From an uncultured Halobacteriovorax sp. (GTDB lineage Bacteria > Bdellovibrionota > Bacteriovoracia > Bacteriovoracales > Bacteriovoracaceae): a stretch of 64,000 nucleotides of DNA. A program made the position numbers and the translations under genes. The DNA lies in contig CAJXVS010000003.1 in assembly GCA_913061265.1 (NCBI GenBank), positions 372,001-436,000 of the forward strand, in the 5' to 3' direction. Each line of letters starts with the position of its first letter. The stretch's first letter is position 1. The notes under the pieces were generated by a model, which saw only the letters and a list, made by a program, of their open reading frames with translations, was not told where the DNA came from and ran no database searches. Of the stretch, positions 1 to 64,000 are shown one piece after another.

Positions 1-1391
1 TTAGATTTGTCTATATTCTGAAGAAGTTTTTCTTCTAACTTATCTTTCACTTTATCTAACTCAAGAAGCTGTCCTTTCTTGATGCTATAAAGGTCTTCGA
101 TCTTATTAACCAAGCCTTTTAAAATCATTTCATCTAATCTTTTTGAACTTAGGTCATCAATTCCAATTTTTTGAATAAAATTTAGGATTGATTCTTTATT
201 CTTTCCGGGACAGTTTTCATTTACGCAAAGGATACGAATATCAACGATTTCGGTTTTCTCTGAACAAGAAGGACAGCTTGAAGGAACAGAAAAGGCTCCT
301 TTGCCATCTTTAGAAACTGATAAGAACTTTGGAATCACTTCACCAGAACGAACTATTTCAATTTCATCACCGACTTTCAAATCATTTTGTTTAACCATGC
401 CATAATTATGAAGAGTCACTCTAGAGATCTTTGCGCCACTTAATTCCACTGGTTCGACTTCAGCTACAGGAGTTAAGATTCCATTTCTAGAGACAGACCA
501 TTTTATTTCATTAATTTTCGTTTTCTTAGTGTCGCCTTGATACTTGAAGGCCATCTTGAATCTAGGATGATGGGCTGTGGCCCCTAATTCTTCGTGAAGA
601 GCTACTTCATTCAGACTTATAACAAGGCCATCTATTTGATATTCTCCAGTCGACATAAATTCTGCTGCAAAATCTAGTTCTTTCTTGAGGGAACTAAACT
701 TCTTATGCAATTTAAATTCTTCAGGAGTAAAACCATATTTCTTTAGGATATTCTCTTTTTCAAGTTCAAATTTAAGGACTTGTTTATCATCAATTAAATC
801 AAAGGCTCGAAATTCGATATAGCGGCATAGCTCTATGCTTTCTTTCCTAGAAATAAGGCCTGCTACTATATTTCTCTGAGATGTAGGTTTTTCTTGTCCA
901 ATGGTGACCATTTCTTCTGATAGGGTGTAAAAACTCTTTTCATCACAAAAGAGTTCACCTCGGATTTCAAGTTTATTTTTATTGGGAATTGTTTTTGGAA
1001 CCGTAGAGATCCATTTAACTTTTTCAGTAATGTCCTCACCAAAAGATCCATCGCCTCTAGTCTTAGCAATTAAAAGTTTTCCATCTTCATACTCAATCGA
1101 ACAACTAACTCCATCAATCTTCAATGTACTTACAACTGGCCTGTCTTCGATCCATTTTTCAAGGTCTTCAACCTTATAGGTTTTATTTAAAGAGAGCATC
1201 TTCGTTTTATGCTGAACCTTATTACCAGTTTGTGTCGAACCTACTATTTCAAGGGCAGCATTCTCAGGATCTATCTCTCTTAATTTTTCTTCGAGTTTAT
1301 CGTATTCAGAATCTTTAATTTCAGGGCGCCCCTGATAATACAAAGCTTTATGATGCATTATAAGGGATTCTAGTTCCTTAGTTTTTTCCAC
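1..1391 (-). CDS. ligA: NAD-dependent DNA ligase LigA (3' end cut by window edge)
   Basis: Seals nicks in duplex DNA using NAD+, joining Okazaki fragments and closing repair gaps in the cytoplasm. The translated minus strand shows the adenylation motif STLKIDGVS (lysine nucleophile in KIDG), the motif AKTRGDGSFGEDIT, and downstream a Cys4 zinc-finger region (CPSC ... CVNENCPG), all typical of bacterial LigA. The protein is open to the window edge, so about 463 residues are visible and the helix-hairpin-helix and BRCT domains are missing. I chose the GTG at 1389-1391 because a GGAG ribosome site lies a few bases upstream and the N-terminus then matches the Ia domain (HHKALYYQG, SEYDKL). It begins 12 bases after the stop of the outer-membrane gene and is probably cotranscribed with it. 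Identification is secure; the start is likely. Confidence 0.93.
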   Translation of the reverse strand, partial: MEKTKELESLIMHHKALYYQGRPEIKDSEYDKLEEKLREIDPENAALEIVGSTQTGNKVQHKTKMLSLNKTYKVEDLEKWIEDRPVVSTLKIDGVSCSIEYEDGKLLIAKTRGDGSFGEDITEKVKWISTVPKTIPNKNKLEIRGELFCDEKSFYTLSEEMVTIGQEKPTSQRNIVAGLISRKESIELCRYIEFRAFDLIDDKQVLKFELEKENILKKYGFTPEEFKLHKKFSSLKKELDFAAEFMSTGEYQIDGLVISLNEVALHEELGATAHHPRFKMAFKYQGDTKKTKINEIKWSVSRNGILTPVAEVEPVELSGAKISRVTLHNYGMVKQNDLKVGDEIEIVRSGEVIPKFLSVSKDGKGAFSVPSSCPSCSEKTEIVDIRILCVNENCPGKNKESILNFIQKIGIDDLSSKRLDEMILKGLVNKIEDLYSIKKGQLLELDKVKDKLEEKLLQNIDKS

Positions 1392-1403
1392 TTAATACTC
1401 CGA

Positions 1404-2873
1404 CTAAAATGTAAAAGTCGCTCCAACTTTAAAAGTATTCTCTTTTAGCTTTAAAGACTGGGCTGTGGTGTTGAACTTAGCTTTATTTGAAGTAACTTCA
1501 TAGGCACCTAGCAGTGAAATATTCGGGCTATAAGCAAAACTTCCACCAAACTCCATACCGTAACTAGAGGCTGAATCAGCAGGCCCATAAACAGTAACGT
1601 CTTCTTCAAAGCCTGCATTAAAGAGAAAAGATAGTTCCATATGAATACGATATTGTTTCTGAAGAGGCATGCTACCTCTTGCGCCCATTAGAAGACCTTT
1701 AAAGCCAAACTCTGTAAAACCATCGGCAATTTGAGTATCAAGGCCATAAGAATAACTTCCATAACCAATAAAACCATCTACCTGAGGTCCATAGAAATAC
1801 CCCATTGGTAAATACTTATATCCCATTCTAACTTCATACTTAGAAATTGTTGCAGAGTTACTATTATTAACTAGAGTTCCTTCTTCTTTTTTCAAACTGC
1901 CTAGTTTTCTTCCAATTTCTAAAGAGGCCCAATAGTTTCGAGTTGCCCAAATCTCACCAAAGAGATCTATACCTAATAGGAAGCCTTTTATTTTATTTTG
2001 TTGAGTAGAGATTGCAGTGGCAGAACCTGTACCTAAGTGAAAGAAAAGACCCATTCTCCCCATCTTTCCAAATTCATATTCGGAGGTATCATTATAGGTT
2101 TCTTGTTTTACAACTTCTTTCGTTTCTTTTTGGTCAAAGTTAATCCAGTCTTCTAAAGCTAATCTTTTATTACCTTCATAAATTGTCACCTTTCCTTGAG
2201 CCTGATTTTCAGCAACATGAAAGATCTTTCCTTCAGCAATCTTTTCTTTTTCCCAGTCCACGATTTCTTTTAAGAGAGGGTGTCTTTTTTTTCTAGTTGG
2301 TCTTTCTATAAAGAGTTTATCTCCTGGTCTTATCCCAGAAGCTTTTCCAAGGTCTATCGTAAATTGATTCCCTAAAACTCCAACTACTCTTGCATCATAA
2401 GGAATAGTCTTCTCAAACAAGGCTAACCAATTCTTTAAGGTCTGAACGATAACTGTTATGTCGTCAGTCTTAAGGATTGTTTTCTCACTGAAATAAATAT
2501 CATCTCCATTTTCGCCAATGACTTTAATCTGAAGCTCGGTACCTCTAGATTTTGTATCAATCCTAATCTTAATAAGACTCCCAGCTTTAGTTTTTTCGGA
2601 AAGGATTTTTAAAACTTCTGGGTTATCAAGGTAGGTGTCTAAGTTCTTTTTAAAATTTCCAAGGATGTCTAAGATTTCAGAGTTACTTTGGTAGTAACAC
2701 CAGTCCCCATTTTTTAGATATTTTTCTAAGTCTTCAAAAACTTTATAAGCAACTGCTCCACCAACAGTGTCCTTAATCGGTAGAAGCATACACCGTCTCA
2801 TGCTCTGGCCGGCGCTAACCTTGAGTGAAGCCAACATAAGAGTAATTGTTAATAAGTATTTGAAGTTATTCAT
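1404..2873 (-). CDS. Outer-membrane beta-barrel protein with an N-terminal periplasmic domain
   Basis: A 489-residue exported protein of unknown role. A signal peptide is clear (hydrophobic residues 6-20, cleavage near VSAG-Q). Residues about 20-165 look like a periplasmic alpha/beta domain. Residues about 165-200 (GVLGNQFTIDLGKASGIRPGDKL region) resemble the small beta domains found at the ends of FlgT- and CsgG-related proteins, a weak resemblance only. The C-terminal half alternates polar and aromatic residues as transmembrane beta strands do, and the protein ends in phenylalanine (GATFTF), the usual BAM recognition signal. The inferred architecture is a periplasmic sensor or adaptor fused to a small barrel. 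It lies upstream of ligA in the same direction; the divergent gene on the other side is a patatin. No family name can be given with confidence. Confidence 0.7.
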   Translation of the reverse strand: MNNFKYLLTITLMLASLKVSAGQSMRRCMLLPIKDTVGGAVAYKVFEDLEKYLKNGDWCYYQSNSEILDILGNFKKNLDTYLDNPEVLKILSEKTKAGSLIKIRIDTKSRGTELQIKVIGENGDDIYFSEKTILKTDDITVIVQTLKNWLALFEKTIPYDARVVGVLGNQFTIDLGKASGIRPGDKLFIERPTRKKRHPLLKEIVDWEKEKIAEGKIFHVAENQAQGKVTIYEGNKRLALEDWINFDQKETKEVVKQETYNDTSEYEFGKMGRMGLFFHLGTGSATAISTQQNKIKGFLLGIDLFGEIWATRNYWASLEIGRKLGSLKKEEGTLVNNSNSATISKYEVRMGYKYLPMGYFYGPQVDGFIGYGSYSYGLDTQIADGFTEFGFKGLLMGARGSMPLQKQYRIHMELSFLFNAGFEEDVTVYGPADSASSYGMEFGGSFAYSPNISLLGAYEVTSNKAKFNTTAQSLKLKENTFKVGATFTF

Positions 2874-2958
2874 ATAGAATGTTTCCTTTATAGAATTCTC
2901 TTTTATTTTATTACGGGAAACATGGACTGGAAATTAAGTCTATACACGCACCGCAACA

Positions 2959-2986
2959 TTGTTCAATTATCTATATTGATTATAAT
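2959..2986 (+). promoter_or_regulatory. Candidate promoter of the patatin gene (possibly leaderless)
   Basis: TTGTTC at 2959-2964, a 16-base spacer and a perfect TATAAT at 2981-2986. A transcript starting about seven bases after the -10 would begin at the GTG start codon of the next gene (2993), and no ribosome site is visible before that GTG. Confidence 0.5.
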
Positions 2987-2992
2987 AACTTA

Positions 2993-4168
2993 GTGTCCAG
3001 TATCTCGTTAGATTCATTTTCAAATAAAAAAGTCGCCCTAGTTCTCTCGGGTGGTGTCGCTAAAGCTGCCGCCTGGCATCTGGGCGTCGCGTTAGCATTA
3101 ACAGAACTAGGCTTTACCTTGAAGAATAATGACTCAAAGCCTAGTGAGTTTGAGATTGGAACATACGTAGGCTCCTCTGCTGGAGCCTTGATAAGTTTAT
3201 TTTTTGCAAGTGGCTTAACTCCGATGGATCTTATCGAAGCTCATCTCGATGGAAGCAACAGTAAGATCCGTCCTATTACCTATAGAGACATGCTAGCCCT
3301 TAAAAGGCCTATGAAAAACCCTCCAAAGGGAAAGAATTACGATCCCTTTGAAGGATTCCCAACCATGATAAAGAGGCTTTTGTCGCCTCTTATGGGTGTC
3401 TCAGGCTTATTCTCTACGACTGGTCTAAGAAACTATATTGAAGAGAACGTTATTATTTCGAACTCATTTGATGATTATAAAAGTGATTTATTCATAGTGG
3501 CTACACAGTTAGATCACTCTCGTAAGGTTATCTTTAGTAAGTATAACTACCCAAATCCTACACATGACAACACAGCCACTTATTATACTGATATTCCAGT
3601 TGTAGAAAGTGTTGCTGCGAGTATGAGCGTTCCGCCTTTCTATAGCCCTTATCCTGTAGTTAATCCGCATACAGGAAAGACTGACTACTATATCGATGGC
3701 GAAATTAGAGAAACTTTATCGACTCATGTTGGGGTGGATAATAATTGCGAGTACCTTATTAGTTCATGGACTCACACTCCTTATCATTTCTTTGATGAAG
3801 TAGGCTCACTCATCAACTACGGTCTTCCCGCCATTTGTACTCAATCGATTTATTTAATGATTCAAAAGAAGATAGTCTCGGCTAGAGCCAGGCACGACTC
3901 TTCAAAGGATATTATTGATACGGTGAACGATTATCTAAAGAAAGAGAAGTTTGAAAATATTCAACGAAAACAACTTATAAGCATCTTGGAACGTAAAATG
4001 AACTACAACCCAAATGTTAAGTTTATCGATATTTATCCAAAGCATAATAATTATAAGATATTCTTTCAAAATTCATTTTCTCTAAATCCAGAGAAGATGA
4101 GTCATTTAGTTACAGGTGGCTATAAAAGAACACTAGAGGTTTTTAAAAATAAAGAATGGGAAGAATAG
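2993..4168 (+). CDS. Patatin-like phospholipase
   Basis: A 391-residue serine lipid hydrolase of the patatin family. The sequence shows the oxyanion-hole stretch VLSGGVAKAAAWHLG, the nucleophile elbow GSSAG (G-x-S-x-G, residues about 60-64) and the DG dyad motif in YIDGEIRETLS, so the Ser-Asp dyad is intact. There is no signal peptide and no barrel, so it is likely cytoplasmic or exported by another route. In predatory bacteria such enzymes are plausible prey-lipid or envelope remodelers, but that is inference. The GTG start at 2993 is taken because no other start precedes the catalytic motif; it has no Shine-Dalgarno and sits where transcription should begin. The end overlaps the lytic transglycosylase gene by 13 bases, indicating cotranscription. 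Confidence 0.88.
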   Translation: MSSISLDSFSNKKVALVLSGGVAKAAAWHLGVALALTELGFTLKNNDSKPSEFEIGTYVGSSAGALISLFFASGLTPMDLIEAHLDGSNSKIRPITYRDMLALKRPMKNPPKGKNYDPFEGFPTMIKRLLSPLMGVSGLFSTTGLRNYIEENVIISNSFDDYKSDLFIVATQLDHSRKVIFSKYNYPNPTHDNTATYYTDIPVVESVAASMSVPPFYSPYPVVNPHTGKTDYYIDGEIRETLSTHVGVDNNCEYLISSWTHTPYHFFDEVGSLINYGLPAICTQSIYLMIQKKIVSARARHDSSKDIIDTVNDYLKKEKFENIQRKQLISILERKMNYNPNVKFIDIYPKHNNYKIFFQNSFSLNPEKMSHLVTGGYKRTLEVFKNKEWEE

Positions 4169-5523
4169 TATTAATAGTCGCTCTTTTATATTCAACAGTT
4201 TCATTCTCTTTAACACCAGAGAATTTCTTTCAAAATGATTTAGAAATCATCGAGCTTCTTGGAAACAAGATCAATGTAGCAAAGAATAATAAGGCCATTC
4301 CTTTTTCTATTAAAGAGGTGGATGCTATTCTTAATGATCCAAAATCACTGGTGTATAAAGATTTTAAAATTAAGGACTACTTTTACAAGGACGTGAAGTT
4401 TTGGTTCTATATTTATACTGTCTTTCATTCTCATCATGTTGTTATGCATGACAAAGAAAACTTAGCCTTAGTCTATGATGTTATTGAATATGAAGAACTC
4501 CGTAATAGCGATCTAAGTCATTACACAAAATTTGCCCTACAGTCTCGACTGACTGACGAGCGAATTAAAACGATTAGAAAAGACTTTGTTTACTTACGAA
4601 AGAACAAAGCCAAAACAAATAGTCAGAAAAAAATCATAGAGGCTCTAAAGAAAGTAGGCTTTAAGATTCCTAAACCATCTAAGAAAAGAACTAAGCTTTT
4701 TAAAGGTCTGGCCAAAAATCTTAGGACTCAAACCGGTCAGAAAGATAGTATTCAAACAGGAATAAACTCTTTTGAAATCTATAAAGAAACATTCTTTGAA
4801 TGGCTTACTTATTTCAAACTTCCTAAAGAGCTCGTTTGGATCAGCTTTCTTGAATCAAGTTTTAATGTAAAAGCCAAATCTAAGGTTGGAGCGACTGGTG
4901 TTTGGCAATTCATGAGAAGAATTGGTAAGTACTTTATGCCTTATGATAAACGTAAAGATGGAAGGTTAAGTCCAGTCATGAGTACCTTAGCTGCTTTTCA
5001 CCTTCTCCATCAGAATAAGAAGATCTTAAAGGGATGGGATTTAGCCATTCCTGCTTATAACTCCGGAACAAAACATCTTGTTAAAGCCAGACGAAAATTA
5101 AAAAAGAAACGCCCTTCTTTAGAAGAGATCTTAGAAAAGTATGACCATCCTCATATGGGTTTCGCTAGCAAGAACTTCTATAGTGAGTTCCTAGCCCTTA
5201 CTCATGCTATGGCCTATAGAGACCTCTTTTATAATGTTAAGAACCTAAAAACGTCTAAAAGAAAGATCAACGTCTTCTTAACAAAGTGTAAGATCAGAGC
5301 AAGAGATTTTAATCGAAAGGTAATAAAAAGGACGCCTCATACCCGTGATATGAATAAACATTTAAAATATAAGAAGCATTGGTATAAAAGAGGAACCATT
5401 CTCTTTAGTGATATTAATCTAACGAGTAAGAAATATCTTAAATTAACAAAAAAACAGTTAAGAAGAAAATATCCTAAGAATTATAAAGATTATTTAAAGG
5501 GTCATAGTTGTTCAACTAAGTAA
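4156..5523 (+). CDS. Membrane-bound/periplasmic lytic transglycosylase (SLT family)
   Basis: Cleaves the glycan strands of peptidoglycan with 1,6-anhydro product formation. An N-terminal signal (RIVLIVALLYSTVSFS) is followed by a basic helical region, then the SLT domain at roughly residues 215-330. That domain has the catalytic glutamate in WISFLESSFN, the following SKVGATGVWQFM and the AYNSGT motif, as in MltD/Slt70-type enzymes. No LysM repeats are seen; the C-terminus is lysine- and arginine-rich. It begins inside the 3' end of the patatin gene, and its own last 22 bases overlap the convergent 665-residue gene. The pairing with a phospholipase suggests a shared envelope-degrading job, which is inference. 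Confidence 0.88.
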   Translation: MGRIVLIVALLYSTVSFSLTPENFFQNDLEIIELLGNKINVAKNNKAIPFSIKEVDAILNDPKSLVYKDFKIKDYFYKDVKFWFYIYTVFHSHHVVMHDKENLALVYDVIEYEELRNSDLSHYTKFALQSRLTDERIKTIRKDFVYLRKNKAKTNSQKKIIEALKKVGFKIPKPSKKRTKLFKGLAKNLRTQTGQKDSIQTGINSFEIYKETFFEWLTYFKLPKELVWISFLESSFNVKAKSKVGATGVWQFMRRIGKYFMPYDKRKDGRLSPVMSTLAAFHLLHQNKKILKGWDLAIPAYNSGTKHLVKARRKLKKKRPSLEEILEKYDHPHMGFASKNFYSEFLALTHAMAYRDLFYNVKNLKTSKRKINVFLTKCKIRARDFNRKVIKRTPHTRDMNKHLKYKKHWYKRGTILFSDINLTSKKYLKLTKKQLRRKYPKNYKDYLKGHSCSTK

Positions 5524-7499
5524 GTTCCTTCTGAACAAAAACTTTGAGCAACCAATCTTCGACCATCAAGAAACTCTACTCGCATATTTATAACACCCTG
5601 ACCGGTGCCGATAAAGAAAGCATGCTTAGTAAGAATAGAAGGCTCTTCTGAAAGAACACCATCTTCATCTAAGTAATGAAGCTTAACTTCCATTGGACCC
5701 ACGCTATCTTCACCATCGTATAAGATCTCTAAAACAGGTTCAGACAGATTTAATTGAATCACGCATTGATATTCAAGGTTACCAATACCCTCAGCTCTTA
5801 GGATTGATTCAACAAAGCTATTACTTGGAAGAATTACGTAATTTGAAAGCCTCATACCTGCGAAGATCGTATCTCCAAGATGATCAAAGGCAAGATATGT
5901 ATTTGAACTAGCGACACCAGTATACTTAGGGAATTCAAAGGTATTAATCCCTAACTGTTTAGGTTTTTGCTCAGTCCCAAAGATATTAATTTGAGAAGCT
6001 GAAATTGTAAGCTCTTTTGCTTTTTTCGATAATGGATTGATCTCAAAGGCTTCAAATCTAAAAGCAAAGGGATCTCTTACTTGAAAGTATTCAAATGTAA
6101 CTTCGTTTTCTGCAAGAAAGGCTAGTTTTTCATGAGTAGCTCCATTAGAGTCCAAGAATCGAACAACGGCGTTACCTGGTTCTACACCTACATAAAGAAC
6201 ATATTTATATGAACCCTCTTGGGTAGTTACTTTAAAATCTTCACTCAAAAAAGTTCGAGCTTCAGATTTCTTGTCAATATCAACATCTATTCCTTTTTCG
6301 CCTAAGTCTAAAAGAAGGAATGATCCAAGGCCTTTCAATTCTTCTTTATCAAGAAGGGCATGCAGGGACTCTCTTTCTAATAAAGGAACTTCGAATAAAC
6401 CTCCTCCAAGATAGAGGGGAATTGAAGTTCTTGTGTTTACGAAATGTTCGCTTAAGAGAGTTCCGTGAATGTAATTTGATTGCTCAAGATTGGAGGTTAA
6501 TCTAAGAACACCTTCAGCTTCATCGTAAATTCTTTCATTCTTATCGTAATGAGGAACAAATTCGATGCCACTTACAGAATCCATTAATCCCTTATCTAAC
6601 TTAACACCTAAGGTGATAACCTCAGCCTCCATCATAATTGATTTGGCCTTGTATTTAGTAGGGTTCTCGTTCTTCTCTGGTTCTGGTGGTGTAATTACTG
6701 AATAACCACCAACTGTCTTAGGTTCTGTTCTCGCGACCTTTTTGGGAGCAGACTTCATCTCCCTTTCAATTGCTTTTAAGACTGCATTACTAATATCATC
6801 TTCTTTTTCTTCTTCTTGATAACTAAAGAAGACGAGGTCTTCTGTTCCTGATTTGTTAGCTTCTGGTTTCTTAGATGCGCGTTCAGTGGAAGATTGTACT
6901 AGTTTTACTAGATCTACTTCAGGTTGCTCGGCGACCTTTACTTTATTCTCATCTTTAAAAAAGTCGGCGTATGCGAGGATCTCCTCCCCAATACCAATTT
7001 CATCATAGAAGCTGCTCCAATTAATGGCCTCTTCTTTTCTTTCAACTACAATTTCTGGTGTATAGAAGTCTGATTGAAGGCTCAATGAAGATTTATCTTC
7101 TAGAACCAACCCAAAACTTAGTTCCTTAACTTTAAGGTTTTCAGCTAAAAGAACAGGATCTACTCCCTGAAAGTCTTTTTCGATTGGCTCAATAGGCAAA
7201 TAATCTAGATAAAAAAGAGAAGAAGCATTTGAATAAACTCTCTCGATACTATTTTCAAATTTTTTAATATCGTTACTCAGTTTTAAAGATCCACCTAAGA
7301 GATTTAAGCTTCTATTTGGCCTACTGAAAAGGAGTGGATATTTTATATGCTTGAACTTTTTAAATACTGATGCAACCGGGGTATTACCAATTGAGACTTC
7401 CCAGTTCAATGAAAAGTAACCTAAGAAACCTAGGCCAACTAAATAGACGGCCATGAAACTAATGAATGCTAAGATCAATTTTTTCAAATACTTATGCAT
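5502..7499 (-). CDS. Large envelope-anchored protein of unknown function
   Basis: I do not recognise this 665-residue protein. Residues about 7-30 form one hydrophobic segment (LILAFISFMAVYLVGLGFLG) after a short basic start, so it is either a signal anchor or an uncleaved signal with the rest in the periplasm. Residues about 190-275 are charged and low in hydrophobics (a linker rich in Lys, Glu and Pro). The remainder is beta-rich with acidic loops and no obvious catalytic motif. It converges on the lytic transglycosylase gene with a 22-base 3' overlap, and its 5' end is separated from atpC by the ATP synthase terminator, so it is a separate transcription unit. Homologues are likely limited to relatives of this organism. 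Confidence 0.6.
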   Translation of the reverse strand: MHKYLKKLILAFISFMAVYLVGLGFLGYFSLNWEVSIGNTPVASVFKKFKHIKYPLLFSRPNRSLNLLGGSLKLSNDIKKFENSIERVYSNASSLFYLDYLPIEPIEKDFQGVDPVLLAENLKVKELSFGLVLEDKSSLSLQSDFYTPEIVVERKEEAINWSSFYDEIGIGEEILAYADFFKDENKVKVAEQPEVDLVKLVQSSTERASKKPEANKSGTEDLVFFSYQEEEKEDDISNAVLKAIEREMKSAPKKVARTEPKTVGGYSVITPPEPEKNENPTKYKAKSIMMEAEVITLGVKLDKGLMDSVSGIEFVPHYDKNERIYDEAEGVLRLTSNLEQSNYIHGTLLSEHFVNTRTSIPLYLGGGLFEVPLLERESLHALLDKEELKGLGSFLLLDLGEKGIDVDIDKKSEARTFLSEDFKVTTQEGSYKYVLYVGVEPGNAVVRFLDSNGATHEKLAFLAENEVTFEYFQVRDPFAFRFEAFEINPLSKKAKELTISASQINIFGTEQKPKQLGINTFEFPKYTGVASSNTYLAFDHLGDTIFAGMRLSNYVILPSNSFVESILRAEGIGNLEYQCVIQLNLSEPVLEILYDGEDSVGPMEVKLHYLDEDGVLSEEPSILTKHAFFIGTGQGVINMRVEFLDGRRLVAQSFCSEGTYLVEQL

Positions 7500-7537
7500 A
7501 CATCTATTGTGCCTGAGCTTAGCAATTTTTCAATAGG

Positions 7538-7566
7538 TAAAAAAAAGGGGACCAAAAAGGTCCCCT
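7538..7566 (-). terminator. Intrinsic terminator of the atp F1/b operon
   Basis: On the minus strand a GGGGACC/GGTCCCC stem (7547-7553 with 7559-7565, five-base loop) is followed by a run of eight T. It lies just past the atpC stop. Confidence 0.9.
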
Positions 7567-7593
7567 AAATATTTCAAAAATTTAACAGTAATT

Positions 7594-8010
7594 TTACTTA
7601 GCAGAACCAAGTTGAACTCTAAGCTTTGATCTCTCAATCTTTCTAAAATACTTAGTACGTTCTTCATCAGTCAGAGAATCTTTAGACAGCATCTCTTCTG
7701 CATTCTTTTGCGACTTCTTAGCTCTTTCTACATCAATATCTTTATTTTCTTCAGATACTTGACTCAAAATAACTACTTTATCGTTTAAAACCTTACAAAC
7801 ACCTGCAGTAATTGTGAAGAAACGATCCGCATCACCTGATCCACCGAAGACACTAAGCTCACCTGTAGCTAACTTAGTTACGATATGAGTATGGTTTTCT
7901 AGAACGTTAATCTGTCCACCTTCCGTTGGAATCAACAATGACTCCGCAGGAAGATTTTTAGCGACTACTTTATTAGGTGTAAGAATATCTACAGTATAAT
8001 GATTAGACAT
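7594..8010 (-). CDS. atpC: F1F0 ATP synthase epsilon subunit
   Basis: Central-stalk subunit that joins gamma to the c ring and restrains ATP hydrolysis. The 138-residue product has the N-terminal beta-sandwich signature (LTPNKVVAKN, ESLLIPTEGGQINVLENHTHIVTKL) and a helical C-terminal hairpin (about residues 90-135), which is the usual length. It is the last gene of the minus-strand operon, 9 bases after atpD and followed directly by the terminator. Confidence 0.95.
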   Translation of the reverse strand: MSNHYTVDILTPNKVVAKNLPAESLLIPTEGGQINVLENHTHIVTKLATGELSVFGGSGDADRFFTITAGVCKVLNDKVVILSQVSEENKDIDVERAKKSQKNAEEMLSKDSLTDEERTKYFRKIERSKLRVQLGSAK

Positions 8011-8019
8011 AATAATTCC

Positions 8020-10309
<2,290 letters not shown>

Positions 10310-10322
10310 TTCTAGTCCTTAC

Positions 10323-11831
10323 TTAGAATCCTTTAGAAGAAACAAAGTCATTTACGACAGATGTTAACTTCGAAGCACTATCATCAGAGATTGCACCATC
10401 ATTAGTGATAGCGTTAACAAGTTCTGAATGCTTATTTTTAACATGATCAAGTAGATCAGATTCAACTTCCCCAACTTTATTAACAGGAACTCTATCAAAG
10501 AGACCCTTAGTTGCAGCAAAGAGACCCATAACTTGGTCAATAACTTCTAGTGGTGAGTACTGAGCTTGCTTAAGAAGTTCGACAAGTCTTTCACCTCTTG
10601 ATAGCTGAGCTTGAGTAGCTTCATCTAAGTCTGATCCAAAAGCTGCAAAGGCTGCTAATTCACGAAACTGAGCAAGATCAAGACGAAGAGTACCAGCAAC
10701 TTTTTTCATTGCTTTAATCTGAGCGGCACCACCAACTCTTGATACTGAAAGACCAACGTTAACCGCCGGACGAATACCAGAATTAAAAAGATCAGCTTCA
10801 AGATAAATCTGACCATCAGTAATTGAAATCACGTTAGTCGGAATATAGGCAGAAACGTCACCTTCTTGAGTTTCAATAATAGGAAGTGCAGTCATTGATC
10901 CAGCACCTAGATCGTCAGAAACCTTACAGGCCCTTTCTAATAATCTAGAGTGAAGATAGAAAACATCCCCAGGGAAAGCTTCACGTCCTGGAGGACGACG
11001 AAGAAGAAGTGACATCTGACGATAAGCTTGTGCTTGTTTTGTTAGATCATCATATACGATAAGAGCATGCTTACCTTGGTCTCTATAAAACTCACCCATT
11101 GTACAACCAGTATATGGAGCAAGAAATTGTAGAGGCGCTGGGTTTGAAGCGGTTGCAGAAACGATGATTGTATAATCCATCGCCCCTGATTCTTTAAGCT
11201 TCTGATGTACCTGACGAACTGTTGAGTTTTTTTGCCCAATAGCTACGTAGATACAAACAACGTCTTTACCTTTTTGATTAATAATAGTGTCGATTGCAAC
11301 AGCAGTCTTACCTGTCTTACGGTCACCAATAATAAGCTCACGTTGACCACGTCCAATTGGAATCATTGAATCAATCGCTTTAATACCAGTTTGAAGTGGC
11401 TCATGAACTGATTTTCTCCCTAGAATACCAGGAGCTTTAACTTCAACTCTTGAAGACTTTTCAGCTTTAATTTCGCCCTGACCATCAATTGGCTCACCAA
11501 TTGCGTTCACAACTCTACCAAGAAGAGCGTCACCAACAGGAACTTCAACAATCTTCTCAGTTCTCTTAACAGTACTACCTTCTCTAATTTGAACATCATC
11601 ACCAAGAACAGCAACACCAACGTTGTTTGATTCAAGGTTAAGAACCATACCTTTTGTACCAGTTTCAAATTCAACTAGTTCACCGGCCATAACATTTTTA
11701 AGACCAAAGACACGAGCAACACCGTCACCAATTGTTAGTACGGTACCTACTTCATCTACTTGAAGACGAGTTTCAAAGTTTGAAATTCTGTCTTTAATGA
11801 TGCTGGTAATTTCTTCAGGATTCATCGACAT
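10323..11831 (-). CDS. atpA: F1F0 ATP synthase alpha subunit
   Basis: Non-catalytic nucleotide-binding subunit of the F1 hexamer. The 502-residue sequence has the P-loop GDRKTGKTA, the alpha-specific [23 protein letters not shown]-type region (seen from about residue 280) and [11 protein letters not shown] near residue 370. Size and motifs are normal. It is the fourth gene of the operon, 18 bases after atpH. Confidence 0.98.
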
Positions 11832-11849
11832 TTTAAACCTCTATTATAT

Positions 11850-12389
11850 TTATGAATTAAGAACAGATTCTTTAAATCTATTAAGTTGATTATCTAATGA
11901 AGCATCTAACTGAAGGTCATCAACAGATATTTTATATCCTGCTGAGATCTTAGAATTTTGCTTATATGTTAGTTCGGCAGTAAGCCCTAATTTTTCTTTT
12001 AAGTATGTTTTCATTTTATTTTTAAATTCGTCAGTGCAATCAGTCTCAGCACCTTCAATTGTTCCTCTAAGGAAGCCGCTCTTATGATCATCGATCACAA
12101 CAACTTCTTTAAAGATAAGGGGTAAGATTCCAATTCTTTTTTCTTGAACTAAGAAAGTTAGAAAGTGAACAGTAATTGGAGAAAGGTTCAACTTAGAAGT
12201 GATTTCATTAAGAACTGACATTTTTTCTTCAACAGTAAAAACATCTAAGAAAAGTAGGTTTTCAAGATTGTTTGAACTATTAATAATTTCAGTCAGAGTA
12301 GTAAGCTCTTTTGCTGTATTTACATTCTTTGGCTCTGCCAATTCAATAAATGCTCTTGCGTAGGCTTTACTTACTTGTAATTCTTTCAT
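11850..12389 (-). CDS. atpH: F1F0 ATP synthase delta subunit (OSCP)
   Basis: Peripheral-stalk protein that binds the top of F1 to the b subunits. The 179-residue product starts VSKAYARAFIELAEP, the usual N-terminal helix, and has the C-terminal motif ISAGYKISVDDLQLDASLDNQLNRF, matching the (G)GxxIxxxDxxxDxSxxxxLxxL pattern of the family. Position between atpF and atpA is canonical, with a 12-base gap to atpF. Confidence 0.94.
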   Translation of the reverse strand: MKELQVSKAYARAFIELAEPKNVNTAKELTTLTEIINSSNNLENLLFLDVFTVEEKMSVLNEITSKLNLSPITVHFLTFLVQEKRIGILPLIFKEVVVIDDHKSGFLRGTIEGAETDCTDEFKNKMKTYLKEKLGLTAELTYKQNSKISAGYKISVDDLQLDASLDNQLNRFKESVLNS

Positions 12390-12401
12390 CTAAATCACCA
12401 A

Positions 12402-12935
12402 TTATATTTGAGAGACTAACTTGTTAGTTGCTTTGTCTTGCATTGTCTTATCGCTAGAAACTTTACTCTTAACTCTTGAGATAACTTCATCCAAAAGACC
12501 TGAGTTTAAATTCCTACCCATTTGTATTTTTTCACTTTCTATTCTTGTTTTTGCATCAGCATGAAGAGAGTCGATCAGGCCATCAGTTTCAGCTGCATGC
12601 TCTTTTGAAAAAACATTTGCATTTTGATCGGCTTCTTTAAGGATCTTATTCTTTTCAGACTCTAGGTTGTCCATCTTCTTATTGTATTCATCTAATCTGA
12701 TTTGAGCTTCTTTACTTTTTTCTTCTGCTAAACCAAATAGTGCTGTTACATCTTCAGCATTCTTATCAAACATGGCCTTAACAGGCTTACGTAGAATAAG
12801 TGCCAGTGGTCCAAAAAGAAGGATAAAATTAATCGCAGGATAAATTAGATCTACTATTGTCCCTGTACCCTTACTTGCCGCAAAGGCTTCAGAAGAAATT
12901 AATAATGTGCTTAGAAAAATTATTGAAAATTTCAT
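12402..12935 (-). CDS. atpF: F1F0 ATP synthase b subunit with signal-like N-terminus
   Basis: Peripheral-stalk subunit. Residues 1-19 look like a cleavable signal peptide (IIFLSTLLISSEAFAAS), followed by a membrane helix (INFILLFGPLALIL, about residues 36-49) and a long charged coiled coil to the end. At 177 residues it is slightly longer than usual because of the extra leader. It follows the shorter b-type gene directly (13 bases), so the stalk is probably a b/b' heterodimer. Which of the two is called b and which b' is my choice, based on gene order. Confidence 0.88.
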   Translation of the reverse strand: MKFSIIFLSTLLISSEAFAASKGTGTIVDLIYPAINFILLFGPLALILRKPVKAMFDKNAEDVTALFGLAEEKSKEAQIRLDEYNKKMDNLESEKNKILKEADQNANVFSKEHAAETDGLIDSLHADAKTRIESEKIQMGRNLNSGLLDEVISRVKSKVSSDKTMQDKATNKLVSQI

Positions 12936-12948
12936 TTATTCCCTTAGC

Positions 12949-13410
12949 CTAAGTTGTTAAACGGTTAGAGAGATCATCAGCAAGTGAATCAGCATTTTTC
13001 ATTAGAGCTTCCTTTTTAATTTGGAATTCTTTTTCTATCTCTGTTCTCTTTACATCAAGTTCTTTATTAACTTCAGCCTCTACAGACTTAAAGCGAGCTC
13101 TCTCTTTATCAATAGTAAGAGTTTTCTTTTCACTATAAATTCCCTGAGCCTTGGTATTAGTCTCACGAACTTCATCGCTATACTTGCTCGCTAATCTTTC
13201 CGCTTCAGCAAATTTATCATTGGCTGAACTTTCAAGCTTAGTTGTCTTTCCTTCACGTTGCTCTATTACAAAGAGTAACTTATTAAAGAAGAGGACTTTT
13301 AAAATGAAAAAAGTCGCAAGAAAGATAATGAATTGAAAAATAATTGTAGAATCAATGCCTAGTTTCCTAAAGACATCGACGCTTTCAAAAAATGCATTAA
13401 TTTGGTCCAT
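12949..13410 (-). CDS. atpF': F1F0 ATP synthase b' subunit
   Basis: Second peripheral-stalk subunit: one N-terminal membrane helix (STIIFQFIIFLATFFILKVLFF, about residues 20-40 region) and then a charged coiled coil rich in Lys, Glu and Ala. I start it at the ATG 13408-13410. The upstream ATG at 13414-13416 directly abuts GAGG, whereas GAGG lies six bases before the second ATG. It is the first gene of the F1/b operon, behind a good promoter. Confidence 0.88.
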   Translation of the reverse strand: MDQINAFFESVDVFRKLGIDSTIIFQFIIFLATFFILKVLFFNKLLFVIEQREGKTTKLESSANDKFAEAERLASKYSDEVRETNTKAQGIYSEKKTLTIDKERARFKSVEAEVNKELDVKRTEIEKEFQIKKEALMKNADSLADDLSNRLTT

Positions 13411-13462
13411 AATCATCCTCGGTCGACCAGATTACTCAGTAAGTTCTTGAAATTGAAGTTAA

Positions 13463-13491
13463 TTAATAAAGCCTAGCTAGAGTAACGTCAA
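13463..13491 (-). promoter_or_regulatory. Promoter of the atp F1/b operon
   Basis: On the minus strand TTGACG (13486-13491), a 17-base spacer and TATTAA (13463-13468), with transcription expected near 13456 and the atpF' start at 13410. A short inverted repeat (CAAGG/CCTTG) overlaps the -35 side. This lets the ATP synthase genes be expressed apart from the parAB-bactofilin genes upstream. Confidence 0.7.
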
Positions 13492-13545
13492 GGACGTTTT
13501 GCCCTTGTAATTAAGATTAAACAAGTTGGATTTTTACGCTCTGTT

Positions 13546-13890
13546 TTATAGTTGTTTATTATCGGCCATTTTTGTCGTCCCGTGAAAAATGACGCCCTCT
13601 TCCACAATTAAGCTTGGAGTTGTAATGGTACCTTCAAATCTCGCAGGTTTAATAATTTCAACGCGGGAAGTCGCTTTAACGTTTCCCTTAACCGTTCCTG
13701 ATATTAATATAATATTGGCATTGATATCAGCATTAACGATAGCACCTTCAGAAACAATGACTGTATCGTTTGAAAAGACTGAACCGTTAACAATGCCGGC
13801 AATTCTGGCAACACCGTTAAAACTCAAATTCCCTTCGAATTTACAGCCCTCTTCAATGATCGCTGATATTTCACCTTTAACATTTCGCAT
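13546..13890 (-). CDS. Bactofilin
   Basis: A 114-residue cytoskeletal polymer-forming protein. After a short N-terminal tail the sequence is a regular succession of six-residue rungs with hydrophobic and glycine positions (GNLSFNGVARIAGIVNGSV, ADINANIILISGTVKGNV), the right-handed beta-helix of the DUF583/bactofilin family, with short unstructured ends. Known family roles include cell shape, polar scaffolding and, in Myxococcus, positioning of ParABS. Placement 30 bases after parB supports a link with chromosome segregation here. Usual length for a minimal bactofilin. Confidence 0.92.
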   Translation of the reverse strand: MRNVKGEISAIIEEGCKFEGNLSFNGVARIAGIVNGSVFSNDTVIVSEGAIVNADINANIILISGTVKGNVKATSRVEIIKPARFEGTITTPSLIVEEGVIFHGTTKMADNKQL

Positions 13891-13904
13891 TATAAATCCA
13901 GTGT

Positions 13905-13918
13905 GGTCCTATAGGACC
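13905..13918. repeat. Lone copy of the GGTCCTATAGGACC palindrome
   Basis: Perfect 14-base palindrome in the 30-base gap between parB and the bactofilin gene. The same 14-mer occurs five times, plus one degenerate copy, inside mnmE at 18586-18731; I saw no other full copy in the window. Confidence 0.9.
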
Positions 13919-13920
13919 AA

Positions 13921-14844
13921 TTACGACTTCATCAAGTATTCGAAAATATCATTGAACTCAGCTTCATTCGTATACTTTAATACAATTTGGCCGTTTCCAA
14001 CTTTTTTGCCTTTTATTTGAAAATGAAAACCAGTTCTTTGTTCTAACTTAGTTCTAAGATCATCAAGCTTATTTTCAAGTTCCTTATTGCCTTCAGGTTT
14101 AGTTTTCTCAACAACAGGATTTGATTTCATTTTCTTTTCTAATTCTCTAATTGACCATTGTTCAGCAACGGCCATCTCAGCAAGCCTTAAAGATTTCTCT
14201 CTCTCTTGAATACTAGCTAATACTTTTGCGTGACCAAAAGAGAGAAGATCTTTTTGAACCATCTCTAAGACTGGTCTTGGTAATTTTAGGATTCTTAAAA
14301 AGTTAGCTACTGTTGATCTTTCTTTCCCTACTCTCTTAGCCACTTCTTCTTGAGAAAGTTTAAAGTCATCCATTAGGTTGTAATAAGCTAGTGCTTCTTC
14401 AACACAATTAAGGTCTGATCTTTGAACATTTTCAATAATGGACATGACCATTTTTTCTTTATCTGTTCCACGCTTAATAATAGCAGGTACTTTTTCAAGC
14501 CCAGCCTTTTTAGCAGCACGAAGTCTTCTCTCACCAGCAATTAGTTCAAAACCTTTTTCAGCCTTACTAACTAAGATCGGCTGAATGATTCCATTTTGCT
14601 TAATTGATTCAGCAAGTTCTTCAAGATCTTTTTCTTTAAAGATTTTTCTTGGTTGACCTGGGTTAGCCACAATAGTGTTAATATCAATCAACAAAGGTGA
14701 ACTATCTTCAGTAACGTTATTTGATTTTGTTTCTTTTTTCTCAGTTTGCTTGTCTAGGTCCTTAAGGGACTGCGATAGAATCTCATTGGGAGTTTCTTGA
14801 ATAAGTGATGCTATACCTTTTCCTAGTGCTATTTTTTTTGCCAT
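13921..14844 (-). CDS. parB: Chromosome-partitioning protein ParB
   Basis: CTP-dependent DNA clamp that loads at parS and spreads to form the partition complex near the origin. The 307-residue protein has the N-terminal ParB/Srx fold with the CTP-binding box (GERRLRAAKKAG, IENVQRSDLNCVEEALAY), a helix-turn-helix (LSQEEVAKRVGKERSTVANFLRILKL) and a C-terminal dimer domain. An N-terminal segment (GKGIASLI) resembles the ParA-stimulating tail. It is transcribed with parA 12 bases upstream. Cognate parS sites lie at 15819 and 18271. Confidence 0.96.
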   Translation of the reverse strand: MAKKIALGKGIASLIQETPNEILSQSLKDLDKQTEKKETKSNNVTEDSSPLLIDINTIVANPGQPRKIFKEKDLEELAESIKQNGIIQPILVSKAEKGFELIAGERRLRAAKKAGLEKVPAIIKRGTDKEKMVMSIIENVQRSDLNCVEEALAYYNLMDDFKLSQEEVAKRVGKERSTVANFLRILKLPRPVLEMVQKDLLSFGHAKVLASIQEREKSLRLAEMAVAEQWSIRELEKKMKSNPVVEKTKPEGNKELENKLDDLRTKLEQRTGFHFQIKGKKVGNGQIVLKYTNEAEFNDIFEYLMKS

Positions 14845-14856
14845 GGTTCCCTCTGA

Positions 14857-15735
14857 TTAATTTAAAGTTTGAGTTGGTTCTTGTCCCTCTTGAGCTTTTT
14901 GTAAAAGCTCTTCTGGGATCGCAGGAATTTCTTCAAAGCCGTATTCTTTAATTTCTTTTTCTTGTTGAATACGATTCTTAATTAAGATTTCCTTAGCTAC
15001 ATTTAAATAAGCTTCGGCCCCTTTAGATTCAACATTATAAAGAATGATTGGTTGACCAAAAGAAGGACATTCAGAAAGTTTTACGTCTCTTGGAATAACA
15101 GTCTTAAAAACCTTCTCTCCAAACGCGCTTCTCATCTCATCGCTTACTTGGCGGTGAAGAGAAGTTCTCTTATCAAACATAGTTAAAAGGATGCCTTCCA
15201 TTTCTAAATTTGGATTTAATGATGAGCGAACCAATCTAATTGTATTTTGTAATTGAGCGAAGCCTTCCATTGCATAGTACTCAGTTTGCAATGGAACTAT
15301 GTACTTGTTAGCCGCATTCAAAGCATTCAAGGTAAGAAGGCCTAATGAGGGTGGGCAGTCGATTAAAATATAATCGTAATCATCAGCAACAGTAGCAAAC
15401 GCATTCTTAAGTTTTTGCTCTCTCGCCATTTCACTAACGAGTTCGATCTCAGCACCTATTAAGTTCCCATCTGATGGGCAGATGTGAAGATAAGGAAGAG
15501 CAGTTTCATAAGTTGCATCCTTTAAAGAGGATTGCCCAATGATGACATGATAAATATTTTGATCTTGGTGACTTTCTTTTGATAGTCCAAGGCCAACAGA
15601 AGCGTTTCCTTGGGGGTCTAGGTCTATTAGTAGAGTCTTTTTCTCAGCTATTGCTAGACACGCTGCAATATTGATAGATGAAGTTGTTTTACCAACGCCA
15701 CCCTTTTGGTTAGCCAATGCAATAATTTTAGCCAT
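14857..15735 (-). CDS. parA: Chromosome-partitioning ATPase ParA (Soj)
   Basis: Walker-type ATPase that binds DNA non-specifically and moves ParB-parS complexes. The 292-residue protein begins MAKIIALANQKGGVGKTTSS with the deviant Walker A motif, has the A' motif (DYILIDCPPSLGLLTLNAL) and the LLTMFDKRTSLHRQV region near residue 185. The C-terminal 35 residues are a charged extension. No N-terminal HTH, so it is the chromosomal Soj type. It lies between rsmG and parB in the classic gene order near oriC. Confidence 0.97.
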   Translation of the reverse strand: MAKIIALANQKGGVGKTTSSINIAACLAIAEKKTLLIDLDPQGNASVGLGLSKESHQDQNIYHVIIGQSSLKDATYETALPYLHICPSDGNLIGAEIELVSEMAREQKLKNAFATVADDYDYILIDCPPSLGLLTLNALNAANKYIVPLQTEYYAMEGFAQLQNTIRLVRSSLNPNLEMEGILLTMFDKRTSLHRQVSDEMRSAFGEKVFKTVIPRDVKLSECPSFGQPIILYNVESKGAEAYLNVAKEILIKNRIQQEKEIKEYGFEEIPAIPEELLQKAQEGQEPTQTLN

Positions 15736-15752
15736 TTACGTCTCCGGGAGAA

Positions 15753-16412
15753 CTATTTGTGTGGGAATAATTTTGACTTAAGAGCCGAGATTCTGACAAG
15801 GCTTTTCTTTTCTTTTTTTGTTCCACGTGGAACAGGTAAAACACTGTAACCCATTAATATTCTTTGAGAGCCATCTGGTAGTTCAAAAGAAACTTCTTCA
15901 ATCTTACTAATACCGGAGCCCAATTGCTTTAAATCTTCTTGCTCGTAGAGGCCTGGACCCTTGTAGAAAAACACCGTGCACTTGCTTTCAAACCTTAAAA
16001 GATTAAAACAGTCCTTTATCTTACCTACTGCTTTAAAAATAATCACGGCCTCTTCATCGATAAGAAAAGTTTCAATACGACCATGCATAGGGGCTACATT
16101 ACTTATTCCAAGCTCCTGGCAAATCACTTTAACTGCTTCGGCCTTCTTGTTCTTAGATTCAATTCCTATAAAATTCTTCTGGGGTATCAAGCTCGCTAAC
16201 GGCACTAGTGGAAACCCACCCCCGAAACCAACATCGATAACAACCGAACAGGACTCGAGAGCTTTTTTAAATTTTGGAGAAATCTCTAAAGGATGAACAG
16301 AGTCGTAGATCTGTTTAATATAAAAGTCTTCTTCGTTTAGAATTCTAGTTAGGTTGATGCCTTTCAAAGGGCCCTCTAAAACTTCCAGGTATCGCTTAGC
16401 AAAATCTCTCAT
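15753..16412 (-). CDS. rsmG: 16S rRNA (guanine-527-N7) methyltransferase
   Basis: Methylates G527 of 16S rRNA using S-adenosylmethionine. At 219 residues it has the Rossmann glycine loop VIDVGFGGGFPLVPLA, the acidic ligand region GIESKNKKAEAV and downstream FKAVGKI, in keeping with RsmG/GidB. The ATG is directly abutted to the mnmG stop (TAAATG), so translation is coupled. The 3' part of the gene contains a perfect parS, which encodes VPRGT in frame; the residues around it form a basic tail less typical of the family. Confidence 0.93.
   Translation of the reverse strand: MRDFAKRYLEVLEGPLKGINLTRILNEEDFYIKQIYDSVHPLEISPKFKKALESCSVVIDVGFGGGFPLVPLASLIPQKNFIGIESKNKKAEAVKVICQELGISNVAPMHGRIETFLIDEEAVIIFKAVGKIKDCFNLLRFESKCTVFFYKGPGLYEQEDLKQLGSGISKIEEVSFELPDGSQRILMGYSVLPVPRGTKKEKKSLVRISALKSKLFPHK
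15819..15834. promoter_or_regulatory. parS site (perfect)
   Basis: TGTTCCACGTGGAACA, identical to the bacterial consensus parS palindrome, embedded in the 3' coding part of rsmG. Expected to be the ParB loading site, about 7-8 kb from the origin. Confidence 0.95.
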
Positions 16413-18263
16413 TTAAACTCTATTTGAAGCCACATAGGCTAGGGTGGCAGGCCTAATTCCATTGATCATAGAAAGCTGCTGAAATGTTTCTGGTTGAATC
16501 TTCTTTATTCGCTGACGGCACTCAAAACTAATATTTACGTTCTCACTAAGAACAGTCCACGAGACCTTTTTCTCTTTTAACTTAGAGAGCTTTTTCTGCT
16601 GATTAATTGACCGCTCCAGGTAACCTTCATATTTTAAAGAATTGGCTATATCGCAAACTACCTGAGGCAGAAAATTTACCCCCATCCGCTTAAGCTCATA
16701 GGCGAGAGTTACTTCTGGGTCTAGGTGAGATCTCTTAACTAGCTCCTCTAAGGTTATATTCTCTTGGATTTTACCGTATTTCTGTTCTTCGAAGTGTTTT
16801 GACCACTTTTTTGTAGCACGGAAACCTGTTTTCTTAACAAGTTTTATAAGTATCTCCCTCTCAAGAAAGTAACCATCAATAAAAGCATCTATTTCTTTAT
16901 CTAACCCTAGCTTCTTTCTGTAAGGACCGATTCTAAAATAACTATTATCCTCGCGGGTAAAAAGACGGCTTTCTGAACGAGCTGTAAAAAGTCTATAAGG
17001 CTCATCTCTTTCATTGCTTACTAAGTCTTCTACCATCACGCCTATGTAGCTCTCTTCTCTATTGAGAATGAATCTTTCTTTATCTAAAACAGCCAATCCA
17101 GCGTTAATTCCAGCAATAAAACCCTGTCCAGCAGCTTCTTCGTAGCCTGAAGTGCCATTTAACTGTCCTGCGAAGTATAATCCAGGTAGTTTCTTGTGTT
17201 CGAGAGCAATATTTAGCTCTGTAGTATCTACAACATCGTACTCAACCGCATAACCTGGAACAGCTATCACTGCTTTTTCTAGTCCAGGAATAGTTCTAAT
17301 AAACTCTTCCTGAATCTCAACTGGTAAACTGGTAGAGATTCCATTGGGATAAAAAGTATCTAGATTTAAGCCTTCTGGTTCAACGAATACATGATGCCCG
17401 TCTTTATCAGGGTATCGAAACGCTTTATCTTCAATTGATGGGCAGTACCTTGGCCCAACGCCCTCGATCTGACCGTTAAATATAGGAGATTTCTCTTTAT
17501 TTTCTCTGATTAACTCTAAAGTAGCTGGCTGAGTCCTTGTTAGGTAACAGTCTAGCTGTCTTTGGGCTCTTTTATTGTCTCTATTTTTAAAATGAAAGTT
17601 AAAGGCCAAGGGATCACTTGGCTGTGGATCCATCACTTCGAAGTTAATACTGTCGCGAAGAAGCCTCGCGGGAGTCCCTGTCTTGAAGCGCTTTATATTT
17701 CCCGTTTCCTTTACAAGTGTCTGCAGAGAAACAGATGGACCACAATCAAAGCGCCCACCAGCGTTCTGAACTTCCCCTGTATGGAGCTTTCCATTCAAAA
17801 ACGTACCAGTAGTAATGATTATTTTTGTAGCGCTAAAAAGCTCACCGGACTTAGCTGTAACCAAGTAGTTCTCATTGAGGGAAATATCTACAATGGACTC
17901 TCTTATAACGGAAAGGTTTTTTCTTTCTGATAGAAGCTCTTCTGCTTTTTCTGCATAAAGCTCCTTATCTATTTGCACTCTTGTTGAGCGGACGGCTGCA
18001 CCCTTGGATTCATTCAAGATTCGAAACTGGATACCTGCATAGTCCGCAAGTATCGGCATAAGTCCGCCAAGAGCATCAAGCTCTCTAACGACCTGGCCCT
18101 TACCTACTCCGCCTACAGCTGGATTACATGGAGCCGAGGCGATCGGGATCGATGGCATAGTTACTAGGCCAACTCGAAGATTAAATTCGGATGCTGCCCA
18201 GGCTGCTTCTGCGCCAGCATGCCCACCACCGATAATTAAAATGTCATAGAAGTTTTTATTCAT
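16413..18263 (-). CDS. mnmG: tRNA uridine-34 5-carboxymethylaminomethyl enzyme MnmG (GidA)
   Basis: FAD-dependent partner of MnmE that modifies the wobble uridine of several tRNAs. The 616-residue protein has the dinucleotide-binding motif DILIIGGGHAGAEAAWAAS, the ACNPAVGGVGKGQ region, the FDCGPSVSLQTLVKETG/FKTGTPAR motif and the AGQLNGTSGYEEAAGQG signature. Normal length and complete. It lies 54 bases after mnmE (with a parS variant in the gap) and its stop abuts rsmG. No clear ribosome site precedes the ATG. Confidence 0.98.
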   Translation of the reverse strand: MNKNFYDILIIGGGHAGAEAAWAASEFNLRVGLVTMPSIPIASAPCNPAVGGVGKGQVVRELDALGGLMPILADYAGIQFRILNESKGAAVRSTRVQIDKELYAEKAEELLSERKNLSVIRESIVDISLNENYLVTAKSGELFSATKIIITTGTFLNGKLHTGEVQNAGGRFDCGPSVSLQTLVKETGNIKRFKTGTPARLLRDSINFEVMDPQPSDPLAFNFHFKNRDNKRAQRQLDCYLTRTQPATLELIRENKEKSPIFNGQIEGVGPRYCPSIEDKAFRYPDKDGHHVFVEPEGLNLDTFYPNGISTSLPVEIQEEFIRTIPGLEKAVIAVPGYAVEYDVVDTTELNIALEHKKLPGLYFAGQLNGTSGYEEAAGQGFIAGINAGLAVLDKERFILNREESYIGVMVEDLVSNERDEPYRLFTARSESRLFTREDNSYFRIGPYRKKLGLDKEIDAFIDGYFLEREILIKLVKKTGFRATKKWSKHFEEQKYGKIQENITLEELVKRSHLDPEVTLAYELKRMGVNFLPQVVCDIANSLKYEGYLERSINQQKKLSKLKEKKVSWTVLSENVNISFECRQRIKKIQPETFQQLSMINGIRPATLAYVASNRV

Positions 18264-18270
18264 AATTTAA

Positions 18271-18286
18271 AGTTCCACGTGGAACA
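18271..18286. promoter_or_regulatory. parS site (one mismatch)
   Basis: AGTTCCACGTGGAACA between mnmE and mnmG, 15 of 16 bases as in consensus. It is the second ParB site of the cluster and lies some 5.6 kb from the oriC region. Confidence 0.88.
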
Positions 18287-18317
18287 TATGAGAAAAGTAA
18301 CCACACTGTCTATTTAA

Positions 18318-19796
18318 CTACTTCCCAATGCAAAAATTACTGAAAATATTATTGAGAACATCGTCTGAAGTTGTTATCCCAAGTAGCCCGTTTACTTCTG
18401 CATCTAACATATTGATTTCATTAGATAAAATGGCTGGGTCATTGACTCCATCAATTAACTGACTAATACCGTCAACCATGGTAGCTAAGCTATTGATTAT
18501 ATTACGTTGTCTATCTGGTAATATGGGTTTTTCAGCCATTAAGTCACTGTATTTACGATAAATATGATTTTTAAGGAGACCTAGTGGTTCTATAGGACCA
18601 CCCTCTTGCGGTCCTATAGGACCAATTTCTGACTCTGGTCCTATAGGACCAAGTTTTGATTCCGGTCCTATAGGACCAGTTTTTGATTCCGGTCCTATAG
18701 GACCAAGTTCTAACAATGGTCCTATAGGACCAAGGCTAAAACGCTTAGAATTACCAGATAAGTTATCAAAATCGCGGACTTTATCATCAAAACCCTTTAG
18801 GTCTGAATGAGTAAAGACGACAGCATCGGCTTCTAAAGAATCTACTCCTAATTCGTCACTTAAGAATGGATTAATAACTAAGATCTTATAAAAGGCATCG
18901 GAATATAACTCTTTTGATAACTTGATCCCCTCTACTTCAATCTCATCTTCACTTTCTCGAAGCCCAGCCGTGTCTACTACCTGAAACTCTGCCCCTTCAT
19001 GTGAAAAATACTCAGAAATATAATCTCTTGTTGTTCCCTTGATCTCTGAGACGATCGATCTTTTTTCCTCAAGTAATTTATTAAATAAAGTACTCTTTCC
19101 AGCATTAGTAACCCCTAATAAAACCACTTTGGGTTTTAGCAAATGGGATCTTGGTGATCGTGTTCTTCTTTTTAAAATATGAATTAGGCTTTTGAAGTTT
19201 TCAAAGTGATCCTTAAAGAGTTTACTCGACTGTTCTTCTCCGACGTCTTCAGAAAAATCAATCAAGATTTCAATGGCACCTCTTAGATTCAAATAAGAGT
19301 CTCTTAGGTTCAAGTATTCTTTTTGTAATTCGCCACTAAGGTGAGACATTCCGTTGTCAAAGAGATCGATCGATCCAGCATTTAACAAAGTATCGAGACC
19401 TTCTACCTGAGTAAGGGTCATCTTGTTATTTCTTAGTGCTCTATAGGTAATTTCCCCAGGGTTTGCTTCCCTTACCCCATGCTTTTTAAAAAGTTCTATA
19501 ATCCTACGAACATTAATTGGATTCCCATGAACCGCAAGCTCTAGAATATTTTCTCCATTATAAGAATGCGGTCCTTTAAAAAAAGTTAAGACGACTTCAT
19601 CAATGACATGTGATTTATCGACAATCTTTATAAAGCTAGCTTTTCTTGGAACGAGGTTATTCAGGTCCTTATTGAAAAGACTATTTAATAACTTAAAATT
19701 TTTAAGACCAGAAATTCTTAGAAGAGAAATGGCCGTATTTTCATTGTTCCCGCTACTACAAGCAATAATAGGATCTTCTGAAATCAGCCATTCCAT
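18318..19796 (-). CDS. mnmE: tRNA modification GTPase MnmE with a GPIGP repeat insert
   Basis: Potassium-activated GTPase that works with MnmG on tRNA U34. The 492-residue protein has an N-terminal folate-binding domain, the G1 loop GVTNAGKSTLFN, G2 GTTRDYISE, G3 DTAGLRESED and the C-terminal FCIGK catalytic cysteine. G4 is THSD instead of the usual NKxD. Where the G5 loop (usually SAxxGxG) should follow, residues about 355-404 hold six tandem nine-residue units (LGPIGPESK-like). At the DNA level these are the 14-base palindrome at 27-base period (18586-18731). The insert is in frame and the helical domain resumes after it, so the enzyme is probably active. Transcribed with yidC (2-base gap). 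Confidence 0.95.
   Translation of the reverse strand: MEWLISEDPIIACSSGNNENTAISLLRISGLKNFKLLNSLFNKDLNNLVPRKASFIKIVDKSHVIDEVVLTFFKGPHSYNGENILELAVHGNPINVRRIIELFKKHGVREANPGEITYRALRNNKMTLTQVEGLDTLLNAGSIDLFDNGMSHLSGELQKEYLNLRDSYLNLRGAIEILIDFSEDVGEEQSSKLFKDHFENFKSLIHILKRRTRSPRSHLLKPKVVLLGVTNAGKSTLFNKLLEEKRSIVSEIKGTTRDYISEYFSHEGAEFQVVDTAGLRESEDEIEVEGIKLSKELYSDAFYKILVINPFLSDELGVDSLEADAVVFTHSDLKGFDDKVRDFDNLSGNSKRFSLGPIGPLLELGPIGPESKTGPIGPESKLGPIGPESEIGPIGPQEGGPIEPLGLLKNHIYRKYSDLMAEKPILPDRQRNIINSLATMVDGISQLIDGVNDPAILSNEINMLDAEVNGLLGITTSDDVLNNIFSNFCIGK
18586..18731. repeat. Tandem array of the GGTCCTATAGGACC palindrome inside mnmE
   Basis: Copies start at 18586 (one mismatch, GGTTCTATAGGACC), 18610, 18637, 18664, 18691 and 18718; the last five are identical. 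Spacing is 24 and then 27, 27, 27, 27 bases, i.e. nine codons. The cores match at every base, including the synonymous sites (ATA for Ile throughout), while the 13-base linkers differ. Read on the minus strand each core gives Gly-Pro-Ile-Gly-Pro. Confidence 0.97.
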
Positions 19797-19798
19797 AA

Positions 19799-21268
19799 TT
19801 AATCTGTATATTTATAAACAACCAATTGTTGAATAATACCAAACAAGGTTGAAACGAAAATATAAAGTACTAAACCTGACGGTAAATCCTTCATGATGAA
19901 ACCAAAGATTAGTGGCATCGCCATCATCACCTTAGCCTGTGTTGGATCCGCAGTTGTTGTTGGAGTTAGCTTTTGTTGACCAAACATCGCAATCGCCATG
20001 ACAACAGGAAGTACATAAAGAGGATCTTTAATACTTAGATCCGTAATCCAACCCATGAAAGGAGCGTTTACTAATTCAACTGAATTATAAAGTACTTGAT
20101 AAAAGGCAAAAAACACTGGCATCTGAAGAAGCATTGGAAGACATCCACCTAATGGATTAGCTCCTGCTCTTTTGAATAATTCCATCGTCTCTTTTTGCAT
20201 TCTTTGCGGATCGTCTTTAAATTTTTCACGAAGTTTAGTTAGTTCTGGTTGAACCTTCTGCATCTTCTTCATACTTATAATAGACTTATAGTAGAGAGGG
20301 AAAGTTAAGAATCTTAAAAGGATGGTAAGAAGGATAATCGCAATTCCATAATTAGGAATATACTTATAAACAAATTGAATTCCTCTAAGGATAGGAACTG
20401 CAATAATGCCAAAGATACCAAAATCGACACTTAACTGTAGGTTATCCCCTAATTTAGCTAAAATATCGTAGTTCTTCTTAACGAAAACTAAGTATGAATT
20501 GAAGTTTTGCGTAGGTTCAATGAAATCAATAACAAACTTACTACCTGCATTGCTAGCTTTAGCTGCAACCTTTTTGTCCATAACTAGAGCAAAAAGATGA
20601 AAGTTAAAATCTACGCCGGCCCATTTAATCAATCCATCGTAAGAGTCTTCATCGCCTACTTCAAAAGTATCAACGTCTTTAGCACCAAGAAAAGTAAAAT
20701 TTCTTATTTGACGGTTATCCAGTGTCTTCTCGCTAGACTCAAAAACAACTCTATATTGATAAGCTGTTGCTGAAACTAAGTTATAAGTTAATTTATCATC
20801 TTCACTTAAACTTCCCGTAAAGGTAATACCGAACTCACTATTAGTTCCCTTTAAAACTCCTCCATCTTCCTGAAGAGCCATAAAGATTGGGTGGAACTTT
20901 CCATCTTTCTTAATAAAGATCTTAAAAGGAGAACCTTTGCTCTCTAAGACATCTTTAAATAAATATTTTGAATCTGAATTTGAAAAATTAGTAATGCTAA
21001 GATCACTACCAATTCTAGCTGCTCCTTGAGAACCTTCTAAATCAGTATATTCAACTTCCGTACTTACAGGAACATTATCAACTAAGATTTTATTCTCTTT
21101 AGCTGGCTCAGTAGAAGTACCTTCTTTTGAAACAGGAGTATCTTTAACCTTTGCTACTTTATTCTTATCTTCAAAAGGTTGCTTTGGAGCAAAATAAGAT
21201 TGCCATACAAACAAGACTACCGCTGACAGAGCGATGGCCATAAACATTCTTCTTTGATCATTATTCAT
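19799..21268 (-). CDS. yidC: Membrane protein insertase YidC
   Basis: Inserts and folds inner-membrane proteins, alone or with Sec. The 489-residue protein has an N-terminal membrane helix (RRMFMAIALSAVVLFVWQSYF), a periplasmic beta domain (about residues 55-260) and the conserved five-helix core with FPLYYKSIISMKKMQKVQPE, the NPLGGCLPMLLQMPVFFAFYQVL region and a C-terminal PSGLVLYIFVSTLFGIIQQ. This is the Gram-negative form with the large periplasmic domain. It lies between yidD (15 bases) and mnmE (2 bases) in the usual order. Confidence 0.97.
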   Translation of the reverse strand: MNNDQRRMFMAIALSAVVLFVWQSYFAPKQPFEDKNKVAKVKDTPVSKEGTSTEPAKENKILVDNVPVSTEVEYTDLEGSQGAARIGSDLSITNFSNSDSKYLFKDVLESKGSPFKIFIKKDGKFHPIFMALQEDGGVLKGTNSEFGITFTGSLSEDDKLTYNLVSATAYQYRVVFESSEKTLDNRQIRNFTFLGAKDVDTFEVGDEDSYDGLIKWAGVDFNFHLFALVMDKKVAAKASNAGSKFVIDFIEPTQNFNSYLVFVKKNYDILAKLGDNLQLSVDFGIFGIIAVPILRGIQFVYKYIPNYGIAIILLTILLRFLTFPLYYKSIISMKKMQKVQPELTKLREKFKDDPQRMQKETMELFKRAGANPLGGCLPMLLQMPVFFAFYQVLYNSVELVNAPFMGWITDLSIKDPLYVLPVVMAIAMFGQQKLTPTTTADPTQAKVMMAMPLIFGFIMKDLPSGLVLYIFVSTLFGIIQQLVVYKYTD

Positions 21269-21283
21269 ATTTTTACCTGGTTG

Positions 21284-21511
21284 TTAGCAACAACGCCTCT
21301 CCACAGGAGGTGGATCGAAACCACCATCATTATAGGGATGACATTTAACTATTCGTGAAATGGAATACCATAACGCTAAATGGAAAGGAAGCTTCTCAAA
21401 ACATATTTTAGAATACTCAGAGCAAGTTGGATAAAACCTGCAGCGAGGCGCCAAAAAAGGCGAGATTAGTTTTTGATAAAATTTAATCAAGAGTTTAAAA
21501 AGGAAGTTCAT
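21284..21511 (-). CDS. yidD: Membrane protein insertion efficiency factor YidD
   Basis: A 75-residue amphipathic, cysteine-containing protein that helps YidC-dependent insertion. The family signature is clear: LIKFYQKLISPFLAPRCRFYPTCSEY followed by CHPYNDGGFDPPP (quoted in parts). Its ATG overlaps the rnpA stop by four bases and it precedes yidC, the classic rpmH-rnpA-yidD-yidC order. Confidence 0.95.
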   Translation of the reverse strand: MNFLFKLLIKFYQKLISPFLAPRCRFYPTCSEYSKICFEKLPFHLALWYSISRIVKCHPYNDGGFDPPPVERRCC

Positions 21512-21864
21512 TTTGCTGCGATAGCTTTGAAGATACCGTTAAAGGAATCTTCGATCTTCACCATTGGACTTACTGAGTTATCTTTAAAGAATTGTGGATG
21601 AACCACTAGAAGCACGTCTTTACCAAGGTCCTTAAATTCAGACTTTCTAAAAGCCTCTCTAAGACAGCGCTTAACTTTATTTCTCTTAACAGCATTCCCT
21701 ACTTTCTTAGAAGCACTAATACCAATACGTGTCTGTTTGTTTGTAGTTTTTTTGGAATAAGCCATTAACCACTTCGCTTTATTAGAAGTGCTTCCTGACT
21801 TAAGGAAAGTAAAGTCTGCCTTATTTAAAAGGCGGACTTCTTTCGGAAAAATTTCAGAGTTCAT
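21508..21864 (-). CDS. rnpA: Ribonuclease P protein component
   Basis: Protein subunit of RNase P, which matures the 5' ends of tRNAs. The 118-residue basic protein contains the RNR motif as KKVGNAVKRNKVKRCLREAFR, with the preceding RIGISASKK, and the usual LLVVHPQF strand. Normal length. It lies 5 bases after rpmH and overlaps yidD by 4 bases. Confidence 0.95.
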   Translation of the reverse strand: MNSEIFPKEVRLLNKADFTFLKSGSTSNKAKWLMAYSKKTTNKQTRIGISASKKVGNAVKRNKVKRCLREAFRKSEFKDLGKDVLLVVHPQFFKDNSVSPMVKIEDSFNGIFKAIAAK

Positions 21865-21869
21865 CAGAC

Positions 21870-22028
21870 TTATTTAGTACCAGTAGAAACTGTAAGATTC
21901 TTACGTCCCTTTCTTCTACGGGCGTTGATCACTTTCTTCCCACCAGGAGTAGACATTCTTTTTAGAAACCCGTGAACTCTAAGTCTTTTCTTTCTTTTTG
22001 GCTGCCAAGTTCTTTTGATCTTGCTCAT
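21870..22028 (-). CDS. rpmH: Ribosomal protein bL34
   Basis: A 52-residue, very basic large-subunit ribosomal protein. Sequence [20 protein letters not shown] and [12 protein letters not shown] are diagnostic. A longer frame extends upstream to 22109, but the MSKIKRT start at 22026-22028 is chosen because bL34 begins there in all bacteria and GAGG lies at normal distance upstream. First gene of the leftward origin operon. Confidence 0.96.
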
Positions 22029-22071
22029 CGCTATAACCTCTTCTACATAACTGATTTCGTTTCGAAGGTAT

Positions 22072-22100
22072 GATTTACACACCGGACAATGAAAGGTCAA
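22072..22100 (-). promoter_or_regulatory. Candidate promoter of the rpmH operon
   Basis: On the minus strand TTGACC (22095-22100), 17 bases, then TAAATC (22072-22077), a good -35 and a weak -10, 45-50 bases before the bL34 start. Confidence 0.45.
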
Positions 22101-22273
22101 GCTGCTCAATTGATAATCACCGGCCTAAATACCCCTTTTTAAACAAAATGTGGAAAACTTTTGGGCCCTGCTCAAAAACAGGATTGCTTTAAATGTTTCG
22201 GCCATGTTAATTTCTCGGTCCGCTTTCATACACACAACAACAACTAGTTTTCGCTAGTAGGGAGTCCGCAGGA

Positions 22274-23872
22274 ATGAGTGAACAATTTCCTTTTGAGCAC
22301 TTTTTATCCAATGAAACCAGCTTCAATCCATTGAATTTAAACAGTAAAAACAATGACTTAAAGCCACAAAAAGAGACTAATATAGTACAAAACCCCAATG
22401 AAAACTTCTCTCAAGATGAACTAATAGCCATCAATAAAGAGGTTCTTAACTACCTAAAAGATAGTGTAACTATCCAGAAATACAGTACTTATTTTGAAAA
22501 TACATTTTATTTACAAAAACTTGAAGATACTCATGCTCACTTCTCTGTGACCACTGAATTTATCAAAAATGTTATTAATAACAGCTACTTACCTTTTATT
22601 TCAGAAGCCATCCAGAATACTCTTGGTCAGGTTTTTCAGATATCAATTGAAGTTGTCACAAATACGGAAAGCCTAAGCTCTAATAAAGATAGCATCCTGA
22701 ATTCATTGAAGAGACAAAGGGCAATTGCTGGACCTGGAGCTAAATCAGCTAAAGAAGTGAAATTCAGCCTAGACCTTAACCAAACACAAGACGAGAAGAT
22801 TAAGTCCGCAGAATCCAAGTACATGGACCATGTAAGACCAAATACAAACAGTATCCTTTTCGATCCGACCAAGACTTTTGATAACTTCATTGTTGGACCA
22901 GAAAATAATATGGCCAATGCAACAGCACATAGCGTTGCAAAGCGACCAGGAAAAAGTGGAAAATATCCCTCTTTATATCTTCATAGTTCTCCGGGGCTTG
23001 GAAAGACTCACCTTCTCCATGCAGTTGCAAATGAAATCCAGGCCAATCATCCTCAGCTAGTTATCTGCTTGATTACAGCAAGAGAATTTCTAAAAGAGAT
23101 GATCAACTCAATTAAAGAAAAGAATATTGATGAATTTCAAAAGAAATATTTAGAAAAAATAGATGTTTTAATGATTGATGATATTCATGAACTCAAGAAC
23201 AAAGAAGGAACTCAAAACGAATTCTTTCACATCTTTAATGAACTCCATAATAAGGGCAAGCAACTGATCTTTACTTCAGATAAACCACCAAAAGATATTG
23301 ATGGTATTGAAGAAAGAGTAAGAAGCAGACTTGGTTGGGGACTTGTAGTTGATATTGGTAGCCCTAATCTTGAAACTAGAATTGCTATTCTAAAAAGAAA
23401 AGCTTTTGAACTAGATCTCTTTTTACAAGATGAAGTCTATACGCTTATAGCTAGCAATATTACGGCTAACATTCGAGAGCTTGAAGGTTCACTTATTAAG
23501 CTACAAGCCTATGCTGATTTAATGAATGTAGACTTAGAAATAGAACAAGTACGTGACCTACTAGGACTAGAGAACCGTGAAGATGCAAAGATCATCACTC
23601 TAGACACACTTGCTAGAGCCGTTTCACAACACTTTAAAATCCCTTTAGCGGATATAAAATCGAAAGCTAGAGGTCAGCACATAACAACTGCTAGACACGT
23701 TGGTATGTACCTTTCTAGAAAGATCTTAAACACTACTCAAAAAGAAATTGGACAGTTTTACGGGGGCCGCGATCACACTTCAGTTATCCACGCCGTCAAT
23801 AAAGTGACTGGCCAATTAAGAACAGACCTTAATTTATCTCGTGATCTTTTTGCCATCGAAAACAATTTATAG
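22274..23872 (+). CDS. dnaA: Chromosomal replication initiator DnaA
   Basis: AAA+ ATPase that binds DnaA boxes and melts the origin. The 532-residue protein is longer than the usual 440-470 because of about 50 extra N-terminal residues before the domain I helix (LNYLKDSVTIQKYSTYFENTF). Domain III has Walker A SSPGLGKTHLL, Walker B VLMIDDIHEL and sensor regions. Domain IV has the DNA-binding signature ARHVGMYLSRK and GGRDHTSVIHAV. The ATG at 22274 follows GCAGGA. It is the first rightward gene; the oriC region follows it directly. Confidence 0.97.
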   Translation: MSEQFPFEHFLSNETSFNPLNLNSKNNDLKPQKETNIVQNPNENFSQDELIAINKEVLNYLKDSVTIQKYSTYFENTFYLQKLEDTHAHFSVTTEFIKNVINNSYLPFISEAIQNTLGQVFQISIEVVTNTESLSSNKDSILNSLKRQRAIAGPGAKSAKEVKFSLDLNQTQDEKIKSAESKYMDHVRPNTNSILFDPTKTFDNFIVGPENNMANATAHSVAKRPGKSGKYPSLYLHSSPGLGKTHLLHAVANEIQANHPQLVICLITAREFLKEMINSIKEKNIDEFQKKYLEKIDVLMIDDIHELKNKEGTQNEFFHIFNELHNKGKQLIFTSDKPPKDIDGIEERVRSRLGWGLVVDIGSPNLETRIAILKRKAFELDLFLQDEVYTLIASNITANIRELEGSLIKLQAYADLMNVDLEIEQVRDLLGLENREDAKIITLDTLARAVSQHFKIPLADIKSKARGQHITTARHVGMYLSRKILNTTQKEIGQFYGGRDHTSVIHAVNKVTGQLRTDLNLSRDLFAIENNL

Positions 23873-23913
23873 GCCAACATTCCGCATAAACTAAGTTGAT
23901 AAAATTTAGTTTA

Positions 23914-23922
23914 TGTGGATAA
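23914..23922 (-). promoter_or_regulatory. DnaA box 1
   Basis: TGTGGATAA, perfect box read on the minus strand, 42 bases after the dnaA stop. Confidence 0.85.
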
Positions 23923-24040
23923 CTATTATGTGAAGTTTCCTTCACAAGTTTTTCCATACTTTATTCAACTTTGTTAACATTCAAGACAGTTTAAAGATCT
24001 AGCAAAATTGAACAGTTGATTCCCAATTCACATTTTCGTA

Positions 24041-24101
24041 CACATGTTAATTACTTCATCGGCTTATATACCTTGATAAGAATAAGAGTAATTAACATGT
24101 G
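24041..24101. repeat. Inverted repeat in oriC
   Basis: Perfect 15-base arms, CACATGTTAATTACT at 24041-24055 and its complement at 24087-24101, with a 31-base centre. The right arm runs into DnaA box 2. It could be a cruciform, a binding site for another initiation factor, or an architectural element. Confidence 0.85.
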
Positions 24102-24106
24102 GATAA
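24098..24106 (-). promoter_or_regulatory. DnaA box 2
   Basis: TGTGGATAA, perfect, followed four bases later by TGTGAATAA (24110-24118, one mismatch) in the same orientation. Confidence 0.87.
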
Positions 24107-24169
24107 AATTGTGAATAACTTTTAGAAAAATGGCCCTATTTTCGTACAACGCAAAGCTAAAGAAAAAGC

Positions 24170-24178
24170 TGTGGATAA
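24170..24178 (-). promoter_or_regulatory. DnaA box 3
   Basis: TGTGGATAA, perfect, followed at 24181 by the weaker TGTGGAAAC. Confidence 0.87.
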
Positions 24179-24330
24179 ACTGTGGAAACAAACCTTAATA
24201 AACTGGTATAAATGTGAACAATTAAAGAATATCCGAATCAATTATAATTTTTTTAATTAGTTATCAACTTCTACTCACATAGGTACTCAAGATAAGTACA
24301 CGTAATCACGCCAAAAAAGGACTTTCCCAC

Positions 24331-24339
24331 TTATCCACA
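24331..24339 (+). promoter_or_regulatory. DnaA box 4
   Basis: TTATCCACA, perfect and in opposite orientation to the other three, directly beside the A/T-only stretch that probably unwinds. Confidence 0.87.
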
Positions 24340-24450
24340 CAGTATAATATATATTAAATAAATATAGAGATTAGAAAATGAAGAGCTAACGCCCTTGCAG
24401 AACCTACAGATAGATTATAAAAATTCTAAATAAATCTTTTAAGGACAACT

Positions 24451-25566
24451 ATGAAAGTTTGTTTAGACACTGACACATTTAGATCTGCCATCAACAAAAT
24501 CTTAACTGTTGTTGATAAAAGAAATTCTAGACCTATCTTAACTTATGCTTTGATTAAGGCCGAAGGAGATACTCTTCAGATATCAGCAACAGATCTTGAA
24601 GTTTCAGCAAAGGTTTGTGTTCAAGCAAATGTTAATGAATCAGGAACATTCTGTGTAAATGCTAAGAATATATTTGATATTCTCAGAGAACTACCTGACG
24701 GAGAAGTTCACCTAGAAATAATCGAAGGTGAAAATACTTTAAAATTATTTTTCAAAGATATTCACTATTCACTCTTAGTTTATAAGAATGAAGATTTTCC
24801 ACAACTAGTATTCCACAACGAGAACAACCAAGTACAAATGAACTCTCAAGGTTTATTAGATGTTATTAGTAAAACTAGTTACGCAATCTCAACTGATGAA
24901 ACTAGATTGTACCTAAATGGTATTTATCTCCAAGAGAGAGATTCTAAGTTAAGAGCTGTAGCCACCGATGGACATCGATTATCAATGGTTGATACTGAGG
25001 TTGATGTTAACGGAATAGATTCACTTACAAATGGAATTATCATTCCTAAGAAAGGTGTCTATGAGCTGAAAAAGCTAGCTGAAGCTAATCCTGGAGCTGA
25101 GATAAAGATCTCACTAGATGATTCCTTCTTGTATGCAAACTCAGAAAATAATTATTATCTATCAGTTAGACTGATCGCAAGAGAATATCCTAAGTACCAA
25201 GCAGTCATTCCTTCAAAGACTTCTTTTCTTTTAACAGCAGATAAAGATCTACTCTTTGATGCAATTAGAAGAATTAAGATCATGTCTAATGAGAAATCAA
25301 ATGGTGTTAGAATTCATTTAAAAGATAAAGAAATGACAATCACAGCTAACCATCCAAGCCTTGGTGATGCTTCAGAAAAACTACCTGTTGATTATAATGG
25401 AAAAGATATGGAAATTGGCTTCAATGCTAAGTACCTTATTGATACTTTATCTATCTTCGACAATGGTGAAGTTCTTATGGAACTAAATAATGAATTAAGC
25501 CCTGTCATTATCAGGTCATCTAATTCACCAAGCCATATGGGCATTATTATGCCTTTAAAGCTCTAG
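24451..25566 (+). CDS. dnaN: DNA polymerase III beta sliding clamp
   Basis: Ring-shaped processivity clamp for replication. The 371-residue sequence has the three repeated clamp domains, with typical RPILTYALIKAEGDTLQISATDLE near the start (quoted in part), RAVATDGHRLS near residue 170 and a C-terminal PSHMGIIMPLKL. It lies after oriC and 5 bases before recF; AAGGA precedes the ATG at good distance. Confidence 0.97.
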   Translation: MKVCLDTDTFRSAINKILTVVDKRNSRPILTYALIKAEGDTLQISATDLEVSAKVCVQANVNESGTFCVNAKNIFDILRELPDGEVHLEIIEGENTLKLFFKDIHYSLLVYKNEDFPQLVFHNENNQVQMNSQGLLDVISKTSYAISTDETRLYLNGIYLQERDSKLRAVATDGHRLSMVDTEVDVNGIDSLTNGIIIPKKGVYELKKLAEANPGAEIKISLDDSFLYANSENNYYLSVRLIAREYPKYQAVIPSKTSFLLTADKDLLFDAIRRIKIMSNEKSNGVRIHLKDKEMTITANHPSLGDASEKLPVDYNGKDMEIGFNAKYLIDTLSIFDNGEVLMELNNELSPVIIRSSNSPSHMGIIMPLKL

Positions 25567-25571
25567 GCTAA

Positions 25572-26663
25572 ATGCTTCCCTATAAGCTTCAAAAATTTCA
25601 GGCAACTAATTTTCGTAACCTAATGCCTGATGTGATTGAGTTTGGACCTAATATCAATTGTATCTTAGGGGAAAATGGAAACGGGAAAACAAATATCTTA
25701 GAAGCCATCTTTGTCTTGGCCAATAAAAAATCCTTCCGTAAAAACACAAGTTTTCCACAATACTTGGGTATTGATGGTGAAAAACCCGAGATAATATTAT
25801 CCAGTGTCTTCGAAGTAGAATCTGAGATTGTTAGTTACTCAGCTAAGATTGAAGAAAAACAATCACAGTTTTTTCTAGAAGGTAAACCGGCTAAAAAGAA
25901 GCCTGAAATTAAATTGGTTTTTATTAATCCGTTTGATTCATATGGCTTTCATAATATTCCTTCTCATAGAAGAACCTGGTTTGATCAACATATCTCTCTC
26001 TTAGATAAAGATTATAAAAAAGCACTAAACAAATACACTTCTGCTCTAAGGTCACGGAATGTCTTACTTTCAAAAAAACCACCTGCCTTTAGAGAGCAAA
26101 TTAAAGCTTTTGATGTAGAGCTAGCTGCAAATTCTGTTTATCTTACTGAGAAGCGCGTTGCTTTTATTAAAGAGATGGCACCTTTCACAAATGGCATTTT
26201 TAAAAAGATATTTGCTGAAGAACATCAACTAGAAATTGAAATTAGCTCCCAAGTTGTAGGTCTTGATCAGAATCAGATATTTGAACTACTGCAAAATAAT
26301 TTAGAAAAAGATGAGGTGAGATGCGTTACATCTTATGGTGTTCACAAAGATGACTATGTGCTTCTCTTTAATGGTTTAAACTCATTTGATTACTGTTCTT
26401 TAGGCCAACAAAAAATGAGCTATTTGAGCCTCTTGTTTGCCTATATAGAGCTCTTTAGGTATAAATTCATGGCATACCCTATTGTGTTGATAGACGACGT
26501 TTCAGGGGAGCTGGATAAGTTCCGTTGGAAGAAGTTAGTAGAGTTTTTGGAGCATAGCGAATTCCAAGTTCTGATAACGACTGCCAACGAAAAATTCAAA
26601 GAAGAATTAGAACAAATTCAAAATGCCAAGAAGATCTATGTGGAGTCCGGAAGGATTTCTTAA
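25572..26663 (+). CDS. recF: DNA replication and repair protein RecF
   Basis: SMC-like ATPase that helps load RecA at gaps. At 363 residues it has Walker A GENGNGKTNILEAI near residue 35, the ABC signature region SLGQQKMSYLSLLFA and Walker B PIVLIDDVSGELD. The sequence is diverged (for example a shortened middle) but the order of motifs is complete. It lies between dnaN and gyrB as in most bacteria. Confidence 0.94.
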   Translation: MLPYKLQKFQATNFRNLMPDVIEFGPNINCILGENGNGKTNILEAIFVLANKKSFRKNTSFPQYLGIDGEKPEIILSSVFEVESEIVSYSAKIEEKQSQFFLEGKPAKKKPEIKLVFINPFDSYGFHNIPSHRRTWFDQHISLLDKDYKKALNKYTSALRSRNVLLSKKPPAFREQIKAFDVELAANSVYLTEKRVAFIKEMAPFTNGIFKKIFAEEHQLEIEISSQVVGLDQNQIFELLQNNLEKDEVRCVTSYGVHKDDYVLLFNGLNSFDYCSLGQQKMSYLSLLFAYIELFRYKFMAYPIVLIDDVSGELDKFRWKKLVEFLEHSEFQVLITTANEKFKEELEQIQNAKKIYVESGRIS

Positions 26664-26687
26664 TCTTCCTAGCGAAAGAATTACTAA

Positions 26688-29159
<2,472 letters not shown>

Positions 29160-29169
29160 GGAAGAATAG

Positions 29170-31644
29170 ATGGCTGACGATAATACACCTGTTGATCACG
29201 GAAATATTGAACCTGTAGCGATTCAGGATGAAATGCGTAACTGTTATTTAGATTATGCTATGTCGGTTATTATTGGCCGCGCTCTTCCTGATGTTAGAGA
29301 TGGAATGAAGCCAGTGCATAGAAGATCTCTCTATGCCATGCATGCCAATGGTAACTATCATAATAAACCATATTTAAAATCAGCCAGAATTGTTGGTGAT
29401 GTAATTGGTAAGTATCACCCACACGGTGATACTGCTGTTTACGGTACAATTGTTAGACTAGCTCAGCCGTTCTCAATGAGGTATCCGCTAGTTGATGGTC
29501 AGGGTAACTTTGGTTCTATCGATGGTGATAGTGCTGCCGCCATGAGATATACAGAAATTCGATTAAAGAAACTCTCTGAAGAGATGATGAAGGATCTTGA
29601 TAAGGAAACTGTTGATTGGCAGCCAAACTTTGATGAATCTTTAAAAGAACCAAAAGTGCTACCTTCAAGAGTTCCAAACTTATTGATTAACGGAACTGCA
29701 GGTATTGCTGTTGGTATGGCCACAAACATACCTCCTCACAACTTAACTGAGATTATGAATGCTCTTCTAGTTCTTTTAGATGATCGTAATACATCTGTTG
29801 ATGATTTAATGAAAATTGTAACGGGCCCTGATTTTCCTACTGCAGGATTTATTCATGGAACAGAAGGAATTAAATCTGCCTATAAAACAGGTAGAGGTAT
29901 TATTCAGATCAGAGCAAAAACTGATATTGAAGAATTTGGTAGAGACAGAGAAAGAATTGTTATTACTGAACTTCCATACCAAGTTAATAAAGCAAAACTA
30001 ATTGAGAAAGTTGCTGATCTAGTTAATGGAAAAGCTCTAACAGGAATTTCAGATATTAGAGATGAGTCAAGTCATCTTGGTATTCGCGTGGCCATTGATC
30101 TTAAGAAAGGTGAAATAGCTAACGTTATTTTAAATAGACTCTATAAACAAACTCAGCTCCAAACATCTTTTGGGATTATCTTCTTATCAATTAAGAATAG
30201 TTCACCAAAAGTAATGGATCTAAGAGAACAACTTGATTCTTTTATCGATCACAGGCGTGAAGTTGTTATTCGTAGAACTGTTTATGAATTAAAGAAAGCA
30301 AAAGAAAGAGCACATATTTTAGAAGGCTTAAAAACAGCTGTTGAAAATATTGATGCAATTGTTGAGTTGATCAAGAAATCAGAAGGTCCTCAACAAGCTA
30401 AAGCTTCACTAATAAGTAAGTACACACTCTCAGCTATTCAAGCTCAAGCAATCTTGGACATGCGTCTACAAAGATTAACGGGTCTTGAGCGTGATAAAAT
30501 TATTAAAGATCATGCTGAGATCATGGCAGAAATTACTCGCTTACAAGGTATTTTAGATTCTGAAGATTTAATTATTGGAATTATTAGAGATGAGTTCAAT
30601 GAGATCTTAGAAGCTTATGGAGATGAGAGAAGAACTCAGATCGTTGCAGCGGCTGATGAGATTCAAATTGAAGATCTTGTTAAACAAGAAGAAGTTATCG
30701 TTACTGTAACTCACAAGGGTTATATCAAACGTATGGCCCTTGATACTTACAAGACTCAGAAGCGTGGTGGTACCGGTGTTAAAGGTGCAGCTTCAGCTGA
30801 TGATGACTTCTTTACTTCTATCTTTACAGCTAATACGCATTCAACACTTCTCTTTTTTACTAGTAGGGGAACTGTTTTCTCTAAGAAAGTTTATACAATT
30901 CCAGAAGGGACAAGAACCAATAAGGGACGTAATGTTGCGAACCTTATCCAGATTCCTTCAGGTGAGAAGATTAAAGAGATCTTATGCATTCCTTCCGATG
31001 ACCAATTAGAAGGTAAATATTTGATGTTCGCTACTGAAGGCGGAATTGTTAAGAAGACTAACCTCTCTGATTATAAAAAGATAAAACAAAGTGGTCTTAA
31101 ATCTATCAAGATTGTTGATGGAGATTCGCTTCTTACTGTTAGAGTTACCGACGGATCTAAAGATGTTCTTCTTTGCTCAAATGGTGGAAAGATCATCAGG
31201 TTTGCAGAAACTGATTGCCGCCCTATGGGAAGAGTCTCTCAAGGTGTTAAAGGGATTAATATCGGTGCTGATGAGAGAATTATCGGTATGGAAATTATCG
31301 ATGATAATGTTGAAATTCTATCAATCACTGAAAATGGTTACGGGAAAAGAACAAGTTCTTCACAATACAGAAAGCAGACGAGAGGCGGAAAAGGTATTCT
31401 CGCTATGCGCTTAACTGAAAAGAACGGAGAGATTAGAGATATTAAACCTGTTTCTGATAAAGATGATCTCATGATCATTACTGATCAAGGGCAAGTTATC
31501 CGTACTAAAATTTCGGGCATTTCCTTAATGGGTAGAGCTACTCAAGGTGTCAGAATTATCAAGCTCAAGACTGGTGAAAAAGTTGTTGCTGTTGAAAAGA
31601 TAGTCGACCCAGATGATGAAGTGGATGTATCTACTGAAGAGTAA
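29170..31644 (+). CDS. gyrA: DNA gyrase subunit A
   Basis: DNA-cleaving subunit of gyrase. The 824-residue protein has the catalytic tyrosine in [12 protein letters not shown], the quinolone-determining stretch [22 protein letters not shown] (quoted in part), and a C-terminal six-bladed pinwheel whose GyrA box reads [10 protein letters not shown], marking it as gyrase and not topoisomerase IV. It lies 10 bases after gyrB; its 3' end overlaps the next lipoprotein gene. Confidence 0.97.
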
Positions 31645-32419
31645 GCTTCTTTTATTAGGAAGCTTACTTCTACTTTGCTCCTGTGATTTTACACCAACGA
31701 TCAATAAAGAGATCGTTGAAGCTCAGGAGTACCTTCTTGTTCAGAAGTACGAAAAATCTATTGCAAAATATAAGCAGATTATAGAAAAAAACCCCAATAA
31801 TGAATTGAAGGTTAAGATATATTATCAGCTTGGCGAAATATACAGTACCAATTTAGGTCAAAATAAACTGGCTATTGATTTTTTTAATAAAGTAAAAGAC
31901 TTAACTGAAGATCCGCTTTTCTTGGTTAAATCTGAAGAAAGAATTGGTGAAATAGCCTTTAACTTCTCTAAGAACTTTAAGACAAGTTTCGATTCTTATA
32001 AAAACTTATCTAAATTCACTCCTAAATTAACTAACTTTGATCTCTATCAATTCCGTATGGCCATCTCAGCATTTAAGTTGAGTAATCGACAAGATGCCAA
32101 AACAATTTTTGAACAGATACAAAAAAATAGAAATCATAAGTTCTTTGTGGATTCCTTTTATTACCTCGGACTGGTTTTCTTTCAGGAAAAAAAATGGAAG
32201 AGATCACTTATCTATTTAAAAGAATACATAAAAAGAGAGAATAGAAGAGAACTTGTGGTCCAAGCAAAGTTCATCTTAGCCAATATTTATGAGTCCATGG
32301 AAGAATTAAAGACTGCATACGATTTGTACTATTCTATTTTAGGAAAGTATCCCAATACACAGGTAGTCCAAAATAGGCTCAATAGTATCTACTCAAGAAG
32401 AATTGCGAGAAAGAGATAG
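31613..32419 (+). CDS. TPR outer-membrane lipoprotein (BamD/YfiO-like)
   Basis: A 268-residue lipoprotein with a signal peptide ending in a lipobox (LLLCSC, lipidated cysteine in LCS-C). The rest is helical repeats of about 35-40 residues ([48 protein letters not shown]), like tetratricopeptide repeats of the BamD/YbgF kind. BamD is part of the outer-membrane assembly machine, but its gene is not usually here, so only the fold is claimed. The frame opens inside gyrA (32-base overlap); ATG codons at 31613, 31616 and 31625 are all possible, the last giving the most regular signal peptide. Confidence 0.72.
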
Positions 32420-32629
32420 ATGAGACAGCCAAAGATAAAAGACTCCTGGCTTAAGATCTTGGGCCTAAGCCTAAGCCTTCCAAGCTTGATATTTTTTTGT
32501 GGCTGGCTTATGCATTATGCAACTAGTCATGGATATGTCTCTAAACCTGTGGGACTAATACTTTTCCTTGCCGTAATTTTTAATACGTTCTATTTAATGA
32601 TTCGATATGCAATTAACAAAAAAAATTAA
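32420..32629 (+). CDS. AtpZ-like ATP synthase accessory membrane protein
   Basis: A 69-residue protein with two membrane helices (about residues 12-32 and 42-62), the size and topology of the AtpZ/AtpI proteins that precede atpB. Its start follows the lipoprotein stop directly, and its end overlaps the next gene by 23 bases. AtpZ-type proteins act in magnesium transport or c-ring assembly. Sequence is diverged, so the identification rests mainly on position, length and helix pattern. Confidence 0.6.
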   Translation: MRQPKIKDSWLKILGLSLSLPSLIFFCGWLMHYATSHGYVSKPVGLILFLAVIFNTFYLMIRYAINKKN

Positions 32630-32975
32630 TCTCAAATTATTTATTCCTCTCACTCTTGGCTTTACATGTGTGGCATTGTTTTTTGCACAGAGCCAATTGG
32701 AGATCTATGTAATACTCGGAGTTTACGGTGCTACACTTTTAAATCTTGGAATGTTACTAAGCGTTATCTCAAAAATAATTTTAATCGGCACTTCTGTTGA
32801 GCCTGTTAAGTATTCTAAGATTATGCTGGCGATAACTTTTATCGGAAAAATGGCTGTCATCTTTTTGGCCCTAAGTTTGGGTGTACATTTTATGGAAAAA
32901 AGGATAATAATTCCGTTACTTAACTATGTTATTCAGATTTTTGTGCTCGGCGTTTCTTTGAGGCGATCGAAGTAA
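32607..32975 (+). CDS. AtpI-like ATP synthase accessory protein
   Basis: A 122-residue protein with four membrane helices, standing directly before atpB (11-base gap). This matches subunit I of the atp operon, a chaperone for c-ring assembly. Residues are not strongly conserved; the helix count, basic loop (VEPVKYSKIMLAI) and neighbours support the call. It overlaps the upstream gene by 23 bases, which points to coupled translation. Confidence 0.6.
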   Translation: MQLTKKINLKLFIPLTLGFTCVALFFAQSQLEIYVILGVYGATLLNLGMLLSVISKIILIGTSVEPVKYSKIMLAITFIGKMAVIFLALSLGVHFMEKRIIIPLLNYVIQIFVLGVSLRRSK

Positions 32976-32986
32976 AACAGGTAATT

Positions 32987-33751
32987 ATGAAAAAATTATT
33001 AGCACTAATACTACTTCTAAATACACAAACAGCTGTCGCTTCAAGTGGAGCCTTCACTTGGATTAGCTCGTTACACTTACCCCTAGCAGAACATGTTTCG
33101 ACAATGATCTTTGTTTCATTCATGTTAGTTGTTGGTGGTTTTATTTATCGCTCTAAGATTTCAAAAGTCTCTAATGTGGTTATTCCTGACAAAGGCATCA
33201 CATTTAGAAATATGTCTGAGCTTTATGGAAATTTTATATACGGACAGTGTAAAGCAATTCTCGGTGAAGATCAGGCACACAAGTATTTTAGCTTTATCGC
33301 AACAACGTTTTTGGTTATTTTAATTTGTAACTTAATTGGTTTAATTCCAGGCTTTCTTCCACCGACAGAGAACTTATCAACTACTCTGGCTTTAGGTATC
33401 TTCTCTTTCCTTTATTACAATATCAAAGGAATGAAAGAGCAGGGAGTTGTTAATTACTTAAAGCATTTTGCTGGCCCACTTTGGTACTTAGCAATCTTGA
33501 TTTTTCCAATTGAGATTATTTCTAATTTTATTAGACCTCTTTCTTTAGCACTAAGGCTTAGATCGAATATGATGGGAGATCACTTAGTTCTTTCTGTCTT
33601 CTCTGATCTTGTTCCAATACTTGTTCCAATTGTTTTTATGATTCTTGGAATCTTAGTTAGCTTTATCCAGGCTTATGTTTTTACAGTTTTATCAATGGTT
33701 TATATATCGCTTGCAACTCATCACGATCATGATGAAGAGCATGCCCACTAA
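32987..33751 (+). CDS. atpB: F1F0 ATP synthase a subunit
   Basis: Stator half-channel subunit facing the c ring. The 254-residue sequence has the essential arginine helix RPLSLALRLRSNMMGDHLV, the preceding LIGLIPGF/PPTENLSTTLAL segment, and a last helix (SFIQAYVFTVLSMVYISLA) followed by a His/Asp/Glu tail. The first 19 residues look like a signal peptide (LLALILLLNTQTAVASSG). It sits in a plus-strand group with atpZ, atpI and atpE, apart from the F1 genes. Confidence 0.95.
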   Translation: MKKLLALILLLNTQTAVASSGAFTWISSLHLPLAEHVSTMIFVSFMLVVGGFIYRSKISKVSNVVIPDKGITFRNMSELYGNFIYGQCKAILGEDQAHKYFSFIATTFLVILICNLIGLIPGFLPPTENLSTTLALGIFSFLYYNIKGMKEQGVVNYLKHFAGPLWYLAILIFPIEIISNFIRPLSLALRLRSNMMGDHLVLSVFSDLVPILVPIVFMILGILVSFIQAYVFTVLSMVYISLATHHDHDEEHAH

Positions 33752-33767
33752 TCTATAGGAGATTTAC

Positions 33768-34061
33768 ATGAAAAAATTATTATTAGTTCTTACAGTTTTC
33801 CTTGCTTCATCTGCAGCTATGGCTCAAGACGGAAGTACTCCATTTTTTAATGAATACACAAAAGCGGCATTCTATTTTCTTGCTGTTGCAATGGCTGCTA
33901 TTGGTGGTACTCGTGCTCAGTCTGCTGCTGCATCTGTAGCTCTTGACGGTATGGCTCGTAACCCAGCTGCTGCTGATAAGCTATTTGTACCAATGATCCT
34001 TGGTCTAGCTCTTATGGAATCACTTGTTATTTTTACACTGATTTCTGTTTACCTAATCTAA
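33768..34061 (+). CDS. atpE: F1F0 ATP synthase c subunit
   Basis: Forms the rotating ring that carries ions through the membrane. The 97-residue sequence has a signal-like leader (residues 1-19, AMA-Q), then two membrane helices. The first helix has Ala/Ser in place of much of the usual GxGxGxG motif (GTRAQSAAASVALDG), with Gln51; the loop ARNP is conserved. The second helix carries the ion-binding Glu84 followed by Ser85 (LALMESLVIF). Gln plus Glu-Ser resembles sodium-binding c subunits, though the third sodium ligand (Thr after Ser) is Leu here. It is the last gene before a strong terminator. Confidence 0.95.
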   Translation: MKKLLLVLTVFLASSAAMAQDGSTPFFNEYTKAAFYFLAVAMAAIGGTRAQSAAASVALDGMARNPAAADKLFVPMILGLALMESLVIFTLISVYLI

Positions 34062-34090
34062 TAAAAATCTTCAGTTCAGAAGAAAAGAGA

Positions 34091-34117
34091 AGGGCTCCGA
34101 CTGGAGCCCTTTTTTTA
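34091..34117 (+). terminator. Intrinsic terminator after atpE
   Basis: AGGGCTCC/GGAGCCCT stem (34091-34098 with 34103-34110), four-base loop, then seven T. Ends the dnaA-to-atpE rightward series. Confidence 0.95.
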
Positions 34118-34120
34118 TGC

Positions 34121-35332
34121 CTAATCTTTAAGTGCTTTTATAGTAATCGTCTTTTCGTTAACTAGTGATGGTGTTGGTAGATTGAGAATTAAGTCATTAA
34201 AACTCATTTCTATCTTTACAGTTACCTTGTGATCTCTTCTTCTTAGATCAATATCAAATTGCTTTAAACCAAGGTCTAGTTTTGTTCCAGTATCTACTGT
34301 TTTTAAACGATACTGATTTGCCTCTAGTACCTTAGAGAGAACTGTTTTATCTTTTCTCTTAATTAAGACTGTAACTTTGATACCTTCTGGCTTTAAGACA
34401 GTCCCCATTACGAAAGCTAGATGCGTTTCATTAAGATAGAACTTTGAAAGAGGTTGCTTTACTGGAGCTAAAATTGAATTCATGTCCAGGAAGTTAAGCT
34501 TATAAAGAGCATTGATGTTTAGGGTGTCTCCACTATCTGTAGCTTCAACTTTCTTTTTAGCTAGAATAAGAGCAGGTAGCTCAGAGAGGTCTTCTGCTTT
34601 AAGTGAAACCTTACCTTCAGTGTCTAGATCGAAGATTAGGTTTGCCTTAGAACTTTCATTTGTATCTCTAAATTGCACATCAATCTTACTTTCAAATAGT
34701 TTTGCCACGACTTCATAAGGAATTTGTATTGTTCTAGTACAGGCATAGCTTTCTGTTCTATATCTAGTTACGTCTCTACAAACGTATTCTTGATAAGGAA
34801 TGTCTTCACAGACTTGTCTGCTAGGAACCCAGTCGCATTGTCTTCTTGTTGTATTGTGACACACACGATCGTTGTAAGGAACATTTCTACATCTTCTTAC
34901 TGGAGGCTTGTCTCTGCAGACTTCACGTGAAGGAAGATTTCTACATCTTTCAGTTCCATTTGGAAGGGTACGACACTGACGACGGCCAGGTACTGTTCTG
35001 CAAGATCGGCCGCCACCTGAATTGCTACACTCTTCACGGTATCTAGTGACATTACGACAAACTCGATCGTTCACGTTTCGGCAGTCATTGTAACCAGGGA
35101 CAGATCTACATTGAGTTCTATAACGCGTCTCATTGCCGCAAACATTTTCCGTGTAAGGGATCTCACGAGTACAGGTATCATCTACCTCTTCTTGCCGATA
35201 GCGAGTCTCCATCTTCTTATTATCAAGCTCTAAGGACTCAAACTGCTGCCCTTCATAAAGAATCTCTTTAGTGCTCTCAGCACTTGCAGTAAAACTTAAA
35301 AGTAAAAGTAGTACTGGAATCAATTTGACCAT
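34121..35332 (-). CDS. Secreted cysteine-rich repeat protein
   Basis: I do not recognise a family. The 403-residue protein has a clean signal peptide (KLIPVLLLLLSFTASA-E). Residues 54-198 hold 16 cysteines, mostly as C-R-x-V/L-P or V-C-R-N-x-T-R-Y-R units (for example CRNVTRYREEC and CRDVTRYRTESYAC). The even number and regular spacing suggest up to eight disulfides in an extended repeat. Residues about 200-403 are cysteine-free and beta-rich, like a carrier domain. I start it at the ATG 35330-35332, which has GGGAGAGAAA directly upstream; an upstream in-frame ATG at 35366-35368 would put 12 charged residues before the signal. It converges on atpE across the terminator. Confidence 0.75.
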   Translation of the reverse strand: MVKLIPVLLLLLSFTASAESTKEILYEGQQFESLELDNKKMETRYRQEEVDDTCTREIPYTENVCGNETRYRTQCRSVPGYNDCRNVNDRVCRNVTRYREECSNSGGGRSCRTVPGRRQCRTLPNGTERCRNLPSREVCRDKPPVRRCRNVPYNDRVCHNTTRRQCDWVPSRQVCEDIPYQEYVCRDVTRYRTESYACTRTIQIPYEVVAKLFESKIDVQFRDTNESSKANLIFDLDTEGKVSLKAEDLSELPALILAKKKVEATDSGDTLNINALYKLNFLDMNSILAPVKQPLSKFYLNETHLAFVMGTVLKPEGIKVTVLIKRKDKTVLSKVLEANQYRLKTVDTGTKLDLGLKQFDIDLRRRDHKVTVKIEMSFNDLILNLPTPSLVNEKTITIKALKD

Positions 35333-35539
35333 TTTCTCTCCCTTATAATTAACTTTAATTGTTTTCACGTTATCACGTGCAAATTAGCAACCATGACACA
35401 GAGTTTCACCTTTACTGAAAAAATAACAACTTAGCTAAATGCCTAAAATAATTAAATGCCACCAGTGTCTAAGTGGCCTTTTTTAGCACAGGGCCCAATT
35501 TACTTGTCCTTAGGGGGATTTAGCGATATTTCTAGCTTG
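35333..35539. other. Divergent intergenic region before ribD
   Basis: No gene seen. It contains an inverted repeat CACGT-TATC-ACGTG at 35366-35379 (possible operator) and, on the plus strand, a weak hairpin GCCAC/GTGGC at 35458-35462 with 35473-35477 followed by CTTTTTT, which could be an attenuator for the rib operon. The conserved boxes of the FMN riboswitch are not present. Confidence 0.4.
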
Positions 35540-36637
35540 ATGGATAATTCAACAACGCAAGGCGAAAAAGACATTTATTATATGCGCTTAGCTCTTAGAG
35601 AAGCTGAAAAAGGTTTTGGTAGGACTTCGCCCAATCCACTCGTTGGTTCGATTATTGTTAAAGAAGAAAAGATTATAGGAAGTGGTTTTCATAGTAAAAG
35701 CGGAATGGATCATGCAGAAGTTGAGGCCATAAAAAGCTGTAAAACTTCTCTTGAGGGATCGACTCTCTACTGTACTCTTGAGCCATGTTGTCATCAGTCT
35801 AAAAGAACACCTCCATGTGTTCCTCTGATAATTAAATCTAAGATTGCTAGAGTTGTAATCGCAAACCTAGATGTAAATCCAGAAGTTAAAGGTAGAGGTA
35901 TTGAGCTTCTAAGATCAGCTGGAATTGAGGTCGTGACTGAAGTTTTAGAAGAGGAATGTCTAAAGCTTAATGAAGTCTTTTTTTATCATATTGTTAGTAA
36001 AAAGCCGTTTGTTCATTTAAAAGCTGCTGTATCAATTGATGGAAAAATTTGTACGAAAACTGGTGATAGTAAATGGATAACGAATGAAGAAAGCAGAACT
36101 GAGTCACACTTTCTTAGGATGACTTATGATGCTGTCTTGATTGGTAGAAATACCCTTAATGAAGATAATCCTAAATTGAACATTAGAATGGGCATCAAAA
36201 ATAAGAGTAAAATTCCTAAGAGGATTATCTTAGGAAACCCTCAAAAATACGCTTGGGATTCTTATTTATTAAACAACAATATTGAACTTAATATCTATGT
36301 AACTCAATTAAAAGATTATGAAAGTCTAGAAGAAGCCAAAAAAGAGATCATTAATAAAGGCAATATTATATTTTTTGAATCATTGGATAAGCTTCAAGAT
36401 TCTCTTTATGAAATTGGCATAAGCTCTTACCTTGTTGAAGGTGGAAGCGAGGTTTTATCAAGTTTTCTCAATGAAAAGATTTATAATAAGATAACTCTTT
36501 TTCAAGCTCCTATTCTAGTCGGAAATGGTAAATCCTTTTTTAATAGTGAAACAGATACAATCTCTGAAGCGCTTAAGTTCAACTATAAAAAAATTGAAAA
36601 TGTTAATGGAAACCTTAAAATTGAATTGGGATTATAA
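35540..36637 (+). CDS. ribD: Riboflavin biosynthesis deaminase/reductase RibD
   Basis: Bifunctional enzyme: deaminates then reduces the pyrimidine intermediate of riboflavin synthesis. The N-terminal deaminase zinc site is complete (HAEVEAI and PCCHQSKRTPPC) and the C-terminal reductase domain shows the KPFVHLKAAVSIDGKI start and LVEGGSEVLSSF. About 365 residues with this start, the normal length. The ATG at 35540 is chosen over a frame extension to 35456 because the family begins near YYMRLALREAEKG. The stop overlaps the ribE start (TAATG). Confidence 0.93.
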   Translation: MDNSTTQGEKDIYYMRLALREAEKGFGRTSPNPLVGSIIVKEEKIIGSGFHSKSGMDHAEVEAIKSCKTSLEGSTLYCTLEPCCHQSKRTPPCVPLIIKSKIARVVIANLDVNPEVKGRGIELLRSAGIEVVTEVLEEECLKLNEVFFYHIVSKKPFVHLKAAVSIDGKICTKTGDSKWITNEESRTESHFLRMTYDAVLIGRNTLNEDNPKLNIRMGIKNKSKIPKRIILGNPQKYAWDSYLLNNNIELNIYVTQLKDYESLEEAKKEIINKGNIIFFESLDKLQDSLYEIGISSYLVEGGSEVLSSFLNEKIYNKITLFQAPILVGNGKSFFNSETDTISEALKFNYKKIENVNGNLKIELGL

Positions 36638-37275
36638 TGTTCACAGGAATCGTTAAAAAAATTGGAAAGATCGATAGTATTGAATCAAATGCTGAAGGTA
36701 TCTTTTTAAAAGTGAATGCTGGTGAATTAGCAAAAAAAGCAAATATTGACGACTCCGTTTGTATTAATGGTGTTTGTCAGACTGTAGTTTTAAAAGAAGG
36801 AGAAGTTTTAGGCTTTCAAGCAGTAAAAGTTACTTTGGAAAAAACGAATTTTTCAGACTTTAAGATTGGTGATTCTGTAAACCTAGAGTGTTCTTTAACT
36901 CCTTCTGATCCTATGGGGGGGCACTTTGTAATGGGCCATGTTAATGGTGTTGCAGAGATAAATGAAATACAAAACTTTGGAAAGAATTATTTTACTTGGT
37001 TTAAAACACCAGTTGAACTTCAAAAATATATAGTCCAAGAAGGTAGTGTATCTATTGATGGTGTAAGTCTCACCATTGCGGAGGTTGAAGACTCTTCAAA
37101 TAGATTTGCGGTCTCTTTAATCCCACATACGTGGGCCAATACAATCTTTCATACTAAGAACATAGGTAGCAAAGTGAATATTGAAGTAGATATCCTTGCT
37201 AAATACATAGAAAACTTACTAGAGAAAAGAGAAAACAAGCTCACTCAAAAATTCTTGAATGAGACAGGATTTTAA
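36637..37275 (+). CDS. ribE: Riboflavin synthase alpha chain
   Basis: Dismutes two lumazine molecules to riboflavin. The 212-residue protein begins MFTGIVKKIGKI and has the two lumazine-binding repeats (SVCINGVCQTV and SVSIDGVSLTI; GHFVMGHVNG and SLIPHTWANTIF), the family's normal layout. Start overlaps the ribD stop by one base and the gene ends one base before ribBA, so all four rib genes are coupled. Confidence 0.96.
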   Translation: MFTGIVKKIGKIDSIESNAEGIFLKVNAGELAKKANIDDSVCINGVCQTVVLKEGEVLGFQAVKVTLEKTNFSDFKIGDSVNLECSLTPSDPMGGHFVMGHVNGVAEINEIQNFGKNYFTWFKTPVELQKYIVQEGSVSIDGVSLTIAEVEDSSNRFAVSLIPHTWANTIFHTKNIGSKVNIEVDILAKYIENLLEKRENKLTQKFLNETGF

Positions 37276-37276
37276 T

Positions 37277-38464
37277 ATGAATAATTTTGATAAGATTGAA
37301 GATGCTATTGAAGAAATTAAAAAGGGTAAGATGGTTATTGTTCTTGATGATGAAGATCGTGAGAACGAAGGTGACTTCATAGCTGCTGCTGAACTAGTAA
37401 CGCCGGAGATGATAAATTTCATGGCAAAAATAGGAAGAGGTTTGATTTGTACTCCCCTCACAAGTGCTGATGCAAAGAGATTGGAGCTCCCTATGATGGT
37501 CGAGCAAAACAACTCCTGTCATGAAACAGCTTTTACAGTGAGTATTGATAGCAAAAATAGTGGAACTGGTATTTCAGCTTTTGATAGATCAATAACAATA
37601 AAAGAAATGGTAGATATTTCTGTTCCAGCCTCGACATTTTTAAGACCTGGTCATGTTTTTCCTTTGATAGCAAAAGATGGTGGTGTACTTGAGCGTGACG
37701 GTCACACGGAAGCTGCAGTTGATTTAGCAAAACTAGCTGGACTTCATCCTATGGGTATTATTTGTGAAGTTATGGCAGAAGATGGGAGCATGGCGAGACG
37801 AGATGAGCTCTTTGAAATTGCGAAGAGACATGATCTAAAGATTATAACAATAGATGATCTAAAGAAGTACATCCTAGCCTCGAAAGAAGTAAAACAAGAA
37901 GAAGTCATTAACTTTCCTACTGAGTTTGGAGACTTTAATCTTCATTTATTTGAAGACAATCATATCGCCCTAGTTATGGGAGATGTCGCTAAGGAAACAA
38001 CTTCATTAACAAGAGTTCATAGCGAATGTTTGACTGGAGATGTTTTTGGTTCGAAGAAATGTGATTGCGGAGATCAACTAAAAGAATCAATGAAATTGAT
38101 TAGTGAAAATGGCTCAGGTATTCTCGTTTACTTAAAGCAAGAAGGAAGAGGAATTGGTCTTAAAAATAAGATTAAGGCCTATAAGTTACAAGAGAGTGGA
38201 TTAGATACCATCTCGGCTAATGTTGAACTTGGTTTTAATGCGGATGAAAGATCCTATGATATTGCAGGCAAGATGCTACTAAGTTTGGGTGTATTATCTG
38301 TTGATCTCTTAACTAACAATCCATTAAAGCTTACTGGGCTTGAGGAATCAGGAGTGAAGGTTAATAAAAGACTTCCTTTAACCTTTGTTCCAAATAAACA
38401 TAACAAAAATTACATAAATACTAAGATAGAAAAAATGGGCCATCTTTATGATGGTCAAATTTAG
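37277..38464 (+). CDS. ribBA: Bifunctional DHBP synthase/GTP cyclohydrolase II
   Basis: Makes both riboflavin precursors, from ribulose 5-phosphate and from GTP. The N-terminal half has the DHBP synthase acidic loop DDEDRENEGDF and the LRPGHVFPL and GHTEAAVDLAKLAG motifs. The C-terminal half has the cyclohydrolase zinc cysteines (VHSECLTGDVFGSKKCDCGDQ, quoted in part) and EGRGIGLKNKI. Both active sites look intact. The ATG at 37277 (ACAGGA upstream) is preferred to the one at 37259, which lies inside ribE. 395 residues. Confidence 0.95.
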   Translation: MNNFDKIEDAIEEIKKGKMVIVLDDEDRENEGDFIAAAELVTPEMINFMAKIGRGLICTPLTSADAKRLELPMMVEQNNSCHETAFTVSIDSKNSGTGISAFDRSITIKEMVDISVPASTFLRPGHVFPLIAKDGGVLERDGHTEAAVDLAKLAGLHPMGIICEVMAEDGSMARRDELFEIAKRHDLKIITIDDLKKYILASKEVKQEEVINFPTEFGDFNLHLFEDNHIALVMGDVAKETTSLTRVHSECLTGDVFGSKKCDCGDQLKESMKLISENGSGILVYLKQEGRGIGLKNKIKAYKLQESGLDTISANVELGFNADERSYDIAGKMLLSLGVLSVDLLTNNPLKLTGLEESGVKVNKRLPLTFVPNKHNKNYINTKIEKMGHLYDGQI

Positions 38465-38470
38465 GAGTAG

Positions 38471-38938
38471 ATGATGATTAATAAAATAGAAGCTAACTTA
38501 AATGGATCAGGTAAGAAATTTGCGATTGTTGTAAGTCGATTTAATGATTTTATTACTTCAAAATTACTTGAAGGCTCTTTAGATTGCTTTAAAAGACACG
38601 AAGCTGAAGATATTGATATTGTATGGGCGCCTGGTGCTTTTGAATTACCATTAATTGCCTCAAGAATGGCCAAGACAAAAAATTATGATGCGATCTTAAC
38701 TTTAGGAGCAGTAATTAGAGGAAGTACACCTCACTTTGACTATGTTTGTAGCGAAGCAGCTAAGGGCGTTTCAAAAGTTAGTTTAGACGAGCAGATTCCG
38801 GTTATTTTTGGTGTCTTAACGACTAACACAATTGAGCAGGCCATTGAAAGAGCTGGTACAAAAGCTGGGAATAAGGGCTGGGAAACAGCACTTTCAGCAA
38901 TTGAAATGGCTAATTTACTAGGAAAAATAGAAGTTTAG
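38471..38938 (+). CDS. ribH: 6,7-dimethyl-8-ribityllumazine synthase
   Basis: Condenses the ribitylpyrimidine with DHBP to lumazine, the step before RibE. The 155-residue protein has [31 protein letters not shown] and the loop [20 protein letters not shown] that carries the catalytic histidine. Last gene of the rib operon; it ends in a four-base overlap with the convergent methyltransferase gene, with no terminator between them. Confidence 0.96.
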
Positions 38939-39699
38939 TTAGGACTATACTCGCTCATTAAAATAGCACCAGCTGCGGCTGCATTGATATGTTCTACGTT
39001 TTCTAAAACGGGAATTTTAATTAGTCCAGTTGATGCTTTTTTAATATTTTCTTCAATACCGTTGCCTTCATTACCAATTACTACAGCAATATTTCCATCT
39101 ACTTTTTTAATTGAGCGATAGTCAACGGCTCCAGCTTCGTTAGCTGCACTTAAAATTTGATATCCTTTCTTTTTCATAACTTCAAAAGAGTCGATTAAAG
39201 ACTCTTCTCTGAATAGATTCGCAAAAAAGACATTTCCCATAGAAACACGGATACTTCTTTTTAAAAATGGAGAACAAGACCTCATATCCATTAGTATATT
39301 TTTAAATCCAAGGCCAGTTGCACTACGGATGATAGCCCCTACATTTTCTGCATTATCTAAGTTATTCAGAATAAGTGTTTCACCGGAAATCGACTCTAAT
39401 GATTTGTATCCTGGATGAGAGGCAATTGCGAAGACGCCTTGATGAAATTTATATCCGACATGTTCAGAAATAAACTTATTGTCTGCAAGATATATAGTTC
39501 CAGGAATATCTTGAAAGAAGGTGGGGTTCTGTTTAAAAATAGTTTCTGAGGTTAAAAGCTCTGAAATTTCGAGAATAGAGTTCATCTTTTGAACAATTTT
39601 ATAGCCTTCTCCAATAATATAGTCGTCCTTATCAATTCCTTTTAGACCAAGAAATTTTCTAATGCGAATATCTGTATGATCCGTAATTAATTCAGGCAT
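38935..39699 (-). CDS. TrmH/SpoU-family RNA 2'-O-methyltransferase
   Basis: Methylates a ribose in rRNA or tRNA; the exact base is not predictable. The 254-residue protein has the family motifs [19 protein letters not shown] (motif 1), [14 protein letters not shown] (motif 2) and [20 protein letters not shown] (motif 3) that form the trefoil knot and SAM site. It has an N-terminal substrate-binding domain as in RlmB. It overlaps uvrA by 13 bases and closes the leftward operon. Confidence 0.88.
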
Positions 39700-42497
39700 T
39701 TTTTTAAGAATTTCCCCGTTATACTTTTCTTATTCTTTGAGACCTCTTCAGGAGTACCTTCAGCAACAATATAACCGCCTTCGTCTCCTCCTTCAGGTCC
39801 TAGGTCCACAACATAGTCACAAGATTTTACAACATCTAGGTTATGTTCAATAACGACAACGGTATGGCCGTCTTCTACTAATCTATTTATCGCTTTTAAA
39901 AGTATCTTAATATCTTGGAAATGAAGGCCTGTAGTAGGTTCGTCTAAAACATAAAGGCACTTTCCACGTGGTCTTTTTGAAAGTTCTCTGGAAAGCTTAA
40001 GTCTTTGGGCTTCTCCTCCAGATAAGGTAGTAGCCGGTTGCCCGAGTTTAATATATCCGAGACCAACATCATTTAAGACATCTAATGTTCTTTTGATAGA
40101 AGTATGATTTTTAAAAAAATCTGAGCCCTCTTCAATACTCATTCCTAAAATGTCAGAAATATTCTTACCTTTATAGAGAACCGATAAGGTTTCGAGATTG
40201 TACCGACTTCCGTTACATTCATTACACGTAATATATACGTCTGGTAAGAAATGCATTTCTATCTTCTTAACACCATTTCCTTCACACTCTTCGCAACGTC
40301 CACCTTTTACATTGAAAGAAAAACGTCCGGGTTTATAACCTCTTATCTGTGACTCTTGAGTTTTTGAGAACAAAGTTCTAATACTATCAAATAGTCCAGT
40401 GTAGGTCGCTGGGTTTGAGTGAGGAGTTCTTCCGATTGGAGACTGATCAAGTTGTATGACTGACTTAATGTCGGATAACCCTTTTATTGAATGATAATTT
40501 TGCTTTTTATAGTTGGCAGCGGAGTTCTTAGTTAAAGCTTTTTTAACTGCTGGAACTAGTACTGAATGGACTAAGGTTGATTTTCCACTACCACTTACAC
40601 CTGTAATACAAGTTAAGGTGCCTAGAGGTATACTAAGATCAATTTCCTTAAGGTTATTTGCCGTTGCTTTTTTTAGAAATAAGATTTCTTCACTTTCTCT
40701 TCGAAATTCAGGAATTTCAATTTCTAATTCCTTATTCAAATACTTTGCCGTTAGTGATTTTGAACTTTTTAAAACATCTTTAAGTTTACCTTCGGAGACA
40801 ATTTCTCCCCCATGGACTCCTGCGCCAGGGCCCATATCTATTAAGTAATCACAGGCCATCATGGTTTCTTCATCGTGTTCTACAACGATGACAGTATTTC
40901 CTAGCTTTTTTAACTCCATTAAAGTTTTTATTAGCTTTTGGTTATCTCTTTGATGGAGTCCGATACTGGGTTCATCTAAGATATATAGGACGCCAGACAA
41001 TGATGAGCCTATTTGAGTAGCTAATCTAATCCTCTGTCCTTCTCCACCAGACAGTGTAGTAGCACCTCGGTTAAGATTTAAATAACCAAGGCCTACATCG
41101 TTTAGGAAAGCTAATCGATTTGAAATCTCTTTCAATAACTTTTCAGCAATAATTTTTTTATTCTTATCTAACTTTAGTTGAGAGAAGAAAGCTACAGACT
41201 CTGCTAAAGAGAGTTCAGAGAGGTCCATAATTGTTCGATTATCAATAAAAGTGTTCAATGCAAATTGATTTAATCGTTTCCCTTTGCAAGTCGGGCAACA
41301 ATCAATGGACATGAATTCCTCTAGATCTTTTCTAACTTTCTCAGATGTAGTCTCTCTGTATTTCTTATTAAGCCATTCAATAATTCCAGGAAAGGGTTTA
41401 CTAAATTCAAAATGTGAATTTTCACTTTTGAATGAATATTTATAAATCTTGGAAGTTCCTTCAAAAAGAATATCTCTATGCTTTTTTTTAAGTTCTTTTA
41501 ATGTTGTTCCTGTTTCAATTCCTTCTTCTTTAAAGATACTTTCAACCATCTTTAACAGGAACTTATTCTTCTTTGCTAATGGACTTATGGCACCTTTTAA
41601 AACAGGCAGGTTTTCATCAAAAATAATCTTATCAAAATCGAATGTTTTAGATTCACCTAAACCGTTACAGTCTTCACAGGCTCCAATAGGGCTGTTGAAT
41701 GAAAAAAGCCTAGGTTCAAGATCAGGAAAAACTTCACCTGTTGATGAAATATTTTTTTCTGAGTAAGAAACCATCTTATTTTCGTTAATGATAAAAAATG
41801 AAGTTCCATTTCCTAGTTTTAAAACTAATTCGACAGAATCACTGATTCGTTTTCTTGAATCTGGTTTTAGTAAAACTCGATCTACTATTATATAGGACTC
41901 TTCCCCTATGGCGCTGAATTCAAAGTCCTCTAAGGAGAAGACTTCATCTTTTGTAAAAATCTTAGAAAAACCCATTGAGAGGAGTTTTGACTGTTCCGCC
42001 TTAAAACCTTGTTTTGTAAGGCTAGATGGAAGTTTAAAAAGAATTTGGACCTTTGATCCAGCTTTCTCTTTAAAGACTTCATTTGATATTTGGGTTGGAG
42101 AATATGACCTAACCTCTTTTCCAGTAGAAGGATCAAGAAGTGTACCTACTCTAGCATACAAGACCCTTAGGTAGTCGTAGATTTCGGTTATTGTTCCAAC
42201 TGTTGATCTTGGATTTCTAGAGCTGGTTTTTTGATCAATAGCAATGCTGGGTGAAAGGCCTGTAATAGATTCAACGTCGGGTGGTTGTTGCTGCCCTAAA
42301 AATTGTCTCGCATATGAGGAAAGGGATTCTATATATCTTCTTTGGCTCTCAACATATAAAGTATCAAATGCTAGAGAGGATTTACCACTACCGGATGGAC
42401 CAGTAACAACAATCAATTCCCCCTTTGGAATTATGCAATTAACAGCTTTTAAATTATGAACATTCGCTTTAGTTACTATTATTTTATCTATACTCAT
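39687..42497 (-). CDS. uvrA: Excinuclease ABC subunit A
   Basis: Damage-recognition ATPase of nucleotide excision repair. The 936-residue protein has two ABC modules with Walker A (GPSGSGKSSLAFDTLY and GVSGSGKSTLVHSVL), two signatures (TLSGGEGQRIRLATQIG, TLSGGEAQRLKLSREL), and zinc-binding CxxC pairs (CEDCNGLG, CPTCKGKR, CEECEGNG, CNECNGSR). Normal length and complete. It overlaps pdxA by four bases and the methyltransferase by 13, so it is part of one operon. Confidence 0.98.
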   Translation of the reverse strand: MSIDKIIVTKANVHNLKAVNCIIPKGELIVVTGPSGSGKSSLAFDTLYVESQRRYIESLSSYARQFLGQQQPPDVESITGLSPSIAIDQKTSSRNPRSTVGTITEIYDYLRVLYARVGTLLDPSTGKEVRSYSPTQISNEVFKEKAGSKVQILFKLPSSLTKQGFKAEQSKLLSMGFSKIFTKDEVFSLEDFEFSAIGEESYIIVDRVLLKPDSRKRISDSVELVLKLGNGTSFFIINENKMVSYSEKNISSTGEVFPDLEPRLFSFNSPIGACEDCNGLGESKTFDFDKIIFDENLPVLKGAISPLAKKNKFLLKMVESIFKEEGIETGTTLKELKKKHRDILFEGTSKIYKYSFKSENSHFEFSKPFPGIIEWLNKKYRETTSEKVRKDLEEFMSIDCCPTCKGKRLNQFALNTFIDNRTIMDLSELSLAESVAFFSQLKLDKNKKIIAEKLLKEISNRLAFLNDVGLGYLNLNRGATTLSGGEGQRIRLATQIGSSLSGVLYILDEPSIGLHQRDNQKLIKTLMELKKLGNTVIVVEHDEETMMACDYLIDMGPGAGVHGGEIVSEGKLKDVLKSSKSLTAKYLNKELEIEIPEFRRESEEILFLKKATANNLKEIDLSIPLGTLTCITGVSGSGKSTLVHSVLVPAVKKALTKNSAANYKKQNYHSIKGLSDIKSVIQLDQSPIGRTPHSNPATYTGLFDSIRTLFSKTQESQIRGYKPGRFSFNVKGGRCEECEGNGVKKIEMHFLPDVYITCNECNGSRYNLETLSVLYKGKNISDILGMSIEEGSDFFKNHTSIKRTLDVLNDVGLGYIKLGQPATTLSGGEAQRLKLSRELSKRPRGKCLYVLDEPTTGLHFQDIKILLKAINRLVEDGHTVVVIEHNLDVVKSCDYVVDLGPEGGDEGGYIVAEGTPEEVSKNKKSITGKFLKKCLN

Positions 42498-43420
42498 TTC
42501 AAACCAACATTTTCTAAGGCAAGTTTTAACGTATAAAGTGTGCCTAGATAGTTAGCCTTATCTTTACCATATAAATCAAACGCCGTCCCATGGTCAGGGC
42601 TTAGTCTAAGGAAAGGTAAGCCTAAAGTTATGTTCACAGCTTGTAAGCCTGAAAGGGCTTTAAAAGGAGCTAGACCTTGATCATGTTGAGAACAAATAAG
42701 ACAAGTTGTCATAGGTCTATCTCTAGAGTCTAAGAATAATGTATCTCCAGATATAGGACCTTTAAATTCTAGGGATGATTTCTCTCGAAGCGCTTGTATT
42801 GTATCTCTCAGAAGGCTGTCTGCATTCCCTAAAAGTCCATCTTCACCACAATGGGGATTGACTCCAGAAAATAGGAATTCTTTGAACCTAAAAAAAGGGT
42901 TCTTAGAGAGCACTTCTACCTTGCTTGTAATAAGTTCTGAATCAATACTTTTCTCAACCTCTTCAAGCTGAATATGCTCTGTCAGAAGGGCCATAAAACG
43001 ATTTTCAGACTTAAAAAGCATAACAGGTGTTCGGTCTATATATTTCTTTCTAAAATAGTCAGTGTGGCCAGTAAATGTAATACCATTATTTTTTAATGAA
43101 TTTTTGGTTGTAGGTAGAGTTAGTAAGACATCACCTGCCTTGGTACATTTTTCAGCTTCTACTAAGGAGTTAAAAGACTGACTACTACATTCCTTGATAT
43201 TTAAGAGAGTAATTTTCAAAATAGAGTTAGATATTTTTATTGTATCTGTACTGAAAGAGTAATTCATTTTCATCAAAGATAAGAATTTTTCGAGCGTTTC
43301 TTTATAAGTGAACAATCGAATTTTGCTTTGATCTTTCTTTTCTAAGGTTAAAAATGACTTGATGAAAACTTCAAGGCCAATAGAATCTTCATGACCTTGA
43401 GAAACATTAATAATATTCAT
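42494..43420 (-). CDS. pdxA: PdxA-like 4-hydroxythreonine-4-phosphate dehydrogenase
   Basis: Enzyme of vitamin B6 synthesis. Conserved motifs are FTGHTDYF, the metal-binding histidines in TEHIQLEEV, VNPHCGEDGLLG and SPDHGTAFDLYGK, and GPISGDTLF. At 308 residues it is a little short, and the usual N-terminal GDPAGIGPE loop reads QGHEDSIGLEVF, so the substrate phosphate or NAD contacts there are altered. The active site otherwise looks complete; a shifted substrate is possible. It overlaps uvrA and the surA-like gene by a few bases. Confidence 0.82.
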   Translation of the reverse strand: MNIINVSQGHEDSIGLEVFIKSFLTLEKKDQSKIRLFTYKETLEKFLSLMKMNYSFSTDTIKISNSILKITLLNIKECSSQSFNSLVEAEKCTKAGDVLLTLPTTKNSLKNNGITFTGHTDYFRKKYIDRTPVMLFKSENRFMALLTEHIQLEEVEKSIDSELITSKVEVLSKNPFFRFKEFLFSGVNPHCGEDGLLGNADSLLRDTIQALREKSSLEFKGPISGDTLFLDSRDRPMTTCLICSQHDQGLAPFKALSGLQAVNITLGLPFLRLSPDHGTAFDLYGKDKANYLGTLYTLKLALENVGLK

Positions 43421-44334
43421 TAGAAAAAATACTTAACGTAATGCTTATTTACTTCACGCTTAAACCAAAGTTCTCTAATTCCGCCTGCTAACTTAGAAAA
43501 GAGGCGGTTCTGAATTCTTGGTTTTGATCTTTGGTATATTTCAGATTCGATCACATCTTTCTTTTTTACAAAGAAAGAATGATATTCAGATCCAATAAGA
43601 ACCGGTTTTGTGAACTCACCTTCATTTGTATCTTTAAGAGCGGATTTTATCTTTTTGCTCAAGCTATCTTGAGAGATGTCTGCAAACATTTCGGTAGAAA
43701 CTTTAGAGTACTCATTAGGTAAATTACCGTCAGCTTGAAAAGTCTTCAAGACGGAAGGGAATTTCCTTAGCATACCTTTTTTAAAAAATTTCTTATTTAA
43801 AGAAAAATCTACTAGTGAGTATTTAAATGAGAGAGTTTTATTATTTCGATTTTCTTTGTAAAAAGCATTCTTAACTTCTTGCTCTGTTACACTAATAAGG
43901 GGACGAATAACCCTTTCGTTAAAAATGTTAAACTCATAAGTTTCTCTAACAAGTTCAAAATACTCGTCAAAAGTAACATTGTTAGAATTTAGAAACTCTA
44001 ATAATCGATCACGATTTAAACCTAACCTTCTTTCTGTCTCTTTAATTTGTGCTTCTACTTGTTCATCAGAAACGACATAACCCATTTCGCCGAGCTTATC
44101 TCTAATAATTTGTCTTTGAATTAAGAGCTGTACTACTTCTTCGTCAGAAAATTTTTCTTTATAAAAAATCAATGGAGAGATATTTCGTCTTGGACCAAGA
44201 CTACCCTTAACTCTTTTAACTTGAGAGAGAGTTATGATTTTATTGTCGACCACTGCAATAATTTTATCGAGCAGTTTTGCTTCAACATTAAAATTTAAAA
44301 TGAGAGTAAAAATTAATAAAGTCTTGAAATTCAA
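43420..44334 (-). CDS. SurA-like periplasmic chaperone, PPIase domain degenerate
   Basis: A signal peptide (FKTLLIFTLILNFNVEA) is followed by a SurA_N helical domain (IIAVVDNKIITLSQVKRV, EEVVQLLIQRQIIRDKLGEMG) and a C-terminal region about 120 residues long. That region sits where a parvulin domain belongs but lacks the clear parvulin motifs of its neighbour. I place the start at the TTG 44332-44334, because GGAGG lies five bases upstream and the signal peptide then begins at once; the frame opens 30 bases earlier. Likely role: escort of outer-membrane proteins. It follows the PpiC gene by 60 bases. Confidence 0.78.
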   Translation of the reverse strand: MNFKTLLIFTLILNFNVEAKLLDKIIAVVDNKIITLSQVKRVKGSLGPRRNISPLIFYKEKFSDEEVVQLLIQRQIIRDKLGEMGYVVSDEQVEAQIKETERRLGLNRDRLLEFLNSNNVTFDEYFELVRETYEFNIFNERVIRPLISVTEQEVKNAFYKENRNNKTLSFKYSLVDFSLNKKFFKKGMLRKFPSVLKTFQADGNLPNEYSKVSTEMFADISQDSLSKKIKSALKDTNEGEFTKPVLIGSEYHSFFVKKKDVIESEIYQRSKPRIQNRLFSKLAGGIRELWFKREVNKHYVKYFF

Positions 44335-44394
44335 GAATACCTCCAAAGCATTGCTTAGAGACAACTTTTCTATAAAAGACTAGGTTTTACAAGG

Positions 44395-45231
44395 CTATTT
44401 CTTAATAACCGAGTAATCGTTGAGAACTTTCTTATTTATATCAATTTTGGCGCTTTTTCTCATACCTGAGAAGTAATCTTCTAGGATCTTATCTCTCTTT
44501 TGATCATAAACAACTTTCTTATAGAGGGCCGTGTTAATTGACTTGATGTCCTTAACCGCCAAGATCTTGATAATATGGTAACCAAATTGAGTTCTAACAG
44601 GTGGCGTAATAGTATTAGGCCTCTTACCTTTAATTGCTTCGAAATACTCAGGAGCTAAACGGATTGCAGGTTGAAATCCCATGTCTCCCCCGTTTGGAGC
44701 TGTACTACTTTGAGAGTATTTATTGGCAAACTCTGAGAATTTCTCAGGAGTCTTTTTTAGAATAGTATATTTTTCTAAAGCTTTTTGTTGTGCAGCCATC
44801 ACTTCATCTTTTTCAGGAGCTGCTTTAGTTCTAAAAAGGATATGAGCTGTTCTGTATTCAGGGTTACTCTTGTAGTAAGATTCAACTTCCGAATCCGAAA
44901 CTTTAATCTCAGCAAGTTTTCCCTCTAGGTCCATTGAAATTTGCGCATGATAAAGCACTTCTTCCATCTTACGCCTTACAACAGGGTCATTATCTAACTT
45001 TGCTTTCTTTGCTTTTCTAATTCCGAGTTCACGGTTAATTATATCATTAAGTACCTTTTCTTTTGTTACTGGTTTATCACTAACAAAGAGAAGGTTTTGT
45101 CTAAATTCTTGATCAAATAGACTTTTAAGAATCTTAGTTCCATTTACGGTTGCAATGACTGGATCCTTAGCGGCAACAGCAGTTAAAGAAAGCATTAGAA
45201 ATGTAAGTATTATTCCGGACTTGGTATTCAT
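44395..45231 (-). CDS. Periplasmic peptidyl-prolyl isomerase (parvulin, PpiC/SurA type)
   Basis: A 278-residue exported chaperone. Signal peptide SGIILTFLMLSLTAVAA, a SurA-type N-terminal helical domain (VIATVNGTKILKSLFDQEFR, ELGIRKAKKAKLDND), then one parvulin domain (about residues 120-235) with YRTAHILFRTKAAP, FANKYSQSSTAPNGGDMGF and VRTQFGYHIIKIL. The parvulin motifs are intact, so isomerase activity is likely. Behind it follows a degenerate paralogue, then pdxA and uvrA; an extended -10 promoter lies just upstream. Confidence 0.93.
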   Translation of the reverse strand: MNTKSGIILTFLMLSLTAVAAKDPVIATVNGTKILKSLFDQEFRQNLLFVSDKPVTKEKVLNDIINRELGIRKAKKAKLDNDPVVRRKMEEVLYHAQISMDLEGKLAEIKVSDSEVESYYKSNPEYRTAHILFRTKAAPEKDEVMAAQQKALEKYTILKKTPEKFSEFANKYSQSSTAPNGGDMGFQPAIRLAPEYFEAIKGKRPNTITPPVRTQFGYHIIKILAVKDIKSINTALYKKVVYDQKRDKILEDYFSGMRKSAKIDINKKVLNDYSVIKK

Positions 45232-45261
45232 AAAAAATTCCTCTATTAGTTCTTTTTAAAA

Positions 45262-45270
45262 ATTATACCA
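45262..45270 (-). promoter_or_regulatory. Extended -10 promoter of the ppiC-to-trmH operon
   Basis: On the minus strand TGGTATAAT, a perfect -10 with the TG extension, 30 bases before the PpiC start. A good -35 is not seen. A TTTTACG/CGTAAAA inverted repeat (45271-45277 with 45290-45296) overlaps the place of the -35 and could be a regulator site. Confidence 0.6.
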
Positions 45271-45299
45271 TTTTACGCAAAAGGTGCTACGTAAAAACG

Positions 45300-48200
45300 C
45301 TAGGATGGAAGAATTTGCTCAGCAATATTTTTAGAGAACTCGTAAAGCCCTTCAAGACTGACTTTTTCTTTTGCCTGATAGAAAACTTTATAATCTGGAC
45401 TAAATTTATAGGTCTTTGGCCTACTTAAAAAGTAGTCTAGCATTTTAGTCTTAATGCTGCTTTCCTTATCTAGGAAACTCTTTTCAAAAGTTATATTAAT
45501 ATCAAAACCAGCTACGTTGATCGATTTAATCCCAAAGCCCTTTAGGACAATTCTAGATTTCAAAAGAAGACCCAGGTTCTCAAACTCGGCGGGTGATGGC
45601 CCAAAGAGTTCTTGAACTTCATCGACAAGATCGGTGAGTTCTTCTTCACTATTGGAATTTGATAAAAGCTTGTAGTACTTAAGTCTTGTCGGCCCATCTT
45701 CAATATAAAAGTTTGGAATATAGCAGGAGAATGGAGTTGAAACTTCAACTTTAGAGTGAACAGAACTCTCTTCACCTTTTAGTTCACCTATAGCCTCTTT
45801 AAGGAGTTCCATATAAAGCTCAAGACCAACGGCCTCGAGGTGTCCACTTTGATTTGCACCTAGAACTTCACCAGCTCCTCTAATCTCTAAATCCGCAGAA
45901 GCTATATGAAAACCAGAGCCAATGTCAGCATAGGTTTGCATAGCTTTCAGTCTTTTTTCTGCAACAGGTGTTAAAGCTCTGTCTTGAGGTACAAGAAAAT
46001 AAGCATAAGCTTTTTTCTCTGAGCGTCCGATTCTTCCCCTTAATTGATGAAGCTGACTTAACCCAAAAGTATCGGCTCTATCAATAATCATTGTATTTGC
46101 GTTTGGAATGTCGATACCAGACTCAATAATGGTAGTGGAAATGAGAATTTGATATTTACCCTCATAAAAACTGGTTATTCTACTTTCAAGATCTTTTTCA
46201 CTCATTTGGCCATGAGCAAACATAATCTTAGCCTCGGGCACGAGTTCGCGAATCTTTGCAGTGAACTGTTCTATATCGTGAACTTTATTGTGTACGATAA
46301 AAACCTGACCACCTCTAGATAACTCTTTCTTGATAGCTGCTTGAATCGTTTGCGTATCATCTTTAATAATATAGGTCTTGATGGATTGTCTTTTTGGTGG
46401 AGGTGTCTTAATTAACGAAAGATCTCTCAGACCGAGAAAAGCCATCTGTAATGTTCTTGGAATTGGCGTTGCAGTAAGTGTTAAAAAATCAACAGTTGCT
46501 TTAAGCGTTTTTAATTTTTCTTTATGCCCAACACCAAACCTTTGCTCTTCATCGACAATGACTAACCCAAGATCTTTATACTCAATTGTCGATGAGAGAA
46601 GTTTATGAGTCCCAATTATTATGTCAATCTTTCCCGTTTTTAGTTTCTCTTTAATCTCCTTAACTTCTTTGGGTGTCTTAAATCTAGACAAAAAATCTAT
46701 TCGAAGAGGAAACTCGGAAAAACGTTTTACGAAACTATTAAAATGTTGGAGCGCCAAAATTGTTGTAGGAACAAGTACTGCAACTTGTTTTTTATCGAGA
46801 GCAGCGAGGAAAGCCGCTCTCATGGCAATCTCTGTTTTTCCAAATCCCACATCACCACAAACTAGGTGATCCATTGGTGCAGGTTTTCTCATAGAGGTTA
46901 TAACGGCATCAGTTGCCGAACGTTGATCAGGAGTTTCTTCAAAAGGAAATGCTAGTTCGAATTCATTATAATAATGATCTGGCTCAGAGTATGAATGAGC
47001 TTTTTGTGTTTGTCTTTCAGCTTGTAGTTTAAGCAGGTCAAAGGCTAATCTTTTAGCTGATTCCTTTGCTCGTTTTTTGGTCTGACTAAACTTGGCAGAT
47101 CTAAGGTTTCCAAGCGAACAGCCCGCTGTTGAATCAGCATGTTTTTGGATAAGGCTAATCTTGTATACAGGGACGTAAACCTTATCTTTACTTGCGTATT
47201 CAATAACTAAGAAATCATTCTTAATGCCGCCAGCTTCCATCGACTCGAGGCCTAGGTACTTACCTAAGCCATGCTCAGAGTGAATGACATAATCATTCTT
47301 CTTTAAAGTAGCAATCTGTTCCGCGAATAAGTCGGGATTAAAGTTTGTCTGCTTCTGTGTCTTCTTTCTTTTTACTGAAAAAAGATCACCCTCACTTAAA
47401 ACGAGGAGTTTTTCGGAGCTATAAAAGAAACCGTTACTAATATAAGAGTCTATAAAACTAACGCGCTCTAATAGATTTCTATTAAGATCAAAAGTCTCTA
47501 TGAGGTAATCAATTTCTTTCTTTGCACTTTTCGTTTTTGTAGAGATGAGAATTTTACCACTATGTTTAAACTCATCTGATAGAAACTCAAAAATAAGTTT
47601 TAGGTTTTCTTTCTTACTATCTTTTAGACCAATTGATCTTTTTAGATACATTGGTGTGGGTTCAATGCTTAGGGACATCTTATTCGAGATGTCTTCGATC
47701 TCACTGAACTCTAAGTCTTCCGCAAGGATAGCCTTCTTATTAGAGAGGTTTGCTAGGTCTTCGAAATAAAAACAATGAGGAGCAGGTGAAATATTATCAC
47801 TTTCAAGGTCATTTAATTGAGAGTCATATTCAACTCTAAGTGATTCTGCTAGTTCTGATTGGTTTAGATCAATCTCCCTACTTTTATAAAATATAGGAAT
47901 AAAGTTTGAATTAAAGTAGTCAAATAGTGAGCATGTTTCATCTTCGTTGAAAAACAACGGAAAAAACCTTGAGTAATTATTAAAAAGGTTTCCATCATTT
48001 AACTCTTGAAAAATATTCTTCCTATATTCAAAACGTAGTTTGAATTTTGGGCCTGGCATTGGAACGTTATTTCTTAAATTAGTTGAATAAGGAGTCTTCG
48101 AAAGAATACCTGTTGAAGGGCCAATTAGAATTTCATCAAGCTCAATGTCTTTTATACTTTTTTGAGTTTCTAAATCAATCTGAGAGATTTTTTCAATGAG

Positions 48201-48788
48201 TTCATCAAAGTAATTAAATCTTACGGCTAACCCTGATGATGTAAAAATATCAAAAACTTCACCTTTTTTTGAAAATGTTCCAGGTTCTTCTACAGTAATT
48301 GATGAGCTATAGCCGAGGGATACTAGTTTTTTAGACAACTCATGGGGCGAAATGATGTCTTCTTTTTGGATGAGGAACTGATTTTCAATAAAAAATGTTT
48401 TAGGAGGAAGCTTTGATAGCGCTCCGCGCACACTACAAACCACAAGATCTGGAGAATTCTTTGAAACTAATTTCTCTAAGATTGAAAATTTTCTGCGAAG
48501 CATAAAGTCCGAAGAAATAAATTGCTGATATGGGCTAAGTTCATCTTCTGGGAAAACTTCAATATTGAGAGCCGGATTTGAATCTTCTAAAGCTTCACCA
48601 ACTTGCTCTGCACAATCTTGGGTGGGGCAAATCAAAATGCCCGGAAAGCCTTTTAATGCCCCCTCTTGCTTGATATCGCCAAGAATAAAACTAAACTGAG
48701 ATTCATTTAGACCGCTAATCCTTAGATTTTCGTTCTGAGAATTGACCCATTGAGAAATTTTTTCATTGATGTGAACGAAGTGTGTCAT
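45300..48788 (-). CDS. mfd: Transcription-repair coupling factor Mfd
   Basis: DNA translocase that removes stalled RNA polymerase and recruits UvrA. The 1162-residue protein has the UvrB-like N-terminus, the RNA-polymerase-interaction domain starting YVIHSEHGLGKYLGLE, helicase motifs (VCGDVGFGKTEIA, VDEEQRFGVGHKEKLK, TATPIPRTL, RGRIGRSEKKAYAYF) and the C-terminal TRCF domain (PTRLKYYKLLSN). Complete, normal length. It stands next to the operon carrying uvrA and is divergent from nuoA. Confidence 0.97.
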   Translation of the reverse strand: MTHFVHINEKISQWVNSQNENLRISGLNESQFSFILGDIKQEGALKGFPGILICPTQDCAEQVGEALEDSNPALNIEVFPEDELSPYQQFISSDFMLRRKFSILEKLVSKNSPDLVVCSVRGALSKLPPKTFFIENQFLIQKEDIISPHELSKKLVSLGYSSSITVEEPGTFSKKGEVFDIFTSSGLAVRFNYFDELIEKISQIDLETQKSIKDIELDEILIGPSTGILSKTPYSTNLRNNVPMPGPKFKLRFEYRKNIFQELNDGNLFNNYSRFFPLFFNEDETCSLFDYFNSNFIPIFYKSREIDLNQSELAESLRVEYDSQLNDLESDNISPAPHCFYFEDLANLSNKKAILAEDLEFSEIEDISNKMSLSIEPTPMYLKRSIGLKDSKKENLKLIFEFLSDEFKHSGKILISTKTKSAKKEIDYLIETFDLNRNLLERVSFIDSYISNGFFYSSEKLLVLSEGDLFSVKRKKTQKQTNFNPDLFAEQIATLKKNDYVIHSEHGLGKYLGLESMEAGGIKNDFLVIEYASKDKVYVPVYKISLIQKHADSTAGCSLGNLRSAKFSQTKKRAKESAKRLAFDLLKLQAERQTQKAHSYSEPDHYYNEFELAFPFEETPDQRSATDAVITSMRKPAPMDHLVCGDVGFGKTEIAMRAAFLAALDKKQVAVLVPTTILALQHFNSFVKRFSEFPLRIDFLSRFKTPKEVKEIKEKLKTGKIDIIIGTHKLLSSTIEYKDLGLVIVDEEQRFGVGHKEKLKTLKATVDFLTLTATPIPRTLQMAFLGLRDLSLIKTPPPKRQSIKTYIIKDDTQTIQAAIKKELSRGGQVFIVHNKVHDIEQFTAKIRELVPEAKIMFAHGQMSEKDLESRITSFYEGKYQILISTTIIESGIDIPNANTMIIDRADTFGLSQLHQLRGRIGRSEKKAYAYFLVPQDRALTPVAEKRLKAMQTYADIGSGFHIASADLEIRGAGEVLGANQSGHLEAVGLELYMELLKEAIGELKGEESSVHSKVEVSTPFSCYIPNFYIEDGPTRLKYYKLLSNSNSEEELTDLVDEVQELFGPSPAEFENLGLLLKSRIVLKGFGIKSINVAGFDINITFEKSFLDKESSIKTKMLDYFLSRPKTYKFSPDYKVFYQAKEKVSLEGLYEFSKNIAEQILPS

Positions 48789-48857
48789 AGCAGTTTAACT
48801 TTTTTTCCCAAAAATAAATCTTTATAAGCTTAAAAAAGATTAATTCAAAATGTTTTC

Positions 48858-48891
48858 AAGTGGTTGTCATTTTTGTAATCTTAGACCACTT
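48858..48891. promoter_or_regulatory. Inverted repeat upstream of nuoA
   Basis: AAGTGGT (48858-48864) and ACCACTT (48885-48891), 20 bases apart, in the 138-base gap between divergent mfd and nuoA. Placement fits an operator or a leader hairpin for the nuo operon; which one cannot be told. Confidence 0.4.
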
Positions 48892-48926
48892 AATTGTATA
48901 CGACTTTTATAGAGGAGAGAACTGAG

Positions 48927-49367
48927 ATGTCATCTCATAACCTCGACGTGTATATGCCGATTCTAATTTTAATTGGAATTGGTATTGCGTTGGTATTTGG
49001 CGCCATTTTATTTGGCAAACTAATTAGACCCCACAACCCGAGTAGGCTTAAAGAACAAGCTTATGAATGTGGAGAGGATCCGGTAGGTGTTGCCTGGTCT
49101 AACTTTAATGTGCGCTTTTATGTAGTTTCACTAATCTTCATCATCTTTGATGTTGAGAGTGCGCTAATGTTTCCAGTCGCAAGTGTCTTCAAGAAATTTA
49201 ACGAAATAGGAAGAGGTGGAATTATACTTTGCACTTTTATCGTATTCGTAATGATTCTTGTTTCGGGCGTAATTTATTGCTGGAGAAAAGGTGACCTCGA
49301 TTGGGTCAAGAGTTTTCATCTCAACCTTGATGAGAGCAGTGAGAAAAATACTCAGGAGGCTTCATGA
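48927..49367 (+). CDS. nuoA: Complex I subunit NuoA
   Basis: Small membrane subunit at the quinone-site end of complex I. The 146-residue product has three helices and the family motifs RLKEQAYECGEDPVG and FDVESALMFPVA, both intact. The ATG at 48927 is chosen because GGAG lies upstream at normal distance; the frame opens at a TTG 33 bases earlier. First gene of the membrane-arm operon; overlaps nuoH by four bases (ATGA). In most bacteria nuoB would follow, but it is absent here. Confidence 0.95.
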   Translation: MSSHNLDVYMPILILIGIGIALVFGAILFGKLIRPHNPSRLKEQAYECGEDPVGVAWSNFNVRFYVVSLIFIIFDVESALMFPVASVFKKFNEIGRGGIILCTFIVFVMILVSGVIYCWRKGDLDWVKSFHLNLDESSEKNTQEAS

Positions 49368-50551
49368 ACGAAGGCTTAATTTCTTTTCTTTCTCAGTTTG
49401 ATGGACATAAAGCATTTGTAAAAATGATTTCCGATTTTGCTGGGACAGATGCAACTTCTACAATCTCATTTTTTATATACTTAGCAGCTTGTTTAGCAGT
49501 TGTCGGTGTTATGGCAACAATCGGTGGGCTTGGGACTTATGCTGAAAGAAAGATTTCAGCAGATTTACAAGCAAGGCAAGGACCGAACAGAGTTGGTCCT
49601 TTTGGTCTTCTTCAAATGTTAGCTGATGGTGTGAAGATGATTCTTAAGGAAGACATCATTCCTTCCGCTGCAGATAAGCCGATGTTTATTATGGCACCTA
49701 TGCTTTGTATTGTTGGTGTTTTTGGAAGTTTGGCTGTTGTTCCCTTTTCAAGTGGATTTATCCTTTCAGATTTAAATGTGGGTGTTTTCTATCTATTAGG
49801 AATATCTAGTCTTGTGGGCGTAGGTATCTTTATTGGTGGTTATAGTTCTAACTCTAAGTGGTCAATGCTTGGTGGGATGAGAGGAGCCTCTCAGATTATC
49901 AGTTATGAAATACCAGTTACACTATCTATTATTGCTATTGTTGTTCTATCAGGTGGAATGAGTTTTGGTACATTAATCGGTGGACAAGGTGGTTTTCCTC
50001 ACGAGTGGTACATCCTTCACAATCCTTTTACCTTTATAGCGTTCTTTGTCTATTTTATTGGAGCTCTCGCAGAAACGAACAGAGCTCCATTTGATTTACC
50101 AGAAGCGGAATCAGAATTAGTTTCTGGTTACCATACTGAATATACCGGAATGCGTTTTGCATTCTTTGCATTAGCCGAATACATCGAAGTCTTTGTTGTT
50201 TGTGGTGTTGCAGCGGCATTATTCTTTGGTGGATGGAAAGTTCCTTTTGACTTAGGAACTGGGGAAGCATTCTCAGCTCTTCCTCCAATTATTGCTAAAA
50301 ATATCGGACAAATTCTTCAGTTAGGCTCATTTTTTACTAAAACACTTCTCCTTTATTATGTTGTGATTTGGATTAGATGGACTTTACCAAGGTTAAGAGT
50401 GGATCAGCTTATGACTCTTTGCTGGAAGTATTTAACTCCTATCGCTTTATTTAATTTAATAATGATTGCAGTTTGGGCCTACGCATTTGACGGAAAAAGT
50501 ATGTTTGAGCTTTTTACTGCAATGGGTTCTGGTTCCACTGGTGGACATTAA
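49364..50551 (+). CDS. nuoH: Complex I subunit NuoH
   Basis: Links the membrane arm to the quinone cavity. The 395-residue protein (about 50 longer than usual at the N-terminus) has TYAERKISADLQARQGPNRVGPFG (quoted in part), ADGVKMILKED and the charged loop ALAETNRAPFDLPEAESELV, with all conserved acidic residues. It follows nuoA directly; nuoI, usually next, is absent and nuoJ comes 14 bases later. Confidence 0.96.
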   Translation: MNEGLISFLSQFDGHKAFVKMISDFAGTDATSTISFFIYLAACLAVVGVMATIGGLGTYAERKISADLQARQGPNRVGPFGLLQMLADGVKMILKEDIIPSAADKPMFIMAPMLCIVGVFGSLAVVPFSSGFILSDLNVGVFYLLGISSLVGVGIFIGGYSSNSKWSMLGGMRGASQIISYEIPVTLSIIAIVVLSGGMSFGTLIGGQGGFPHEWYILHNPFTFIAFFVYFIGALAETNRAPFDLPEAESELVSGYHTEYTGMRFAFFALAEYIEVFVVCGVAAALFFGGWKVPFDLGTGEAFSALPPIIAKNIGQILQLGSFFTKTLLLYYVVIWIRWTLPRLRVDQLMTLCWKYLTPIALFNLIMIAVWAYAFDGKSMFELFTAMGSGSTGGH

Positions 50552-50565
50552 TTTAGAGGTATTTT

Positions 50566-51102
50566 GTGTTTGATTCAGTTTTATTTTTATTATCAGCGAT
50601 CCTCATTGTAGTAGGTAGCTTAGGTGTTCTCTTTATAAAGGAGAATATCATGCATGCCTGCGTTGCTCTTTTAACAGCACTCTTTGGAGTAGCTGGGGCT
50701 TACGCTGTTTTAGGAGCGGACTTTCTTGCTGCAACTCAATTGGTTGTTTATGTCGGTGGTGTCGTAATCTTGATGCTTTTCGCTGTTATGTTAACTGGTG
50801 GCGGAGCGGCTAACGAGAATAAGTTTGGAATAGAGAAGATCCCTGCTATGGGTAACGTGAAAACTTATATAATTGCCGGTGTAAATGTTTTGGTTATTTC
50901 ATTAGTCGTTATAAAAATAATGGCCAATGTAATGCAGGACTATAAAGCAGTTGCTCTTCCAGCTTATGAATCAACTGTTGAAAAGCTTGGAACACTATTA
51001 GTAACTGATCATGTTTTGGCTTTTGAAGTATCTTCGATTCTTTTACTAGGCGCTCTTGTTGGAGCGGCTGTGATTGCAAGACCAATAGGGAGTACTAAAT
51101 AA
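50566..51102 (+). CDS. nuoJ: Complex I subunit NuoJ
   Basis: Five-helix subunit next to NuoK that takes part in conformational coupling. The 178-residue protein has the third-helix motif VVYVGGVVILMLFAVML and the C-terminal helix LAFEVSSILLLGALVGAAVIAR. Starts with GTG after AGAGGT. Overlaps nuoK by one base (TAATG). Confidence 0.93.
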   Translation: MFDSVLFLLSAILIVVGSLGVLFIKENIMHACVALLTALFGVAGAYAVLGADFLAATQLVVYVGGVVILMLFAVMLTGGGAANENKFGIEKIPAMGNVKTYIIAGVNVLVISLVVIKIMANVMQDYKAVALPAYESTVEKLGTLLVTDHVLAFEVSSILLLGALVGAAVIARPIGSTK

Positions 51103-51407
51103 TGAATTCAATGTACCCATTTTTATTCTTATCATTTTTTATGTTTGTGATTGGCCTAGGTGTCATGATCGCAAGAAAAAATATTATCGCAATGCTTTTA
51201 GGAATTGAATTGATCTTAAATGCGTCGGCTCTTAATTTTGTAACTTATACAAGATTTGTAAATCAAAACTTAGACGGACATATAATGTCCCTCTTTATAA
51301 TCATTATTGCTGCAGCTGAAGCAGCAGTAGGGTTAGCAATTGTTATTAGATTTTTTCAAGTTAGAGAAAGTATTCACATTGATGATGCAGCTCAACTACA
51401 GGCATAG
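51102..51407 (+). CDS. nuoK: Complex I subunit NuoK
   Basis: Three-helix proton-path subunit. The 101-residue protein keeps the conserved Glu of helix 2 (MLLGIELILNASALNF) and of helix 3 (IIAAAEAAVGLAIVI). Normal length. It lies between nuoJ (overlap) and nuoL (9 bases). Confidence 0.95.
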   Translation: MNSMYPFLFLSFFMFVIGLGVMIARKNIIAMLLGIELILNASALNFVTYTRFVNQNLDGHIMSLFIIIIAAAEAAVGLAIVIRFFQVRESIHIDDAAQLQA

Positions 51408-51416
51408 AAGGATTTT

Positions 51417-53600
51417 ATGGATTATACAATAACAACTGTTGCATGGATCGTTTTACTACCATTCTTTGCATTTGTGATTAACGCCTTTATCGTAAAAAAG
51501 GTACCCAATGTTGCAGTCGGAATAAGTTGTGCTGCTATTTTTGGTTCTTTCTTACTTTCTGGAAGAATCTTTTTTGATTTTGTTTTTGGAAAGTATTCTG
51601 CTGATTATCATGTTCATAAAGTATTCAATTGGTTTGATCTTAATGGTGGTGGCCAAGAATTTGTAATGAAGATGGGAATTTACATCGATAATATGACGGC
51701 CATGATGCTTTTTATGGTTACTGGTGTAGCATTTTTGATTCATATCTTTTCAACTTATTACATGAAGGAAGACACAAGATACGGACGTTTCTTCGTTTAC
51801 ATGTCTCTCTTTACTTCAGCTATGCTTGGGCTAGTTCTAAGTGATAACCTGATTTCATTCTTTATCTTTTGGGAATTAATGGGATTTTGTTCATACAGTC
51901 TTATTGGTTTCTATTACGAAAAAGAAGATGCTGGAAACGCCAACATCAAGGCCTTTATGACGACAAGGATTGGCGATGTCTTCTTCTTACTCGGTATTTT
52001 GGCTATCTACTTTCAGGTAGGATCTTTTACCTTTGTAGATATCTACGCAGCTATATCTTCAGGTATGTTTACCGATGCTACAGTTACTATCTTTGGCTTT
52101 GGACTTCCGTTAGCCTTAATCGCGAGCTTAGCGATATTTATGGGAACAATCGGAAAGTCAGCTCAATTTCCTCTTCAAGTTTGGTTGCCAGACGCGATGA
52201 TGGGGCCAACTCCTTGTTCAGCGTTGATTCATGCAGCGACAATGGTTGCAGCAGGAGTTTATTTATCTTTAAGAATGTTTCCTTTATATGAGATTCATCC
52301 TTTTATGCTTCCTTTTATAGCAACAATAGGCGGAATAACAGCTCTTGGAGCGGCTACAATTGCTTTGGTTCAAACAGACTTCAAAGCAGTTTTAGCGTAT
52401 TCAACTATTTCTCAACTTGGATATATGGTTCTTGGAGTTGGAGTTGGTGCTTATAATGCTGCGTTTATGCACCTAATTACTCACGCAATCTTTAAAGCAT
52501 GTCTTTTTCTAGCGGCTGGATCAGTAATTCATTCGTTACATGATCACCATACTCATCAACATGTTCAAGAAATGCCTCGAATGGGTGGCTTGAAGAATAA
52601 AATGAAATTCACATGGTTTGCTATGTGGTGTTGTACTTTTGCTATTGCAGGAGTTCCATTTTTCTCAGGGTTTGTTTCAAAAGATAGAATTCTAGGTGAT
52701 GCTTTGGTTATGGCCATGCATAATCCTTACTACTGGTTCCCTGCGACTTTAGGCTTTATCGGAGCTCTATTAACTGCTTTTTACATGTGTAGAATGATGT
52801 TCTTAGCCTTTCATGGTGAGCCAAGAGATAAGGATCTTTATGATCATATTCATGAGGAAAAGTTTTCTTGGAACAGAAACCTTCCTCTTCTTATTTTAGC
52901 TCTTTTCACCTTAGGTGTTTGGTTTTCAGGATCTTTAACGGGTCAGAAACTAGTAAAAGTAGCTTCTGATAAAGTTGAATGGTTCGACACATTAATTGTT
53001 AAGCCAAAAACAGAGAATTTTAAAAACTACCAAAAACAGAACTGGGGACCCGTTGATATTAAAAGTACTATCAGTTTTCCAGTTTCAAAATATGATTCAA
53101 ACCATGGTCTTAGTGAAGAAGAGGCACATCATGTGCATAGTGTTCACAGCATTGGCGCCATCGCTTCAATCATTATTGCTTTCAGCGGTATCTTTATAGC
53201 TTTCATGATGTACATCAGAAAGAGTTGGAATCCAGGCTGGTGGGTAAATACTTTCTCTACTTGGTACAGAGCTCTTCAGAATAAGTATTACTTTGATGAT
53301 ATGTACATCAAGGGAATTATCCAAAAAGGATTGATTCCAGTGAATAACTTTTTAGCCTGGGTTGATATGGGTATTTATGACAAATACGCTATTGATGGTT
53401 GGGAAAAGGTTAACCGGTGTGCCTTCACTGTCTCAAAATGGTTCGACAATATCTTCGTCGACACTATTGCAGTAGATGGTACAGGGGCGAGCGTTAGAGC
53501 ATTCAACGTTATTTTAAGAACTTTTCAGTCAGGGAAGATTCAGTTTTATATCATTATGATTATTCTGGTTCTTTCTAGTTATATTTGGTCATTAGCTTAG
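51417..53600 (+). CDS. nuoL: Complex I antiporter-like subunit NuoL
   Basis: Terminal proton pump with the long lateral helix. At 727 residues it is about 100 longer than usual, due to a His- and Lys-rich insert near residues 500-600. Key motifs are intact: the helix-5 glutamate in FFIFWELMGFCSYSL, the helix-7 lysine in GTIGKSAQFPLQVWLPDAM, the helix-8 HAIFKACLFLAAGS and AGVPFFSGFVSKDRIL. C-terminal DGTGASVRAFNVILRTFQSGKIQFY is typical. Serves below as the template for the 58194-59648 gene. Confidence 0.96.
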   Translation: MDYTITTVAWIVLLPFFAFVINAFIVKKVPNVAVGISCAAIFGSFLLSGRIFFDFVFGKYSADYHVHKVFNWFDLNGGGQEFVMKMGIYIDNMTAMMLFMVTGVAFLIHIFSTYYMKEDTRYGRFFVYMSLFTSAMLGLVLSDNLISFFIFWELMGFCSYSLIGFYYEKEDAGNANIKAFMTTRIGDVFFLLGILAIYFQVGSFTFVDIYAAISSGMFTDATVTIFGFGLPLALIASLAIFMGTIGKSAQFPLQVWLPDAMMGPTPCSALIHAATMVAAGVYLSLRMFPLYEIHPFMLPFIATIGGITALGAATIALVQTDFKAVLAYSTISQLGYMVLGVGVGAYNAAFMHLITHAIFKACLFLAAGSVIHSLHDHHTHQHVQEMPRMGGLKNKMKFTWFAMWCCTFAIAGVPFFSGFVSKDRILGDALVMAMHNPYYWFPATLGFIGALLTAFYMCRMMFLAFHGEPRDKDLYDHIHEEKFSWNRNLPLLILALFTLGVWFSGSLTGQKLVKVASDKVEWFDTLIVKPKTENFKNYQKQNWGPVDIKSTISFPVSKYDSNHGLSEEEAHHVHSVHSIGAIASIIIAFSGIFIAFMMYIRKSWNPGWWVNTFSTWYRALQNKYYFDDMYIKGIIQKGLIPVNNFLAWVDMGIYDKYAIDGWEKVNRCAFTVSKWFDNIFVDTIAVDGTGASVRAFNVILRTFQSGKIQFYIIMIILVLSSYIWSLA

Positions 53601-53626
53601 TTTTATTAATATAAAGGAGTAGTGCT

Positions 53627-55177
53627 GTGCACGGTACATCAACATTGTTAAATTGGATTCTTTGGACACCGTTTATAGGAGTAGTAGGAGTAATTCTACT
53701 TCCATACCTATTTTCAAAAGATAAGCAGGATAATGTCGTCCGCTGGTGGAGTTTGTTAAACACTATCGGTTCGATGATTTTAGCTGTTGTCTTGTATATG
53801 AAGTTCGATACTAGCGTCCCTGGAATGCAGGAACAATTCGCTGTTAATATCGCATGGATTAAGCAATTTAATATCTTCTACTCTTTAGGTGTAGATGGAA
53901 TTAGTCTGCCAATGATTATGCTTGCGGCCCTCTTGTTCTTCTTATGTATCTTAAGCTCTTGGACAATAACCAAGTCAGTAAAAGGCTACTTCGCTCTTTT
54001 TCTAATGCTCCAAGGTACTGTTTATGGAGTCTTCTTAGCCTTAGACTTCTTCCTCTTTTATGTTTACTGGGAAGTAATGCTTCTCCCTATGTTTTTCTTA
54101 ATTGGAATTTGGGGTGGAGAGAATAGAGAGTATGCTGCTGTTAAGTTTTTCCTTTATACATTCTTTGGATCAATCTTAATGTTAGTTGGTATCATTGCTC
54201 TTTATTATGCATCTGGAAAAGGTGTTGATAGTTTCAATATCCTGGCCTTATCTGGTGGTAAGTTTATTGATAATCAGGTTCATATGTTTGGTACGGTCTG
54301 GTCCTTTTCAAAAGTTTTCTTTTGGGCCATGTTTATAGGTTTTGCCATTAAGGTTCCGGTCTTCCCGTTCCATACTTGGTTGCCACATGCTCACGTTCAA
54401 GCCCCTACTGCAGTTTCCGTTATCCTCGCAGGTGTTCTTCTTAAGATGGGTACTTATGGATTTCTAAGAATTGCTTATCCTATCTTTCCACAAGCTTCAG
54501 TTCAGTTCGCTGATTGGATCGCGGTCTTAGGATTGATTAACGTTATCTATGGAGCACTTTGCGCCATGGCTCAAACGGATGTTAAAAAGCTCGTTGCATA
54601 CTCTTCAGTATCCCATATGGGTTTTGTAATGCTTGGGCTTGCTGCAATGACAGTACATGGAATGAACGGTGCTGTTCTTCAGATGTTTAACCACGGTACT
54701 TCAACAGCTATGATGTTCTTATTGATCGGTATTCTTTATGAAAGATCACATCACAGATGGATTGTTAGACCTGATGGAACTAAAGGTTTCGGTGGTCTTT
54801 ATACTCAATTACCAAAATATTCGATTGTCTTTATCATTGCTATGTTCGCATCAATGGGACTTCCAGGACTTTCAGGATTTATCTCTGAAGCATTAATCTT
54901 CCTAGGGATTTACCAGAAGTACACAACGATTACTGTGTTAGCTCTTTTTGGACTACTGATCGGTGCTGCTTACCTTCTTTGGATGTTTAAGAGAATGTTT
55001 TTTGGAGAAGTTATCGAAGAATGTAAGTCTTATACGGATATGAATGCCAGAGAGATTTTTTATATGGCCCCACTTTGTGTTGCCGTGATTGTTTTTGGAA
55101 TTTATCCAACTCCAGTTTTAGATATTATGAAATCAAGCGTAGGACAACTCGTTAGTCTATTAGCTCAATTTCAATAG
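53627..55177 (+). CDS. nuoM: Complex I antiporter-like subunit NuoM
   Basis: Second proton pump of the arm. The 516-residue protein has LFYVYWEVMLLPMFFLIG (helix-5 Glu), IKVPVFPFHTWLPHAHVQAP (helix-7 Lys), GVLLKMGTYGF (helix-8 Lys) and GLPGLSGFISEALIFLG (helix-12 Glu), all expected residues. GTG start after AAGGAG. Between nuoL (26 bases) and nuoN (8 bases). Confidence 0.96.
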   Translation: MHGTSTLLNWILWTPFIGVVGVILLPYLFSKDKQDNVVRWWSLLNTIGSMILAVVLYMKFDTSVPGMQEQFAVNIAWIKQFNIFYSLGVDGISLPMIMLAALLFFLCILSSWTITKSVKGYFALFLMLQGTVYGVFLALDFFLFYVYWEVMLLPMFFLIGIWGGENREYAAVKFFLYTFFGSILMLVGIIALYYASGKGVDSFNILALSGGKFIDNQVHMFGTVWSFSKVFFWAMFIGFAIKVPVFPFHTWLPHAHVQAPTAVSVILAGVLLKMGTYGFLRIAYPIFPQASVQFADWIAVLGLINVIYGALCAMAQTDVKKLVAYSSVSHMGFVMLGLAAMTVHGMNGAVLQMFNHGTSTAMMFLLIGILYERSHHRWIVRPDGTKGFGGLYTQLPKYSIVFIIAMFASMGLPGLSGFISEALIFLGIYQKYTTITVLALFGLLIGAAYLLWMFKRMFFGEVIEECKSYTDMNAREIFYMAPLCVAVIVFGIYPTPVLDIMKSSVGQLVSLLAQFQ

Positions 55178-55185
55178 GAAACTTT

Positions 55186-56652
55186 ATGCAAATGTCATAT
55201 TTAGCAGCATTAGGTCATTACATTCCAGAGTTAATAGTTTGTATCACTATGGTAGGATTATTAGTTTTGGAAGCCACCTATAGTAAAGATGAGCATGGTA
55301 GAGGGCTATTATACTCTGGTGCGATGATTGGTTTATTTATCGCCTTTTGTGTATCTGCAGGATCATTAACAGATCTCCCTCTTCCTATTTTTACAAATTC
55401 AGTTGTAATCGATCCTTTTAGCGGATTTTTAAAATGTATTATGATTCTTGGAACAATGGGAGCTATTTACTTATCTTCTCAATCTAAAGATATTTATAAT
55501 AACTTAAAGGCAGAGTTTGTCATTATGGCGACTGGTGTCCTTATGGGTGGGATGTTATTGGCTTCGGCAAATAATATGCTAATCCTTTATTTGGGAATCG
55601 AAACACTTTCTATCTTAAGTTATGCCCTTGCCTCTTTTAGAAAAACAGACGAACGTTCAAGTGAAGCTGGATTAAAATATGCTCTTTATGGCGGTGTTTC
55701 TGCAGGAATCATGCTCTTTGGAATGAGTCATATCTTTGGAGTTTTGGGGACTATTCAATTCAGTGAGATTGGACCAGTACTAAATAACTTAACGGCAACT
55801 CAGTTATCAATTTTAATACCTTCTTTTCTAATGTTCTTTGCTGGACTTGGTTATAAGTTAGCATGCGCTCCTTTTCATATGTGGACTCCAGATGTGTATG
55901 AGGGATCTCCATTACCCGTTACAGCTTTCTTTGCCATTGTTCCAAAAATGGCTGCTCTAGGGGCTTTAACAAGAGTGACCTTTGTCTTTTTTCAAGAACC
56001 AGGCTTACTACAAGAAAGCTGGGTAGGTATTATGCAAGTGATTGCAGCCCTTACTATGACTGTTGGAAATGTAGGTGCTATCGGACAGCGATCTGTTAAA
56101 AGAATGTTAGCGTACTCTTCAATTGGTCACGCTGGTATGATGATAATGGGCGTTGTAGTTATAAATGAAGTTGGCGCACGTGCCATTCTTTTTTATGGAT
56201 CAACCTACTTATTTATGACGTTAGTAGCCTTCTTAATCACTTCATTTGTTAATGATAAATACGGAAATGACCACTTTGAAAGGTTTAACGGATTCATCTA
56301 TAGGTACCCAATGATGGCCATTGCTATGGCCTTAGTAATGTTTTCATTAGCGGGCGTTCCTCCATTAAGTGGATTTGTCGCAAAGTTTAACATCCTGTCA
56401 GCGGTGGTTGAGAAGAAGTACTATATGTTGGCCCTTATTGGTGGTCTTAACTCTGTCGTCTCCCTTTATTACTATCTAAAAATAGTTAGATTAATGGTTT
56501 TCAAGGAGTCCGAGTCATCAGAAAAGATCGAAGGTCTTGGATTTATGAATCAGGCGATTGTAGTGGCCCTAACGGTCCCAGTAGTACTTTTAGGTATCTT
56601 CTGGTCTAAATTGATTGTCCTGGCAGAATCAGCGAAGATTCTGATTCAGTAA
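55186..56652 (+). CDS. nuoN: Complex I antiporter-like subunit NuoN
   Basis: Third proton pump, next to NuoK. The 488-residue protein has LYLGIETLSILSYALASF (Glu of helix 5), KLACAPFHMWTPDVYEGSP (Lys of helix 7), KRMLAYSSIGHAGMMIMGV and AGVPPLSGFVAKFNIL (Lys of helix 12). Normal length and complete. The shadow cluster begins 4 bases after its stop. Confidence 0.96.
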   Translation: MQMSYLAALGHYIPELIVCITMVGLLVLEATYSKDEHGRGLLYSGAMIGLFIAFCVSAGSLTDLPLPIFTNSVVIDPFSGFLKCIMILGTMGAIYLSSQSKDIYNNLKAEFVIMATGVLMGGMLLASANNMLILYLGIETLSILSYALASFRKTDERSSEAGLKYALYGGVSAGIMLFGMSHIFGVLGTIQFSEIGPVLNNLTATQLSILIPSFLMFFAGLGYKLACAPFHMWTPDVYEGSPLPVTAFFAIVPKMAALGALTRVTFVFFQEPGLLQESWVGIMQVIAALTMTVGNVGAIGQRSVKRMLAYSSIGHAGMMIMGVVVINEVGARAILFYGSTYLFMTLVAFLITSFVNDKYGNDHFERFNGFIYRYPMMAIAMALVMFSLAGVPPLSGFVAKFNILSAVVEKKYYMLALIGGLNSVVSLYYYLKIVRLMVFKESESSEKIEGLGFMNQAIVVALTVPVVLLGIFWSKLIVLAESAKILIQ

Positions 56653-56656
56653 ATGA

Positions 56657-56911
56657 ATGTTAATAACTAATGAAAATATTCTAGTTATATTGTTATTGGT
56701 AAGTTTTATTTTTATTCCTCGAATAAGTAAGAAACTTGCCAATAAACCATCTCTAAGTAAAAAGCTTAGTTATCGAAAATTTACATTACTCACCCTCATT
56801 ATTTCAATTTCTATGTATGGGTCTAAATTTAGTAACTTATCTGAATTTAAAGCAATACTCATAGCCATTCTTTTGTTGCCTCTCGCACAAGGGATCTTTA
56901 ATGAAAATTGA
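56657..56911 (+). CDS. Shadow complex I subunit A' (NuoA-like, reduced)
   Basis: An 84-residue membrane protein with two hydrophobic segments, first of seven coupled genes behind nuoN. Alone it would be unrecognisable. Position and layout match NuoA: one helix, a basic loop (KKLANKPSLSKKLSYRK, compare RPHNPSRLKEQAYECG in NuoA of this window), then a further helix. The NuoA cysteine and the FDVE acids are absent, and the third helix is lost or fused. The next gene starts inside its last 11 bases. As NuoA homologue the sequence evidence is weak; the synteny argument carries it. Confidence 0.5.
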   Translation: MLITNENILVILLLVSFIFIPRISKKLANKPSLSKKLSYRKFTLLTLIISISMYGSKFSNLSEFKAILIAILLLPLAQGIFNEN

Positions 56912-57560
56912 ACTTAATCTATTTATCGAAATATTATTTGGATCGCTGTTTCTATTTTTAGAAATAGGATTCTTAAACAAAGTAATCGATTTTAAAGGTA
57001 ACTCTTTATATTCTCTAAAGAAGACTTTCGGAAACAATCTAAGCCTGATTCTTACACCAAAGAAATATATTATAGATGCACTTGTCTTTATCTTTATTGC
57101 ATTGAGCTCCACATTTTTATTAAATCAAGATGGAAAGCTACAACAAGTCCTCTTACTCTTTTCTATAGCGGATCTCTTGATTAACCAGAAGCAGACCTCA
57201 TTAGCCCACCTATCTAACACATTACTGATTTGTGTCTTTATAGGACTGAATAATGTAGCCCCTGTGAGTTTACTTATTGTTCAACTCATCTTTTTTATAT
57301 TTTATGCAATCAACAAAGGAAAAGATTTGAAACTAGTTTCAGTAGCTTCTCACTTAGTCTTTTTTCTGAGTTGTTTGCTTAGCCTAAATGTTTCAGCTGA
57401 ATATCTTGTTTTTACTAAATCTTTTATTTTTATAACCTTTCCACTTATCTACTTAATAATTCTTCACCTTGTAAGGTCATCACCCACCTTAAAACCCTTT
57501 AAGGTTGATAGTATTATGTGGACATTAGTTATGCTCGGTTCATTGAAGGGGATAATCTAA
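56901..57560 (+). CDS. Shadow complex I subunit H' (NuoH-like, reduced)
   Basis: A 219-residue protein with about six helices, against 395 in NuoH. Residues 35-51 (SLYSLKKTFGNNLSLIL) line up with GLLQMLADGVKMIL of NuoH, and the C-terminus (FTK at 171-173, then KVDSIMW at 201-207) lines up with FTKTLLL and RVDQLMTLCW near the NuoH end. The loops that bind quinone and the peripheral subunits (GPNRVG, AETNRAPFDLPE) are missing, so it cannot form a normal quinone site. AAGGGATC precedes the ATG; its stop overlaps the next start (TAATG). Confidence 0.6.
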   Translation: MKIELNLFIEILFGSLFLFLEIGFLNKVIDFKGNSLYSLKKTFGNNLSLILTPKKYIIDALVFIFIALSSTFLLNQDGKLQQVLLLFSIADLLINQKQTSLAHLSNTLLICVFIGLNNVAPVSLLIVQLIFFIFYAINKGKDLKLVSVASHLVFFLSCLLSLNVSAEYLVFTKSFIFITFPLIYLIILHLVRSSPTLKPFKVDSIMWTLVMLGSLKGII

Positions 57561-57997
57561 TGGCTTCATCACTTTATTTCGGCATAGTGTTATTTCTAGT
57601 TGTTTTAACTTTTATATACAAACTAGATAATTTCATAAAAATGGGAATCCCTTTTTTATTGATAGGGGTTACGTTTATCACTGAAACAGTAAATCAATCA
57701 GAAACTTTCTTTATTACTATTTTCTTCATCCTTCAAATCTTTTTGAGTTTAAGCTTGCCAGAAAAAACCAAAAGTAAAATCAAGACTTTTAAGATTATTC
57801 CGCTAGCTATATTTATCATGAGCATTTTTTCAATGATAATCTACCTTGATATAAAAAATGTCGATTCAATAAACTCAATAACAAATAACATTAAGAATAC
57901 TCTTAGAGCCGAGGGAGATATTTATATAGTTCTTCTTTTGTTAGTTTTAGTTCTTTTTAGTTCAATAAATACTAAGAAGGATAGAAAGTGGAGTTAG
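57560..57997 (+). CDS. Shadow complex I subunit J' (NuoJ-like)
   Basis: A 145-residue protein with about five helices. Its C-terminus (SITNNIKNTLRAEGDIYIVL and on) matches the NuoJ layout STVEKLGTLLVTDHVLAFEV followed by a leucine-rich last helix. The glycines that make the pi-bulge of NuoJ helix 3 (YVGGVV) are replaced (FFITIFFILQIFLSLSL). I start it at the ATG that overlaps the previous stop (TAATG at 57558-57562) and not at 57518. It overlaps the next gene by 10 bases. Confidence 0.55.
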   Translation: MASSLYFGIVLFLVVLTFIYKLDNFIKMGIPFLLIGVTFITETVNQSETFFITIFFILQIFLSLSLPEKTKSKIKTFKIIPLAIFIMSIFSMIIYLDIKNVDSINSITNNIKNTLRAEGDIYIVLLLLVLVLFSSINTKKDRKWS

Positions 57998-58197
57998 TAT
58001 TATGGTGCACTTCATTTATTGTATTAGCTTCTTTCTTATTTGGAAGGATCTCTAATTCCGCAGTTATTGTTTTTCTTTTTAGTCCTCTTTATTATTACTT
58101 AATAGTATTTAAGACAGGAGACACTCGTGCTTTGATCTTAATTGTGGTGTTTATAATCCAGTACTTATTTTTCAGAGAAAGCGAGGAGTGTAAGTGA
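57988..58197 (+). CDS. Shadow complex I subunit K' (NuoK-like, truncated)
   Basis: A 69-residue protein with three short hydrophobic segments; NuoK here has 101. The end VVFIIQYLFFRESEE lines up with GLAIVIRFFQVRES of NuoK. The helix-2 glutamate of NuoK falls on FLFSPLYYYLIV, where it is absent, and the segment with the second glutamate is deleted. GTG start with AAGGAT upstream; the stop overlaps the next GTG (GTGA). Confidence 0.5.
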   Translation: MELVLWCTSFIVLASFLFGRISNSAVIVFLFSPLYYYLIVFKTGDTRALILIVVFIIQYLFFRESEECK

Positions 58198-59648
58198 TCT
58201 TAACTCTCACACTCTTATTTCTAATTGCAATCATAGATAGTTTCTTTAGAGATAGTTTTAATAAAAAATCTAAAGAAGCTGCCCTGATAGCCTCAGTTGT
58301 GGCATTAGGACTTAGTTTATTTTCTTCGACTCAGAGTATAAACCTTAGTGGATTTATTGAGTATGAAGAATTTAATATCTTAAAGACATTATTTATTTTT
58401 GTTTTATTCAGCTCTATTCTTTTCTCTAGTAATAAAGAAGATATATTCAAGAAGGTTGTCGGTGTATTCCTCTTAGCTTCCAACAATATTGAATTTCAAG
58501 CTAGCTTTCTCTTGGCCTCTCTTATTGTTGAGGAAATTTTATTCTTAAAAAAGAGTAATCATAAGGTAAATGCTTTATTCATATTGATAGTTTTATGTTC
58601 ACTGACTGGCGTTTTTAAAGGCTATGGAACCGGTATTATGGCCCTTATCTTCTCAATTAAACTATTGTCAAAAGAACGTGGAAAGGTTTTTGTTCCTTCC
58701 CCCACTAAGGCGGTATTTTATAGTATTGTTATATTGGTTTTTAGCAAAAATAACCCATCAATTATATTTCTAATTCCCTTAGCTCTAGTTAGTACTCTCT
58801 ATCTTTACAGTTTTGGAAGAAGACTTCTTAGCGATAATTTAGAGACCTTTTCAAGTTATCTGACTCTATCCTTACTTTATCTGTCCATCTTGGCCTTAGT
58901 AGGTTTGAGTCAATTGTTTTATTTTGTTGGGATAATTCTTTTTATAGCAGAATTGATTAGGAAAAATGAGAAGCATGAGAGTTTTCATTGGAACCTCTTT
59001 TTTATGCTCTTTTTCTTTTCTCCTCCATTCGGAATTGGCTATATGTCAAAATCTGAAATATTTGAAAGTCTAATTTCAAAATCTTGGTTTCTTTTGATTG
59101 CTGTCAGTATAACAATTTTAATCCTCCAGTTATTTGTTATTCTCATTTCTACTAAGTCTAAACTCAATTTTTTAGATTCCTTGAAAAAATTTAAAATTAG
59201 CGCTGATCTTAAGGGATCAATCTTTATTATCATCAGTATATTACTTTCCTTTCTTTTTTTACCTGATAATTGGATAGATGATTATGGAAATATCTTTAAC
59301 AGTAATTTTCTACCTAAAGCAGAAGTTGAGATAAAGAGATATGGTGTTGGTTACTATCTATTTTGGGCTGAATTAGTAATATGGTTCTCAACGATAGTTC
59401 TTTTCTATAAAACTAGCCCTGGTTTTTTTGAGAAAATTTATTTTAAAAGTATTTCTTTAGTCTCTCAAAAAAATTCTGGTAGCCCAAAAAAGCTAAAGAA
59501 AAACATAGGGCCACCTTTAAAAGATAATAAATTAACCTTAAGAAATACTGTTTCTTCTCTTGAGATAGGAAGGAATAGACTTCCTGCTCAATATTTTAGT
59601 TTGATGATGTTAATGGTAATGGGTTTACTATTGGCAGGTTTAATTTGA
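58194..59648 (+). CDS. Shadow complex I subunit L' (NuoL-like)
   Basis: A 484-residue multi-helix protein, the clearest of the set. Aligned by eye to NuoL of this window: KEDIFKKVVGVFLLASNN to the helix 4-5 region, with a Glu at 113-114 (LIVEEILFL) at the helix-5 glutamate; PSPTKAVFYSI (168-178) to GPTPCSALIHAAT; DNLETFSSYLTLSLLYLSIL (214-233) to TDFKAVLAYSTISQLGYMVL; SPPFGIGYMSKSEIFESLI (276-294) to GVPFFSGFVSKDRILGDAL. The helix-8 HAIFK motif is gone. It has a soluble basic segment near residues 440-460 where NuoL has its lateral-helix end. GCGAGGAG precedes the GTG start. Confidence 0.78.
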   Translation: MILTLTLLFLIAIIDSFFRDSFNKKSKEAALIASVVALGLSLFSSTQSINLSGFIEYEEFNILKTLFIFVLFSSILFSSNKEDIFKKVVGVFLLASNNIEFQASFLLASLIVEEILFLKKSNHKVNALFILIVLCSLTGVFKGYGTGIMALIFSIKLLSKERGKVFVPSPTKAVFYSIVILVFSKNNPSIIFLIPLALVSTLYLYSFGRRLLSDNLETFSSYLTLSLLYLSILALVGLSQLFYFVGIILFIAELIRKNEKHESFHWNLFFMLFFFSPPFGIGYMSKSEIFESLISKSWFLLIAVSITILILQLFVILISTKSKLNFLDSLKKFKISADLKGSIFIIISILLSFLFLPDNWIDDYGNIFNSNFLPKAEVEIKRYGVGYYLFWAELVIWFSTIVLFYKTSPGFFEKIYFKSISLVSQKNSGSPKKLKKNIGPPLKDNKLTLRNTVSSLEIGRNRLPAQYFSLMMLMVMGLLLAGLI

Positions 59649-60559
59649 GTAAATTTTCTTTAAATAAATTATCTATCGTTGTGATGAGTTTAATTACGGT
59701 CTTGTCATACCTGTTCTATGGGAAGCCAGAAATAATCTTTATTTTTACACTGCTTATTTCCCTTCTACATAATGATGACGAAAAAGAGCTCTATAAGAAT
59801 TCAATTTTTACTATTGGAATCTTTACCTCTGTCATTATATTTTCTTTTTTACCTATAGCTGCACTCTTACTCTTTGAGTTAGCTAGAATTTTTAATAAAG
59901 GGTACAAAAGTTTAGATAAAGGCCTCTTCACTCTTGTCCCAATAGTAACCCTAGTTTTCGCCAGCCTTAGTCTTAAGAACGTCGAACTCAATTATTTAGT
60001 TTATTATTTTGGAATTTCATTTTTTCTAATATCCATTGAATCAATTAGAGGATCTAGAGATTGGCCTTCATTGGCGGCGATTCTCTATTTTGCCGTTGGT
60101 AGTAATTTGACGGTTCTGAGTTATTCAACTTTATGGATTTTGATAACGTATTTAATATTTATTGTTATAGGTAAGCTTATAAAGCGGCAGGATATATTTT
60201 TCAATTATATCGGCTTCTCCAGCTTAGGAATGGTTTCACTGTCTTTTTCTAATGAGAAAGTTTTTTCTTTCATCATCTCTTCTATTGCTTTCGAGTATCT
60301 ATCAAGATCAAAGAAAGTACGACCTAGCCTATTGCAAAGTATTTATATATTCTCAATTATTCTCTTCTCGAAGAGCTACTTTAAATCTTTTGAGAAACTT
60401 GAAAGCATATACCCTGTTTTATTCTTATTACTACCTCTCCTTTGTGCTCAAAGTCTTGTTGCAAGGGATAAAGAGCATTCATCAAAAAAAATAAATTCGA
60501 CTAAGACACTTTTGGCCATGATAGCCTATTTGATAGGAGTTTTTGTTTATGCTTATTAA
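59645..60559 (+). CDS. Shadow complex I subunit M' (NuoM-like, reduced)
   Basis: A 304-residue membrane protein (NuoM here has 516). LLFELARIF (75-83) falls on the helix-5 glutamate motif YWEVMLL; DWPSLAAILYFAVGSNL (139-155) on QAPTAVSVILAGVLLKM, where the helix-8 lysine is lost; and IFIVIGKLIK with FFNYIGFSSLGMVSLSF (185-201) on NVIYGALCAM and KLVAYSSVSHMGFVML. The IKVPVFPFHTWLP segment and the helix-12 region are missing. TTG start overlapping the L' stop, with GGCAGG upstream; overlaps N' by 11 bases. Confidence 0.65.
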   Translation: MSKFSLNKLSIVVMSLITVLSYLFYGKPEIIFIFTLLISLLHNDDEKELYKNSIFTIGIFTSVIIFSFLPIAALLLFELARIFNKGYKSLDKGLFTLVPIVTLVFASLSLKNVELNYLVYYFGISFFLISIESIRGSRDWPSLAAILYFAVGSNLTVLSYSTLWILITYLIFIVIGKLIKRQDIFFNYIGFSSLGMVSLSFSNEKVFSFIISSIAFEYLSRSKKVRPSLLQSIYIFSIILFSKSYFKSFEKLESIYPVLFLLLPLLCAQSLVARDKEHSSKKINSTKTLLAMIAYLIGVFVYAY

Positions 60560-61712
60560 CTCCTGGTTTATTTACTATTTTGTCTTCTATCTTTTTATGT
60601 ATCAGTTTATGTATTCGTTCGTTGGTAGGAGGCTAAATTTAACTTTTGTCACCCTATCAAATATCCTTTTTGGGGCATTAATATTTCACCAATTTAGGGA
60701 CAGCTTAGGATTTGAACGGTTTATTTTCATAATTAGTTTAATTGCTGGAAACCTATTAGTGGTAAGGCAGAACTTCAAATTCAATGACAAACTATGGTCA
60801 TTAGTTTCACTCAAGCTTCAATTGGGAACCTTGTTGATTTCTCTTCCTAATATAGTCCTTTCCTTCCTGGGTTTAATAATAATTCTGTTTTCATTCGGAA
60901 GAAATATTGACCGAAAAAAGGAATTCGTCCTTAACTCTGGATTAACGATTTGGTTAATAGTCTTTTCGTTATTGGTATCTTCTTGGTCCCCTGATTTTGA
61001 TATTGCCTCAATTAAGACAATTATTAATGAGAGGTTATTCTTAGTGGCATTTTTATTCTTCTTTCTTATTTACGGACTATGTAGGTGTTTTTACGAAGTA
61101 ACCTTGCCAGAGGATTCAGACAATTCAATTAGTCATAAACTTAATTATTCTACTTGGGTATGGATTGGTATTTTTAACAATTTTTTCATTCTCCTTTTCA
61201 ATGATCTAGGTATTCTTAAAGAAAATGCGAATATTATAACCAGTGCTGGATCAGTTATATTTCTCTTGATCCTGGTTCTACTGTTTCTCAAGATTGAAAA
61301 TGTAAAAACTATTTCAAAGCAGATTTCATTTACAATAATTACACAGGCAACAATTATATCTTTTTTAATTATAGATCACTCAGAAATCTATTTGAGTTGG
61401 CTTATTTACACTAACTCTTGTTTAATATTAATGATGGCCTTTTTTAAAGGTGAAAATATAAATAATCTTCGCTCTAACCGAAATAAACTCAAGTTCTTTA
61501 CTCAAATAATGACGGTCATATTACTATTAGGTATGCCGTTCACACCATGGTTTGATAGTAATTTAGCACTCCTAAAGCACTTAAAAGAGACAAACACCCC
61601 CTTTCTTTACTTAAGTGCTCTTCTCTTTTTGGGAGTACGTTATAGGCAGAATGTTGTCTTACTTATTAAGTATATCCGACAAAACTACTTTAAAGAGTCC
61701 AAAGCTTCCTAA
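60549..61712 (+). CDS. Shadow complex I subunit N' (NuoN-like)
   Basis: A 387-residue membrane protein. FTIITQATIISFLI (261-274) and the following IYTNSCLILMMAFF (286-299) align with LAYSSIGHAGMMIMGV and FYGSTYLFMTLVAFL of NuoN. LLLGMPFTPWFDSNLALL (325-342), then the helix ending VVLLIKYIR, aligns with FSLAGVPPLSGFVAKFNILS and SVVSLYYYLKIVR. The NuoN lysine of AKFNIL becomes Asn in DSNLAL. ATG at 60549 taken because it overlaps the M' stop; a TTG six bases earlier is possible. Last gene of the coupled series, 37 bases before the TPR gene. Confidence 0.7.
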   Translation: MLINSWFIYYFVFYLFMYQFMYSFVGRRLNLTFVTLSNILFGALIFHQFRDSLGFERFIFIISLIAGNLLVVRQNFKFNDKLWSLVSLKLQLGTLLISLPNIVLSFLGLIIILFSFGRNIDRKKEFVLNSGLTIWLIVFSLLVSSWSPDFDIASIKTIINERLFLVAFLFFFLIYGLCRCFYEVTLPEDSDNSISHKLNYSTWVWIGIFNNFFILLFNDLGILKENANIITSAGSVIFLLILVLLFLKIENVKTISKQISFTIITQATIISFLIIDHSEIYLSWLIYTNSCLILMMAFFKGENINNLRSNRNKLKFFTQIMTVILLLGMPFTPWFDSNLALLKHLKETNTPFLYLSALLFLGVRYRQNVVLLIKYIRQNYFKESKAS

Positions 61713-61749
61713 CGTTTTAAAATTACTGAAAACAGCTAGAATATAGTTA

Positions 61750-64000
61750 GTGAATAAGTATAGAGTAAAACTACATAGTGGAAGGATCGTAGGGCCGGTC
61801 ACACCTAAGCAGGTTGGCGAACTCTTCGCAAAGGGTCATGTCGACGGTAAAGAGAACTTTCAAGTTTTTCCAGCAGGTGATTGGGGCTCGCTTAATAACT
61901 TTGATGAACTTAAAAAGTCCCTAAAAGCCCAAATAATAAATAAAAAAGAAGCTACAGTTAAGAAAGACTCTGGTGATAATACAATCGCAAGAATCAAGAT
62001 TCCAAAAAAACTAAAACCCAAAGAAGAATCTACTTTAGAAAAGGAAATCCCTAAAAGTTCCGACGATGGTTTTAGTGAATTTCAGTTCGAGAAAAAAACT
62101 TCAACCAAAATAAACTACAAGGAATTAGAGGAAAAATATTCTGATGTAGAGGAAGACGAGAATGACAATTCTGACGAAGGCGTTGAAAAAACGAGGCTTA
62201 TTAGAATTCCACCTAAACAAGAAAATATTGATAAAACAAGAGTGGTTAATCCTAAGCATATATTTGCAGAGGAAGCGATAGAAGAAACTGAAGATGAAGT
62301 TGTTGAGGAAGAACCAGTTGAAGAGCAGATAAGTGTTGATGAGAAAACAGGTTTTGTAGATCTCAATGAAATAATGAGTGATATTAAATCTATAGCTCAA
62401 GTAGCTGAAGAGGAGCTTGAGAGAGCGGCTCAGAAAGAAAAACCTGTAGAAGAAGTCGTTGAAGAAAAAGTAGAAAAGAAAAAAGAGCCAAAAAAGGACA
62501 ATAAACGGACAGTTATTGTAGGCGTATTGGCCCTCCTCCTACTGGCTTTCATGTTCGGAACAGATGATAGTTCGAAAGATAAAACACCAAAACCAATTTA
62601 CGTTACTTACAAATTCCCAGTGACGAAAAAGAACGCTAATGAAGAACTAAGTAAACAACAGTTCAAAGAGGCATTAGTCTTTTATTTGAAAGACAATTAT
62701 GTTTCTAAAATAAAAGCTTCAAAACTTTTTTTAAGATCCTTAGAAAATAAGTATGATGGAAATCCCGCCCTAGGGATGTTGGTAAGGACTTACGCTGAGC
62801 TATTACCTGAAGCAAAAAACCCAAAAAAGGCAAAGAATACTTTATTTAGATTGATCCAAGTTTCACAAAATAAAAGGCTAAAGGATAGTGATCTAACAAT
62901 TGGGGTTGCGAAGTTTTATGCTCACTTAGAAAAATATTCAAGTGCAGAGAGGGTTATTGAAAGTTACCTTAGGATAAATAAAAAGAATCTGCAGATCTTC
63001 ACATATTATCTTTATATTCTTGTCGAAAATGGAGAATTCGTTAAGGCTAAAAGAATTTATAAAATACTTGAAGACTTAAAAGGAAAAACGGCAGAAACCT
63101 ATTTTTATATGGCTCATTATCTTCGAGCAAATGATAACTTCCAAAAGCAGAGAGAACTTCTTAAAAAGGCTGTAGAGATAGAGCCAAGGTCGGTAAAGCT
63201 TTGGTTAGCTCTTGGTGAAAATTTATTCGCAGAAGGTGAATATGCCTTATTAGATAAATGCCTAGAGAAGATTAAGAACTTAAACATGGAGAGGTCTCCT
63301 CATTACTATTCTAGATATCTCGAATACAGAGGAATGCTAAAGGCGCTTAATGGAGAGATTGAACTTGGCGTAAAGTACTTAAAAAAGGCACTCAAATATA
63401 GAGAAAGTAATGCTCTGAGATCTAAGCTCGCTAGTTTAGATCAAGTAGGTATTGAATCAGTTCAGATCCTAATCCAAGAAAGTAAGATTAGGGATTCAAT
63501 GAGAAAAGCGAGAGAGTTTCAACGGAAGAAGAATTGGGAAAAAGCATTTAGATTTGCTATCGAGGCTGTGGACTTAAACGAAAACTACATCCCTAGTCAG
63601 CTTTTACTTGCTGATATTCAAACTCAACGAGGCTATTATCAAGCAGCACTTGAGACGACTTCTTATCTAAAAAAAGAGTTTCCAGCAAATGCTGATGTTG
63701 CTTATTCTTATATTTCGGCCCTAATGAAAGTTGAAAAGATGGATGTAGCGAATCAACAAATTAGTTTTATTTCAAACGAAACTAAGTTTTTTCTACTTCC
63801 TAAGTTTCAGGCATTGTTAGGAAAGTATTGGCTAAAGAAGAATAATTTCTCATTTGCTATTCAATACTTTCAAATGGCGATTAAGAAAGACCCTCTTAAT
63901 GACGAATATTATTATATCTTGGCAAAGGAATTCTTTAGAAAAAAACGCTTTAAAGATGCTAAGCAATTTCTTTCGAAGTGTTTAGATTTAGATCCTGATA
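61750..64000 (+). CDS. GYF_2-like / transmembrane / TPR protein (3' end cut by window edge)
   Basis: At least 750 residues, open to the window end. Residues 1-50 (YRVKLHSGRIVGPVTPKQVGELFAKG, quoted in part, then FQVFPAGDWGSL) look like a GYF_2/DUF4339-type domain. Residues about 60-245 are acidic and Lys/Glu-rich without fold. One membrane helix follows at about 254-272 (VIVGVLALLLLAFMFG), then many tetratricopeptide-like repeats to the end (LWLALGENLFAEGEY, AIQYFQMAIKKDPLNDEYYY). Architecture predicts a cytoplasmic adaptor head and a periplasmic TPR array. The GTG at 61750 is the first start after an in-frame stop; no strong ribosome site. Not obviously related to complex I. Confidence 0.75.
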   Translation, partial: MNKYRVKLHSGRIVGPVTPKQVGELFAKGHVDGKENFQVFPAGDWGSLNNFDELKKSLKAQIINKKEATVKKDSGDNTIARIKIPKKLKPKEESTLEKEIPKSSDDGFSEFQFEKKTSTKINYKELEEKYSDVEEDENDNSDEGVEKTRLIRIPPKQENIDKTRVVNPKHIFAEEAIEETEDEVVEEEPVEEQISVDEKTGFVDLNEIMSDIKSIAQVAEEELERAAQKEKPVEEVVEEKVEKKKEPKKDNKRTVIVGVLALLLLAFMFGTDDSSKDKTPKPIYVTYKFPVTKKNANEELSKQQFKEALVFYLKDNYVSKIKASKLFLRSLENKYDGNPALGMLVRTYAELLPEAKNPKKAKNTLFRLIQVSQNKRLKDSDLTIGVAKFYAHLEKYSSAERVIESYLRINKKNLQIFTYYLYILVENGEFVKAKRIYKILEDLKGKTAETYFYMAHYLRANDNFQKQRELLKKAVEIEPRSVKLWLALGENLFAEGEYALLDKCLEKIKNLNMERSPHYYSRYLEYRGMLKALNGEIELGVKYLKKALKYRESNALRSKLASLDQVGIESVQILIQESKIRDSMRKAREFQRKKNWEKAFRFAIEAVDLNENYIPSQLLLADIQTQRGYYQAALETTSYLKKEFPANADVAYSYISALMKVEKMDVANQQISFISNETKFFLLPKFQALLGKYWLKKNNFSFAIQYFQMAIKKDPLNDEYYYILAKEFFRKKRFKDAKQFLSKCLDLDPD

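Follow-up and report, generated by a model that had tools for sequence, protein, structure and literature searches.

A shrunken second complex I membrane arm in Halobacteriovorax and its relatives, possibly retained as a lipoprotein platform

The window considered here, a stretch of 64,000 nucleotides from the genome of an uncultured Halobacteriovorax sp., carries an ordinary nuoA-H-J-K-L-M-N operon (set 1) and, directly behind it, seven short membrane genes (set 2) that we hold with high confidence to be a derivative of complex I. Judging from the sequences compared, set 2 did not arise as a recent copy of set 1 but belongs, as membrane arm, to an old and separate NADH-type complex I. The whole explanation that we propose, according to which this reduced arm of a former NADH-type enzyme is now a putative platform for a conserved lipoprotein, seems to us about evenly balanced between right and wrong. 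Complex I is generally viewed as a single, tightly coupled machine. In the family of the window its dismantling can be read as a series in living species, from the NADH module with the quinone site, through the proton path with the membrane arm, to the Fe-S proteins, NuoCD and the seven membrane subunits forming the core that stays through the losses.

Layout of the locus

Set 2 starts 4 bases past the end of nuoN (position 56652) and its genes, in the order A-H-J-K-L-M-N, lie head to tail with stop/start overlaps at most junctions; the seven membrane genes that the initial annotation had placed there were all recovered as open reading frames, with the coordinates and sizes of Table 1. The nuoB-C-D-I genes of set 1 are found away from the membrane operon, at 161-164 kb of contig C7 of the same genome (G000). 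The GYF-like/TPR protein, of ~1,040-1,070 aa in relatives, is conserved beside set 2 and is also found without it, and mfd flags the locus in genomes that have no set 1.

Table 1. Features of the set 2 locus, with positions in the window
Feature	Position	Strand	Description	Basis of assignment
mfd	45300..48788	-	left-hand neighbour of locus	
set 1, ordinary nuoA-H-J-K-L-M-N	48927..56652	+	membrane arm of EFG-less complex I	
nuoA2 remnant (A')	56657..56911	+	84 aa	position, graded relatives
nuoH2 remnant (H')	56901..57560	+	219 aa	graded alignment; shrunken-only profile
nuoJ2 remnant (J')	57560..57997	+	145 aa, 5 TM helices	position, profile match
nuoK2 remnant (K')	57988..58197	+	69 aa	position; weak, best-on-diagonal profile match
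nuoL2 remnant (L')	58194..59648	+	484 aa	position, graded relatives
nuoM2 remnant (M')	59645..60559	+	304 aa, TTG start	position, graded relatives
nuoN2 remnant (N')	60549..61712	+	387 aa	iterated profile, E 3e-4
GYF-like/TPR protein gene	61750..64000, runs off window	+	right-hand neighbour of set 2	

Identity of the shrunken subunits

Taken singly, none of the seven proteins of the window has a significant match in Pfam or NCBIfam, and annotation pipelines overlook such complexes for this reason. Across relatives the sizes of the set 2 proteins grade up to full-length NuoA/H/J/K/L/M/N, with matches to E 1e-111; NuoH forms such a graded series in the alignment, and the set 2 genes of G015, G021, G029 and G032 are plain Nuo genes, as far as the contigs extend. 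When profiles built from shrunken members only were compared with the canonical subunits, H' found canonical H2 at 98.7% probability, and J' and N' found their canonical partners at 91.6% and 88.3%; the matches of K' (35%) and A' were weak, each being best on the diagonal. Iterated profiles from canonical set 2 reached N' of the window at E 3e-4 and did not reach its A', H', J', K', L' or M'.

The graded relatives and the profiles thus bear out the suggestion of a second, shrunken membrane arm in A-H-J-K-L-M-N order. Four proteins had been proposed as homologues: H' and N' are upheld by profile, and L' and M' of the window show no direct sequence signal to NuoL or NuoM. For A', J' and K', which had been fitted by position, the profiles add a match for J' and weak ones for K' and A'. 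By descent and order the block reads NuoA-H-J-K-L-M-N, the identity of L' and M' in the window being put forward from their place and length, the number of helices and the graded relatives. AlphaFold2 models of these two proteins, made from alignments of shrunken members only, were unreliable (pLDDT 49 for L', 57 for M') and gave no PDB match with E < 0.001. About 12 transmembrane helices were scored in L' and about 7 in M', against 17 and 13 in the canonical proteins of G015, and about 5 in H' against 8 in the canonical form; A' has three predicted helices in most relatives, two being scored in the window. A C-terminal stretch of H' (...KVDSIMW...) is kept, its canonical counterpart being RFRYDQLM.

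Distribution in the family

A first scan of genome contigs with N' gave no match because N' is too divergent; a NuoN fragment was used for scanning, the GYF/TPR alignment being too variable for that purpose. The set 2 block was found between nuoN and the GYF/TPR gene, in the same order, in 29 of the 38 informative family genomes (window included). The layout recurs in other Bacteriovoracia, and this recurrence is far beyond chance. Ten further genomes of the family have set 2 but lack set 1, which is missing at the locus (G010, G012, G016, G018, G020, G023, G037, G038, G044 and G055), and many others have set 1 without set 2. Among cultured predators, set 2 was seen in shrunken form in Bacteriovorax sp. 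BSW11_IV and, as far as its start, in DB6_IX.

The initial annotation had thought of an accessory membrane module, and set 2, which adjoins set 1 and is probably co-transcribed with it, could in principle serve normal complex I as an accessory or regulatory part. Such a role requires the two sets to occur together; the ten genomes with set 2 only contradict it, many genomes carry set 1 alone, and set 2 has a peripheral arm of its own (see below), so that we regard this role as very improbable. In several lineages the set 2 complex has been lost outright, and it is therefore dispensable there.

Origin of set 2 and its peripheral cluster

It had also been supposed that the whole membrane operon was duplicated after genes B to G and I had left. 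In our tree, which has long branches and for which no root was inferred, a single clade unites set-1 types from several families and leaves the set-2 types outside, and the two types part before the family of the window arose. Other families of the phylum have both sets as a full-size tandem pair, and the second set of G076 encloses nuoC, E and F. A recent tandem duplication of set 1 is contradicted by the tree grouping and by G076.

The missing half of set 2 lies elsewhere in the genome, in a separate lipoprotein-nuoB2-nuoCD2-nuoI2 cluster, which contradicts the view that B, C, D and I were gone before a duplication. This lipo-B2-CD2-(E,F,G)-I2 cluster or its remains is present in 38 genomes. 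It is canonical, nuoE, F and G included, in G015 and G032, where the complex looks intact, and on this ground set 2 is taken as the arm of a separate NADH-type complex I. Decayed E/F/G genes are seen in G007 and G052 and partial relics in G028, G030 and G045. In G013, G016, G020 and G026 both B2 and I2 are absent, only NuoCD2 and the lipoprotein being left at the cluster; NuoB was not found anywhere in G010, G016 and G044. NuoCD2 mostly keeps its C-terminal GE[LIV]DR end.

The lipoprotein gene, upstream of nuoB2, is better preserved than any other in the cluster, and in G008, G019, G031 and G053 it is still present after the cluster has gone. Searches of Pfam, NCBIfam and the PDB gave no relative of the lipoprotein. 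A conserved MCLPISPPG peptide in an upstream extension of its ORF was rejected, as it overlies a tRNA-Leu gene on the opposite strand.

What the complex has lost

NuoE and NuoF were found nowhere in the genome of the window, which is 99.75% complete, and by this search for E and F it lacks the NADH module NuoE-F-G that is canonical in G015 and G032. At the quinone site of the window's NuoCD2, His is replaced by Asn and Tyr by Met; this His is gone in nearly all degraded members, and the quinone motifs of NuoH are missing in the window's lineage. All five NuoN2 residues considered (E133, K158, K217, K247 and K395) are replaced in the window, according to a distant alignment, and the proton path of NuoL/M/N, as judged through NuoN2, is not retained, L' and M' not being alignable for such residues.

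The Cys ligands of the Fe-S clusters are all kept in NuoB2 (4/4) and NuoI2 (8/8) of the window, likewise in G001, G002 and many others. By its ligand residues the N6a/N6b/N2 chain is thus present in the window, and electron transfer there is possible. On this basis, and with NuoB2 and NuoI2 still recognisable, set 2 in the window's lineage might be a redox device that passes electrons from a donor other than NADH to a new acceptor, with no pumping. We think this improbable, as the window's NuoCD2 no longer has the His and Tyr of the quinone site and NuoE/F are missing, and as sister lineages still carry the complex without the clusters or subunits, the Fe-S ligands of NuoB2/NuoI2 having been lost in several of them.

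Selection and association with Na+-NQR

Relatives with an intact set 2 evolve it as slowly as set 1. Shrunken sets have a dN ~2 to >10 times faster than intact ones, with dN/dS still < 1. All seven frames are open across species with saturated synonymous sites, and neutrality would not keep such long frames open; to judge from these comparisons, selection is still maintaining them. Of the 37 genomes that lack an NADH-type nuo operon 36 encode NqrF, as do 2 of the 10 that have one. In 17 genomes nqrF lies ~1-40 kb from the lipoprotein gene; Na+-NQR, encoded beside the peripheral cluster, accompanies degraded complexes almost without exception and is absent where the complex is intact.

A slow relic would be another reading: the complex would have become useless after the arrival of Na+-NQR and be on its way out, its frames persisting through translational coupling to the TPR gene or through toxicity of broken membrane proteins. 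The graded shrinkage in many lineages, the fast evolution, the final losses and the partial sets of G006 speak in its favour. However, it fits poorly with frames that stay open over such distances, with a set 2 block that outlives set 1, and with the CD2 cluster, which is unlinked, has no TPR gene behind it and is also kept (dN/dS 0.03-0.3); we consider a relic unlikely.

Proposed explanation

We propose that the ancestor of set 2 was an NADH:quinone oxidoreductase made of B2-CD2-E-F-G-I2 and A2-H2-J2-K2-L2-M2-N2, and that in the window's family NADH oxidation was taken over by Na+-NQR or another complex I. The pattern of losses is observed and their order is one that we infer: the NADH module and the quinone site would have gone first, the proton-path residues and a large part of the membrane arm next, followed in certain lineages by Fe-S ligands or Fe-S subunits. 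What remains would be NuoCD2, the seven short membrane proteins and the conserved lipoprotein, possibly as a redox-silent platform in the inner membrane that would keep the lipoprotein in place at the cell envelope or signal to it. Since the complex is retained by numerous marine members of the group after losing its NADH and quinone parts, and in some genomes all Fe-S proteins, the sequences suggest a job other than respiration. The non-redox platform role itself is a tentative assignment, which we place somewhat short of an even chance. The distribution of shrinkage on the tree cannot be explained by fewer than 5 changes, and several parallel conversions of complex I to a non-redox, non-pumping assembly with a selected, non-respiratory envelope function are conceivable, if slightly less probable than the opposite.

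Comparison with known systems

Bacterial complex I of the E. coli type (NDH-1, NuoA-N) is the direct ancestor, with subunits, gene order and fused CD in common, and this form is still canonical in G015, G029 and G032. Set 2 differs from it by a clearly shortened arm, by the lack of NuoE/F/G, quinone site and proton-path residues and, in some relatives, by the loss of Fe-S proteins. Complex I of the Fqo/Fpo type, represented here by set 1 with B-C-D-I, also lacks NuoEFG but, unlike set 2, keeps the quinone site, the Fe-S clusters and full antiporter subunits. The Mrp antiporter and other systems related to NuoL-M-N have membrane subunits related to those of set 2, whereas set 2 has the full A-H-J-K-L-M-N series and a NuoCD partner, without the ion-path residues checked. 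The deranged bc1 complex of Acetobacteraceae, also kept after loss of cofactor ligands, has been proposed to stabilise complex I (PMC10715153); set 2, by contrast, is kept even where no other complex I was found, and it shrinks far more, and repeatedly.

In agreement with the initial annotation, the open-access literature gave no description of such a shrunken second complex I, which, if the proposal is true, would be a class of complex I derivative new to description. It opens the questions of what role complex I can have without electrons and which parts keep the complex together. Set 2 is carried by cultured predators too, so that deletion tests are feasible.

Recurrence of the second membrane set

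In the window, the ordinary nuoA-H-J-K-L-M-N genes (set 1) are followed, 4 bases past nuoN, by seven smaller ORFs (set 2, products A', H', J', K', L', M' and N'), none of which matches Pfam or NCBIfam above noise. The window lies on contig C3 of a 3.97 Mb genome, and its closest sequenced relative among those compared is Halobacteriovorax sp. SP2999 (G001), with which NuoN of set 1 shares 83% identity but L' only 27%.

We surveyed the region downstream of nuoN in 38 relatives and the window, one genome being uninformative. The block recurs: 29 genomes including the window carry the same seven genes in the same order (counting a few blocks truncated where a contig stops, and G006, which has just five of the genes), ending at a GYF-like/TPR protein of 1,000-1,100 aa, and in nine others nuoN directly adjoins the gene for this protein. 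That gene always comes next after nuoN or set 2; its product is ~1,050 aa with one predicted TM helix, and in the window the gene runs past the end. Set 2 is partial in G006 (locus L062) and at L197: the locus has A', H', J', K' and an L' of 214 residues, but neither M' nor N'. In G001 membrane-like sequence continues the frame of N' upstream, past its first ATG/GTG/TTG start, and the start codon may therefore be unusual or mis-called.

Set 1 itself is absent at the locus in ten genomes (G010, G012, G016, G018, G020, G023, G037, G038, G044 and G055) that retain all seven genes of set 2 together with the TPR gene, mostly beside mfd as in the window, which contradicts the proposal that set 2 is an accessory module of complex I.

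Features of the second complex I and its surroundings
Feature	Location	Remark
set 1	window 48927-56652 (+)	nuoA-H-J-K-L-M-N
set 2	window 56657-61712 (+)	seven shrunken genes
GYF-like/TPR gene	window 61750-64000
nuoB-C-D-I cluster	C7, 161-164 kb	evident partner of set 1
lipo-nuoB2-nuoCD2-nuoI2 cluster	C7, 319-323 kb	NuoCD fused
lipoprotein gene (lipo)	L096, 7085-8734
N' frame of G001	L037, ~13290-13510	reverse strand, oriented coordinates
nuoI2 of G022	L106, 10438-10749 (+)	shrunken
nuoI2 of G036	L113, 9298-9609 (-)	shrunken

Identity and origin

At the ends of the series, the A-H-J-K-L-M-N products measure 84-219-145-69-484-304-387 aa in the window and 121-349-172-98-675-493-460 aa in G015. 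Set-1 HMMs find full-size subunits in G015 and also, within the stretch that their contigs cover, in G021, G029 and G032; the signal weakens along G034, G054, G041, G036 and G022, and in NuoH the decay is traceable residue by residue across relatives. Profiles built from shrunken members only (canonical and intermediate ones excluded) recover the correct canonical partner for H', J' and N', and weakly for K' and A'; the window N' is reached by iterated profile search (E 3e-4). Position, helix number and graded relatives suggest the identity of L' and M'.

Both membrane sets occur at full length, often in tandem, in other families of the phylum, and in a NuoH+L+M+N tree (a quick, unrooted tree with long branches) the set-1 types of several families form one clade, with set-2 types outside and E. 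coli between. The pair is therefore old, and set 2 is not a recent duplicate of the neighbouring operon, as had been supposed. A third, complete nuoA-N operon accompanies degraded set 2 in G006, G024, G036 and G043. Additional complete-looking nuoA-N operons lie elsewhere in seven family genomes (L229 to L235), mostly ones without Na+-NQR.

Decay of the peripheral arm

NuoD is encoded twice in the window genome, once in each peripheral cluster. We infer which cluster belongs to which membrane set from their parallel decay and from the arrangement in G076, whose second membrane set encloses nuoC, E and F. In G015 and G032 the second cluster reads lipo-B2-CD2-E-F-G-I2 with canonical proteins and, together with the full-size set 2, therefore makes a complete NADH-type complex I. 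Decayed relics of E, F and G persist in G007 and G052, part of E/F/G is kept in G028, G030 and G045, and neither NuoE nor NuoF was found anywhere in the window genome (99.75% complete). The cluster is reduced to lipo and CD2 in G013, G016, G020 and G026, and no NuoB recognisable by Pfam occurs anywhere in G010, G016 or G044. At L124 (G025), L125 (G048) and L127 (G003), the CD2 cluster is kept but nuoN is not followed by set 2; the membrane arm has been lost or has moved.

The quinone-site His of NuoD (position 224 in E. coli CD), retained in G015, G029 and G032, is altered in nearly all degraded members and is Asn in the window, where the quinone-site Tyr is also gone. In G021, where a full-length membrane arm is paired with a cluster that lacks EFG, Gln already replaces this His. 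All five NuoN proton-path residues checked are replaced in the window and retained in intact relatives. The window NuoB2 and NuoI2 retain their Fe-S ligands, as a residual redox role in this lineage would have it, a role that we consider improbable. These ligands are lost from NuoB2 in G006, G011, G022, G028, G034, G036, G048 and G056, and from NuoI2 in G006, G017, G022, G036, G051 and G057, among others. In the shrunken NuoI2 of G022 and G036 the 8-Cys ferredoxin pattern has given way to two CxxC pairs resembling a zinc ribbon, and zinc may possibly stand in place of Fe-S.

On the 75-locus set-1 tree (FastTree), shrinkage of set 2 requires at least five changes and loss at least five. Between intact relatives the rate of change in set 2 is as low as in set 1 (dN/dS 0.01-0.12); between shrunken ones its dN exceeds that of nuoN by a factor of ~2 to >10, and dN/dS, where computable, is ~0.1-0.8, synonymous sites being near saturation. 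A neutral-looking decay we regard as rather unlikely: in simulation, far less neutral change would already close the long set-2 frames, and dN/dS of lipo, B2, CD2 and I2 is 0.03-0.30. Strict neutrality of set 2 is excluded; selection may nevertheless act on something besides function, such as translational coupling.

Na+-NQR and the lipoprotein

Of the 37 genomes that have no NADH-type nuo operon, 36 had NqrF above the cut-off, as did 2 of the 10 that have one (Fisher p 1e-6, uncorrected for relatedness; counts tallied by hand). Na+-NQR has already been noted in Bacteriovorax marinus (PMC4014512). Upstream of lipo in the window genome, at a distance of 7 kb, are nqrF and an ApbE gene; nqrF is ~1-40 kb from lipo in 17 genomes. 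On the simplest reading, a different NADH:quinone oxidoreductase would have replaced the second complex I, letting set 2 decay.

A search of 97 genomes found the lipoprotein, which has a lipobox-like start and conserved cysteines, in 49, all within the family save one weak match. Because its gene is better kept than any other in the peripheral cluster and lies upstream of B2 even in the intact G015 and G032, we favour the reading that the set 2 complex is a putative redox-silent platform anchoring or signalling to the lipoprotein. Our search of the open-access literature found no description of such a shrunken second complex I; the closest parallel is in Acetobacteraceae, whose deranged bc1 complex has been proposed to persist because it stabilises complex I (PMC10715153). 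The lipoprotein and its relatives are ~500 aa, cysteine-rich, family-restricted and of no known family, and in G008, G019, G031 and G053 the lipoprotein gene, as sole remainder, outlasts the entire second complex I.
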